This document shows positions 1-64,000 of a DNA stretch of 64,000 bases, one piece after another (position 1 is the stretch's first letter; each line of letters begins with the position of its first letter). Both the position numbers and the translations under genes were made by a program. The notes under the pieces were generated by a model. That model was not told where the DNA came from. It was given only the letters and a program-made list of their open reading frames with translations, and made no database searches. Origin of the DNA: Allacma fusca (taxonomy: Eukaryota > Arthropoda > Collembola > Symphypleona > Sminthuridae); assembly GCA_947179485.1 (NCBI GenBank), contig OX359247.1, positions 57,137,131-57,201,130 of the forward strand, written 5' to 3'.

Positions 1-536
1 TTAAGTGCATTATCGTGTTGTAGGAGCGTATGGATTAATGGAATGTGTCCCGTAAACTTGTTGAATATTGTATTTTGTTGAGTGTTGATAATGAAACCTC
101 CTTTGGAGTATAGGAAATCTGTTAACAGGATGCAGCAAATAGCTGTAGAAGGAGCAATGATGAAAGGGTGTAGAAATGTACATTTTCCTATCTTGATTTT
201 TATAAGGGCGAGTCCTGTATTGGACATGCTATTTCCTGAGGCATCTATGAGTGTGAGATTGTTCTGTGTGATTTGTGTGCCATGAGGTACGTACGAGGGA
301 TGGATCAAAGAGGCAGCTGCCCCGGTGTCGATAAGACACGGGAGGCAGTTGCCGTTAATATTGACAATGATTTTAAGTGAGAATGATAAGGAATGTACGC
401 TGATGTGAATTGTACGTTCTGTAGTAATGGAAGGAATTATTAGTGGCTGTCTTGTGAGTTTTGGTGGTCTGCAGCTTGTATAGGCAGAAGCTGGCGTCGG
501 GGCAGGCCTTGTGGAGCCTGCCCGTTGGAGTTTAAA
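1..536 (-). CDS. Retrotransposon aspartic protease (pro), partial
   Basis: The minus strand is open from 536 to the window edge in the frame -1 to gag, so this is the start of the pro-pol frame. It contains the retropepsin active-site motif LIDTGAAASLI (about 305-335) and, downstream, ILLTDFL, matching the second conserved retropepsin motif (normally I-L-G-x-D-F-L). The family cleaves the Gag-Pol polyprotein during particle maturation. There is no separate start codon; the frame is entered from gag, most simply by the -1 frameshift signal at 500-536. Reverse transcriptase, RNase H and integrase would lie beyond position 1 and cannot be seen. No stop or frameshift interrupts this stretch. Seen: motif and open frame. 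Inferred: expression as a Gag-Pro-Pol fusion. Confidence 0.85.
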
Positions 537-3068
537 GGCCGACTTTGTAGTTGTTGTTCTCTTTCTTCACGTCGTTGTTGAAGGTATTGTGGGAATCTAT
601 GGTAATGCATGGGCATAGATTGCCGACAACGGTTTGCATGATGTCCCGGACGGGAGCAACGACCGCAAATTTCTGGGCATTGAGCAGCTGTATTCTGAGG
701 CTGAGGTGGCCGTGTTGGACAATACCGTGCCGTATGGCCGGTTTGGTTACACTTGTAACACGTGTAGGTTCGTGGGATGTTAGAACCTTTTCCATGTTGA
801 AAATTGTTGTACTGTGAGCGCTGTGGCTGAGCATGTTGAGTAATTGCCATAATGGGAGCTTCTTTAGCTTCCAATTTCTCGATTTTCTCTAGAAGTGTGG
901 CCAGGGTTTTTTCTAATGATGTAGGAAGGAATGGAGTTGGAAGAGTAACAGCACTGTGGTCTGTATGGAAAGTGGTGCATGATTCATAGTCGCGTAAAGC
1001 ATCCAAGAGATGATTGAAATTTTTAATTTTCAGATTCTTGCTTGTTATAAAAATCTTGACAGTGGTGTCGAGTTTTTCCAACAGTGTTTTCACTGTAGTG
1101 GCCCCTGGAAATGTGGACCAGTCTGTGCTTAAAGCAGACTTAACTCGTAACACGAACTTGGTTGGTGGTTCATGTGGATATGGTGTCATAGATAGGGCGT
1201 CCAAAAGTTTGCTTTTTCTGTCGGGAATATCCCGGGGCATTTTATTCAAAATTTCGTCTCGAAACTGCGCGTACGTTTGACGAGCTGTAGATGTGAGGTT
1301 GTAATAATGAGCCAAATAATCCTTGTCTATTTTAGTGGCATCTGAGAGTTTGCTGTACACAAGACTTTTTCATCTTGTCATCAGTTTGAAAGGTATTGAA
1401 GAAATCATCGCAACGTAATAAAAATTCTGATAGTTCTTCCGAAGAGATTTAGGAAGAAGGATAAGCCGGTTTATCGAAAAGAAATCTTGTGTAATCCATG
1501 GTGGGATTTTTTGTAGGAATAGTTGTAGAATAGGTGGAGGAGTTGGAATAGGAGAAGTGGAACGAGAAGAGGAAGAGCTATTCGTAGCGGTGGTGAAATG
1601 GAGGGATTCCGAGTGGAGTGATCCTGAATCAGAGTGAGAGTCAGAAAGAGGTGGAGGAGTTACGTTGATGTTATAGAGAGGGTTGTCACTGTCGTATGCG
1701 GCGGTGGTGTCAACGTCGGGAATGAGGACAGCGGTATTGTCCTGTGGAGCTGTATGAGAATGTGTATTGTCTGGAAGGTCCGGAATAATGACGGGAGTAG
1801 AAAAAATGTCAGGGTATGTCTGAGTAGCAATGGAAATAAATTCCTGGTCTAAGAGAAAGAGTCCTTCTTTGTAGGCTTGTTGAGAGGAGAAATGGCAATG
1901 GTTGTGGGTATATTTTGAGGTGAGATGAAATTCCTGTACCAAGCCTAAGTAATATGCGTAACTGAGAAGATGGGTAATGTCCTGAGTAGAATTTTGTGCT
2001 GCTTGGAGCCGTGTGGTCCAGGCGTTGATGACTGGAGTATAGCTGTGTTTCTATGACAAATGTAGGGGTTTTTGTTGTGGACATTGAAGGAGTAGTTGTT
2101 GTGACTGGAGTTGTAGTTACTGTTGGACAAAATTCAGAAGCCAGTAGGGATGTTTGGATGTCCTCTATTTCTTCTATGATGGATGCAAATTCAGTGGAAT
2201 TTGTTTGCCAAAGTGTAAAGATGCGGAGAGTTCGTGCTACAATCTTTGTAAATGTTTCTCTGGTGTTGAGGAAGGTACCGTCGGTTGTAACTTTTGTAGT
2301 TAGTTGTAGATCATATAGTAATTGTTGGTAATGACCGTAGGTAAGGATACTCGTCCCTGAAGAGTCGATTTCTTGCTTGGTTTTTATGTCATCCACTAAC
2401 TTTTGCGCTATGTGTTCGAGGTAGTCTCGGGAAGTGAAGAGACGAGATGACGTGGGTTGTGGATGTGGAGCTACAGGGGTGCCGGTGAGCGTATGATTGT
2501 AAGATAGATCAAAGTTTTGACTTACTGTGTGATGTTGATCGAAGATGGAAACATGATCGGCTGGACCAGAGGAGACAGCAGGGGTGGATGTCCTACTAGG
2601 GTTGAAACTAGCAAAACCTCCAAGAGGTGTTGTGGGTTCCGGTGTTGGTCCTTCGGTATCGGTTTCTCCTTCGCTGGATGGTACGTGGGTAAGAATGTCG
2701 TCTGGGACGGTCACCACGGTGGTTTCAGGCAGGGTTGTTGATGTGTTAATAGCCCGAGGAATGCGGCTTGGATTTTTCCGGATAACTTTAATGTCACTTC
2801 TATCAACTGGTTGGGGTTCAATGTCAGAGTTCATGTAGCGAGGCAGTTTTTTTTTGAGCAACTTGTAAAATTTATATAAGTAGAGCGCTCTTGTAGAAGA
2901 TAAATGACTGTACTTGGCACGGGCACGTATGTTATCGTCAGGAGTAAGCTCAACGAGTGCAGCTTCACTTAGTAATAGAGCTATATATTTCTGGTTATTA
3001 CAACTGATAAATTCCGGATGATTGTCTAGTTCTATTACTCGGATAAAACGGATGTCATGACGAGACAT
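440..3068 (-). pseudogene. gag: LTR retrotransposon gag, interrupted
   Basis: Gag builds the particle and binds the element RNA. The frame begins at the ATG at 3068 (MSRHDIRF), about 165 bases inside the primer-binding site. It shifts by one base near 2030-2060, continues to an in-frame TGA at 1370-1372, and resumes in the same frame to the stop at 440. The C-terminal part carries two CCHC zinc knuckles, CYKCNQTGHTARYC and CGRCSRPGHHANRC, each spaced C-x2-C-x4-H-x4-C, followed by a Q/P-rich tail. The middle is rich in S, T and P. One frameshift and one stop mean this copy cannot make full-length Gag, but decay is slight, so the insertion is fairly young. The element is Ty3-like or BEL-like; without pol I cannot decide. 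Confidence 0.85.
500..536 (-). promoter_or_regulatory. -1 ribosomal frameshift signal between gag and pro
   Basis: Reading the minus strand, TTTAAAC lies at 536-530 exactly in the gag phase T TTA AAC, the X XXY YYZ form needed for tandem -1 slippage. A six-base spacer (529-524) is followed by a perfect 8-bp GC-rich stem, GGGCAGGC at 523-516 pairing with GCCTGCCC at 507-500, with an 8-base loop. After slipping, the ribosome enters the open protease frame; gag itself ends at 440. No clear pseudoknot partner for the loop was seen. Confidence 0.75.
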
Positions 3069-3211
3069 CGGGGAACGTGAGACGAAGTTTAATAAATTTT
3101 GACAGGGCCTTCGGCGGCGGCTGACGCCACGAGGATGTTGTGCACAGAATTGGTTCGAAAAATAGAGGAAAACAATGTTATAATGGGCTTACGAACTTTT
3201 TTAGTGAGACC

Positions 3212-3232
3212 TCGAAACCCGCACCTCGACCA
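3212..3232 (-). other. Primer-binding site of the first LTR retrotransposon
   Basis: On the plus strand, TCGAAACCCGCACCTCGACCA reads like the 3' end of a tRNA (T-loop TCGAAAC, acceptor stem, CCA). On the element strand this is a TGG-starting primer-binding site directly abutting the LTR edge at 3233. I could not assign the tRNA species. Confidence 0.6.
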
Positions 3233-3721
3233 TGTTAATTCTAACTTTGTTGTGGGAATGTTGGTATCGTTGTGCCCACGGAGGAAATATTGTTAGATCA
3301 CCGATAATGGAATCAAAATGGGGAATATTAATAGAATTGAGAGAGAGAGTGAGTTGATGGGGAAATGTGTAGACGGTAGAGATTTCACACACTTGGAGTG
3401 AGGGATTGTGGGTTATGGTCTCAAGATACAAGAAATAAGACGCGTATGTGCGTATATGTAGTTACTCACGAGATATACTTTATTCATATATAGCGCGTAG
3501 ATTTGGTACACTTTGTTCGTCTCTTGCGTGTGCTCTTGCTTGTGTTTAGCACGAGATCTGAAGTTTCTCTCTTCTTCGTACCTTCGGAGGCACGAAGTTT
3601 TATACGGAGGTGAGCACTCAAGAGCCCACCTCCAGTATTTTCTTTAGATTTCATTTTAACCAATAATAGTAAGTTATTGCAAGTACCTAGCGTATTTTTC
3701 GTACAAAATTACTTCTTAACA
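3233..3721 (-). repeat. 5' LTR of the first retrotransposon
   Basis: The 489-bp segment is bounded by TGTTAA and TTAACA, a perfect 6-bp inverted terminal repeat of the TG...CA type, and the inner edge abuts the primer-binding site. On the element strand there is a TATAAAA box at 3604-3598 and an AATAAA signal at 3484-3479, correctly ordered for U3-R-U5. The second LTR and the target duplication lie outside the window. Confidence 0.75.
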
Positions 3722-6700
3722 ATACATGTATGTACGCCAATGTTATTACTATATGTACTGAAAGTCACAAAACCAAATATCGGTTAACATTCTACGGCGG
3801 CGGAGAAACAATGTCCCCATTGTTTAAAAGAGTAGGAACTTTAAATAGTCGAACTTTGGCTTGGAATTTTTTGCTGTTTGCTGGTATTTTTAGGCCGCTC
3901 CCAATTTGGACCGGGACGACGTAGTTTCTTGAAGTCTTCTTCGCGTTTTCTTTGCTTGAACTTTTCCCATTGGAGTTGAATAAACGTTTTAGCTCTGCAA
4001 ATATTATTTTAACATATAGAATATACATAAAACTGTATTTGTTCTTAAAAATAACATCAAAATTGTGCAGTGTTAGCGTAAATGTTTGTATAAACTTCCT
4101 GGAGTGGCAGAAAATTCTGTCCCCAGAATTCTTAAGACAGAATTGAGTAAAATAAATTGACCGTATACACGGTGAGTAACAATTTTTCTATTGGATTAGT
4201 GAGATTGAAATTGAAAAGGAGCTTATAGTATGAACTTAAAGTGTGTGTATAATAGATTTTACAGAATTTTGTGTGTATACAGGGTGTCTAATGGGAAGTG
4301 GCGAAATGTAGTGATCAATTACAATTTCTGGAAATGAAGAAAAATGTGTTGGGAGCTGCAGCTCAATTCTCTGCTCAATAAGCCAATTCTCAACATTATA
4401 GAAATTATTTTATTCAATTCGCCTATAAATTGTTTCACATAAATATTGCTTTCACTTTCACAACCGAAAAATAATGTAAATGTATCAACACGTACAAACG
4501 TATCGGCGTATTTCTGCTCAAATTGTGTACCCTTGAAGACGAGACTAGAGAATTTTTATTTATGAACATGTTTCCAGCATGTGTGAACATTGGTTTGGAT
4601 TTTGTTCTAGTTGCGAAAATGGATTTTTTTATGGGATTTAACATGAAACAATTCCAGCGAGGAAGGGTCCCCCCTGTCAAACTTTCAAAACAAATCAAAC
4701 TTTCAGATGTCCTACTGCCCGAACCCAGAGGAGATGGCATCAAGTTTGTGGTTTGTGTGAACACTATTAGTAGTGCCTACAATTCCACCAATTTTCATTT
4801 AATTCTGAATGTCACATCGGAAAACTTTGCTTGTCAGTGAACTTCTCTTCCACACAAGTGCATACCTAACACTACAAAGGTGTCCAAATGACTCAGTATA
4901 TCCTACATCCTTCCTAGATATATGGGGATCACCAAGCCTGCTTATTAGCCTACATTTCATTGACAAATCAGCTCAACGAATTCTACACCTTTCCTACATC
5001 TTGTATGCTTTTTGTTACTGACTGACTATTTAAGGCATTCTGCTCTAATAAATTAAAAACACCGTCTCAGCTCAATATAATCGGGATAAAATAGTTTGAG
5101 CTAAGTCATCTTGGCCAAAGTCCCTAAGAGCAGAACAGTGTCGATTTGCGCCGGAATATTGACCAAATTTTACAACGTTGGTCCAAAAGAATCATGGTAA
5201 CGGAAATCTATAGCTGACTGACAACATATATTATAGTAAATCGTGTTTGAAATTTAAACTGTGTTCAAACACAAATTTTCATTTCAGTGGTCGAGTTTAT
5301 GCTTTAACGTTTTCACTTTACCGAATATTTAGAAGTTTTAATTTTGGTGAGGTTTTAGAGCGCATCAAGGCGGGATAGCACCAACTTTTCATGTTTGAAC
5401 CGCACCATGAAACACAATCTGCAAGTACCAGGTGCGGATTATTCTTTGATTTTCATTTTGCCAGTTCCATATGCCATTAAATGAAATTGACGTGTTTCAA
5501 TAGCCTACTTAACCTTTATACTAATTTGAAAGTGATTGTCTTGATGATGATGATGATGGTGCCAGTCGTCACTTCTGTACATGACATATTGAAACGTAGT
5601 GGTTCATTTTTTTCTTTTATTCATGATAAAATTCTTTAATTTGTATATTAAAAACTTGATAACAATTTTTATTTTTAAAAGTAAAAACTACTTTCATTTT
5701 TCTATTTACTTTTTTGTATGAATGAAAAAAAGCTTCTATTCTGTTTTAACATTTCTTTTTTGTTTACTTGGACAGACTTAAGTTATAGTAACCAAGTATT
5801 AATACAACTTAACCCTGTTCAAGAAAGCAAAACAATGCCATTTTAGATTACAAAGAAAAAAGAGAAAAGAAATAATGCCATGATAAAACAAGTTACCAAC
5901 AAGTTAGTTACTACGAGCATTGCACAGCCAGCAATTGCTGGCTCAGCGAGGCAAATGTAAATAGGGAAAGCAGTAAATAGTTGTATGCAATAGCATACTA
6001 ATAGCACAACCCTAGTAAAAGTGTAGACTAACATACGGTAAAATGATTTTTTAATTTAACTTTGCTTTAATAATTTTTTAAAATAATTTATTCTCTCTTC
6101 TAATTTGAAAGAGTGGGTCGTCTTGGTGGTATGGTGGTAGACGGCTGCCCGTGGCATTGTTGCCGCTCTTGCTACTGTATAATGCCTTAATATTTTTTTA
6201 ATTTAAAAACAAAAGAATTCAATAATTTATTTAGCCAGTTATTGCTGGCTCAGCCAATAAAAAACAGCGCGCGAAAATTTGAATCTCAAATCCGTATTAC
6301 ACCAAGACCAACGACTCTTTCAACTTAGTATAGAGCGATCTTGCATCTTGGAATTGTGTATGGTTAATTTGAATCAACTACCACTTGCTTATTGTGCTCG
6401 CCTTTGAAGATTTAATACAGTTTGGCTAATTTGATCATTCACCATCTTTTAACTACCACGATTAAATTCTAACTTTGGATGTGAGAGTAAGTAGAGTATA
6501 AGAGTAACTTTGGGGTCCATCAACATAGGTCAGACATAAAATTAATTAAAATGATGTGGATATCATAAATTGACAGCATTCTTGATTACGGAAAAAAATT
6601 TACACTTTCGGGGTGAAAAATAAGGGTCTTTGTTAGATAACATTTTGTGGCCAATTCTTATAACTTAATAATGGGTTCCAGAAAAATTAATATAAACAAG

Positions 6701-6838
6701 GACAATTTCAAATTGCCAAAAATTTCAAAAATGAACCAATTAATATTTTTGCCAAAATGCTGCAAGAAATATTTGTTTCAAAAATGTTATTCGGTTTGTT
6801 TTTTTTTGAAAACCTTTCGTGTAATTTTGCTTTCTTAG
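3722..6838. other. Region without a recognised gene
   Basis: AT-rich sequence with many stops. I see no recognisable coding exon. A stretch near 4834-4880 resembles the sequence shortly upstream of P450 exon 1 at 40440-40500, so it may be a decayed P450 promoter region. Two short related stretches (about 5920-5950 and 6230-6255) share CCAG-TTGCTGGCTCAGC. Exons encoding the N-terminal part of the following P450 were not found here. Confidence 0.5.
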
Positions 6839-7211
6839 GAGTGCTGAATTCCTCTGGTCAGGAGTGGGTTGACCAACGGCGGTTTACCCTACGTCACCTT
6901 CGGGACTTCGGATTTGGGAAGAACGTCAGCGAGGAATTGATTATGAACGAAGTGAATGAATTCTTGGGAGGGTTTACCAAGCGGGTGGGCCAGCCCGTGA
7001 TGCTAAACAGAACCTTCCAGATGGCAGTGTTGAATACATTGTGGGAAATTATGGCAGGAGTGCGTTATGAGCAAGATGACCCACGACTTTGGTCCGTTTT
7101 CAATGAGAACAAAGAGTAAGGAGATACCAACACCTATAATTACTACTGAATACATACATATGTGTATTTGTTAAAGCAATTTTATGTTGTAATTTTGCAC
7201 TGCATTGTTAA

Positions 7212-8373
7212 CAGTGCTGCGATCGGGTCAAGTAATTTGAAAACTTGACCATGAACTTGACTTGACCACGAAACTTCAAGTAATTTTCAAGACACAACCT
7301 GAACTTGATAACTCGCGTTCGTGTAATTACTTGACTTGTCAAGTTCAAGTAATCAAGTAACTTTTGTAAGACCCGAACTTGATCAAGTAGTTAAATTTCC
7401 AAACTTGACTTGAACTTGACTTGACCATGACTTGAACGCGACTTGAACTTGATAATTCAAGTTAAGTATCACAAAAAATTAAACATGGCCACAATACCTT
7501 GTCGAACTTGCTGTAGCAAATTATTTCCTTCAGACTGAAAACCAAAACGCATTCAGAAAACAGTTTTACTGCTACTTTTTATTTAAAACCATTCGAGGAC
7601 AAATTTGAGCGTATACTGAATACAGTAAAAGTTTGATATAAGGGAGTATATAATTTATAAAGGAATTTACCTTATACAAAACGTCTAAAGCATTGTGTAA
7701 ATGAAATGGGGTCAAACAAATGCATCCCTGATATTCATACATTCCTTATAAGCTGCGCACTTATAACGGACTTTTACTGTATACCTGACGAGCTTTTCAG
7801 GGTGTCAAGTTTTATTTAATGTTTATATATGTATATATACATATACCTATTTGAGCATTACCAGTACTCTTAATTTAAAATTTAAGAAACTAGTATTTAC
7901 TTATTTATTAAACGCTTTTTGTAAAGAGTCATCCAAGCTCAATTTATATTGGAATTTATTTACACAATTTGAAAATAATAATTCTAAGCAACAATATGAT
8001 TATCAAGATAATTCTTTCATTTCATGGAAAGGCCGCTGCAACAACTAACAATGAGCAACGTCTGGTAAACAAGACCTTTATAAAATGGACTGGCATACGC
8101 AATCTAAAATTACTTGAACTTGACCATGAAATCTCAAGTTCATGGTCAAGTTTTTTCTTTCCATTACTTGACCCTGAACTTGACTTGAGATTCAAGTAAA
8201 TTTCTCTTACTTGTACTTGAACCTGACTTGTCTTAGAATGTCATGGTCAAGACGAGTACGTTCTTGAACTTGACCCGAAAGATTCAAGTAAAAATATTGT
8301 CCTACTTGAACTTGACCCGAACTTGAACTTGACTTGAAAACTCAAGTATTACTTGAACTTGTCCGCAGCACTG
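7212..8373. mobile_element. Non-autonomous hAT element with CTTGA subterminal words
   Basis: Terminal inverted repeats CAGTGCTGCG...CGCAGCACTG are flanked by the perfect 8-bp target duplication ATTGTTAA (7204-7211 and 8374-8381), diagnostic of hAT insertions. Both subterminal regions are packed with CTTGAACTTGA-type words. No transposase is encoded. It lies in a P450 intron, ending 11 bases before the 3' splice junction. A longer relative with the same termini is at 53692-55421. Confidence 0.9.
7623..7779. mobile_element. Small TA-flanked TIR element (mariner/pogo-like MITE)
   Basis: Inverted repeats CAGTAAAAG...CTTTTACTG with TA on both sides (7621-7622 and 7780-7781), as in Tc1/mariner/pogo elements. 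It is nested inside the hAT element at 7212-8373, and the same nested copy is present in the hAT relative at 54603-54753. Confidence 0.7.
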
Positions 8374-10078
8374 ATTGTTAACAGATTATCGGAGAAGCTC
8401 GCCAGCAACATTTCAATTATATTCATGCCGAGATTGGCGAATTTAATCCAAAAATTGTCCGGTTGGAGAGAGCTTATGGATTTGGTGAAGGCTATGAGGA
8501 GCACAACATTAGGGCACGTAGGCCTGCACAAAAAATCCTTCCCAGAGAATGGAGTACCCCGGGATTTTATGGTTGCTTATATCAAGGAAATTGAGGCCAC
8601 AACAGATCCAGATTCAAGTTTTTACAAGGACAACGGGAGTAAGAATTTTTTTACCTGAGACAACTTTTTATCTGAAATTATGAACATACCTATTTACTTC
8701 TACTGAATCAACCACCTATGTCCCTAAAATTAGTGGATGGAGGGTGGCGGAAAGAATGAATACTATCTAGTTCTTATTAAATGTGGGTCAAATGATATAA
8801 GCCATCCTACACAAGTATGTACTGAAGTTAGAATTAATATTCAAAATGTTCTAAACATTATTTCCCTGTATTGTTTGGTCTTTAGCGGCTGTTGTTAGAG
8901 ATTTGTCTGCTGCAGGATTTGAAACTCTCACTTTGACCTTATCGTGGGCTGTACTGTATTTATCAACATTTCCGGAAGTGCAGAAGAAACTCCAAGAGGA
9001 GCTGGACAGTGTTGTTGGTCGCAACCGTTACCCTGCTCTGTCTGATCGTCCAATGTAATGACATACACAATATTTGACGGCAGTATTTGGGATAATTACA
9101 AGGCATGCAACTCATGTCGCTTTTAATTTAATAGGTTGCCATATGTGGAGGCCACCATCACAGAAACTCTACGTTATTCTACCATCGTCCCATTCAATTT
9201 ATTTCACACTGCAACTCAAGATGCCAAAATTAACGGTTATGATGTTCCCAAAGGAACATGGATCATTAGCACCAACCATCGCGTTCATTTTGACGAGCAG
9301 TACTTACCTAACCCCACAAAATTCGATCCTGCAAGATTTATTTCTAAAGGTGGAAAATTCCAAAAACCGGATGCCTTTAGCCTTCGGATTCGGTAAACGA
9401 GTTTGTGTGGGGGGGAACGTTGGCAAGAGACGAGGTATTTCTTTTCCTGACGAACATGTTCCACCGGTTCAGTATTCGACTCGCAGATGAAAATCCCAAT
9501 GCTATCTTCGAACCTAACCGTGGATTTAAACTTTAACCTAAGGATTTTAAAGTTGTCATGACCGAGAGAAACTAGAGGTGTGTAATCTACTCTCTCCAAT
9601 TTAAGTGATCATGATTAGCCATTACTTGGTTCTTATAGATGACTTGCTAACTAATGGTAGTATTATTGTAGACCCTGATTGAAATTAAGGTGCAAAACAT
9701 GATTAAAATTAAAATGCAAAACCTGATTAAAATTATTTTTATATGACCTGGTAGTAGGTACACCTATAAAAAATGTAATGCACGCCCTGTGCCTATACTT
9801 ATAGACTATATCTTACATTAAATAAAATCGTTTCGAGCATTACTGGAGGCCTACTGAGTCCTAATGTCTTATTGTACCCTTGGACAGATAACAATTTACG
9901 CTGGAGAATTTTTAGTTGTGTTTACCAATTTTGAACACAAATTTACCAAATATTATAGTATTCTGGCTATTTTGTGCAATCCCAGGTTAAGTTCGAAGGA
10001 TTGTTCTCATAAATCAAAAGTTAAAACTTCAAAAGACTTATAAATTTATGTTTGTGAGTATATTGGGTAGCCATAGTA

Positions 10079-10292
10079 AGGGTGTACTCACGTAAAGCAT
10101 GTTTTGTCCGTGCACGTAAAATTTTTCTCCGTTACGGAGAGACCTCTTAATTTAGTATGTAATTACTCACGTGAGTGTGAATGTGAGATGTCTGTTCGTA
10201 AACGGTTGGAATGTTGTTTCCGTTTAGTTCCTTCCGTGATGCCGACTAAAATATTTACGGTTACGGAAGGAACATGTTTTATGTGAGACCCT
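10079..10292. mobile_element. Short palindromic TIR element with ACGGA words
   Basis: The ends AGGGTGTACTCACGTAAA and (reverse strand) AGGGTCTCACATAAAA form imperfect inverted repeats. Between them are several TCCGT/ACGGA words. The counterpart in the second duplicate is at 43973-44195. No clean target duplication was found, so the superfamily is open. Confidence 0.45.
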
Positions 10293-10371
10293 AAGTATTA
10301 ATTTTCAGATAAAATACGTATCCCATTTTATGCAGAATAAGCTTTTCATAATTGGCTTATTTAATCAAACA

Positions 10372-13300
10372 TTAAAACTCTTTGTTGTAAAGAAATCTTT
10401 CCACCAAATCCAACACCCATTCAGGCTGATCTCGAATGGCATAATTGCCAGCATTACGAATCATGGCATAAGAAAAGTTGTCAGTCGTTTTGATGTAACC
10501 TGCCACGTCTCCATTAACTCTCCAGATTTTTCTCTGGGCTTTAGAGTAGTCATCCTTTCCCTTCCATTTAAGGTTGCTGATTAATCTTGTCAAGCTTTGT
10601 TGTACGGTAGCCAAGTCAAATTGTGCCGAATAAAAGAGTACGCGGTAGCCCCGGTCGAGCATTTCCTGAATCAAGTCTTCATGAGCACCAGCGAATTCCT
10701 TCGTGAAGCGAGTGTAGACATTTGGGTCCCCATTCATGAATTTGTGAAGCCCGACGTGAAGATAGTTATGGATTTCTTTTGAGTCGATGAACTTCAGGAA
10801 TTTGCTTTCGTCAAGTAGAGGTTTGTCCATCAAGGCACTTCTCCAGTCCAGGAACCCAGTAGTGTTTTCAAGGAGAGAGCCTGGACCGATTACTGTAGTC
10901 CAGAAAAGCTGTGAATTCCGTTTTAAGCACACTCAAATTTTAAAATTCAGGACGTTTAACTACTTAAGGTATATGCGTATATGTATTCAACTCATAACAA
11001 ATTAAGTATTGACATGGCCTTGCTATTTGGTTGGTGATTTCAGAGTGTCAAAGCATAATTTCTAGCTTTTCCAGTGGTTACATAAAAGTGAGTTTAAAAA
11101 CGTTTTGATACTTTAACTTCGCAAGCAATTTTGCTGGGAATTTTCGTACACATTTCCATCACAGATTCACCTAACTGCAGTTGCAGTGAATAATCCAGGA
11201 AGGGAATGATAAACATGTTTTTGACGTGGCCATGTCATTATGTATGTGTAGAGATATACCTAACGGTGGGAATAAATTTGGCATTTGATTCTTTTATTTA
11301 CACCCCGTATTGCTAGAAAGAAACAAAACTGAACGTACCTCTGATGCTTTTTGAATGTTTCCCTTGTTAAACTCTACCAATCCCTGACTCATGGCATCAT
11401 CAAACTGCTTTTTTTGCTCTTCATCAATCAACCCAAAGTTGTATAAGGTTTGTGACCGATCGAGATCTTGCTGAATGTCAAAATATGGAGAGCCTATGAC
11501 AACTCCCTTTAAATTTATCTTAACATCACTTTTTGAATTCTCCAAATCAATGTGTCTAACGACATATGGAATCAATGTTGCTGTAAATATAAATACATAC
11601 ACATTATTCTGAAAAAATGTTTAGAGACAAAAGTTATTTGGGTTTTCAAGACCATTTCTTTTACCAGCATAAGTTTCTCCGGCTAAATAGAAATCTCGAG
11701 GTTGAAATTCGTTGAATAGTATAAAAAATTGCTTTAACGCCTCGTAAATTCCTATTGCTTCTTCGTCCGAATTATTTGCAAACGCGTTTTCATTGTTAGC
11801 AAAACTGAAACCTTCAAAAACAATTGAGAACCAGAAGGTTAAGTGGAAAAAACATGATAAGGAAACATTTAAAAATTAATTTTACTTTGCCCTTAAATAA
11901 ATACATGTAAGCTTACCAGTTCCCACAGGGGCGTCAATATATAACATTGAATGTGTTTTTGTCCATGTCACATTTCTATCCGTCACAACGTTGTTTTCCT
12001 CAAGTTCGAAGGGACCCGTTTCTAAGAATATGCCTACCACAGAACTAAACCCAGGAATATCGTTCACCCAAAGTATGACTGGGGCTTTGTCAGGATTTTC
12101 CTGTTCAATACAATAACATCATTAAAAAGATGTAGCTGTATAAGATGGTCTTTATAATGATCATTTCCAGCCCCAGAAATACTTTAGGATTTGCAATTAC
12201 AGTATGCTGAATTATCTGTATCTTTGTAAATGTTCTCACTTTACAGGTCAAAATTTGCTTCCTTCAATATAAGGAACGTTTACTTGTAATACTTTAAATT
12301 TCAAGCCTGTTATGTGTATATGCCACAAATAAATAATATATATTGTATGCAATAATGTCACAGAATATGTAGAATATTAATTTGGAAGAACACTCGCATA
12401 AAACCGCTATTGATTTTCCTGCAGTCTTTATGGCTATTTTTGAAAAGTAACCTTTATTGTTGCCATTCACTTCACTTCTGAGTTGATTTTAAAGGTGTGT
12501 TTTAGGTTGATGGGGCAGGTATATAAATTACAAGTGACTTTCTTTATAGCACCAAAGAATATTTAGACATTTCTGCTGCCAAGAATGCTAGTTTTTCTCA
12601 TTATATGAGTTTATAATTCGGCTGAGTTTTACTTTCCCGGCCACAAAAATACCTACCACCAACCTACCACCAAGCCTAGGTTCGTTGATGGTAGGTTATG
12701 GTGGTAAGGAATTGGTACGGTATGGAGGCAGTGTATAGCGGTAGGGTCATTAGGCAGGATATGTTTGCAAGGTATGTTAGTAGGGAATGTTTTTGGGGTA
12801 TGTTGGTAGGGTATGTTGTAGGGTATGTTGATAAGGTTGGTAGGGCACGTTGGTAGGATATGGTGGTAGGTTCAGGTCGTAAGGTATGGTGGTAGGGTTG
12901 TAGGGGTTGGAGTTTTGTAAATCTCCCTGGAAGATTATTTCTGAATTTCCCTGCTGAATCAAATGTCCCTGCTGGGAGGTCCTCAACAATTTCAAAACTC
13001 TGCTGAAAAAAAGGTCAACGATTTTCAAAATCCCTGTTGGAAAAAATAATTTCCCTGCAAGTCGTCAAATCCCTGTCAAATAAGGTCAACCAATCTAAAA
13101 ATCCCTGTTTGCCTGACAAATGTCCCTGAAACACGTCAACAAATTTGAAAATCCCTGGCAAAAAAAAAATATCAACGAATTTAAAAATCCCTGTTAGCAA
13201 AATAGAATCCCTTTTCTTTGAGATTTTTCCTGCCAGAAATATTTTTTCCCTGGGAAGAATCTTCCCGTCTTCCCACAAAAATCCGACCCCTGGACTAGGT

Positions 13301-14745
13301 TAGTACTCGGAACAGTTCAGTTCGATTCAAAATTTGCAGTTCAGTTCAGTTTAAGCAGTGAACTGAAACGAAAATTCGGTTTCGGTTCAGTTCAAGTAAA
13401 AACAGTTCAGTTCAGTTCAGTTTCACCCTATGAACTGAACTGAATCGGTGAATCAAACAGTTCAGTCGCAGTGTTTGGTAAACAAGAACAATTGCGGATG
13501 TACACATATAGAGCTCCGAATTTAGTCATTCGAGTCAACCCCAGAAAAAACTGATTTCTTTTTCCTTTTAACCTGTTCCTAATCGCATTCACCATAGCAA
13601 TCAGTGCACTGGAGAATGCACAAATTATGATGAAGGTAATGTACTCTGGAATGGCCCTGTTTCAGAATCTACTTTTAGTAATCCATTGCTTCCATTTAGC
13701 AGTGCAGCTTTGGGCGAATTCAGTATTTACATTTTCCTTTGGATTCGTATCAATTTTAATTTTTTCAGCTCCGTAATAAAACCACAATTTTAAGTAGCTG
13801 TTGAAGTTTTAAAGAAAGTAATGCGAAATGCAACTTCTTTAGCCCCCAACCTTGGTCCAGCAACATAGCAATGTCCTATGGAATTATTAAAAGAAAAATT
13901 GTTAAATAATAAAGTAGTTAATAAACTGTTCATTATTCGTTAAATAACTATATTATGAGAATGAAACCGTTTGAACTGCAGTTTGCATTACATGGTTCAG
14001 TTCGATTCAAATACTGAATCGAACTGTTCAGTTCAGTTCAACAGCTGAACTGAACTCTATTTATAATGAATCAAACTGAACTGAACTGAACCGAATCGGA
14101 ACTTTTCGGTTTTTAACTGAACTGGTCCGAGTACTAGACTAGGTTATGGTGGTAGGTTGGTAGAATTAACAAGTATTATAGCGTTTCTTTATGAGGTGGT
14201 AGGTAGTTTTGAAAGTAAAACTCCTACCAACCTAAAGCCTATAATTACAACAATAAAAGGTTCTGGGTTGTAAGGGGTACTACTTTAAAAATTTCCTCTA
14301 AAAATGCATCGGGACATTTTTAAGTGATTTTATCCAAAAGCAAAGAACGTTTAAATGAACTAAATAAAAACAAACAAACGCATATTTTTTACTAATGTAA
14401 CACAGCGCCCCAAAGGCAACTTAGGACGCCATAAATGTAAATTGTACTCACATTGCTATGCTATATGTTTATTTTCGCCAACATTTTTATTACCTGAGCA
14501 GGAAAGAACCAAAAAAATAGATTTGAATCGGTACTTTCGTCAATTGTGAGGAATCCGCTGTAGCTCTTTAGATCCTTTCCAGTTCGAATTAATTTGGTAC
14601 TGCCTTCAGCGCTAGCTCGAGCTTTGACTAAATCGCCGCTTTTGATTAAAGGTGTTAAAAATAAGTCACCTTCAGTCGCTGAAGCGAAGAATGGTAGGGA
14701 GCATAGCCCCAAAAGAATGGCCATCAAAAATGAGCGTTTCCCCAT
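10372..14745 (-). CDS. Serine carboxypeptidase-like protein, catalytic residues lost (copy 1)
   Basis: Five exons: 14745-14494, 12100-11917, 11811-11665, 11580-11339, 10908-10372. All junctions are GT/AG, phases agree, and the total is 453 codons. A signal peptide (MGKRSFLMAILLGL, cleavage near ASA-TEG) predicts secretion or lysosomal routing. The fold follows the S10 family (CPVL/vitellogenic carboxypeptidase type): SYSGFLTIDE, NLFFWFFPA, APVILWVNDIPGFSS, YIDAPVGTGFSF, DFYLAGETYA, then a C-terminal block with FYSAQFD and RNAGNYAIRDQP. Active members are acid exopeptidases removing C-terminal residues. Here the nucleophile motif GESYAG reads GETYA (Thr192), the catalytic His position is Asn430, and the oxyanion GGPG reads DIPG; Asp373 is kept. 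Peptidase activity is therefore unlikely. Intron 1 holds two transposons. A near-identical paralogue is at 44275-49668. Confidence 0.85.
12624..14223. mobile_element. TIR element with GGTAGG words in intron 1 (copy 1)
   Basis: Inverted ends GAGTTTTACTTTC...GAAAGTAAAACTC enclose arrays of GGTAGG/GGTATG words and a run of TCCCTG-rich sequence. It lies in intron 1 of the carboxypeptidase-like gene and is shared with the second duplicate (48396-49136), so it predates the duplication. In this copy it was later split by the element at 13301-14136. Target duplication was not resolved. Confidence 0.6.
13301..14136. mobile_element. hAT element with CAGTTCAGTT words
   Basis: Ends TAGTACTCGGAACAG...CCGAGTACTA are flanked by the perfect 8-bp duplication GACTAGGT (13293-13300 and 14137-14144). 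The second duplicate has the uninterrupted site near 49049, proving a post-duplication insertion or a loss there. Subterminal regions are dense in GTTCAGTT. The ends resemble those of the autonomous hAT at 26029-31048. Confidence 0.9.
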
Positions 14746-15214
14746 TTCCCGAGTTATGTCGCAAAATCACTAGATAAGCTGACAATGAGAATGTGATGTC
14801 ACATAGACAACCGTTGTTTTTCACTTTTCAGAGTGTAAATGAGAAATACTGATTGCAAACCTCAAATTGTGACTGAGTGAAAATCGGAAGAAGCAAGACA
14901 AAACCTTCAGTATTTATGTGATGAAAGAAACTGTAGTGCAATGCGTATGCTTAAGCTAATTTCTTGAAAAGAAATGGCTTCAAAACCGGTATTGTTACAG
15001 TAGTAAAAACCAGAAATCGCTAAATGCCAAACCAAGGTTTCAGTTTTCAGTAGTACCTAAGTAGGGAAGGAATATAGACTCACTGCAATGCTCACCCATA
15101 GAGACATATAAAAACCTTAAATGGCACTACATAGTAGAAATGCTGGAAATTATTATCATTGGCTACAAAGCTTTGAGCATGACTGGAGATGACTGGAGTC
15201 ATAAAACCTACATG
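14746..15214. other. 5' flank of the carboxypeptidase-like gene
   Basis: Upstream region of the minus-strand gene, conserved in the duplicate (49669-50132). No TATA box or known motif could be assigned with confidence, and no other gene is seen. Confidence 0.4.
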
Positions 15215-16070
15215 CAAAGGTGGGCACCTCGCCTGAAACTAGGCCTTGTAAATAGGCAACTAGGAAGGAAGGAAAGCAAAACGGAGAGGTTTTTAGCAAA
15301 GTAACTAGAAAGGTTGTAGAATTTATGTCAAAACTAGGGAATAGAATAGTAAGGCTGAGAATTTGTAAAATAATAGGCAAGTTCATAGGAAGGGTGAGGG
15401 AATTGGAAGGATCCTAGGAAGGACTACCGGGAAGACATATATTTGATGCCAACCAGCGGCAAGAGATGAAACTATTTTGTATGATTTCTGCTAGTTATTT
15501 GTATTGGACCGTATAACGTTGAATAAACGACAGTCATACACAAACTGTGAAGAAATTCCACCCATATGGACCCCACTAATAGTTAGACGTCTGGATTCGG
15601 TGTTGCCGTAGATTTCATGTTGCGCTGTGAACAGGGTTTATTTTTAGTGCATTAATATTCTGAATGCTGCTAACGTTAAAATATATCTTACAGAAAATCA
15701 ATCCAAACTTGGAACTTATCATGTGTTCGTCTAACAATATACATTTTAAATGATGACAATTATCATATTTACCCAATTATGTTAATATATAGATACATAT
15801 TGTTTCTCAACGATATTCGTAAAGAAATGTACAATTTTGACCCAACCAACTTTAAGGCTGAACAAAGGCAATTCAGGCTGAACTAGGCATTTTAGGCCCT
15901 ACTAGGCAATTTAATAATCTGACAAGGAAATAGGAAGGGCAATTATATGCCCATTTTTAGGGAAAAGGAAATCAGCAAAAGTCCGGTTTAGGAAGGGTAT
16001 TAGGAAGGACAATCGAGATTACATTGTAGAGGTAAGGTTTCAAGCGAGGAAAACCAGTTGCCCACCTTTG
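15215..16070. mobile_element. hAT element with TAGGAAGG words (copy 1)
   Basis: Ends CAAAGGTGGGCA...TGCCCACCTTTG carry the perfect 8-bp duplication CCTACATG (15207-15214, 16071-16078). AGGAAGG/CTAGGCA words fill both arms. It is shared with 50133-50984 and so is older than the segmental duplication. Confidence 0.9.
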
Positions 16071-16504
16071 CCTACATGTATACAAAATTAGACGGATTAA
16101 ATTCAAGCCAACGTTAAGAGAATACTTACATCTCAAAAAATAAGAGATACAGTGGGAACGAGACCTACTTCCCAGACCAACTGATGAGGATGGATCTGCG
16201 GGCTATGTTTGTCACTGAAAAAACAATTTTGCACTTAATATTTTTCAGAATGTGAAGTGCAAACGAGTGAAGGTACGGAAGGTTCAATAAACTATTTCAC
16301 AGATTGCTTATATTGGTATAACTATTATACATGATAATCTAAATTACGCCGGTGAGAGATAAAAATATAGCTTAAAAATGAAGCCCTTTAAGTCTTAAAG
16401 AGTTTGATGTGAAACAAAATCATTTATTTAGGTGCCAACATGTAGACCGAAAAAAGTGGTTATTTTGTAGGGAACAGCCTAATGGAGAAGCAGATATATT
16501 TAGT

Positions 16505-16936
16505 TCAATAAATAATACAACTATAGTTAAACTGGAAATTTAAGCTACTGACTTGACGAAGTATCGATTGAAGTAGATTTTCTGAGCTTTGCACTCCAGT
16601 CCGGTGAACTCCTACAATGAGGATGAAGTTTTTTTCAAGATGGTAATTTGCACTCGAGCCTGAAACAGTTGAAGAAAAAATTGCTTTATTCTTGACAATG
16701 CAGGTTGGAAGATCACCAAAACGTTTTACCATAACAAATATTAGCACATAAATCGCAATCGTACAACTAGTTTCTAAATTATTTCACTGGTTTCGAGGAA
16801 GCAATTAATACTTGCCTGGTTGTGCTTGCTTCTGACCATAAACAACTTTCCCGTCAAACTCATCGCAAGGCACGCCCATGTCAGTTCCTACTTGAGCAAT
16901 AGTTATGTTCAGATGATCTTCTGTATCTACCTAGTA
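16505..16936 (-). pseudogene. Two-exon gene remnant of unknown function (copy 1)
   Basis: On the minus strand an exon at 16936-16816 follows a good acceptor (TTATTTCCAG) and encodes [20 protein letters not shown] and then [10 protein letters not shown]. It ends at a GC donor (CAG|GCAAGT). A second exon begins at 16659 after CTGTTTCAG. The first exon has an in-frame TAG near its start in this copy; the second duplicate reads YLEDIED there without a stop. I do not recognise the family. Further upstream exons were not found. Confidence 0.4.
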
Positions 16937-16976
16937 CTGGAAATAATTACACACAATTCTGAATTCCTAAAGTGAC

Positions 16977-17850
16977 AGATGTGGGATTTGCTGACGACTT
17001 GGCTGTGATAGCTAAATCTGTGGAAGGAACACGTGAGTTGGGGAAAATGGCTTTATTAAACATGGACAAAGTTGGATACAGTTCGAATTTATCAAAATGT
17101 AAATCAAGAATTGGAATTATGTGAATATTAATTGATGCAAATTTTATCATACCATCAATTCGAAAAGATGAAGCCATCAAATATCTTGGCGTTAATTTCA
17201 ATAATGAAATTATTTTTGAATTTGCTGCTACAATGAAAAATTTTGGAAAAGATTTGCAAAACTTAGTGAGCACACTAGTGATGCCAATGGTCTGGTCTGA
17301 TCCAGATTTTATGAAACTGGTCTGGTCCGAAGCTGAAACCAGACCAGACCAAAGACCATGATCCGGACCATGGTCCAGAAAACCATAGAGTGCAATTAAG
17401 CAATCACATTTTATCCAATGAAATTCTTGTTTTATCACCAGAAATGCCATTTTTAATTTGTTCTATGAGATTTCGTTAACTCATAATTTTTATTCTGAAT
17501 ACTTTTTGGACCAGGATCCTTGTGGTCTGGTCCGGTCTGGTCTTGAAGCTGGACCAAATGTATCTGGTCTGGTCCAAGTGTTGGATCAGACCGGACCAGA
17601 CCAATAACGGACCATTATAAATGGTCCGGACCAGACCATTGGCATTCCTAGAGCACACAATTGCTCCGCCCAGATCATAAGCTTCCATTATCAACCAACA
17701 CATCTGGCCAACACTTATTTATCCATTGCAATGTGCTCCCATGAACTTTTTTATTGGACTTGAATAACGTATTAACGAAGTCTATAAAAGAAATTGTTGG
17801 TCTCCTGATGATATTCCGACTTCAGTGCTTTATACCTAAAGAAGTTTAAA
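16977..17850 (+). pseudogene. Non-LTR reverse transcriptase relic (copy 1)
   Basis: A decayed fragment of a LINE reverse transcriptase. Visible blocks are VGFADDLAVIAKSVEG (the FADD catalytic box, about 16980-17030), KYLGVNFNN (about 17180-17210) and, beyond an inserted hAT element, a C-terminal block reading LNNVLTKSIKEIVGLP-like sequence (about 17760-17810). Frames are broken by several indels. It runs straight into the 36-bp minisatellite, which may have grown from its 3' tail. The less damaged copy is at 52456-52980. Confidence 0.7.
17276..17650. mobile_element. hAT element with GGTCTGGTC words
   Basis: Ends TAGTGATGCCAATGG...CCATTGGCATTCCTA are flanked by the perfect duplication GAGCACAC (17268-17275, 17651-17658). 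The second duplicate has the empty site (near 52766). The interior is almost entirely GGTCTGGTC/GACCAGACC words. Confidence 0.9.
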
Positions 17851-17859
17851 AGTTACTGT

Positions 17860-18366
17860 AGTCTGGTCTTATGTAAAGTAAGCAATGTATTTTGTAGTTT
17901 GGTCTTGTGTAAAGTAAACAATGTATTTTGTAGTTTGGTCTTGTGTAAAGAAAGCAATGTATTTTGTAGTTTGGTCTTATGTAAAGTAAGTAATGTATTT
18001 TGTAGTTTGGTCTTATGTAAAGTAAGCAATTTATTTTGTAGTTTGGTCTTATGTAAAGTAAGCAATTTATTTTGTAGTTTGGTCTTATGTAAAGTAAGCA
18101 ATTTATTTTGTAGTTTGGTCTTATGTAAAGTAAGTAATGTATTCTGTAGTTTGGTCTTATGTAAAGTAAGTAATGTATTCTTTAGTTTGGTCTTATGTAA
18201 AGTAAGTAATGTATTTTGTAGTTTGGTCTTATGTAAAGTAAGTAATGTATTCTGTAGTTTGATCTTATGTAAAGTAAGTAATGCATTTTGTAGTTTGGTC
18301 TTATGTAAAGTAAGTAATGCATTTTGTAGTTTGGTCTTATGTAAAGTCAGTAATGTATTTTGTAGT
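17860..18366. repeat. 36-bp minisatellite (copy 1)
   Basis: About 14 tandem copies of a 36-bp unit containing GTTTGGTCTTATGTAAAG. Because 36 is a multiple of three, long frames stay open on both strands (for example a 12-residue CSLVLCKVSNVF repeat), but composition and the other-strand frames argue against a protein. The homologous array is at 52985-55520. Confidence 0.9.
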
Positions 18367-18571
18367 TTGTATTTTCATAGTTTAGGTGCGTGTTTAGTAT
18401 TTTGTAGTTTGCATTTTCGTAGTTTAGGTGCGTGTTTAGTATTTTGTAGTTTGCATTTTCGTAGTTTAGGTGCGTGTTTAGTATTTTGTAGTTTGCATTT
18501 TCGTAGTTTAGGTGCGTGTTTAGTATTTTGTAGTTTGCATTTTCGTAGTTTAGGTGCGTGTTTAGTATTTC
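18367..18571. repeat. 42-bp minisatellite
   Basis: Five near-perfect 42-bp units containing TTTTCGTAGTTTAGGTGCG directly follow the 36-bp array. They are missing from the second duplicate. Degenerate related units reappear near 20205-20360. Confidence 0.85.
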
Positions 18572-18832
18572 GTTCGCTATATCCTTTATTATTATTGACC
18601 ACTTCCTGTCCGTTGATTTAAACTTTCGCGGCCTTGGCTTTACAATTCAAACCTTTGCGAGTCATTTCACTATACTGCAAGCCGCTATGCACTACATTAT
18701 TTCGCTATATAGCCAAGCAAGTAGGTGGTATATACAACAAGCTGAGAAGCACAGCGGGCTGAAAGGCTGAAACTCTGTCGCAGAGGAGAGTTTTTTCAGT
18801 TCGCTTTGTCAGCTCGCTGTGCTTCTTGGCTA

Positions 18833-19012
18833 CAGTCAACTCTCGCTATAAGGGATACTCTTATAAGGTATTTCTCGATATAAGGGATCAGGATTAACAG
18901 TCCCGATTCCTATTTACACAATGTATTTAACAGTATTCTTATAACGGATTGGTGTTTATAAGGGATAGATTTTGCCGGCCCCTTGAGCATCCCTTTTAGC
19001 GAGAGTTGACTG
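18833..19012. mobile_element. TIR element resembling pogo/mariner MITE
   Basis: Inverted repeats CAGTCAACTCTCGCTA...GCGAGAGTTGACTG, preceded by TA; the right-hand TA is not intact. It includes TATAAGGGA words like those in the MITE at 7623. Present only in copy 1 of the duplication. Confidence 0.6.
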
Positions 19013-19398
19013 TGTATACCAACCGCTTGCGGCCTACTGGAAGCTCGCAATATTACGCAATTTTAGATATTTTTTAAAAAGAGCTAATCATAATTATTAT
19101 AAACATTAGACAAATCATCAAATTTGGATTAAATTAAGTTTGGCAGTGAGAAAAACTACGTTCGGTTACAGCACTGCAGAATTTGATTACAGGAGAATTT
19201 TAATGACTGAATTTTGTACGCATAAGTGTGTGATTTTTATTAGGAAAAAGCAAATGGAATTGAAAGTACTCACTGCAACACGTTTTATATTTAACGTCAG
19301 ATAAATTCCAAGAATTTGTATTGCTGAAGTTATTTGTTCACTACTTTTTAATTACAAGCCTTAACATCCATACACTTGATCTTTATATCCCCTAAAAA

Positions 19399-19553
19399 CA
19401 GGGGTGGATTAATAAAATAATTTTTACCCTGGCCCTAACCCTATAAATAGTTTTGTGGGCCTTTACATATGATATCTGCAATCTGAGGGCCTTAGTCATC
19501 ATTTTTTTTACCCTGGCCGGGCCAGCGTGGGCCACCCCTTAAATCCACCCCTG
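19399..19553. mobile_element. Short hAT MITE (CAGGGGTGGATT family)
   Basis: Ends CAGGGGTGGATT...AATCCACCCCTG with the perfect 8-bp duplication CCTAAAAA on each side. Two other members are at 20926-21096 and 56123-56291. Confidence 0.9.
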
Positions 19554-20017
19554 CCTAAAAATATCATTATGAAGTAACGATTGATTTGTTGGAACCATGG
19601 ACTTTAGTAACTACAGCAAGTGAAAAGTGTTGCACTAATATGAATTCCTTTAATATTTCATATTTTTAAATAGTCAGTGCGTCCAGTGTCTGAGGCTTCA
19701 GTTACATTATTACGGTACAACTGAGCTATGTATATACAAATTATAATAACATACAAAATCATATTTTATCAGCACGTTATGCTGATCTACTAAGGAGTGA
19801 AGCACCATACAGTGATAACAAGTGAGGGACTCACCATACAGTGACCAACAACAATATTTAATAACAATGTTGGTAATAAATTGATCAAGCGATTAGTTAA
19901 ATTCCACGTGTATAGCCAAATATTGAGTTTGGGAAAGAACTTTAGTGGGTTGTAGCGTTTTACCATAATTTTTTGATGATGATTTTTTATTGCCAACTAG
20001 CTCCATGAAACGCATTG

Positions 20018-20045
20018 CCCCTGTGAAGCACAGGGCTTTTACTAG
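20018..20045 (+). mobile_element. Helitron-like 3' terminus
   Basis: A 7-bp hairpin CCCTGTG-AAG-CACAGGG is followed by a ten-base tail ending in CTAG, with T as the next base: the layout of a Helitron 3' end inserted between A and T. The same hairpin and tail occur in reverse at 31123-31149. The 5' end (TC...) was not identified. Confidence 0.5.
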
Positions 20046-20925
20046 TACTATATAAGCTGCCTGTTTTTTGTTGGCGCTCTTTCTTTGGGTTTGAAATTTA
20101 CGGTTATTCCAATAACCAATTACAACAATGAAGTAAAACGAAATGCAATCGTTTTAACATCCCATAAAACTAAATTCAAGATTTTGAATTTTCTTGTAAT
20201 TTTGCAAGTATGTGTTTAGTATTTGGTTGTTTGTATTTTCTACGTTTTGAGTATGTATTTAGTATTTGGTAGTTTTTATTTTCTACGTTTTGAGTATGTA
20301 ATTTGTAGTTTGTATTTTCGTCACCTGAAGAATGTATTTAGAATTTTGTAATTTGTATTTGGGAAGCATGTATTTTACACAGCTCTGTTGATTCGTAAGC
20401 TATTTGAGTTCCCTTGCAAAAATCTATCCCGACCAAAATTTTGAAATCATGGAAATCATTTTCACGAATAATTAAAACTATGGATTTTTCTCCCAATATG
20501 CAAGGATTCATGAGAGAGCTAAATCCTTCCTCAGGAGGAAACCTATGATACAGGTTTTAATTATATGAAAGTCAAATTAATATTTAGCAGGGTTCGGATT
20601 TTAGCAGTCACCATGAATTTTGCAAACCGCATTGAAAAACATGAATACATTTTGAAGGCTTGGTTCAAATTTCCAAATATTCTTTTACTAGAACAGTAAA
20701 GTGGGATGGAATTAGTTTTGTTCTTGTGATTTAAATATTCTTAAATGTGCATTATAGTTATAAAGTGTGTAATGGTTGTAAAGCCGTAAGAAAGCAAGCA
20801 ATTAAATTTACAACAGTTTTGGTTAATAAAACAAGAAATTGTTGAAGCAAAAATTTAAAAAATATTACTAGTATAAATAAACTTTGAAATAATTATATTT
20901 GTTCTTTAGATCCCATGGCTTTGCC

Positions 20926-21096
20926 TAGGGATGGATTAATAAAATAATTTTTACCCTGTCCCTAACCCTCAAAATAGATTTGTGGGCCTTGACACATGAT
21001 ATCTGCAATCTGAGGGCCTTAGTCAACATTTTACCCTGGACCTAAATTTTTTACCCTGGCCGGTCCTGGGTGAGCCACCCTGTAAATCCACCCCTG
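20926..21096. mobile_element. Short hAT MITE in P450 exon (CAGGGGTGGATT family)
   Basis: The right end CCACCCCTG and a mutated left end TAGGGATGG are flanked by GCTTTGCC (20918-20925, 21097-21104), a perfect 8-bp duplication of P450 coding sequence. The same insertion is in the other duplicate. Confidence 0.9.
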
Positions 21097-22244
21097 GCTT
21101 TGCCTGTGATTGGTAATGTGCTGGAATTAGGAGGATTTAAACACGTGAAACCAGAGATGCGCAGCTGAAGGCAGTGCTCGGACTGGGTACGGGTAATACT
21201 CGGGTAAATGGGTACGGGTACAGGTTTGGGTACTACCCGGGTACAGAAGTTGGGTACTCGCAAGTACGCAGGTACTACCCGGGTACTCTTTATTTTAGGC
21301 AATAAAGTGGGTACAGGTACGGGTACGGGTATGGGTACTCACTCAGTGGCAATCGGGTAGTACCCAATGGGTACGGGTATCACTATGTAAAATGCCTGTA
21401 CCCGTGGGTGCTGTACCCGAGTATTTTTGGGTACTTCAAGGATTCCTGATGCGATGGATTACTACAGTATGGCTAACAATAAGACCTACCAACCGTGGAG
21501 TTGCTTATTTCGTAGTATACAGATACTTGCGTTAGTGACAGAGCCAAGTGGCTTCGTCTCATTTATTATTACGTGGTAGTTGCAATCTAACGCTTCTAAT
21601 AATTCATCCAAGGAATCTAATAAAGAAATAGAGCGTAGAGTCAGCGAAATCATCTGTTTATCGACTTAGCTCATCAACGAAGAATTTCAAGAGGGCGGTT
21701 CTTGGGATTCAATTTGATTAGCTTCATTGGAAACGTAACATTACAATTATTTGAAGACGTATTACGAGATAAGATCGGAATAAATATACCTTTTTTTCGA
21801 AGATCCATTTCTTAACGTTACAAGTAATTACCCAGGGTTGCCCATTTGAAAACGTTAAGGCATTTTATGCAGGCAATTCGAGCATTTTCAATTCTGGGTA
21901 TTTATGACACTTTGAGTATTTATTGAGGGGAATATTTATAACATTTTAGAATGAAAAATATCATTCCTTGTACGCAATATTTATATTTCAGTCCCTTTGA
22001 TTAATCTTGATAATTTTGATGTTAAAACAACTTGACAGACATCTGAACGTGGCGTTCAAAACTTCCATGGGGTTGCATTTTAGTCCTATTTTGCCTGCAT
22101 TTTTCGAAAATCTCCGTCTCGGGCTTCATAAATGTGAAAGACAGTTTACGAATGTTTGTTTTATAAAGCTGTAATATAAAGTGATTTTTCAATATTGCCT
22201 CCCACATTTATTTCCTGAAACCGCAATATATGACTTATTATGAT

Positions 22245-23574
22245 CAGTGATGCAATCGAACCGATTATTTCAAAACTCGATGTTGGTTCGTATTCGAATT
22301 AGGATTACCGATTCGAAGTATGCCTTCAAATCGAAGTTGGTTTTACAAAACCAAATCGAATAAATCAAGAATTTGAACAATTTATTCGAATCGAATATTA
22401 AAACTAGGTATCGATTGTTATTTCCTTCGAGTTATTCGGTTCGAAGTTGGTATCGAATCGGTTTTTTCGATTAATGGGTTAAGTATATCCATTCCTCAAT
22501 TTATTTAGATAACAAAGTCTAAGATTTAACAATTCTTGAAAATGAATACGTAGCGACGAATTGTTCTTTCGGCCCGAACTGTCGCGTCAATTGTCTCATA
22601 CAATTGACTAAGAACTAATTGCTTTTGGGTGTTTATTTCTTAAACGAATCAAAGTTGCTCGTGGTCCCGGATGACAATTTACCAAAGCTTGATCTATGTA
22701 TAAATAAAAGTAATACCTACCATTAAACGTTAGACACCTTGAGAATACTATGAAGGAGGTTAGGGCTTCTTTCGGGACTTGACGTCCCGAAGTTTTCAGG
22801 ACGGGACCGGGATCGGCACAGTTTCGGGACAAAATCGTTGTACCAATTTTATTTCGGGACTGAATGGCGACGAAAGTTTTTGTCCGGAGGATGTTGGGAC
22901 TGGACAGAATTGTCGCCGGGACACAAAATTGTCCCATTAGAAGCCCTAGTGGAGGGTTACAGTATAAGTATATGTCTATTAAGTAATTTCAAAACATTTA
23001 GGAAGCTTATTTGCAATAAAATCTTACTTGAAGTATTTGCAATGATACAGATTTTCTTTTAACGTAAAATGATTGTGGGCAACGGATAGGTTTTTTTCGG
23101 CATTGTGGAGTATTCTCACAGCTTTCAGCGTCATTGGTGACAATATCAATGATATTTGCTACCATGTAATTTTAAATTTACGAAAATTAATTTTCAAGAC
23201 GTTCAAAGTGTTGATGTTGAGACTCTTACTTCCTCACTACATTCCTCATCAGGCAAGTGGTTACTCTCCTCGTGATAAGAATGCCGTGGGGTGTATAATT
23301 CGTTGATAGAATTTAAACCGTGGCGGGAATTCGATTGTTCGAAAAACCAATTTCGAATACAAAGCGATTAAAAACAGAATCCGTATCGAAATTGGATTTG
23401 TAGTTTAACTAATCGGTTCGAACTTTAATCGGTTTGATAAACCAACTTCGATTGTTCATTCCATTCGAATTATGTTCCGATTAACGCAACCGAACCGATA
23501 GCTATTGGCTAATCGATTCGGTTCGTATTCGAAATCGAACATTTCGATTATAATCGTAATCGGTCGCATCACTG
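22245..23574. mobile_element. hAT element with TCGAA words, nested level 3
   Basis: Ends CAGTGATGCAATCGAACC...TCGCATCACTG with the perfect duplication ATTATGAT (22237-22244, 23575-23582). Arms are full of TTCGAA/TCGAATCGA words. Confidence 0.9.
22761..22948. mobile_element. TAGGGCTTC-ended MITE with GGGAC words, nested level 4
   Basis: Ends TAGGGCTTCT...AGAAGCCCTA and GGGAC/GTCCC words match the element at 25802-25976. The flanks AAGGAGGT and GTGGAGGG agree at only five of eight bases, so the target duplication is weak. Confidence 0.7.
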
Positions 23575-24689
23575 ATTATGATCAACTCAATTTTTCCGTA
23601 TAACATTTTCTATACACAGAGTTCGATTAGCCGGAAAAAAATTATTGTGAAAAATTATTGGTTATTAAAAAGTTAAAAAATGACTTAAATAATTTTTTCA
23701 AAAAATTCAAATAGGATGTCTTTAACGCCAAGGGAAAATTCCCAAAATCCCGGACACTTTTAATGGAGGTCAAAAAATTTACAAAATTAAAATTTTTCAG
23801 CTGCACAGGCTAATGTCGTCGGGGATTTTAAATCGGCCAAACTTCCAGTACCCGAGTAATACCCGGGTACACACAATAGATACTCGGGTACGGGTACAGG
23901 TTTTATGTACATTACGGGTACGGGTAAATTGTGGGTACAGGTACCACATTGTATTTTAAGGTACGGATACGGGTACTGAAATAATTTACCCGGGTACTCG
24001 GGTATGGGTACGGGTATAGGTACAGCATTTTGAAGTACCCGATATTCGGGTACGGGTATGGGTACGGGTACACGATTTCTGTACCCAGTCCGAGCACTGG
24101 CTGAAGGCTAGCCTTCCTTGAAGGCGGAAAAGTAACTTTCTTAACATTGCAGAAGGAAAGGAAGGATGGGGATACTCTTTTCCTGAATGCTAAAGGAAGC
24201 CTTCACAAAAATAGCAATGTATGATTGTGAAGAAAGGTTCGTAAATATTAGCCCTCTATGGCCGCGAAGGCTTCCAAGTACACGAAATATCTATGACGTG
24301 AAATTATAGCATATGCAATGACGTTTTGCTGCTAGCGCAACAATGTAGCCAATTCGTGAACTCACAACTGGCAATGTGTGCCCGCTCTCTTCACTGCAAT
24401 GAATCCTGTTAGTGCAAAACGTTTCTAAGCGGGTTGTAGTTTAAAATTGAAGGAAGGCTAATTTTAGAAGAAGGCAAAAATGAATGTATGTATTTTGGAA
24501 GGAAGGGTGAAGGAAGGCAGATTATTTAGAGGGCTTCATTTTAGGATATGTTGAAGGGGAAATTTTTACTGAATTTTCGCCTTCGAAGGTTTGAAGAAAG
24601 GCTATTTTGTTTGCGCATCTCTGCGTGAAACTGGCCAAATACGCAGACAAGTATGGGGATGTTCTTCAAATTTGGTTCGGTGGTAATCG

Positions 24690-25801
24690 GTAGGTTATTT
24701 GTTTCCGTATAATTATTCATAGTCATTTGTTTTAATTTCAGTACCATTAAGTAATTAATGGTAATGAATGAAATACACAAGGTACCTCTCAACATTCACC
24801 CCCCAAGCACGAAAAAAGGATAATGATCAAAATCATTCAGTTACCACGCAGTTAGTAGCAAATTCAAATATTCTTCTAGATCTTTTAAAAATTGTTCCAT
24901 CCCCATAGTTCAAACACAGCGCTCATGGAAGTGGACGAAAGTTTTGTAATTTTGACTCCAATTTAAAAATTCTTCAAACAGTACAGTTTAACGCTTGTTT
25001 ATGGCAAATTTAACCCCTAAATTGAAAAGTCTAGACTCAGGACGCGTGACTCATATTGGTCTATACTGTAAATATCACCGTTCATAAGTTTTTAGTCGGG
25101 ACCTTTGTACCTGAGTCTGTTTTTTTTGAAAACGGCCCCCGTCAAGGTCACTATTTTATAAAATATTTTTATAGGGCCCATCGGATTCGTAATTGAATGA
25201 AAAGCTTTTAAATTTTATTTTTGCCGTAAATCCCAATCGGAAGGTCATAAAACCGAAAACACCCGAAAAATGCAATAATTTATTACAGCCTTACCAATTT
25301 GAATATTAAAAAATTTGCTATCTCAAATATATTGTCCCATTAACTACTACAGTCATGATTTGTTTCCCCATTGTAACATCAAAATTTCGGAATTTTTCAA
25401 AAACATCGCATGCACATTTTTGAAACTTTGAAACTCAGGGATTTTTTTGAGTGCCGGCAGTTGCAAATATGCACTTTTTAAACAGTCTTATCTCAAGGAA
25501 GCATAAATACTACATTTTAAAATTGATAAAAAGTGCATATTTACATCTGCCGGCAGTCAAAGCGGAGGAAATCCGAAACGGGTAGTTTATATACATATCT
25601 AGTTAAGGCGTTGTGCACATGTTACCAAGCACGCAAAAATTGTTTGCGAATACATACAGCCAGCATGCAAGCATTGCTTTGCTCGCTGTAGTGGACGAGG
25701 AGTGGAGGCCCCTGCCAACGTAATATAAGGGCAGCGCCTTCGCCGTGAACAGAAAGCCCTATCACGATTCATTCTTTTGAACCGTGCCGCAGCTCAACTT
25801 G
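24690..25801. other. Intron or intergenic sequence after the split P450 exon
   Basis: No exon was recognised. The part up to 25540 is shared with 56966-57828. A short CGATAAAAAGTGCATAT stretch marks the end of the segmental duplication. Confidence 0.4.
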
Positions 25802-25976
25802 TAGGGCTTTTACTTTGGGCAATTGTTTTGTCCCGCCGACAATTCGGTCCCGTCCCGAAATCTTTGGGACAAAAAGGTTCGTCCCGATTCAGTCCCGAAA
25901 TGACATGGGGACAAACATTTTGTCCCGATCCCGGTCCAGAAAACCTCGGGACGTCCCGTCCCGGATAGAAGCCCTA
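25802..25976. mobile_element. hAT MITE with GGGAC words
   Basis: Ends TAGGGCTTTTAC...AGAAGCCCTA, flanked by TCAACTTG and TCAACTAG, a 7/8 match. Dense GTCCCG words inside. Confidence 0.8.
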
Positions 25977-26459
25977 TCAACTAGTCCCAAATTATTTTTT
26001 TAATAATTTGCGATTGGTTGGTTTTAGCTAGTGGTCGGACCAATTCAGTTCAAAACCGAAATTTTCAATTCAATTCGGTTCAGTTTGGTTCAATTTTATT
26101 TCAATTCAGATTGCGTGATGAATTGAACTGGGCGGTTCAGTTCACCCCGGTGAATTGAATTGAACCGCGGAGTGTGAACTGCAATTCAAACGATTCGTTC
26201 GAGCACTCTACCTACAACCCCAATAATGAGACAACGGGCATTCAACTACAGTCTAATAATCTCGCCTCACCTCTCACTTATGCTCACAAAGGAATGATCG
26301 ATTGTGTTTGTCTGATCAATTTTCCTCCAAATTAGACTTACAATTAGTAGTCGTTGCGGGTCTTTTTAAGCAACAATTCTTGATAAACATTCTGGATTAT
26401 AGAATCATATTTCAAAATTCATAGAGGGACACGAAGTACCGTGTACCCCGAATTATATA

Positions 26460-28871
26460 ATGGAAGAACCAGAATCTGCGAATCCGTCCGATTCGGAGGA
26501 AAGTGTAGTGCTTGAAGAGAAAAACGAAACATCTACGGAGCCAAAAAGAAAGAAACCTAAAACATATGGATACCCGATAAAAAATGTTCAAGTACTGGGA
26601 AATGGAAGTCCAAAGATGCCAAGTGCGGGTAAGGATAATTATATTCGTTCATAAAATTATGATAACAATAAACTTGTTAACGACCGCGAATAAAAAATGT
26701 ACTCTCTTTTTAAAATTATAGTAGCAGGGATATACTTTGCATTGTATCCCACTATGCATTTTAAAATATTATAATGTACTTGATTTAGGAACGAGTACAA
26801 GATTTCAGTTGGTGGCGGAACCTCATCCTTGAAAAACCATTTAAAACGGCGGCATAGAACCATTTTCAATCACTGAGGATGAAGCTCAAGTTCAAATAAA
26901 TGACCAGCAAGACATAAGAATGTATTGCAAACAGAATTCGGGCAAACAACCAAGACATGAGGCAATTACGGCGGTTGGATTTAAGGAGAAACTTGTTAAC
27001 TTTTTAGTAACATCAACCTTTTACATAAGTTGAGGAAAAGGAATTTCGCAATTTTGTGGCTTATTGTACTAAAAATTCCGCACTCACTAAATTACCCTGT
27101 GCCAAAACTGCAAGAAAATACATCGTGGAAGCCTATGAGAGTTATTTAAACACAACGAAGGAAAAATTAGCTTCATAATCGACTGCTGGACATCACCGAA
27201 TCAGAATCCATTTCAAGGAGTTGTTGCAACCTTTGTAGACAACGAATGGAAACTGCACAGTAGTGGTCGACCTAACCATGCTGGAAGGGAGCCATAGTGG
27301 AGAAAATGTTTGCGATGCATTTTTAAATGTACTCGATGAATTTGATCTCTGGGACAAATTTTTGGCCCTCACAACAGATAACGCAACTAGTATGGATACA
27401 ATGTTTGATTATTTGGATATTAAGGCTCTGGAAAAAGGATCTCAGTTCTGCGCCAAAAAATATCGTGTTAGATGTTTAGCTCACATACTAAATTTGTGCT
27501 GCAAGACAATTATCAAATCGAACGGGCATAATGAAGAAGGTTTTGAAGAATTAGAAACTCTATCTGAGCAACTAGACGATGAGGTTACGCCAGGAAATCC
27601 CAAGTCAAAAATGGAGAAAATTATTGGAAAACTTCGATCTGCCGTTATATGTATAAGAGCATCCCCCAAAGACGGCAAACATATCGAAGAAATTGCATCA
27701 TTAATAACATCTCACCCAAGATGTTAATTCGGGATATCGACATCCGATGGAATTCATCTTTGATGATGATGGAAAGAGCTTATGAAATGAAGGAACCAAT
27801 GGAAGCAACATTACAATCATATCCTAAACTTCGTTGCAAAATACTAACTTCGGAGGACTGGAGTTGCATCGAACTTTTGATCGGAATTCTGAAGCCATTT
27901 CGAGAAGCAACTTTAATGCTTTCAAGCCAACATTCTCCTACTCTCTCTCAGACAAGTGCAATATATTCTGCACTCTTTAACCACCTTGAGAAATACACCA
28001 TTACTTCGAACACATCGCGACTTGCAAAATCCAAGTTCCCTGAGTGGTTAAAGGAATCTGCTCAGTGCGGGCGGGATAAACTGAAGAAGTACTACCCATC
28101 ATCAGACGGGGAGGTTTATGCTATAATCACAGGTATTTGGAAGGGGTCTAATGTTCATTATAGCCCACTGATCTGTTTCTATAATATTTTGCATCAACTT
28201 TTTTTTGCTTCAAGTTTTGGATCCGAGGTGCAAATTAGAATTTTTCAAGAATGCAAATTGTAGGAAAGAGTGGATCGATTGTAGCAAAACAATTGTTGTC
28301 GATGTTTGGAAAAATAAATACAAAGTTACTGACGTCGATGAGGGAGTAACTGCTGATCCGAAACCATCCACTTTGATTTTTGATAACATGTTCGGGTGCG
28401 CTACAGCATCAAAGAAGAACTTGGATGATGACCTGACACGTTACTTGGCTCACAAGCCAGTACATGCGGATAGGCTTCAAAAGGATACTACTGGAATTGA
28501 TGGTGCTCTGGGTTGGTGGAAGGTATGATACATTTTACCTGATTTCAAATTAATGTTACATTTAACGTAGAAATATTAAAAGATATTTATTTATTTCCTT
28601 GAAGATTCATCAGAGCAAAATTCCCCAGCTATCAAGAATGGCAAGGGACTATTTGGGTATTCTTGGTTCAGGAATGGCAGTTGAGAATTTCTTTTGTTCA
28701 GGAGGAGATTTAGTTGGGCCTAGAAGACATAATATGTCTCCACAATCCATAACGATGTGTATGTGCTTGAAAAACTGGATGGAAACGAAATCATCACAAC
28801 AGGATATCGTCTGTAAGTTCCTTCAAGCTTTACGATATAAAGTTCTTGGATTCGAAGATTTTGATGAATAG
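26460..28871 (+). pseudogene. hAT transposase, frameshifted
   Basis: The transposase would bind the element ends and catalyse excision and insertion. Visible parts, in order: an acidic N-terminus from ATG 26460; the end of a BED-type zinc finger (GGGTSSLKNHLKRRH, about 26815-26865) after an intron; KISFIIDCWTS with the first catalytic Asp (about 27160-27195); LTTDNA with the second Asp and RCLAHILNLCCK (about 27370-27510); DIDIRWNSS (about 27735); VLDPRCKLEFF across an intron at 28133-28214; and the C-terminal dimerisation block WWK|IHQSKIPQLSRMARDYL...VENFF across a second intron at 28523-28604, ending with TGA/TAG near 28871. Frameshifts near 27262 and 27710 break it, and the upstream zinc-finger cysteines are not in frame. 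It shares its terminal repeats with an oppositely oriented exonuclease. Confidence 0.85.
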
Positions 28872-29323
28872 TTCCCACTTTCAGCTTAGCGGGATACGAT
28901 ATATGGTATACCCCTGCTGTGATCCCCAAATATCGTTTATTTGACTGTAAGGAGGTGACTGAGTGTAATTGCACGAATTAAATTCGGTTTCTGCAATAAT
29001 TATTATACGTACACACATATTTGCCATAATAGCATAGAGGGAGACAATGGACTGTTTACCCCAGCTTTTAGTGCTTATTGTCCAAATGGTATGTGAAAGT
29101 CGGAATATTAAAGCATATTAATAATGTGTATACAGTATGTTAGGATAATTTGGATTTGTATGCAAAGAAATAATTACACTTGTTAATTTAATTTGTATCC
29201 TTTTCACGAAGTAGCATAGTGGGAAACTATGAAAAGTTAAGCTAAACTGAATGAAATCATTAAAAAATATGAAAATAAACGAACATATTGTAAGAAATTT
29301 ATTTTTTTGAGACAAGTGATTTG

Positions 29324-30481
29324 TTAATCCCAATTCCAATGTTCAAGGCTCACGTTTCCGAAACCAGAATATTCCACCTTCCCTTTCTTCTTATTTTTCA
29401 TCTTTGTCTTCGTAGCTCCACAAGTACACTTTCTGTCCCAATTTGCTTGCCGCTTGGGTTTGCCGATAGAATCTCGAAGATCATGGAATACTTCACAATC
29501 ATACCTTTCTTTTTCATCTGATTTCATTTTTATTATTCTTCGGTAGCACACCGCGGTCACTCGCGCATCGACGATTGAGGAATGAATTTTTTCCTGCATA
29601 TCTTGACCCAAAAAATGCTCCGATAAAACTCCTAGGCCAATCGGTTGATTTTTTGCATCGCGATAGAATTCCTGAATATCTTTACTTGCGCCAGACTCTG
29701 GCCTTCCTTCGGTATAGCCCAAACTTATCCAATTGTTACGAATGTCGGCTCCATAGATAGTTTTCCCACGAAACAGCCTATCCAGTAACTTCCGGATCTG
29801 TAAAGTCAAGAAAATCGCGTAAAAATGTCTCCTCTGAAATAATGCCCCTTAATTATAATGACTTTTCGGGTTCCTTACAAACTCAATGCGAACTCCACTC
29901 CTTAGCTTATCTGCGTTCAGACCGGTCATTTTTGTATTGTACTTGCAAACTTCATCACGCTGGATGTATGCCCAAAACAATAAATTCCCTCTAATGTCCA
30001 CAATTGAAATGTCTCCTGCCAATGGCTGATGACTACCAGCCGCTATTACCTTCTCAACATCGAGAAATAGTAAACCGGTCGTCCTCAAGGCATCTCCACG
30101 GCAAATTAAAGCTACCTGTAATAAAATGATTTCATTAAATTACGTATCAGCATCACATACAAATTAATTTTACTAATTTTAGTGAATCAAAATTAACTTA
30201 CTTCCAATGCAGGCACTGAATCCATCACATTCTTTGAACAACTAGCCTTGACATCTAAGGCATTGGAGTCTTTCTTCGACATTACATCGTTGTCCACTGC
30301 ATCCTTTCTAACCTTGGAACACAGCAGATCCCGTCTTTGGAAATAAGTTTTTCCACAAATCGACAATAGAATTTTTAAGTTTTTTTCTCCTCAACATTCC
30401 ATGGGCTACTCTTGAAAAGTTCAAAAAAAGAGACGTGTACTCCTCTTTAGAAAGCCCCTTTATTTGATCCAGTAATTCTGC
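29324..30481 (-). CDS. DEDDh 3'-5' exonuclease (REXO4/ISG20-like) inside the hAT element
   Basis: Exons 30481-30202, 30115-29879 and 29797-29324 have GT/AG junctions in phase. Exo I reads LFLDVEKV (family D-x-E), with DISIVDIRGNLLF and YNTKMTGLNADKL following as in REXO4/ISG20 proteins. Exo II reads GADIRNNWISLGY where the family has an aspartate after HN; the aspartate is replaced by asparagine. Exo III reads EKIHSSIVDARVTAVCY with His and Asp kept. Family members trim RNA or DNA from 3' ends. The 5' exon has a frame break: AELLDQIKGLSKEEY...LWKNLF in one frame, then a cysteine-containing ICGKTYFQRRDLLCSK stretch in another. The tail is lysine-rich and AATAAA follows at 29302-29297. No host flank separates this gene from the element termini, so it appears to be cargo or an integral second gene. 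Current activity is doubtful. Confidence 0.8.
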
Positions 30482-31122
30482 CTACATAAAATATAAATAA
30501 ATTCAACTTTTTGCATACACGTGTTACTCTCATTTCGTTGGTTAAATTTTATAATTGAGAATGAGTCCAAAAGCATTGATTCTTACAGAAAGAATGCTTC
30601 GATAAATAAATATTATATGGTATTATAGAGAGTGAAAATGGATTGTTTGTTAGCGCCTAATTATTTGCCTAATTATTATATTATACGCAATTATTTATTA
30701 AAACGTACTTACCACACGTGGGGGTACAGAGTACGATTGAGGCCCTGAAGGGTCCTGCTTTGGGCAATGAGAATGAGACCGAAAATCATTTTTGATTTTT
30801 TTTAAATACTGGCAAAATCAAATCAAACTGAACTTTTATAAGATTCACCAAAGAGAAACGCGTATCTTTTAAAATTTTCGCGCGTGAACCGAATGGTTCG
30901 TGGTTCAATTCAGTTCATAGTGTGAAACTGAACTGAATTGAACTGATATTTGTCCAACTGAATCGAACGACACTCATTCAATTCAATTCAGCATGTAAAC
31001 TGAATTGAATTGGTATTTTTGAACCAAACTGAACCAGTCCGACCACTAGTTTCAGCCCAATAATATTTGGCCTCAAAATTACCCACACTATGTAAATTGT
31101 ATATATGTACATTATATGTACA

Positions 31123-31149
31123 CTAGTAAAAGCCCTGTGCTTCACAGGG
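31123..31149 (-). mobile_element. Helitron-like 3' terminus (reverse orientation)
   Basis: On the minus strand the hairpin CCCTGTG-AAG-CACAGGG is followed by CTTTTACTAG and then T, identical over 27 bases to the end at 20018-20045. Sequence further inside the two termini differs. Confidence 0.5.
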
Positions 31150-31935
31150 ACAATTACTTGAAGAGGTTGTAGTGTGACTGTAGAAATTAAAAGCCAAACG
31201 GCTTTACGAATCAAGCCCTGTCGTAGACTTGTTGTATGCCTAAATGATGCGCGTTTATATTAAGAGTAGCGCTTTACAGGCAGTGATCGTTAATAATAAG
31301 GAGTGCTTGGCATGGCACCTTTTGGGCATTGTGTGAGGCCATTGAACTACGAACGCGCGAAACTTTAAATGACCGGACGGAAAGTGCTCTTTAATAATAA
31401 AGGATATTCCAAAAAATGCTTCACTATGGGAATGGCCCTCACCTGAGATAGCTCCTCTGTCGGTATTATAAATAAAATGTCGAAGACAATTGATTACTTA
31501 TTATTATGTAAGTCAAATTAAAGACTGATTTATTTAGCATTAGTGTTTTCATATTTATAGAGCCATAGAATCATACATGACAACGAATTCATCAAGTAAT
31601 GACTTAAAAATAATCTTATTGTTTACCAAACGATAGGATATCCCGGATGGATTGCACAATTGATTGTGAAATCCAGAATAGAAATAAGCTGAAAGTAAAA
31701 TTCTTACAATTAGCCTACTTACACTCCTCACTGACTGCCGTGCAGAGAGGTCATGTAGTTAGCTGCTCTGCAGCAAAGGTGCCTGACTACCTTGAAAGTT
31801 ACGAATAGCTGCTAGCTATTCCAACTGTATTGGAGCTGGGTTTGATGACTCCCTGCAAAAGTCTGTCCTGTAATCCTGGAACAATTTCTTTATATTGTAC
31901 ATCTCTTAATACTAATTATTGTATTAATTATTAAA

Positions 31936-33189
31936 ATGAAACCTGTAGCTGCTTTGTGTAAATTGTGCGTAGGAAAAATCCGTAAGAATGTGCTTTCGCT
32001 TAACTGCAATAAGTGTATGTGTGTATTCCATAGAAAGTGTGTCAATTTGTCAGTATCTCAATATAGGGCTATAGACATTAGTTTATGGTTTTGTTCTATG
32101 TGTGCGATCCCTAATACAATGTGTAATATCTTGTTACCTGAACTTGATATTAGTACTATACAGGATGCCCAGCATAACCCTGTTTTACTAAGACCACATG
32201 TGCTTGCTCGGAAATTGGTAAATATTTTCTTCTTAAATATTAATAACTTTGCATCTTATAAATATGAAGAGTTAAAGAGTATTATTTATGGCCAATCTAT
32301 AGATATATGTTCTCTTGTAGAAACCTTTTTTGATTCACAAACTGACTTGGGTACATACAGTATACCTGGGTATAATCTTTTGACTCTAAATAGATTAGGC
32401 AAGAAGGGTGGGTGTATCTTGTTGTATTTACATAATAGAGTAAGGTACAAAATTATCAATTTGGACCTAGACCTGTTTAACTGTGGAGTAGAGCTATTTG
32501 TATGCAAAGTAGGGTTATCTGAACATCAGTCTATATATTTAATTACCCTGTATAGACCACCGACTGCACCTGTAAGAAAGTTTTTGTTGTTTCTGGAAAA
32601 CCTTCTAAAGCAAATAATTAACCTTAAGTCTAAATGTTTCATAGTTGGAGACGTTAATATTGATGTTTCGAATTCCTCATTAGAGTCATTTAACCTATTA
32701 ACTTGCCTACAGTCTTTTGAGTACAAGCAAATTATTAATGTACAGACAAGGCGAACGGTTGGTAAGCGTACAAGTAGCTCCCTCATTGATCACCTGTATA
32801 TTCCCAAGGAAATGTCTATTTCATGGCACTCTAATTCTACTGGCTTATCTGACCATGACTATCTCTACTTTGAATATAGTTTCAAGAATGGTAGTGCTAA
32901 TACACGCAAGGTCTTAGAGTACCGTAATTTTAAGCATATTGACTGGGTATCGTTCAATGCAGAGCTTTGTAATATTGATTGGGATTTTCTGAAAGATGGT
33001 GGGTATCCCATTGATTTTGTTTATAATGTTATCGCTACAACTACGCTTCAACTTTTAAACCAGCATGTTCCCCTTAAGAAAATATTTGTGAAGATTTCCA
33101 GTAAGTGTTGGGTCAATGATAAGATACGCAAACTAATTAACTTAAGGGATAAATGTAAAACTCACTGCTCACATTACACCTATCTATAA
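31936..33189 (+). pseudogene. LINE PHD finger plus AP endonuclease
   Basis: Residues 8-56 form a C4-H-C3 PHD-type finger (CKLC, CNKC, FHRKC, WFCSMC). An APE-like endonuclease follows: VETFF with the catalytic Glu, TLYRPP, VGDVNID, SLIDHLY and the SDHDYL catalytic His motif. This enzyme nicks the target to prime reverse transcription. The frame ends at 33189 just past a deletion that removed the linker into the reverse transcriptase. Confidence 0.85.
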
Positions 33190-34552
33190 AGGGAAAGGGC
33201 CTAGGTCGGAAGCTGATTCCTACCGACCAATACACTGTTTGCCCTTTTTAAACAAACTGTTTGAAAAAATCATTTATAAACGCATGCTCTTGGAGTGTGA
33301 CAACAGGCTTGATGAAAATCAACATGAGTTTAGGCGACATCGTTCATGTATGACTGCTGTGCTGGTCTTTATCCATAAAATCTGCATGTACCTCAGTGCT
33401 CCGTCGGTTAAAGTATTGGCTGTGTTTATTGACCTAAAGAAAGCCTTCAATTCTGTGTCCCGTATACTATTACTACATAAGCTACAATCTAGGTTTTCTT
33501 ATAATATATTTATTCTTCGTATCCTATCTGACTATCTACATAACCGCAAATTTAAAATTATTTGTAATAATTTTGTATCAGATACCTACAATGATGTGAA
33601 TGGAGTACCTCAGGGTCCGATACTTGGTCCATACTTATTTATAATGTTTTTCTCTGACTTAAATGAACATCTTACTGTTGACTATGTCGCTTATGCGGAT
33701 GACCTTGTTATATTTATATATGATACTTGTATTTTAAGATTATTTGAACGTATGCAGAACTGTTTATCTGCTGTACACAATTGTATGAATGACAACTCCC
33801 TAACTATTAGTATTTCTAAAACTAAATATATCATTTTTAACAAATCTCCGACTGCAATTGAGGCTGACTATCAGTTGTATGTAAACGATGAACCACTGGA
33901 ACGGGTATGGGTATTCAAATATTTGGGTGTCTTATTGGATGAAAAATTTAGCTACAAAGATCATGTTGATTATATTCTCAAAAAATTGTCAAAATCTATG
34001 GGTTCTTTAGTTAGGGTCAAGCGTTATTTAAATGACAGTGCTAAACGTTTACTAATCAATTCCCTTGTTCTCAGTCACATTGATTATTGCATACTCATTT
34101 GGAGCAATGCTTGCAAATCCCGAATCGATCGAATACAATGTAAATTAGATACTTTCCTCTTGAGATTGCATTCTAGTAATCGTAACGATAAAAATGTTTT
34201 AGCTCTGTCCCAACTATATGAACACTATAATGTACTATCTATATCTGAACGTATCAGATACTACAGATGCAAGTTCATGTATCAACTGGTACACTATGGG
34301 AGTAGAATAAACTATGTTAATGGGATGCTTCTGTCAAAATTAACGTCAGGTAGGTTGCGAAGTTGTAGTACTATTTTACTTTATCATAGCGTTGCTAAAT
34401 CGGCTATTATTCAAAAGAATATTATATATGAGTGTGTCAAAGCATGGAATGATCTTCCTACTCTGTGTCGTATGCGTGACTGTGCATATGGAGTATTTGA
34501 CAAACTCCTAATTAAGCATATTTTGGTTGAAAGAGATGATTCGTGTACTTAA
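33170..34552 (+). pseudogene. LINE reverse transcriptase
   Basis: The frame opens as ITPIYKGKG, then SYRPIHCLPFLNKLFEKII, AVFIDLKKAFNSV, NGVPQGPILGP, and the catalytic VDYVAYADDLVIF box (about 33680-33710), followed by FKYLGVLLDE and a C-terminal domain ending at 34552. It is out of phase with the endonuclease frame because of the deletion, but is otherwise uninterrupted. It would copy the element RNA at the nicked target. Confidence 0.85.
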
Positions 34553-34705
34553 TATTTTTTGTTTAAACTCCTTGCGACTGTTTCCTGTTTTATGACTGTA
34601 ACCTTGTATGTTTGTATCTGGATGACGTGACAGTGTCAAGGGTGAAAACCAGTATTTAATATTGACTCCTTGCGACACTTTAATAAAGATTGATAATAAT
34701 AATAA

Positions 34706-36739
34706 CATTCCGATCCTGGTTTTAATGTATTTGTACGATGGAATAGAGGAGGAGTCCTTAATCATTTTTATGTCTGAATCTATGAAAGATTCGAAAATTA
34801 CAGCCATTACGTGAGTAAAGAATCCTGCAAGGTATTCTGCTGACTGAAACTCCCAAACATGGATGAACCCATGCTTATTTAGCGTGTCCCTGATAAAGTT
34901 TGTCCAGGATCTTATGTTGCTATTGTGACCGTCTAGTTGGCAAACCATCCTCAGACGTTCATAACTGAATCTGACGAGTCTAGTTACAGGCATTAATAAA
35001 ATCGTGAACCACAAACGTGGGGACCAATTTATCACCCTATTTATCCTAAGGGAGCCACATAAGTTTTTTCAAGAACTGATTCTGGACTATTTCTACCTCT
35101 TCAGGCACGTCAAAAGCCCATATTTCAGAGGCATATGTCATTGTTGGGATTACTACAGAGTCAAGAAGTTTCATCCTGGCATCCCAAGAATCAGTATTCG
35201 TAGCATTAAGAATCTTAATTGTGGGACCTATGGTTGCTAATGATTTACGTTTCATATCTCCGGCTGCTCTGCGAAAAGAGGCAAAAGCACTAAATTTAAC
35301 CCCTAGATAAGTATATTCCGGCACAATTTCAATTTGTTTCCCCTTCAAAAACCAGGACCAGGAGTCCATTAAAAATCCCCCTCTCCGAAAAATGACTATT
35401 TTGGTCTTGGAAAGATATTTACTTAAGTAATTTCTGTCACAATATTCGTCTAAAATTGAGATTTTAAATTCTGCAAGGGTTACATTGTCATCCGCTAACA
35501 ATAATTGGTTGACAGAGTTATTGCCATCAAGACCGACTGCACAAGCTCCCCTAAGATCAAAGAAACTATCCAAGTCAGATATATATATATGGCGAATAAC
35601 AAGGGGCTTAAAATGTCACCTTGATGGACCCCTTGTGAAACTTCAAAAGCCGACGTGTGCCCTGCGCCCACCCTGACTTTAATTACTGCATTGTCATAAA
35701 CAGACTTTATGATTTTAATAAAATTGGAACTAACTCCAAAGGTGGCAAGTTTTACCCATAAGAGATTGTCATTCAGGGAGTCAAATGCGCGGGCCAGATC
35801 CACAAAAAGCGCAAAGAGTTTACCCCCTGGGGTGTGAAGTTTGGTTTGGGTAATTGCAAGGAGAGTAAATATTTGATCCATGCATCACCTGTGTTTTCGG
35901 AAACCGCACTGAGTTTCTGATAGATTACCTAACTTGTCACACCAAAAGGAAATTCGGCTGTATAAAATTCTGTTGAAAAGTTTTGTAATGGTATTAATCA
36001 GTGCGATACCCCTATAGTTGCCTGGTAATGTTTTTTCTCCTTTTTTAAATAGCATAAAAATCATCAATTTCTGACCATTGTTTAGGGGTAAGTACGAGCA
36101 AGTGAAGGCAAAGTTCATCTGAAGCGAACTTCCAAAATCATTGGAGAGTCCGTCCGTACCAGGGGACTTGTTATTTTTTAGAGATTTCAGAGAGGACTGT
36201 AATTCTACAATAGTGATATGGGAATCAATTTGTTCGTCGAATGGGTTTTTTAATGGCTCTATCATTAGAATTGACTGGATCTTGGGAGGCATTACTTCCG
36301 CGTAAAATCTTTCCCAGCACTCTACCGAAATAGGGTTATCGGGGGCTGGGCGTGATTTAAAAGAGATAAACGTCTTCCAAAAAAACGAAGTGTTCTTAGG
36401 GTTACTTAAGCAAAATTTTATACGATCTCCATGTATTTTTTTCTTGGACTTGATTAGATTTCTGTGAGCAATTCTTGCCTCCTGATACTCCTCCCTAGAA
36501 GCTCGAATTGTATAATTGTTCCTAACGGTTTTAAGTTTTCGAATTACAAATGCACGGGAACGCCTACCCTCATGGTCGTACCAATGTTTGTCCCGAGAAA
36601 TTGCCTTGTTAATTAAGATTGAGTTTTGCATCCCGCTTTTGATTGCTACCGATTTCACAGCATCCGTTATAAGTTGGCTGTAATTTTCGACTTCAAGGGA
36701 TTCTGGAATTAAACTTAAGTTTGTTAATAGAGATTCCAA
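34706..36739 (-). pseudogene. Second LINE reverse transcriptase, decayed
   Basis: The minus strand encodes, from 36739 downward, a thumb-proximal linker, KNNKSPGTDGLSNDF, LFKKGEKTLPGNYRGIAL, GFRKHR, a TGA stop at 35887-35885, ALFVDLARAFDSL, QGVHQGDILSPLLFAIY and, after frameshifts in 35495-35573 and near 35040, a LADD catalytic box and the downstream YLGVKFSAF block. No endonuclease is visible upstream of 36739, so it is 5'-truncated. Its last readable codons stop where the tail of the plus-strand LINE begins, so that LINE may have inserted into this one. Confidence 0.8.
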
Positions 36740-37212
36740 GTATTTGTCAGAAGAACCCTTTCATTTTATGGTTAATTTATTTCCAAGAACCTTTACCAGT
36801 GGCACGGTGGCCTTAAAGTTTACCAGGTTTAAGTGGACGGGGAGATGAGGAGATAAAGAAACATTAAGGAGTTTCAAGTCATAGGTATGTTCCAGCGTTG
36901 ATGATTAATAATCAGTAATCATTAATCGTTAATCATTAATCGTGATTATTAATCGTTGACATCCCTGTATATTTGCATATATGTCATTACATATTTGCAG
37001 GTGAGGTCAAATGGATTATTCGATCTTTTACAAAATCAATGGGGCTCTGAATTAGTAGGCAATGTGTCACTTTTAAAAATTTCAATTGTCTGGTGAAATT
37101 ACAATGTTAATAAAAGTCTGCCATTATCTTGCGGACGGACAGCCAGACATCAAGACGTTAACAATAGGGAACTCCGTTGCATTTCACCTGTAACACTACC
37201 ATTGGAATACAT
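36740..37212. other. Region without a recognised gene
   Basis: AT-rich. A small palindromic cluster of ATTAATC words at about 36893-36967 may be a tiny TIR element, but no target duplication was found. Confidence 0.35.
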
Positions 37213-37949
37213 CTAGGGTATGTCGATTGAAAATGCCCTGCAGTAGGTAATTTTAACGGGTGATGAAACTGAATTTTATACTCAGTTTATTCTACATCAC
37301 TATTGTCTGCAGTTTGCAACGATCAGAAAAAATGGCTCGAGTAAAAACCAATAGACATCCTCCATATAGGTCCCCCAAATTATTGTTTGTAGTTTTATGG
37401 TGTATAAAACAATTACAGCATGGGTTCAAATTTTAACTGACAAGACATTTCTGATCGCAGTAATATATACATGCGTAGGGGTAAGTGAATATTCCCAGGA
37501 TGGTGTAAGTTAATTTTACATCGTCTACAGTTTGGAAAAATAGTTCCTAGAATAATTTAATTTATAGCCGTATCGTGTACAGGTGCTTCACAAATTGTAA
37601 TGTTCAATATGACCTATGGTATCCTAACGTATTTCATCACCGGTTGAATTACCTTCGTCAACATAATGACAAGTGTAATAAAATTTTCAAGGTAATTTCC
37701 AACAATTTGTCTCCAAAATTACAAAGAAATTTTGAAATCCATTATCAAATTGTATAGATTGTGCTATTATATTCCACGATTCTGCTCAAAATGCCCAATT
37801 TGTCCTCGATGAAAATGCCCAAAACGCCCTTGCTCAATATGCCCTATTATGCCGCCCTCGCCCTGGAATGAAAATGCCTAAAATGCCCTGGCATTTTAGG
37901 TGGGCAAGTTGCCCAAAATTCTGGGCATTTTCAAATCGACATACCCTAG
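37213..37949. mobile_element. TIR element with ATGCCC words
   Basis: Ends CTAGGGTATGTCGATT and AATCGACATACCCTAG form a perfect 16-bp inverted repeat. The right arm is rich in AAAATGCCC words. Flanks GAATACAT and TTGCAAGT do not match, so either the duplication is lost or the superfamily differs from the hAT elements. Confidence 0.7.
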
Positions 37950-38689
37950 TTGCAAGTACACAAGCAGTATTTACACATGAAGTGGACTCTCATTACAAGA
38001 GACCAATTGGAAGATACAATATATATATAAAATATAAACAATATGTATGTGAACTCCAAAAATTATATTTTATTTAGATGTTAATGATTTAAAATTAATG
38101 AAGGAAGTTTTTAATGATCCTGCTTTCGTTGGACGAATCCAGGAAGAATCGTTTACTTTTATATCTGATGGGCCACACGGTACTTGATCTAACAAAATTT
38201 TTAAAACATATTGACAATGAAAAATCAAAATAAGCTACCGACATTCTTAGTAAAATCTGCATGCAATTTCAATAGCGCAATGCTAAATCCTGTGTATTAG
38301 AATGACGGTCAGTTCATTAATGTCGACTGTTAAATGGATCAGGAAAAAAATAAAAACACAATACTTCAATATCTTTAGACTGAATTTGGTGTGGTATGAT
38401 TTTCCGAAGTCGTAAAATGATTTTGTCCCCAAGTTTTTCTCGCATTTTTGTCAAAAAATGGACAATTCTTGTTATTACTCGCGAATGCACATACGATATA
38501 ATCATGTGACGAAATATCGTCGGAAAATACCCGCATAGATATCGTGCTATATCGTTTCTAAAAAATTTACGGTATGAACGATAATATCGTATCGGCATAT
38601 CGTTATGAACATGCCTATCACAGACCCCTAACATCCTACAATCCTACTTGTTTCAGACCAACAGTTTAAAACATACAATTCTACGATGG

Positions 38690-40135
38690 TCATCTTATTA
38701 AGCCCAGCTTTCGGCTGCAACAACTATTATGTGACCCTGAAGCTCTTTTCACCCTCTGCTTAAATATTTGCTATCTTCCTATTGATATTATGCTGACTGC
38801 AGCTCTCGGCTACATACATTCATCCATTATATGTAACCCGGAAATATGAACAGAAATATCGTCACTCTCTGCTTAAATATACACTTAACATACTTTTTGA
38901 TCCTTAAATTGCTTGACTATACATAGGTTACAGGGCAGTTGTTGTAAAGTTGGCCGGAGCCTCAAGTGAACATGTCCAGAACGCCAGCGGTTCAAGTGTT
39001 AGCACGATTTAGTTCTAACCTCAGGGTAACTAATTACATCTAAGAATGTTTCTTACATAATTTGTTTATTGTAGTATCTTTAAAGAGGTGTCTCAAATTT
39101 GAAGCCCAAGTCGTAAATATACCGAGTAACTTCGGGGTTTATAATACCCGCCACCCGAACTTCGGATGTTTCAACAATTCCTCTCCTCTCTAGTTTCGGG
39201 GTGGTATATAGTAGCCAGGTGAGAGATTTAAACAGAATTTCAATCTTTTTCACCAATTCCAAACTCAACTAATGCGTTACAAATAAATAATAATTTATCC
39301 CGGTAAGTCCCAAATTGAAGTTGGATTGTAAAATCATTGCATGCTGAAGTTGTATGGTGTATGTTTTATATAGAACGAATTGTTATGAACCAAATATAAT
39401 GTTTTTTGAAATATGTAAAACGGTATGTACCTCAAGCTTATTATTTATTACATATGCTATCGAGAGAACAAGATATTCCATTTTGTTTTACGTTAGTGAA
39501 ACCTAGCTGTAACCTCAAAATAATGTTGTAGATCAGTGAAATCATGTTTTTCAAATCTAGGATCAAATTTGCTACAAACTAAGGAGATCAATTCTGTTGC
39601 GAATCAACCCCTTATGTAGGCTAGACTACTCTGAAAATACTTTATATCCGTATTATGTACAACGATGTTTAAAAATATTTCACAACATTTAATTAAATTG
39701 TTTTGTTTTTAATAAAGCGGCACATCATGAATAGCCAAAGATGAATTAAATTTTCAAGACAAGATTAAAGGATAAGATAATCATTATAAAAAATACTTTT
39801 AGTCCAACAGATGTACAGATACCTCCGGACTGAAGACGTGCCTAATATAGCGGCTCTAATATTTAGTACTACTTAAATGACAGCAAAAAATACATGTGTG
39901 ACTGTACTTACATACGAATAATAATGTAGTTGTGTATGTATATAACTCTTATGATATCTTACACCAATAGATGAAAACATGCAATTATGCGATAGTTATC
40001 TTATTAAGCCCAGCTTTCGACTGCAAACCATTATTATGTGACCCTGAAATGTGAAAAGGTTCGAAGCTCTTTTCACTCTCTGCTTAAATACTTGCTATCT
40101 TCCTGCTGATATTATGCTGACTGCAGCTAGATCTA
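38690..40135. repeat. Local duplication upstream of a P450 exon 1
   Basis: About 120 bp at 38690-38810 (TATTAAGCCCAGCTTTCG through TGCTGACTGCAGCT) recurs at about 39985-40130, roughly 450 bp before the P450 start codon. The sequence between is unremarkable. It may be a duplicated promoter segment. Confidence 0.6.
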
Positions 40136-42314
40136 TTCAATAAACAAGTGGTTTCTATATGTGCATATATATTTGTCGACTTATCTGTATTCACACTTCA
40201 AAGCATAATCATTGTTGTCCTTGTGTGACTGGACCTTGATGCAAAATTTGTTTTTGTACCCGACTTTTTCAAGCCGTACATTGAACATTGTTCACTAATA
40301 ATAGCTTATTATACATTACATACATATGTAGGTGTGCCCTTGTGTTCTGTGTAAAGCGAATCAATTATGAGTAAGCTTAATGTACGATGAAGTTTACTGA
40401 GTAAAAAATGGTAAAATACATCTGCTAGGCTATTCCTTCTCATTTCACTCAGGGAACTTGTCTCCCACACAAATGCATACGTAATGCTACAAAGTGGATA
40501 TTTGTAGTTTATGGACCAGTCCAGGTCCAATTTGTTTGTTTAAGGCTTACTAAATCAAAATAAGATCATCATGATTTCCCTAACTGGAGCTTTGGTTCTA
40601 TGTGCAATAAGTATAATCGTTTATAACATTTTCTTCAAAAACGATGGAAAAAAATATCCGAAAGGTAAAGTATACACAAATATATTGTAAATACATTTGA
40701 ATTCATCTTTTTATTTAACAATAGTAGACTTTAATAGCCAATTCATACTCAGGCTGACTCAGAATCATTTTTTGATTTTGTTTGACGGTTTTTTAATATT
40801 TTGGCTGCGTCTTTTGTTAAACTAACAATTTCGGTAAATTCTTTGAGAAAAATTCACCATTATGAGCTAGTGAGTTTAGGGATTGCATGAAATTCATGCG
40901 AAGTATAATATTAGATTTTGTTTTATTTGTCATAAGAATGCTTACCTGTTTTCAAAATTTTGAAAACTGTCTTTGGGGTTACGTCAAAATTTTAAGAATT
41001 GTAAAAACATTTGACTGGGATATATCACTCGATGGCTAAGAGTTTTTTCAAAAGCTTTAGACCCACAGCCGTATTTAAAAGCCCTACACAAAAAAACAGT
41101 ATGACCGAAATTTCGAAATTGCTGTTAACATTTTGGTGGGTTATCCAAAAGCATCACAGATTTTACTATTAACGTGTTAGCGATAATTTTCTCCAAGTAG
41201 TATATGGCCCTCGTAAGGATGAATTTGTCTCTGATGGAATTTTTAAACTCATGAATACTATCAAAATTATGTTTACTATAATTCAGAATTTAGTAAATAT
41301 AGCCACTTCAAGAGCACTCGTGAATTTTGAAACTGCATAACTTTTGACCCGGATGCTGCAGCTAGGCGACTGCCATCTCATTTTAAATCTATTGACTTGC
41401 TATACAGAAGTAATGCAAATTTCAAAATACTAACCAAAATTTTGGCGAAACACTTAAACAAGTATTTAAACGGAAGATTAGGCTTAAATCTCCAGTCTTC
41501 TTGGACGAGAATAGCAAAAAAGGAACGAGGTGATATATGTACATATATATTTATTTTATGCGGTGTTCATTGACTGCGTAAACCCTCATAAATAAAGCAT
41601 TACAAATTAAATTGTAATTAGAATACTGTACTGATTGTTGGAAGAAAATTACAAAATGATATAGTTATATAATCAAGTAATTTTAAAATAATGAGGAATG
41701 GTTGGTTGAGGTCCCATGTCTTTACCCTTGATTGGTAATATGCTGGAATTAAGAGGATTCATCCACCTGAAACTTGCAAAATGGGCAGACCAGTATGGTG
41801 ATATTTTTCAAATTTGGTTCGCTCGTAATCGGTAAGTCAATTGTTCTCATATTCTTATCCATATTAATGCTATTTCTATTCCGTTAAATCAGCGAACTAC
41901 GCATAATATTTTCATTGAATTCAGGATTACCAACAGTATAGCGTAAGACGAATACATACAGCACATGTGTCTGCTAATGAATTGAGTATGATAAAAGATA
42001 ATTATTACTACTTCATACCTGCTAAATATAAAGTAAATTCTGCATATTTGATCCTACAGAAAAACTGCTCGTATAAGTATGGTAACAAGAGTTCACTGAT
42101 TGTGAGTACTTAAACATACGTACATGTAGAGCACTCTCTTTATAGGAGATGATTTGAAAGGAACAGATTTTGACTTAAAATGACGTGCAGGTTCCTATAG
42201 GAAACAAAATTAGCAAGTTATGCATGTACTAATATTTTTACCTTGTAAGTCGGTCTCTGCTAGAAAGAATAGAATCCAATGGCTAGGCTATAATAATCAA
42301 CAAGAAATATAATG
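39451..42314. repeat. Second segmental duplication, copy A
   Basis: Aligns without visible gaps to 59119-61979 and carries the same two P450 exons. Differences are almost confined to the last 150 bases. It ends about 50 bp before the assembly gap. Confidence 0.9.
40571..41831 (+). CDS. Cytochrome P450, first two exons (copy A), incomplete
   Basis: Exon 1 (40571-40664) starts MISLTGALVLCAISIIVYN, a membrane anchor for the ER, and ends KKYPKG at a GT donor. Exon 2 (41711-41831) restores the glycine across the junction and encodes PMSLPLIGNMLELRGF, the P450 hinge, then HLKLAKWADQYGDIFQIWF, ending CG|GTAAGT. Both splice sites and phases are good, and there is no damage. Nothing downstream encodes the rest: 42362-42561 is unsequenced, and beyond the gap the sequence resumes at the 3' flank of a P450. 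Either the middle exons are missing from the assembly or they were deleted. Confidence 0.85.
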
Positions 42315-42361
42315 TGAACTCTAATGATTATGTTGTATGTCTACAGATGCTACGTTATAAA

Positions 42362-42561
42362 NNNNNNNNNNNNNNNNNNNNNNNNNNNNNNNNNNNNNNN
42401 NNNNNNNNNNNNNNNNNNNNNNNNNNNNNNNNNNNNNNNNNNNNNNNNNNNNNNNNNNNNNNNNNNNNNNNNNNNNNNNNNNNNNNNNNNNNNNNNNNNN
42501 NNNNNNNNNNNNNNNNNNNNNNNNNNNNNNNNNNNNNNNNNNNNNNNNNNNNNNNNNNNNN
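42362..42561. other. Assembly gap (200 N)
   Basis: Exactly 200 undetermined bases, a typical placeholder length. It lies between the P450 5' exons and the start of the second 15-kb duplicate. Confidence 1.
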
Positions 42562-42799
42562 TTTTTGAGAATATTAAAATTTGAAAATCGTAGAGGCATC
42601 GTACGACACCTGTCGTAAGTACTTACGAAGTCGTAACTTGCGATATCGCAAATTCTGTTCGAGAATAACCCCCCAGGTTTGCTACAAAAGCTACATGAAG
42701 TGAAAAAAGTATAAACGTTTTGAGAAATTGTCGAACTAATGTCCTGTCGGTTATTGCAGCAGATAGAAATTATTAGAGTGGTCGTCATGTTTTCAAAAA

Positions 42800-43045
42800 T
42801 TCGTTTATCCGCGGATATCCTCGGATATCCGTCGGATTATCCGAAAAACAAAAGGTCGCTATCCGATCCGTTCGGATATTTTATGTAGTAGTATCCGATC
42901 CTATCCGGGATTTTTTTCGGATGCGAATGACAAAACCGATCCGTTCGGATAAATATCGGATCGGATAATCTTCAGTTTTATCCTACCCGTATCCGTATCC
43001 GATCCGTATCCGTTCGGATATATCCGATCCGTTGAGAACCTTAGT
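42800..43045. repeat. Array of CGGATATCC words, probable element arm
   Basis: Dense words CGGATATCC/TATCCGATCC, like the subterminal arrays of the hAT elements elsewhere. One possible terminus (CTCAACGGATCGG on the minus strand) lies near 43035. The other end was not found and may be in the gap. Confidence 0.6.
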
Positions 43046-43401
43046 GCACCCTATAAAAAATGTAATGCACGCCCTGTGCCTTTGTGAATTCAAAGGTTCG
43101 TTTTCCCTTGGCTTACGTAGCCTATACTTATAGACTATATCTTACATTAAATAAAATCGTTTCGAGCATTACTGGAGGCCTACTGAGTTCTAATGTCTTA
43201 TTGTACCCTTGGACAGATAACAATTTACGCTGAAGAATTTTTAGTTGGGTTTACCGATTGTGAACAAAAATTTACCAAATATTATGGTATTCTGGCTATT
43301 TTTTGCAATCCCAGGTTAAGTTCGAAGCATTGTTCTCATAAATCAAAAGTTAAAACTTCAAAAGACATAAATTTATGTTTGTGAGTATATTGGGTAGCCA
43401 T

Positions 43402-43960
43402 CAGAGATGCGCAAAAGAAATAGCCTTCCTTCAAGCCTTCGAAGGCGAAAATTCAGTAAAAATTTCCCCTTCAACATATCCTAGAATGAAGCCCTCTAAA
43501 AAATCTGCCTTCCTTCACCCTTCCTTCCAAAATATTTACGCTCGTTTTTGCCTCAGCCTTCTTTTTAAAAATAGCCTTCATTCAATTTTAAACTACAACC
43601 CGCTTAAAAACTTTTTGCACCAGCAGGATTCAGTGCACAAAAGAGAGCGGGCACACATTGTCAGTTGTGAGTTCACGAATTGGCTGCATTGTTGCGCGAG
43701 CTGCAAAATGTCGTTTCATATGCTATGCTTACACGTTATAGATATGTCGTGTACCTGGAAGCCTTCACGGCCTTAGAGGGCTAATATTTAGGAAGCCTTC
43801 CTTCACAATCCTTCATTGCTAGTTTTTGTGAAGGCTTCCTTCAGCCTTCAGAAAAAAGTATCCCCATCCTTCCATTCCTTCTGCAACGTTAAGAAAGTTA
43901 CCTTTCCGCCTTCAAGGAAGCCTTCTTGGAAGGCTAGCCTTCGAAGGCTGCGCATCTCTG
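43402..43960. mobile_element. hAT MITE with GAAGGC words
   Basis: Ends CAGAGATGCGCA...TGCGCATCTCTG with the perfect duplication GTAGCCAT (43394-43401, 43961-43968). The empty site is at about 10067-10076 in copy 1. Confidence 0.95.
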
Positions 43961-43972
43961 GTAGCCATAGTA

Positions 43973-44195
43973 AGGGTGTACTCACATAAAGCATGTTTTG
44001 TCCGTGCACGTAAAATTTTTGTCCGTTACGGAGAGACCTCTCACATAAGTACAGACCGTATGTAATTACTCACGTGAGTGTGAATGTGAGATGTCTGTTC
44101 GTAAACGGTTGGAATGTTGTTTCCGTTTAGTTCCTTCCGTGATGCCGACTAAAATATTTACGGTTACGGAAGGAACATGTTTTATGTGAGACCCT
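43973..44195. mobile_element. Short palindromic TIR element with ACGGA words (copy 2)
   Basis: Counterpart of the element at 10079-10292, with the same imperfect inverted ends. Confidence 0.45.
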
Positions 44196-44274
44196 AAGTA
44201 TTAATTTTCAGATCAAATACGTATCCCATTTTATGCAGAATAAGCTTTTCATGATTGGCTTATTTAATCAAACA

Positions 44275-47200
44275 TTAAAACTCTTTGTTGTACAGAAATC
44301 TTTCCACCAAATCCAACACCCATTCTGGCTGATCTCGAATGGCATAATTGCCAGCATTACGAATCATGGCATAGACAAAGTTATCCGTCGTTTTGATGTA
44401 ACCTGCCACGTCTCCATTGACTCTCCAGATTTTTCTCTGGGCTTTAGAGTAGTCGTCCTTTCCCTTCCATTTAAGGTTGCTGATTAATCTTGTCAAGCTT
44501 TGTTGTACGGTAGCCAAGTCAAATTGTGCCGAATAAAAGAGTACGCGGTAGTCCCGGTCGAGCATTTCCTGAATCAAGTCTTCATGAGCACCAACGAATT
44601 CCTTCGTGAAGCGAGTGTAGACATTTGGGTCCCCATTCATGAATTTGTGAAGCCCGACGTGAAGATAGTTATGGATTTCTTTTGAGTCGATGAACTTCAG
44701 GAATTTGCTTTCGTCAAGTAGAGGTTTGTCCATCAAGGCACTTCTATAGTCCAGGAACCCAGTGGTGTTTTCAAGGAGAGAGCCTGGACCGAGTACAGTA
44801 GTCCATAAAAGCTGTGAATTCCGTTGTAAGCACACTCAAATTTTAAAATTCAGGACGTTTAACTATTTAAAGTATATGGGCAGAGGTATTCAACTCATGA
44901 TAAATGAAGTATTGGCATGGCCTTGCTATTTGGTTGGTGATTTCAGAGTGTCAAAGCATAATTTCTAGCTTTTCCAGTGGTTACATAAAAGTGAGTTTAA
45001 AAACGTTTTGATACTTTAACTTCGCAAGCAATTTTGCTGGGAATTTTCGTACTCATTTCCATCACAGGCTCACCTAACTGCAGTTGCAGTGAATAATCCA
45101 GGAACGGAATGATAAACATGTTTTTGACGTGGCCATGTCATTATGTATGTGTAGAGATATACCTAAGCATGAGATCGGTTCGGATAAAACACAAATCCGA
45201 ACCGTAACCGAACCGAAGTTTTCGGTTAATTTTTTGTCAAAATCCGAACCGAACCGTTTTGTTCGGATAAAAAAATTGTCCTATCCGGAACCGAACCGCC
45301 ATACATCGGTTCGGATGATTTTCATAACCGAACCGTTTGTCGGTTATCCGAATAACCGAAACAATATTTAACATGTTACCAGTGAAAATTTCATTCGAAA
45401 TAGATAAATATTTAATAAAACCTTTTCTGAAAATCTTTGTTTAAAAAAATGTCGTTCAATATTAAAACAATTATTACACTAATTTTTATCAAATTCGACC
45501 TATTATTTATCTTCAAATGACAACTAAAAACCTAAGGATCAAATCTCCAGTAAGACCAAATGGTCCTAAATCTCACTTTTCATCTTTTGCTCATTGCTCC
45601 CGGTAGTTTGTGTCCTTATTACGGAGTCGGAGGTTTCCACGGATGGCATATTAAATGTAGTATTAATGCACTTATTTAATTTAAGCTAAAAATTAGATAA
45701 CGCTGTTTGAAACTAATTGCGATGTGGTGAACAAATGTATGCGTTCTCGTGGTCCATGCTTTGTGCTTTCTAAATATATTGCAGATACATAATGAAACAA
45801 TCATTTGTCTCGAGAAATTCATGCTACAGCCGTTCTCGATTACGATTTCCTAAAACTTTTAGGAGCGAAATTCAAAATCGGTTATCCGTCGGTTTAACCG
45901 AGCGGTTACATTTACTTAATCCGAACCGATCGGATAAATTCATATTTAAAACCGAACCGATCCGAAACCGATATCCGGTTAGGCATTGACGTATCCGAAC
46001 CGTTCGGTTATTTCAATTCGGTTACGACTTTTCTAACCGAACCGTCGGTTTCGGTTAACCGATGGTCGGATAACCGCGTTAAACCGAACTGATCTCATGC
46101 TTAGATCTACCTAACCGTGGGAATAAATGTGGCGTTTGATTCTTTTATTGACACCCCGTATTGCTAGAAGGAAACAAAACTGAACGTACCTCTGATGCTT
46201 TTTGAATATTTCCCTTGTTAAACTCTAACAATCCCTTACTCATGGCATCATCAAACTGCTTTTTTTGCTCTTCATCAATCAACCCAAAGTTGTACAAGGT
46301 TTGTGACCGATCGAGATCTTGCTGAATGTCAAAATATGGAGAGCCTATGACAACTCCCTTTAAATTTATCTTAACATCACTTTTTGAATTCTCCAAATCA
46401 ATGTGTCTAACGACATACGGAATCAATGTTGCTGTAAATATAAATACATACACATTATTCTGAAAAAATGTCTAGAGACAAAAGTTATTTGGGTTTTCAA
46501 GACCATTTCTTTTACCAGCATAAGTTTCTCCGGCTAAATAGAAATCTCGAGGTTGAAATTCGTTGAATAGTATAAAAAATTGCTTTAACGCCTCATATAT
46601 TCCTATCGCTTCTTCGTCCGAATTATTTGCAAACGCGTTTTCATTTTTGGCAAAACTGAAACCTTCAAAAACAATTGAGAACCAGAAGGTCAAGTGGGAA
46701 AAACATGATAAGGAAAGATTTGAAAATTAATTGTATTTTGTCCTTTAATAATGTATTTAAGCTTACCAGTTCCCACAGGGGCGTCAATATATAACATTGA
46801 ATGTGTTTTTGTCCATGTCACATTTCTATCCGTCACAACGTTGTTTTCCTCAAGTTCGAAGGGACCCGTTTCTAAGAATATGCCTACCACAGAACTAAAC
46901 CCAGGAATATCGTTCACCCAAAGTATGACTGGGGCTTTGTCAGGATTTTCCTGTTCAATACAATAACATCATCATACTTGCAGTTTTGGTCCAAAGTTCA
47001 AATTCAGTTCCATTCACATCTCAAAATTTTTCGTGCCGTTCAGTTAAGTTCAAGTTAAGTTCCCTTTGTTAAAATCTTGTCCTAATTCAGTTCAATTCAC
47101 TGTGTATTTTCCAGTCGTTACGTTCAGTTCAGTTAATTCTTGCAGTATTTTTTCAAAGTTCAATTCAATTCATAATATACTTTTCGGTCGTTCAGTTCAG

Positions 47201-49668
47201 TTCACTTTATCTGTCATTAGCGTGTAAATTACGATATATTTAAGTGCCATTTATTTTTATTTTTATAGTTTGGAGCTTTGACTGAAGGAAGATTTTTTTG
47301 CTAAATGACTGATTAAATAACTGCTTTCAAAACTCCGGTGTTTTGAATTTGAGCTTTCTGATAAACAATCAATGTAAAAAAACCAAGCGCTTTTAAATTA
47401 ATAAACCATATAACTATGCTTACAATTATTGGGCTTTTTAATTCATGCAACTTCGGCCAAAATGTACTGAATACTCGTTCTTCAATGTAAAAATCTGTTT
47501 ACATGTAAGAAATTTGATTGATTTGTAATTTAATGTCATTGAAATGTATTATCAAAAACCTGGGTGCTATCTTTTAAGATTACAAAAAATTTTTTTCATG
47601 CAATTTAGAGATATTTTGTATAATATTCGTTTTGTGTTCATGATTATATGAACTTATATTCAAACCCTGACTCTTAAGTTCAATTCAGTTCAATTTGCGT
47701 CACTTGAACGTATGATGAACGTTCGTTCACATTCAAAATAAGTTCTTCTGAGTTAAATTCAAATTCATTCAATCAAAAGTTTGCATTTAGCTAGTTCGTT
47801 CAAGTTCATTCAAAAACAATAAGAATAAGGGCTAGTTCAGTTCAGTTCACCACTTTATGAACTGAACGGCTGCAAGTATGAACATCATTAAAAAGCTGTA
47901 GCTGTATAAGATGGTCTTTATAATGATCATTTCCAGCCCCAGAAATACTTTAGGATTTGAAATTACAGTATGCTGAATTATCTGTATCTTTGTAGAGGTT
48001 CTCACTTTACAGGTCAAAATTTGCTTCCTTCAATATAAGGAACGCTCACTAGTAATACTTTAAATTTCAAGCCTGTTATGTGTATATGCCACAAATAAAT
48101 AATATATATTGTATGCAATAATGTCACAGAATATGTAGAATATTAATTTGGAAGAACACTCGCATGAAACCGTTATTGGTTTTCCTGCAGTCTTAATGGC
48201 TATTTTTGAAAAGTAACCTTTATTGGTATCATTCACTTCACTTCTGAGTTGATTTTAAAGGTGTGTTTTAGGTTGATAGTGCTTTTGCAGGTATATAAAT
48301 TACAAGTGACTTTCTTTATAGCACCAAAAAATATTTTGACATTTCTGCTGCCAAGAATGCTAGTTTTTCTCATTATATGAGTTTAAAATTCGGCTGAGTT
48401 TTACTTTCCCGGCAACAAAAATACCTACCACCAACCTACCACCAAGCCTAGGTCCGTTGATGGTAGGTTATGGTGGTAAGGAATTGGTACGGTATGGAGG
48501 CAGTGTATAGTGGTAGGGTCATTAGGCAGGATATGTTTGCAAGGTGTGTTGGTAGGGAATGTTGGTGGGGTATGTTGGTAAGGTTGGTAGGGCACGTTGG
48601 TAGGATATGGTGGTAGGTTCAGGTGATAAGGTATGGTGGTAGGGTTGTAGGGGTAGGTTACAGGGGTTGGATTTTTGTAAATCTCCCTGGAAGATTATTT
48701 CTGAATTTCCCTGCTGAATCAAATGTCCCTGCTGGGCAGTCCTCAACAATTTCAAAAATCCCTGCTGAAAAAAAGGTCAACGATTTTCAAAATCCCTGTT
48801 GGAGAAAATAATTTCCCTGCAAGTCGTCAAATCCCTGTCAAATAAGGTCAACCCATCTAAAAATCCCTGTTTGCCTGACAAATTTCCCTGAAACACGTAA
48901 CAAATTTGAAAATCCCTGCCAAAAAAATATCAACGAATTTAAAAATCCCTGTTCGAAAATAGAATCCCTTCTCTTTGAGATTTTCCCTGCCAGAAATATT
49001 TTTCCCCTGGGAATAATCTTCCCGTCTTCCCACAAAAATCCGACCCCTGGACTAGGTTATGGTGGTAGGTTGGTGGAATTAACAGGTATTATAGTGTTTC
49101 TTTATGAGGTGGTAGGTAGTTTCGAAAGTAAAACTCTTACCAACCTAAAGCCTATAATTGCAACAATAAAAGATTCTGGGTTGTAAGGGGTACTACTTAA
49201 AAAATTTCCTCTACAAATGCATCGGGACATTTTTAAGTGATTTTATCCAAAAGCAAAGAACTTTTAAATGAACTAAATAAAAACAAACATCTCTAGTAAA
49301 AATGCATATTTTTACTAATGTAACACAGCGCCCCAAAGGCAACTTAGGGCGCCATAAATGTAAATTGTACTCACATTGCTATGCTATATGTTTATTTTCG
49401 CCAACATTTTTATTACCTGAGCAGGAAAGAACCAAAAAAATAGATTTGAATTGGTAATTTCGTCAATTGTGAGGAATCCGCTGTAGCTCTTTAGATCCTT
49501 TCCAGTTCGAATTAATTTGGTACTGCCTTCAGCGCTAGCTCGAGCTTTGACTAAATCGCCGCTTTTGATTAAAGGTGTTAAAAATAAGTCACCTTCAGTC
49601 GCTGAAGCGAAGAATGGTAGGGAGCATAGCCCCAAAAGAATGGCCACCAAAAATGAGCGTTTCCCCAT
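44275..49668 (-). CDS. Serine carboxypeptidase-like protein, catalytic residues lost (copy 2)
   Basis: Exons 49668-49417, 46950-46767, 46662-46516, 46431-46190 and 44811-44275 have the same lengths and phases as the first copy, giving 453 codons without interruption. Signal peptide, WVNDIPGFSS, GETYA (Thr for the nucleophilic Ser), FYSAQFD (Asp kept) and RNAGNYAIRDQP (Asn for the catalytic His) are identical to copy 1. About a dozen substitutions distinguish the proteins, for example LDWRS/LDYRS, EFAGA/EFVGA, DRGYR/DRDYR and SQGLVE/SKGLLE. Introns have grown independently: a hAT element at 45164-46103 in the last intron and one at 46973-47880 in the first. An intact frame in both copies despite a lost active site suggests a retained non-peptidase role such as binding; this is inference. 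Confidence 0.85.
45164..46103. mobile_element. hAT element with AACCGAACCG words
   Basis: Ends TAAGCATGAGATCGGTT...CTGATCTCATGCTTA with flanks GATATACC and GATCTACC (7/8). The empty site is at about 11252 in copy 1. It lies in the last intron of the carboxypeptidase-like gene. The interior is full of ACCGAACCG/CGGTTCGGT words. Confidence 0.85.
46973..47880. mobile_element. hAT element with AGTTCAATTC words
   Basis: Ends CATACTTGCAG...CTGCAAGTATG with the perfect duplication AACATCAT (46965-46972, 47881-47888). The empty site is at about 12115 in copy 1. Arms are rich in GTTCAGTTCA/TTCAATTC words. Confidence 0.95.
48396..49136. mobile_element. TIR element with GGTAGG words in intron 1 (copy 2)
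   Basis: Uninterrupted counterpart of 12624-14223: ends GAGTTTTACTTTC...GAAAGTAAAACTC, GGTAGG words on both arms and a TCCCTG-rich centre. Confidence 0.6.
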
Positions 49669-50132
49669 TTCCCGAGTTATGTCGCAAAATCACTAGATAA
49701 GCTGACAATGTGAATGCGATGTCACGTAGGCAACCGTTGTTTTTTACTTTTCAGAGCGTAGTTGAGAAATGCTGATTGCAAACCTCAAATTGTGACTGAG
49801 TAAAAATCGGAAGAAGCAAGACAAAACCTTCAGTATTTATTTGATGAAAGAAACTGTAGTGCAATGCGTATGCTTAAGCTAAGTTCTTAAAAAGAAATGG
49901 CTTCAAAACCGGTATTGTTACAGTAGTAAAAAACAGAAATTGCCAAATGTCAAACCAAGGTTTCAGCAGTACCGAAGTAGGAAAGAAATTGATAGACTCA
50001 CTGCAATGCTCACCCATAGAGACATATAAAAACCTTAAATGGCACTACATAGTAGAAATGCTGGAAATTATTATCATTGGCTACAAAGCTTTAAGCATGA
50101 CTGGAGATGACAGGAGTCATAAAACCTACATG

Positions 50133-50984
50133 CAAAGGTGGGCACCTCGCCTGAAACTAGGCCTTGTAAATAGGCAACTAGGAAGGAAGGAAAGCAAAAC
50201 GGATAGGTTTTTAGGAAAGGAACTAGAAAGGTTGTAGAATTTATGTCAAAACTAGGAAATAGAATAGGAAGGCTGAGAATATGTAAAATAATAGGCAAGT
50301 TCATAGGAAGGGTGAGGGAATTGGAAGGATCCTAGGAAGGACTACCGGGAAGACATATATTTGATGCCAACCAGCGGCAAGAGATGAAACTGGTTTGTAT
50401 GATTTCTGCTAGTTATTTGTATTGGACCGTATAACGTTGAATAAACGACAGTCAAACACAAACTGTGAAGAAATTCCACCCATATGGACCCCACTAATAG
50501 TTAGACGTCTGGATTCGGTGTTGCCGTAGACTTCATGTTGTGCTGTGAACAGGGTTTATTTTTAGTACATCAATATTCTGAATGCTGCTAACGTTAAAAT
50601 ATATCTTACAGAAAATCAATCCAAACTTGGAACTTATCATGTGTTCGTCTAACAATATACATTTTAAATGATGACAATTATCATATTTACCCAATTATGT
50701 TAATATATACATATTGTTTCTCAACGATATTCGTAAAGAAATGTACAATTTTGACCCAACCAACTTTAAGGCTGAACAAAGGCAATTCAGACTGAACTAG
50801 GCATTTTAGGCCCTACTAGGCAATTTAATAATCTGACAAGGAAATAGGAAGGGCAATTATATGCCCATTTTTAGGGAAAAGGAAATCAGCAAAAGTCCGG
50901 TTTAGGAAGGGTATTAGGAAGGACAATCGAGATTACATTGTAGAGGTAAGGTTTCAGGCGAGGAAAACCAGTTGCCCACCTTTG
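50133..50984. mobile_element. hAT element with TAGGAAGG words (copy 2)
   Basis: Same insertion as 15215-16070: ends CAAAGGTGGGCA...TGCCCACCTTTG, duplication CCTACATG on both sides. Confidence 0.9.
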
Positions 50985-51417
50985 CCTACATGTATACAAA
51001 ATTAGACGGATTAAATTCAAGCCAACGTTAAGAGAATACTTACATCTCAAAAAATAAGAGATACAGTGGGAACGAGACCTACTTCCCAGACCAACTGATG
51101 AGGATGGATCTGCTGGCTATGTTTGTCACTGAAAAAACAATTTTGCACTTAATATTTTTCAGAATGTGAAGTGCAAACGAGTGAAGGTACGGAAGATTCA
51201 ATAAACTATTTCACATATTGCTTATATTGGTATAACTATTATACATGATAATCTAAATTACACCGGTGAGAGATAAAAATATAGCTTAAAAAATGAAGCC
51301 CTTTGAGTCTTAAAGAGTGATGTGAAACAAAATCATTTATTTAGGTGCCAACATGTAGACCGAAAAAAGTGGTTATTTTGTAGGGAACAGCCTAATGGAG
51401 AAGCAGATATATTTAGT

Positions 51418-52423
51418 TCAATAAATAATACAACTATAGTTAAACTGGAAATTTAAGCTACTGACTTGACGTAGTATCGATTTAAGTAGATTTTCTGAGG
51501 TTCGCACTCCAGTCCGGTGAACTCCTTCACCGGAGGATGAAGTTTTTTTCAATATGGTAATTTGCACTCGAGCCTGAAACAGTTGAAGAAAAAATTGCTT
51601 TATACTTGGCAATGCAGGTTTGAAGATCACCAAAACGTTTTACCATAACAAATATTAGCACATAAATCGAAATCGCACAACTTGTTTAGAAATTAATTCA
51701 CTGGTTTCGAGGAAGTATTTAATACATGCCTGATTGTGCTTGCTTCTGACCATAAACCAGAGATGCGCAACCTTCGAAGGCTAGCCTTCCAAGAAGGCTA
51801 GCCTTCCAAGAAGGCTCCCTTGAAGGTGGAAAGGTAACTTTCTTAACGTTGCCGAAGGAACGGAAGGATGGCGATACTTTTTTCTGAAGGCTGAAGGAAG
51901 CCTTCACAAAAACTAGCAATGAAGGATTGTGAAGGAAGGGTTCCTAAATGTTACCCCTCTAAGGCCGTGAAGGCTTCCAGGTACATGAAATATCTATAAC
52001 GTGTAAGCATAGCATATGTAACGACGTTTTGCTGCTAGCGCAACAATACAGCCAATTCGTTAACTCACAACTGACAATATGTGCCCGCTCTCTTCACTAC
52101 ACCGAGTGCAAAACGTTTTTAAGCGGGTTGTAGTTTAAAATTGAAGGAAGGCTAATTTTAGAAGAAGGCTGAAGGCAAAAATGAGTATGTATTTTGGAAG
52201 GAAGGGTGAAGGGAGGCAGGTTATTTAGAGGGCTTCATTCTAGGACATGTTGAAGGGAAAATTTGTACTGATTTTTCGCCTTCAAAGGCTTGAAGGAAGG
52301 CTATTTCCTTTGCGCATCTCTGCCATAAACAACTTTTCCGTCAAACTCATCGCAAGGCACGCCCATGTCAGTTCCTACTTGAGCAATAGTTATGTTCAGA
52401 TGATCTTCTATATCTTCCAAGTA
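51418..52423 (-). pseudogene. Two-exon gene remnant of unknown function (copy 2)
   Basis: Counterpart of 16505-16936. The first exon starts at 52423 after TTATTTCCAG and reads [19 protein letters not shown] without the stop seen in copy 1. Here the exon is instead broken by a hAT MITE (51758-52322) inserted in the codons for KVVYG. The second exon region runs to 51418. Function not recognised. Confidence 0.4.
51758..52322. mobile_element. hAT MITE with GAAGGC words in an exon
   Basis: Ends CAGAGATGCGCA...GCGCATCTCTG with the perfect duplication CCATAAAC (51750-51757, 52323-52330). The empty site is at about 16836 in copy 1. Confidence 0.95.
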
Positions 52424-52455
52424 CTGGAAATAATTACACACAATTCTGAATTCCT

Positions 52456-52980
52456 AAAGTGACAAATGTGGGATTTGCTGACGACTTGGCTGTGGTATCT
52501 AAATCTGTGGAAGGAGCACGTGAGTTGGGGGAAATGGCTTTATTAATTATGGACAAAGTTGGATACAGTTTGAATTTATCAAAATGTAAATCAATCAATA
52601 TAGTGAATGGAGAATTATGTGAATATTAATTGATGCAAATTTTATCATACCATCAATTCGATAAGATGAAACCATCAAATATCTTGGCGTTAATTTCAAT
52701 AATGAAATTATTTCTGAATTTGCTGCTACAATGAAAACTTTTGGAAAAGATTTGCAAAACTTAGTGAGCAAACAAATGCTCCGTCCAGATCATAAGCTTC
52801 CATTATCAACCAACACATCTGGCCAACACTTATTTATCCATTGCAATGTGCTCCCATGAAAAAAATTCCAAAGCGTTTTTTATTGGACATGAATAACGTA
52901 TTAACGAAGTCTATAAAAGAAATTGTTGGTCTCCTGATGATATTCCGACTTCAGTGCTTTATACCTAAAGAAGTTTAAGA
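52456..52980 (+). pseudogene. Non-LTR reverse transcriptase relic (copy 2)
   Basis: Better preserved than copy 1: VGFADDLAVVSKSVEGARE (FADD box), MDKVGYSLNLSKCKS and INIVNGELCEY, then KYLGV-like and C-terminal IKEIVGLP-like blocks in shifted frames. It leads directly into the 36-bp minisatellite at 52985. Confidence 0.7.
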
Positions 52981-53691
52981 GTTACTGTTGTCTGGTCTTA
53001 TGTAAAGTAAGCAATGTATTTTGTAGTTTGGTCCTTTGTAAAGTAAGCAATGTATTTTGTAGTTTGGTCTTATGTAAAGTAAGCAATGTATTTTGTAGTT
53101 TGGTCCTTTGTAAAGTAAGCAATGTATTTTGTAGTTTGGTCTTATGTAAAGTAAGCAATGTATTTTGTAGTTTGGTCTTATGTAAAGTAAGCAATGTATT
53201 TTGTAGTTTGGTCTTATGTAAAGTAAGCAATGTATTTTGTAGTTTGGTCTTATGTAAAGTAAGCAATGTATTTTGTAGTTTGGTCTTATGTAAAGTAAGC
53301 AATGTATTTTGTAGTTTGGTCTTATGTAAAGTAAGCAATGTATTTTGTAGTTTGGTCTTATGTAAAGTAAGCAATGTATTTTGTAGTTTGGCATTATGTA
53401 AAGTAAGCAATGTATTTTGTAGTTTGGCATTATGTAAAGTAAGCAATGTATTTTGTAGTTTGGCATTATGTAAAGTAAGCAATGTATTTTGTAGTTTGGT
53501 CCTTTGTAAAGTAAGCAATGTATTTTGTAGTTTGGTCTTATGTAAAGTAAGCAATGTATTTTGTAGTTTGGTCTTATGTAAAGTAAGCAATGTATTTTGT
53601 AGTTTGGTCTTATGTAAAGTAAGTAATGTATTTTGTAGTGTGGCCGTATGTAAAGTAAGTAATGTATTTTGTAGTGTGGCCTTATGTAAAG

Positions 53692-55421
53692 CAGTGCTGC
53701 GATCGGGTCAAGTCATTTCAAAACTTGACCATGAACTTGACTTGACCACGAAACTTCAAGTAATTTTCAAGACACAACTTGAACTTGATAACTCGCGTTC
53801 GTGTAATTACTTGACTTGTCAAGTTCAAGTAATCAACTAACTTTTGTAAGACCCGAACTTGATCAAGTAATTAAAGTTCCAAACTTGACTTGAACTTGAC
53901 TTGACCATGACTTGAACGCGACTTGAACTTGACAATTCAAGTTAAGTACCACAAAAAATTAAACGTGACCACAATAAGTCAAACTTACATCAGAAAATTA
54001 TTTCCTTCAGACTGAAAACCAAAACGCATTCAAAAAACAATTTTACTGCTACTTTTTATTTAAAACATTGGAGGACAACTTTGCACCTCCACCAGTGAAA
54101 CATTATGATTTGTTGTTGCTTATTATTAAATAGAGTTTCTAATTGTTCCTTAGGATATTATGCAACAAGGAGCAGTTTCACGTAACTCCTTTAGTAAGAT
54201 AAATGATACACTCGCAAGTAAGGGGGTACTGTCTGGGTGGCACGGGTATTTTGGAAGTGTATGAGTAACTATGAATTGTGTAATAAATGTTATGTTACTG
54301 TGTGTAATTTGTAATGTTTAATATACTTAGGAACTGTATATTTATTCTTGAACTTTCTATATTTCAAACTTATAAATCCATTTCACAAGTTAGAACTTGG
54401 CTCTCGATCTTCCAATATCCAACTGACTCGCCAGTTGTACATTCTCCGATCTCGCTTCTCAATCTCTATTCTATCTACATTCCAATCTTTATCATTAATG
54501 TAAATACTATTCCTTAGGAATAGTTCATACCTTGAATTCATCCTTGAGTTCATATTCTAATTTAACATCATATATGTATCCGTGACAAGCGTATACCGAA
54601 TACAGTAAAAGGTCGATATAAGGGACTATATAATTTATAAAGCAATTTCCCTTATACAAAACGTCTAATGCATTGCGTAAATGTAAGTTGGGGTCAAAAA
54701 AAATGATATCGATATTTCCTTATAAGCTGAGCCCTTATAACGGACTTGCACTGTATATCTGAGAAGTTTTACATAGTGTCAAGTTTTATAAAATGTTCAA
54801 ATATGCATATATACATATACCTATTTGAGCCTTACGAGTACTCTTAATTTAAAATTCAATAAACTAGTATTTACTTACTTATTAAACGCTTTTTGTAAAG
54901 AGCCATCCAAGCTCATTTTATACTGGAATTTATTTACACAAGTTGAAACTAATATTCTAAGCAACAATATGAATTATCAAGATAGTTCTTTCATTTCGTG
55001 GAGAGGTTACTGCAACAACTATCAATGAGCAACGTCTGGTAACCAAGACCTTCATAAAACGGACTCCGATTTTGAATTTTGTCCTTTGATTTATGGCATG
55101 TGCAAACATTATACCCTGGACATTGCTTCTGTCCTTTACGGCATAGGCAATCTAAAATTACTTGAACTTGACCATGAAATCTCAAGTTCATGGTCAAGTT
55201 TTTTCTTTCCATTACTTGACCCTGAACTTGACTTGAGATTCAAGTAAATTTCTCTTACTTGTACTTGAACCTGACTTGTCTTAGAATGTCATGGTCAAGA
55301 CGAGTACGTACTTGAACTTGACCCGAAAGATTCAAGTAAAAAAATTGGCCAACTTGAACTTGACCCGAACTTGAACTTGACTTGAAAACTCAAGTATTAC
55401 TTGAACTTGTCCGCAGCACTG
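53692..55421. mobile_element. hAT element with CTTGA words, longer form
   Basis: Ends CAGTGCTGCG...CGCAGCACTG with the perfect duplication ATGTAAAG (53684-53691, 55422-55429), which is part of the 36-bp repeat unit. It is about 570 bp longer than the relative at 7212-8373, with extra non-coding sequence at about 54070-54600. No transposase. Confidence 0.95.
54603..54753. mobile_element. Small TA-flanked TIR element nested in the hAT
   Basis: CAGTAAAAGGTCGATATAAG...TTGCACTG with TA flanks, orthologous to 7623-7779. Confidence 0.65.
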
Positions 55422-56122
55422 ATGTAAAGTAAGTAATGTATTTTGTAGTGTGGCCTTATGTAAAGTAAGTAATGTATTTTGTAGGGTGGCCTTATGTGAA
55501 GTAAGTAACGTATTTTGTCACCTGAAGAATGTATTTAGAATTTGTAATTTGTTTTTCGGAAACATGTATTTTACACAGCTCTGTTGATTCGTAAGCTATT
55601 TGAGTTCCCTTGCAAAAATCTATGCCGACCAAAATTTTGAAATCATGGAAATCATTTTCACGAATATTAAAACTATGGATTTATCTCCCAATATGCAAGG
55701 ATTCATGAGAGAGCTAAATCCTTCCTCAGGAGGAAATTTCCTATGATACAGGTTTTAATTATATGAAAGTCAAATTAATATTTAGCAGGGTTCCGATTTT
55801 AGCCGTCACCATGAATTTTGCAAACCGCATTGAAAAACATGAGTACATTTTGAAGGCTTGGTTAAAATTTCCAAATATTCTTTTGCTAGAACAGTAAAGT
55901 GGAATGGAATTAGTTTTGTTCTTGTGATTTAAATATTCTTAAATGTGCATTATAGTTATACAGTGTCTAATGGTTGAAAAGCCGTAAGAAAGCAAGCAAT
56001 TACATTTAAAACAGTTTTGGATTATAAAACAAGAAATTGTTGAAGCAAAAGTTTAAAAAATGTTACTAGTATAAATAAACTTTGAAATAATTATATTTGT
56101 TCTTTAGGTCCCATGGCTTGCC

Positions 56123-56291
56123 TCGGGATGGATTAATAAAATAATTTTTACCCTGTCCCTAACCCTCAAAATAGATTTGTGGGCCTTGAAACATGATATC
56201 TGCAATCTGAGGGCCTTAGTCAACATTTTACCCTGAACCTAAATTTTTTACCCTGGCCGGTCCTGGGTAAATCCCCGTAAATCCACCCCTG
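56123..56291. mobile_element. Short hAT MITE in P450 exon (copy 2)
   Basis: Same insertion as 20926-21096; left end TCGGGATGGATT, right end AATCCACCCCTG, flanks decayed. Confidence 0.85.
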
Positions 56292-56346
56292 GCTTTTCCT
56301 GTGATTGGTAATATGCTGGAATTAGGAGGATTTAAACACGTGAAAC

Positions 56347-56899
56347 CAGAGATGCGCAGCCTTCGAAGGCTAGCCTTCCAAGAAGGCTTCCTTGAAGGCG
56401 GAAAGGTAACTTTCTTAACATTGCAGAAGGAATGGAAGGATGTGGATACTCTTTTCCTGAATGCTGAAGGAAGCCTTCACAAAAATAGCAATGAAGGATT
56501 GTGAAGAAAGGTTCGTAAATATTAGCCCTCTATGGCCGTGAAGGCTTCCAAGTACACGAAATATCTATGACGTGAAATTATAGCATATATGCAATGACGT
56601 TTTGCTGCTAGCGCAACAATGTAGCCAATTCGTGAACTCACAACTGACAATGTGTGCCCGCTCTCTGCACTGCAATGAATCATGTTAGTGCAAAACGTTT
56701 CTAAGCGGGTTGTAGTTTAAAATTGAAGGAAGGCTAATTTTAGGAGAAGGCAAAAATGAGTGTATGTATTTTGGAAGGAAGGGTGAAGGAAGGCAGATTA
56801 TTTACAGGGCTTCATTTTAGGATATGTTGAAGGGGAAATTTTTACTGAATTTTCGCCTTCGAAGGTTTGAAGGAAGGCTATTTTGTTTGCGCATCTCTG
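56347..56899. mobile_element. hAT MITE with GAAGGC words in P450 exon, un-nested
   Basis: Ends CAGAGATGCGCA...GCGCATCTCTG, duplication CGTGAAAC on both sides. Same insertion as 21152-24623 but without the nested elements, which dates those later or marks them as lost here. Confidence 0.95.
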
Positions 56900-57828
56900 C
56901 GTGAAACTGGCCAAATACGCAGACAAGTATGGGGATGTTCTTCAAATTTGGTTCGGTGGTAATCGGTAGGTTATTTGTTTCCTTATAATTATTCATAGTA
57001 ATTTGTTTTAATTTCATTACCATTAAGTAATTAATGGTAATGAATGAAGTACACAAGGTACCTCTTAACATTCACCCCCCAAGCACGAAAAAAGGATAAT
57101 GATCAAAATCATTCAGTTACCACGCAGTTAGTAGCAAATTCAAATATTCTTCTAGATCTTAAAAATTGTTCCATCCCCATAGTTCAAACACAGCGCTCAT
57201 GGAAGTGGACGAAAGTTTTGTAATTTTGACTCAAATTGTAAAATTCTTCAAACAGTACAGTTTAACGCTTGTTTATAGCAAATTTAAAGCACAACAGGAG
57301 ACCCCTAAATTGAAAAGTCTAGACACAGGACGCGTGACTCATATTGGTCTGTACTGTAAATATCACCGTTCATAAGTTTTTAGTCGGGACCTTTGTACCT
57401 GAGTCTGTTTTTTTGAAAACGGCCACCCGTCAAGGTCACTATTTTATAAAATATTTTTATAGGGCCCATCGGATGCGCAATTGAATGAAAAGCATTTAAA
57501 ATTTTATTTTAACCGTAAATACTAATCGGAAGGTCAAAAAACCGAAAAAACCCGAAAAATGCAATAATTTATTACAGCCTTACCAATTTGAATATTAAAA
57601 AATTTGCTATCTCAAATATATTGTCCCATTACCTACTACAGTCATGATTTGTTTCCCCATTGTTACATCAAAATTTCGGACTTTTTAAAAAAATCACATG
57701 CACATTTTTGAAACTTTGAAACTCTGGGATTTTTTTGAGTGCCGGCAGTTGCAAATATGCACTTTTTAAACAGTCTATTCTCAAGGTAGCATAAATACTA
57801 CATTTTAAAATTTGGAAAAAGTGCATAT

Positions 57829-59118
57829 CGTCGGTTAAACTTCCTAACCGGCTAAAATAAACAATGCTTAGAATGCAGACCGGCTATTTAGCACTGCCGC
57901 TCAAAACTCAAACCAGCCATAATTCTCCCATTTCTCTGAACTTGATCACACCTTCCGCTTCCCTTACACTAATCCCAGTACTGTCCATTTACTAATAATA
58001 ATCCCATTATTTCCCCTCCACTTCCCATCCACTTCCCATCCACTTCCCATCCACTTCCCATCCACTTCCCATCCACTTCCCATCCACTTCCCATCCACTT
58101 CCCATCCACTTCCCATCCACTTCCTCTCCATTTCCCCTTCAAATATATAACCCCTCCACTTCCCCTTCAAATATATAACCCCTCCACTTCTCCTTCAAAT
58201 ACATAACCCCTCCACTTCTTTTTCAAATACATAACCCCTCCACTTCCCACTCAAATACATAACCCCTCCACTTCCCCTTCAAATATATAACCCCTCCACT
58301 TCCCTTTCAAATACATAACCCCTCCACTTCCCCTTCAAATACATAAGCCCTCCAATCTCTATCCCTGCCTCCACTCCTTTGAGTGAAGGGGAAGTGGTGG
58401 GGTTATGTAATTGAAATGGAAGTGGATCATATATCAGGGAAGTGCGTAAGAGGAGGGCAAGTGGAGGGGAAGTGGAGGGGGGAGTGGAAGTGGAGGGGGG
58501 AGTGGAAGTGGAGGGGGGAGTGGAAGTGGAGGGGGGAGTGGAAGTGGAGGGGGGAGTGGAAGTGGAGGGGGGAGTGGAAGTGGAGGGGGGAGTGGAAGTG
58601 GAGGGGGGAGTGGAAGTGGAGGGGGGAGTGGAAGTGGAGGGGGGAGTGGAAGTGGAGGGGGGAGTGGAAGTGGAGGGGAAGTGGAAATGGAGAGAAAGTG
58701 GAGAGGTAGTTGAGAGGAAGTAAAGGTGGGAGGGGAAGTGGAGGGAAAGCGGATGGGAATTGGAGAGATAGTGGAGGGGAAATGGAGGGAAATTGGAGAG
58801 AAAGTGGAGGGGAAGCGGACGGGAAGTGGAGAGAAGTCGGGATGGAAGTGGAGGGGAAGTGGAGGGCAGTGGAGGGAACTGGATAGTAGTGGAGGGTAGT
58901 GGAGGGCAGTGGAGGGAAGTTAAGGGTAGTGGTTTCGAAGTGGAATGGAAGTGGAGTGGAATTGTGGGGTAGTGGATGTGAACTCCATTCCACTAACATG
59001 ATAAACTGCAAAGGGGAATTATGGCCGGGTTTTACTTCAGAGTTTGTAGCGGGAGCGCTATAGCCGGTTTTCATTTTAGGCATTTTAAATTATAGCCGGT
59101 TAGGAAGTTTAGCCGACG
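57829..59118. mobile_element. Long-TIR element built of minisatellites at a duplication junction
   Basis: Ends CGTCGGTTAAACTTCCTAAC and its near-perfect reverse complement (26 bases) bound a 1290-bp element. The left half is CCACTTCC-type repeats and the right half is GGAAGTGG-type, so the whole is a large imperfect palindrome. Left flank belongs to the 15-kb duplication and right flank to the P450 5' duplication; no target duplication is visible. Confidence 0.75.
58014..58680. repeat. Three minisatellites in the long-TIR element
   Basis: An 11-bp CACTTCCCATC array (about 58014-58120), a 28-bp array containing CCCCTCCACTTCCCCTTC (about 58140-58345), and an 18-bp GGAGTGGAAGTGGAGGGG array (about 58470-58675). 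Long open frames here are repeat artefacts. Confidence 0.85.
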
Positions 59119-61979
59119 ATATGCTATCGTGAAAACAATATATTCCATTTTGTTTTACGTTAGTGAAACCTAGCTGTAACCTCAAAATAATGTTGTAGAT
59201 CAGTGAAATCATGTTTTTCAAATCTAGGATCAAATTTGCTACAAACTAAGGAGATCAATTCTGTTGCGAATCAACCCCTTATGTAGGCTAGACTACTCTG
59301 AAAATACTTTATATCCGTATTATGTACAACGATGTTTAAAAATATTTCACAACATTTAATTAAATTGTTTTGTTTTTAATAAAGCGGCACATCATGAATA
59401 GCCAAAGATGAATTAAATTTTCAAGACAAGATTAAAGGATAAGATAATCATTATAAAAAATACTTTTAGTCCAACAGATGTACAGATACCTCCGGACTGA
59501 AGACGTGCCTAATATAGCGGCTCTAATATTTAGTACTACTTAAATGACAGCAAAAAATACATGTGTGACTGTACTTACATACGAATAATAATGTAGTTGT
59601 GTATGTATATAACTCTTATGATATCTTACACCAATAGATGAAAACATGCAATTATGCGATAGTTATCTTATTAAGCCCAGCTTTCGACTGCAAACCATTA
59701 TTATGTGACCCTGAAATGTGAAAAGGTTCGAAGCTCTTTTCACTCTCTGCTTAAATACTTGCTATCTTCCTGCTGATATTATGCTGACTGCAGCTAGATC
59801 TATTCAATAAACAAGTGGTTTCTATATGTGCATATATATTTGTCGACTTATCTGTATTCACACTTCAAAGCATAATCATTGTTGTCCTTGTGTGACTGGA
59901 CCTTGATGCAAAATTTGTTTTTGTACCCGACTTTTTCAAGCCGTACATTGAACATTGTTCACTAATAATAGCTTATTATACATTACATACATATGTAGGT
60001 GTGCCCTTGTGTTCTGTGTAAAGCGAATCAATTATGAGTAAGCTTAATGTACGATGAAGTTTACTGAGTAAAAAATGGTAAAATACATCTGCTAGGCTAT
60101 TCCTTCTCATTTCACTCAGGGAACTTGTCTCCCACACAAATGCATACGTAATGCTACAAAGTGGATATTTGTAGTTTATGGACCAGTCCAGGTCCAATTT
60201 GTTTGTTTAAGGCTTACTAAATCAAAATAAGATCATCATGATTTCCCTAACTGGAGCTTTGGTTCTATGTGCAATAAGTATAATCGTTTATAACATTTTC
60301 TTCAAAAACGATGGAAAAAAATATCCGAAAGGTAAAGTATACACAAATATATTGTAAATACATTTGAATTCATCTTTTTATTTAACAATAGTAGACTTTA
60401 ATAGCCAATTCATACTCAGGCTGACTCAGAATCATTTTTTGATTTTGTTTGACGGTTTTTTAATATTTTGGCTGCGTCTTTTGTTAAACTAACAATTTCG
60501 GTAAATTCTTTGAGAAAAATTCACCATTATGAGCTAGTGAGTTTAGGGATTGCATGAAATTCATGCGAAGTATAATATTAGATTTTGTTTTATTTGTCAT
60601 AAGAATGCTTACCTGTTTTCAAAATTTTGAAAACTGTCTTTGGGGTTACGTCAAAATTTTAAGAATTGTAAAAACATTTGACTGGGATATATCACTCGAT
60701 GGCTAAGAGTTTTTTCAAAAGCTTTAGACCCACAGCCGTATTTAAAAGCCCTACACAAAAAAACAGTATGACCGAAATTTCGAAATTGCTGTTAACATTT
60801 TGGTGGGTTATCCAAAAGCATCACAGATTTTACTATTAACGTGTTAGCGATAATTTTCTCCAAGTAGTATATGGCCCTCGTAAGGATGAATTTGTCTCTG
60901 ATGGAATTTTTAAACTCATGAATACTATCAAAATTATGTTTACTATAATTCAGAATTTAGTAAATATAGCCACTTCAAGAGCACTCGTGAATTTTGAAAC
61001 TGCATAACTTTTGACCCGGATGCTGCAGCTAGGCGACTGCCATCTCATTTTAAATCTATTGACTTGCTATACAGAAGTAATGCAAATTTCAAAATACTAA
61101 CCAAAATTTTGGCGAAACACTTAAACAAGTATTTAAACGGAAGATTAGGCTTAAATCTCCAGTCTTCTTGGACGAGAATAGCAAAAAAGGAACGAGGTGA
61201 TATATGTACATATATATTTATTTTATGCGGTGTTCATTGACTGCGTAAACCCTCATAAATAAAGCATTACAAATTAAATTGTAATTAGAATACTGTACTG
61301 ATTGTTGGAAGAAAATTACAAAATGATATAGTTATATAATCAAGTAATTTTAAAATAATGAGGAATGGTTGGTTGAGGTCCCATGTCTTTACCCTTGATT
61401 GGTAATATGCTGGAATTAAGAGGATTCATCCACCTGAAACTTGCAAAATGGGCAGACCAGTATGGTGATATTTTTCAAATTTGGTTCGCTCGTAATCGGT
61501 AAGTCAATTGTTCTCATATTCTTATCCATATTAATGCTATTTCTATTCCGTTAAATCAGCGAACTACGCATAATATTTTCATTGAATTCAGGATTACCAA
61601 CAGTATAGCGTAAGACGAATACATACAGCACATGTGTCTGCTAATGAATTGAGTATGATAAAAGATAATTATTACTACTTCATACCTGCTAAATATAAAG
61701 TAAATTCTGCATATTTGATCCTACAGAAAAACTGCTCGTATAAGTATGGTAACAAGAGTTCACTGATTGTGAGTACTTAAACATACGTACATGTAGAGCA
61801 CTCTCTTTATAGGAGATGATTTGAAAGGAACAGATTTTGACTTAAAATGACGTGCAGGTTCCTGTAGGAAACAAAATTAGCAAGTTATACATGGACTAAT
61901 ATTTTTACCTTGTAAGTCGGTCTCTGCTAGAAAGAATAGAATCCAACGGCTGTGCTATAATAATCAACAAGAAATATAA
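59119..61979. repeat. Second segmental duplication, copy B
   Basis: Near-identical to 39451-42314; the right end is cut by the LTR element at 61980. Visible differences cluster after about 61860. Confidence 0.9.
60238..61498 (+). CDS. Cytochrome P450, first two exons (copy B), incomplete
   Basis: Exons 60238-60331 and 61378-61498 match the P450 at 40571-41831: membrane anchor MISLTGALVLCAISIIVYN, hinge PMSLPLIGNM and KWADQYGDIFQIWF, with intact donors. The next sequence is about 480 bp of intron and then an LTR retrotransposon, so the remaining exons lie to the right of the window or are lost. Confidence 0.85.
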
Positions 61980-62499
61980 TGTTAGGTATGTATATAGAAA
62001 TTACATAAATTAGTTAAGTCTCACATGAATAATTCATTAAGTTGTGAAACACACAACCTTAGGTTAAGTTAGTTCAAAGTTACTTAAAACACTTATTGTA
62101 AAGGTGCAATGTAAGCACTCCCCATCGGCTAAAAGCCGACGAGTGTCAACGTCCCGTTACATCCGTTATGATGTAACGTCTAGACTTAAGATTGTAAAAA
62201 TAGGCTCAAGTAGCCACTTGTTAAGTTTAAGATTCTTCCAGACTCTTCAGTGAATAACTGAGAGTCATTCCAGTAACACCTAATTTTAGTTGTTAATCTT
62301 CATTTCCTTTTTCCTTTTGATTTCAATTATAAATAAAAGTAATTAGTCTTCGGATTAATGTAAAATCACCCTCAATCGTTTATTCATAATCATTCCTTTC
62401 ATCAGCACGATTTCCAATTAGTTACAATTTCTTGATAATTACATAAGTAAATAATCCAGGAGTTAGGATTGCATGGCATGACCATAACCTACTCTTACA
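61980..62499 (+). repeat. 5' LTR of the second retrotransposon (right end approximate)
   Basis: Starts TGTTAGG exactly where the duplicated P450 intron stops matching. A likely end is CTTACA at 62499 followed by TGGTGGCC, a possible primer-binding site. TATAAATAAA lies near 62329. The right border is inferred, not proven. Confidence 0.55.
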
Positions 62500-63019
62500 T
62501 GGTGGCCTTTGTAAAACATTGCCAAATTATTATTTCCCTGGCGATGCTCCCGAATTACTCTCACTTATCACTCCCCTTGGGAAACAATCGATTTACTTTA
62601 AGAATTGATTTCATTACCAGGCAAGTTTGAATAATGTGTCATATTTCGTGAGAATTTTTGAGATTTACAGTTTTGGCCACGCAGAGGTTACATTCCTGCA
62701 TTTTTGACGTTGCAACACGCACAGCTCATTCGGGACTACCCCAGCGGAGTCTACCTTTATTGACTGTGACCGGTCGAAGAACCCCTCGTAAGTTTTTATT
62801 GATAAACGGGGTTGTTATTTCTTGTCCACGGAAGGCAGACGAATTTACCTGCGCTTCACCGACCGATGCCCTGAGGATTTGGGTATACTCAACGGACAGC
62901 CACGGAGCTCAGTACCGTTCCCACCTCATCCAGGAGGAATTTTACATAGTAAATACACAGTGTTAAGTTTCATATCCATGAACCACCGTCACGGTACGTA
63001 AATACTTACGTTATAATTT

Positions 63020-64000
63020 ATGTCCGATAAAAAGAAGCCCTCAGCATCTAAACCTGACCCTAAGCCTTCTACAAGTCGCGTCACTCGTAAAAACTCTGAC
63101 CCTGATTTAAAAGACGCTTCTGAATTAGCCAAGGTTTTACAACAAGCAAAAGCCAAAGCAAAAGCTACCACTAGCAGTAGTAAAAAGTCACCTCTATTAC
63201 CTCCGCCATTACCTATAAACACACCGCCTTCACCGCCAGTTCATCCAGTAGTCCCTCCCGCACAAGCTTCTCCTCCGAGAACTCCCAGTCCACAATATTC
63301 TACTCCCCCAGGCACCCCACCGCCAATATCTTTACCTCCACCACTACCTCCACCGTTACCTCCTCTTCCATTAGTTACTCCAGTTACACGAACCGTTCCC
63401 TCTTTTAAGCGACAAATATTAAAAGCACGTAAAATCCAACATTTTTCACGTCACGGACCCTCTACCAAAACTCGCAAGGTCAAACCCTTCAAAATGGCCG
63501 CAGCAGCAGCAGCGCCAACTCCAGTCAATGTCACGGTAAATACCGCTCCCATTCATTCCATTGTTGACTTCCAAAAGATTAAACAATTCCTTCCCGCAAC
63601 TCATGATGTTCATGATTTTATAATAGACGTTCAACGTGTCGTGGCCCAATACCAATGGGATTGGCCCACTCTTCAAGGACACACTCCCAATTTATTAGCT
63701 CGTGACCCTTTTCAATGGCTACAAACCCAACTCACAATAGCACCACCCACTATTGTTAGTATTGATACATTTTTCACGGCCCTCCGTGAACGCTATGCAA
63801 AACCCAGACAAGTTTATCTCAATCAATTAATTTCCCGCAAACAAAAAGATAATGAGACAAGTGCCAAATTTTTATATGATGTTGATAGTATTTGCACTCG
63901 CTATGACCCAACCATGTCTCAACCTGACCGTGTTGCTTGGGGAATGGAAGGCCTCCTTCCCAAGTACAAATCTGCAGCGGCAGGTTTTCCATTTACGAGC
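63020..64000 (+). CDS. gag: Gag of the second LTR retrotransposon, partial
   Basis: ATG at 63020 (MSDKKKPSASKPDPKPSTSR) opens a frame of 327 codons that runs uninterrupted off the window. The first 140 residues are basic and then very rich in proline (PPPLPPPLPPLP), followed by a basic stretch and an alanine run. From about residue 190 the sequence looks like a retrotransposon gag core: DFIIDVQRVVAQYQWDW, FFTALRERYAKPRQ, LISRKQKDNETSAKFLYDV and CTRYDPTMSQPDR. Zinc knuckle and pol would be further right. It is unrelated to the gag at 440-3068. The undamaged frame suggests a young insertion. Confidence 0.8.
   Translation, partial: MSDKKKPSASKPDPKPSTSRVTRKNSDPDLKDASELAKVLQQAKAKAKATTSSSKKSPLLPPPLPINTPPSPPVHPVVPPAQASPPRTPSPQYSTPPGTPPPISLPPPLPPPLPPLPLVTPVTRTVPSFKRQILKARKIQHFSRHGPSTKTRKVKPFKMAAAAAAPTPVNVTVNTAPIHSIVDFQKIKQFLPATHDVHDFIIDVQRVVAQYQWDWPTLQGHTPNLLARDPFQWLQTQLTIAPPTIVSIDTFFTALRERYAKPRQVYLNQLISRKQKDNETSAKFLYDVDSICTRYDPTMSQPDRVAWGMEGLLPKYKSAAAGFPFTS

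Follow-up and report, generated by a model that had tools for sequence, protein, structure and literature searches.

The hAT element described here, in a 64,000-nucleotide stretch of Allacma fusca DNA (the window), very probably belongs, as a decayed copy, to an old hAT lineage of two-gene elements, in which the transposase is accompanied by an accessory DEDDh 3'-5' exonuclease from the ISG20/REXO/PAN2 group, a group of known RNA exonucleases. hAT transposons form a widespread superfamily of DNA transposons, generally regarded as having a single gene each. Our element shares TIRs, 8-bp target duplications and a Dimer_Tnp_hAT transposase with Hermes, Ac and Tol2, and such ordinary hAT elements are not known to encode anything besides the transposase. 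We propose that the present lineage keeps a convergently transcribed DEDDh exonuclease gene beside the transposase, and that the exonuclease would be an accessory 3'-5' enzyme serving the element.

The element spans 5,020 bp, from 26029 to 31048, and holds a transposase gene on the plus strand and a facing exonuclease gene on the minus strand. Its features, together with a related short element in the window, are as follows.

13301..14136, no strand: short non-autonomous element related to the hAT element, its ends 75.5% and 69.5% similar to the hAT ends, with the 8-bp duplication GACTAGGT
26021..26028, no strand: left target-site copy GTTTTAGC, 7/8 against the right copy
26029..31048, no strand: whole hAT element, 5,020 bp, bounded by perfect 12-bp TIR matches and a flanking 7/8 duplication
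26029..26040, plus strand: left TIR TAGTGGTCGGAC, 12/12, no mismatch
26420..26449, plus strand: internal 30-bp dyad repeat, copy 1, 5' of the transposase
26460..28871, plus strand: hAT transposase gene with several frame shifts, recognised by Dimer_Tnp_hAT and Hermes similarity
26727..26756, minus strand: dyad repeat, copy 2, in presumed transposase intron 1
28885..28914, plus strand: dyad repeat, copy 3, intergenic
29033..29062, plus strand: dyad repeat, copy 4, intergenic
29298..29303, minus strand: AATAAA, about 20 bases past the exonuclease stop codon
29324..29797, minus strand: exonuclease exon 3, with motif II (GADIRNNW), motif III (HSSIVDA) and a C-terminal CxC and Lys-rich tail
29879..30115, minus strand: exonuclease exon 2, with motif I D-x-E (LFLDVEKV)
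30202..30481, minus strand: exonuclease exon 1, with one frame break; an in-frame start codon was not found upstream
31037..31048, minus strand: right TIR TAGTGGTCGGAC, 12/12, no mismatch
31049..31056, no strand: right target-site copy GTTTCAGC, 7/8 against the left copy

An earlier note on this DNA had placed the exonuclease gene within hAT termini carrying a 7/8 target duplication, and both parts of that description hold for the TIR TAGTGGTCGGAC and the flanks GTTTTAGC and GTTTCAGC. Short TIRs, as expected of a hAT element, match at 12/12 in the window element and in a second element, C41, at 11/12 in L039 and at 10/12 in L040; the 8-bp target duplication matches at 7/8 in the window and at 8/8 in the other three. 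The C-terminal dimerisation domain Dimer_Tnp_hAT was found in the window transposase (E 9.6e-12; joined pieces, E 2.6e-14) and in that of L040 (E 2e-8), and the window transposase matched Hermes at E 1.2e-4. The hAT DDE triad and the CxxH motif could be read in the window frames as IIDCWTS, LTTDNAT, CLAHILN and MAVENFF; the MAVENFF region aligns significantly with Hermes, and IIDCWTS and LTTDNAT align only within a 0.9-bit stretch. The N-terminal BED zinc finger is half present in the window, and in L039 it scores 18.4 bits, below the cut-off of 20.6.

The non-coding parts of the element contain a dyad-symmetric 30-bp repeat, roughly CATAGTGGGATACAATG....GTATACCCC. Its copies score 35-39 inside the element, and the best score elsewhere in the window is 10.4. 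The repeat also occurs in the C41 element (L036+L037, at 10589, 10893, 8026 and 8257; scores 24-35) and in a relative on C5 (L043:1586, score 26.8); at 25 other loci the best score is 25.6 and the median 9.2. It is possibly a protein-binding site. We dropped the idea that internal repeats bracket the exonuclease gene on both sides, as only weak matches lie 5' of the exonuclease.

The exonuclease gene (29324-30481) has three exons separated by GT..AG introns and is convergent with the transposase gene, in agreement with the earlier proposal of a spliced minus-strand, ISG20-like gene facing the transposase. Exons 2 and 3, when joined, give 236 open codons followed by a stop; from the element's own stop-codon frequency, the chance of 236 stop-free codons is about 2.5e-6. 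The joined exons match ISG20 (1wlj) at E 2.6e-7 and ISG20L2 (7yw5) at E 9e-5, and the window exonuclease had no match to Pfam RNase_T. The ISG20 alignment puts motif I at LDVEKV; a candidate motif I at VALICRG, which has no acidic residues, was dropped. The frame break in exon 1 sits between 30390 and 30311, and the C41 element has a 44% identical segment at the position corresponding to this exon. A predicted fold of the read-through exonuclease frame was uninformative (pLDDT 30).

Motif II of the window copy reads GADIRNNW, with Asp changed to Asn at one of the five DEDDh residues, and the catalytic set is thus incomplete. This Asn together with the one frame break suggests that the window copy is inactive and probably not a working enzyme. 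We considered whether the Asn is a family trait, the protein having ceased to be a nuclease and now binding nucleic acids or serving as a decoy. Taken by itself, the window copy fits this idea, but the Asp is kept in the five other hAT copies read. Moreover, the Asn codon AAT follows C in the window, where C41 has GAT after C (CGAT), as CpG decay predicts; a CpG change thus explains the Asn, and a loss of nuclease function across the family is quite improbable.

The DEDDh catalytic residues are complete in C41, L038, L039, L040 and L046, that is, in five of the six hAT copies read. A profile built from five sequences matched ISG20L2 (7.2e-10), ISG20 (1.9e-9) and six PAN2 proteins, which make up 8/8 of the matches at E ≤1. 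Matches to other collections were weaker: Pfam RNase_T reached E 0.0028 at best, in one of the five family members and short of the cut-off, NCBIfam gave E 0.16, and PHROGs gave a weak polymerase-exonuclease match (E 2.9e-5). A viral contig collection gave no match to a transposase piece, the exonuclease, the TIR or two alignments used as queries, and a bacterial and archaeal contig collection gave none to two alignments. The hAT exonucleases thus resemble ISG20, ISG20L2, REXO4 and PAN2 in their DxE, Asp and HSxxxDA motifs (in 5/6 hAT copies) and in significant sequence similarity, with segments of human ISG20 and ISG20L2 17-27% identical to them. Unlike the ISG20 group, they have an extra N-terminal segment and a C-terminal CxC and Lys-rich tail. 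Our direct comparisons were with ISG20, ISG20L2 and PAN2; the placement near REXO4 follows PMC3985635, in which this group clusters with REXO1, 3 and 4, and the earlier note.

We then took the two genes to the whole genome (one genome, Allacma fusca; 392,743,791 bases in 91 contigs). A protein search with the exonuclease gave 37 matches from 50 candidates, which were collapsed by hand to 26 loci. Transposase searches at E ≤1e-6 gave 101 matches at 54 loci with the window query and 86 matches at 52 loci with the L040 query; these lists, also collapsed by hand, are lower bounds and have at least one locus in common (C1:58.17 Mb). A transposase lay within 10 kb at 18 of the 26 exonuclease loci, and the two genes were convergent at all 18. 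In 1000 trials of random placement there were on average 0.157 such pairs and never more than 3, against the 18 observed; for this comparison the 10-kb distance was chosen after the positions had been seen, the C41 and C69 loci stood outside the trials and the length of C9 was assumed. Counted from the transposase side, at least 18 of the 106 listed loci had an exonuclease match within 10 kb (4/54 with the window query and 14/52 with the L040 query), and 88 had none.

The remaining eight exonuclease loci, without a listed hAT transposase within 10 kb, are of two sorts. Four are of a different kind (C1:62.5 Mb, C1:4.9 Mb, C8:42.9 Mb and C8:24.7 Mb), and four are hAT-type loci, out of 22 such loci: at C12:15.2 Mb a transposase lies 16-18 kb away, and C9:47.3 Mb, C8:12.5 Mb and C8:71.6 Mb have no transposase in the lists. 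Two exonuclease loci on one contig, C8:20925554 and C8:69052049, have equal scores and an equal distance (6,930) to their transposases, and represent either one large element in two copies or a duplicated segment.

These eight loci, and the existence of relatives with a single open frame, would be expected if the exonucleases were a family of host genes lying by chance beside or inside hAT insertions. However, four of the eight fall on the other side of the tree described below and do not share the interruption found in the hAT copies, each of the other 18 faces a transposase, against an average of 0.157 under random placement, and four elements have the gene enclosed by matching TIRs and duplications. 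We therefore give the host-family explanation very little credence. The data support the conclusion that the exonuclease belongs to the transposon.

Three elements besides the window element could be read from end to end. The C41 element is 6,966 bp long, with the TIR TAGTGGTCGGAA at both ends, the perfect duplication AATGGAAG and the two genes facing each other. Its exonuclease is 53-57% identical to that of the window, depending on the piece, and its transposase 41-74% by piece and 53% over long stretches; a TAG counted in the C41 exonuclease is the end of its presumed intron. The L039 element (C1:60.07 Mb; 6,573 bp) has the perfect duplication CTGCTAGA and the L040 element (C10:21.1 Mb; 5,233 bp) the perfect duplication ACCCCTAC, both with the same convergent layout. 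The terminus scan of L039 also gave two 9/12 candidates at A+T-rich places. The L040 transposase is a 607-residue open frame and scores above the Pfam cut-offs. For each of C41, L039 and L040, none of 60 shuffled stretches had a comparable TIR and duplication, at thresholds set after the matches had been seen. At L038 (C1:65.8 Mb), where the transposase lies just outside the fetched stretch, such termini were not found within that stretch.

That three other elements bounded by TIRs and duplications carry the same pair bears out the preference in the earlier note for a gene inside the transposon over an unrelated host gene beside one. It also bears on a one-off capture, in which a host exonuclease was picked up by chance and has no role. 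The decay of the window copy, and the many relatives and sampled short copies without the gene, speak for such an event. Against it, the same gene in the same orientation occurs at 18 loci, of which three besides the window have their own TIRs and duplications, and none of the 37 genome matches is a near-identical gene. Near-identity to a host gene had been named beforehand as the sign of a one-off capture; the best non-hAT-type matches among the 37 are 28-31% identical, or 22-28% over the aligned core. Since the same gene in the same layout is present in diverged families, a one-off capture is ruled out, refuted in the Allacma fusca genome by the C41, L039 and L040 elements, and we leave it a bare trace of probability.

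The exonuclease is not present throughout the family. The element at C5:514 kb has a transposase 63% identical to that of the window (for C41 the figure is 58% when that stretch is compared), and another site, on C8, gave identical transposase scores. We examined the C5 element at the end downstream of its transposase, where TAGTGGTCGGAT is found about 470 bp past the transposase together with 180 bp that are 72.5% like the right end of the window element. No exonuclease lies between the C5 transposase and this TIR, the best match in 1.7 kb being at E 0.053. The C5 element thus appears from its sequence to end without an exonuclease on that side, and the gene was either lost there or gained elsewhere. 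Given this relative and the 88 transposase loci without an exonuclease, the gene cannot be essential, and transposition can probably do without it. Related copies lacking the gene, which the earlier note had named as a sign of one-off capture, are thus seen in part: the C5 relative at the end examined and these 88 of the 106 listed loci have none, and C41, L039 and L040 carry it.

The 12-mer TAGTGGTCGGAC occurs in 977 exact copies in the genome (467 + 510), against 28 (16 + 12) for the reversed control. We sampled 27 of the 977 sites, all on contig C1 and drawn from 100 listed; the sequence on the element's side covered some 8 kb or more at 26 of them and 1.5 kb at one. Nearly all were short copies; tblastn detected the exonuclease at none of the 27 and a weak transposase piece at one (L034, E 7e-5), suggesting that most of the sampled copies are short and non-autonomous. 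One short copy, L017, has a 456-bp left end and a 174-bp right end like those of the window element, with the duplication GTCACACC.

A tree of the exonuclease with host genes, which the earlier note had proposed, gathered the six hAT exonucleases into one clade, set apart by a branch supported at 99/98; it compared 6 of the 22 hAT-type loci with four other genomic and two human exonucleases, and its root is unplaced. The window and C41 exonucleases pair with support 98/99. All six hAT exonucleases are interrupted at one shared place between motifs I and II, presumably by an intron, for which splice sites were checked in the window copy; the four other genomic exonucleases have one uninterrupted frame across this place. 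We label these four host-like on the basis that a hAT transposase is absent from the lists at their loci, and the non-hAT exonucleases of the genome are those known from the 37 matches listed. The DEDDh frames of the four, L041, L042, L044 and L045, are uninterrupted where read; L041 and L042 share 99% identity although they lie far apart on C1.

Divergence runs in parallel in both genes for the pairs window-C41, L039-L040 and window-L040. The window and C41 are 53% identical in the transposase and 57-64% in the exonuclease, L039 and L040 are 45% and 58% identical, and the window and L040 are 22% and 33-36% identical, respectively. Between the exonucleases at C1:65.8 Mb and C1:60.07 Mb, dS was 0.293 and dN 0.047 (dN/dS 0.16, 194 codons), which shows purifying selection on the exonuclease for this one copy pair; between the window and C41, silent sites are saturated. 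The gene might have entered a single hAT lineage by one capture and then spread to others through recombination or template switching between elements. Such exchange would agree with the patchy presence of the exonuclease and with its lower divergence than that of the transposase between the two groups (33% vs 22% identity). But the convergent layout is the same at 18/18 loci and the two genes group alike in the four elements compared, and we consider exchange unlikely. The preferred reading remains an old lineage in which the two genes have travelled together.

The rest of the window holds further repeats. A diverged duplication (7206-25540 against 43120-57828; pieces 87-98% identical) has a serine carboxypeptidase frame in both copies, and for at least two of the transposon insertions of the first duplicate the empty site is present in the second. 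One is the short element at 13301-14136, with an empty site near 49047-49059. Another is a 2.9-kb element at 21172-24099, with GGGTAC-rich ends CAGTGCTCGGAC and the perfect duplication GCTGAAGG. The 7206-25540 duplicate stops 488 bp left of the hAT element, so that an empty site for the latter is not available. A 2.86-kb direct repeat (39452-42315 and 59119-61982; 99.7% identical), whose first copy lies near a 200-base N run (42362-42561), is either a recent element or an artefact of the assembly. In both duplicates, tandem arrays that repeat every 36 bases (17812-18621 and 52941-53840) are open in several frames.

Because ISG20 and PAN2 are known as RNA exonucleases, RNA is our first guess for the substrate, and we lean slightly towards a role in the trimming of RNAs of the element or the host, which may include small RNAs from the convergent transcripts. 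DNA, in the form of ends, hairpins or gaps that the transposase produces, would be a possible but less likely substrate, and we doubt that the substrate is neither RNA nor such DNA. A more specific suggestion, that a hAT-encoded exoribonuclease degrades or trims small RNAs or dsRNA precursors as a counter-defence against RNA silencing, seems rather speculative to us.

DEDD exonucleases are already known from other DNA transposons. KolobokD elements, described in PMC9587614, are Kolobok DNA transposons of molluscs, arthropods and cnidarians that carry a DEDDh exonuclease; the authors suggest that the exonuclease degrades DNA intermediates from the 3' end and describe it as similar to exuperantia, TREX and ERI1. 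They are like the present lineage in joining a DDE transposon with an accessory DEDDh exonuclease. They differ in having a Kolobok transposase and TTAA duplications, whereas our elements have hAT domains and 8-bp duplications, and the KolobokD description (TREX/ERI1/exuperantia-like) sets their exonuclease apart from that of the hAT elements, whose profile matches were 8/8 to ISG20L2, ISG20 and PAN2. Dada elements of Laccaria and Ectocarpus, described in PMC3706591, likewise combine a C/DxxH-group DDE transposase with an exonuclease, thought by the authors to process cleaved 3' ends; there a DEDDy domain lies inside the transposase, whereas the hAT lineage has a separate, convergent, spliced DEDDh gene with an H-x4-D motif III. 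Among the literature matches listed, by titles and the starts of abstracts, we found no hAT element with an exonuclease.

A hAT lineage with a selected second gene of the RNA-exonuclease type would mean that accessory nucleases occur in hAT, as they do in Kolobok and Dada. The hAT gene pairs with open frames would make the role of the nuclease, be it end processing or silencing evasion, directly testable.
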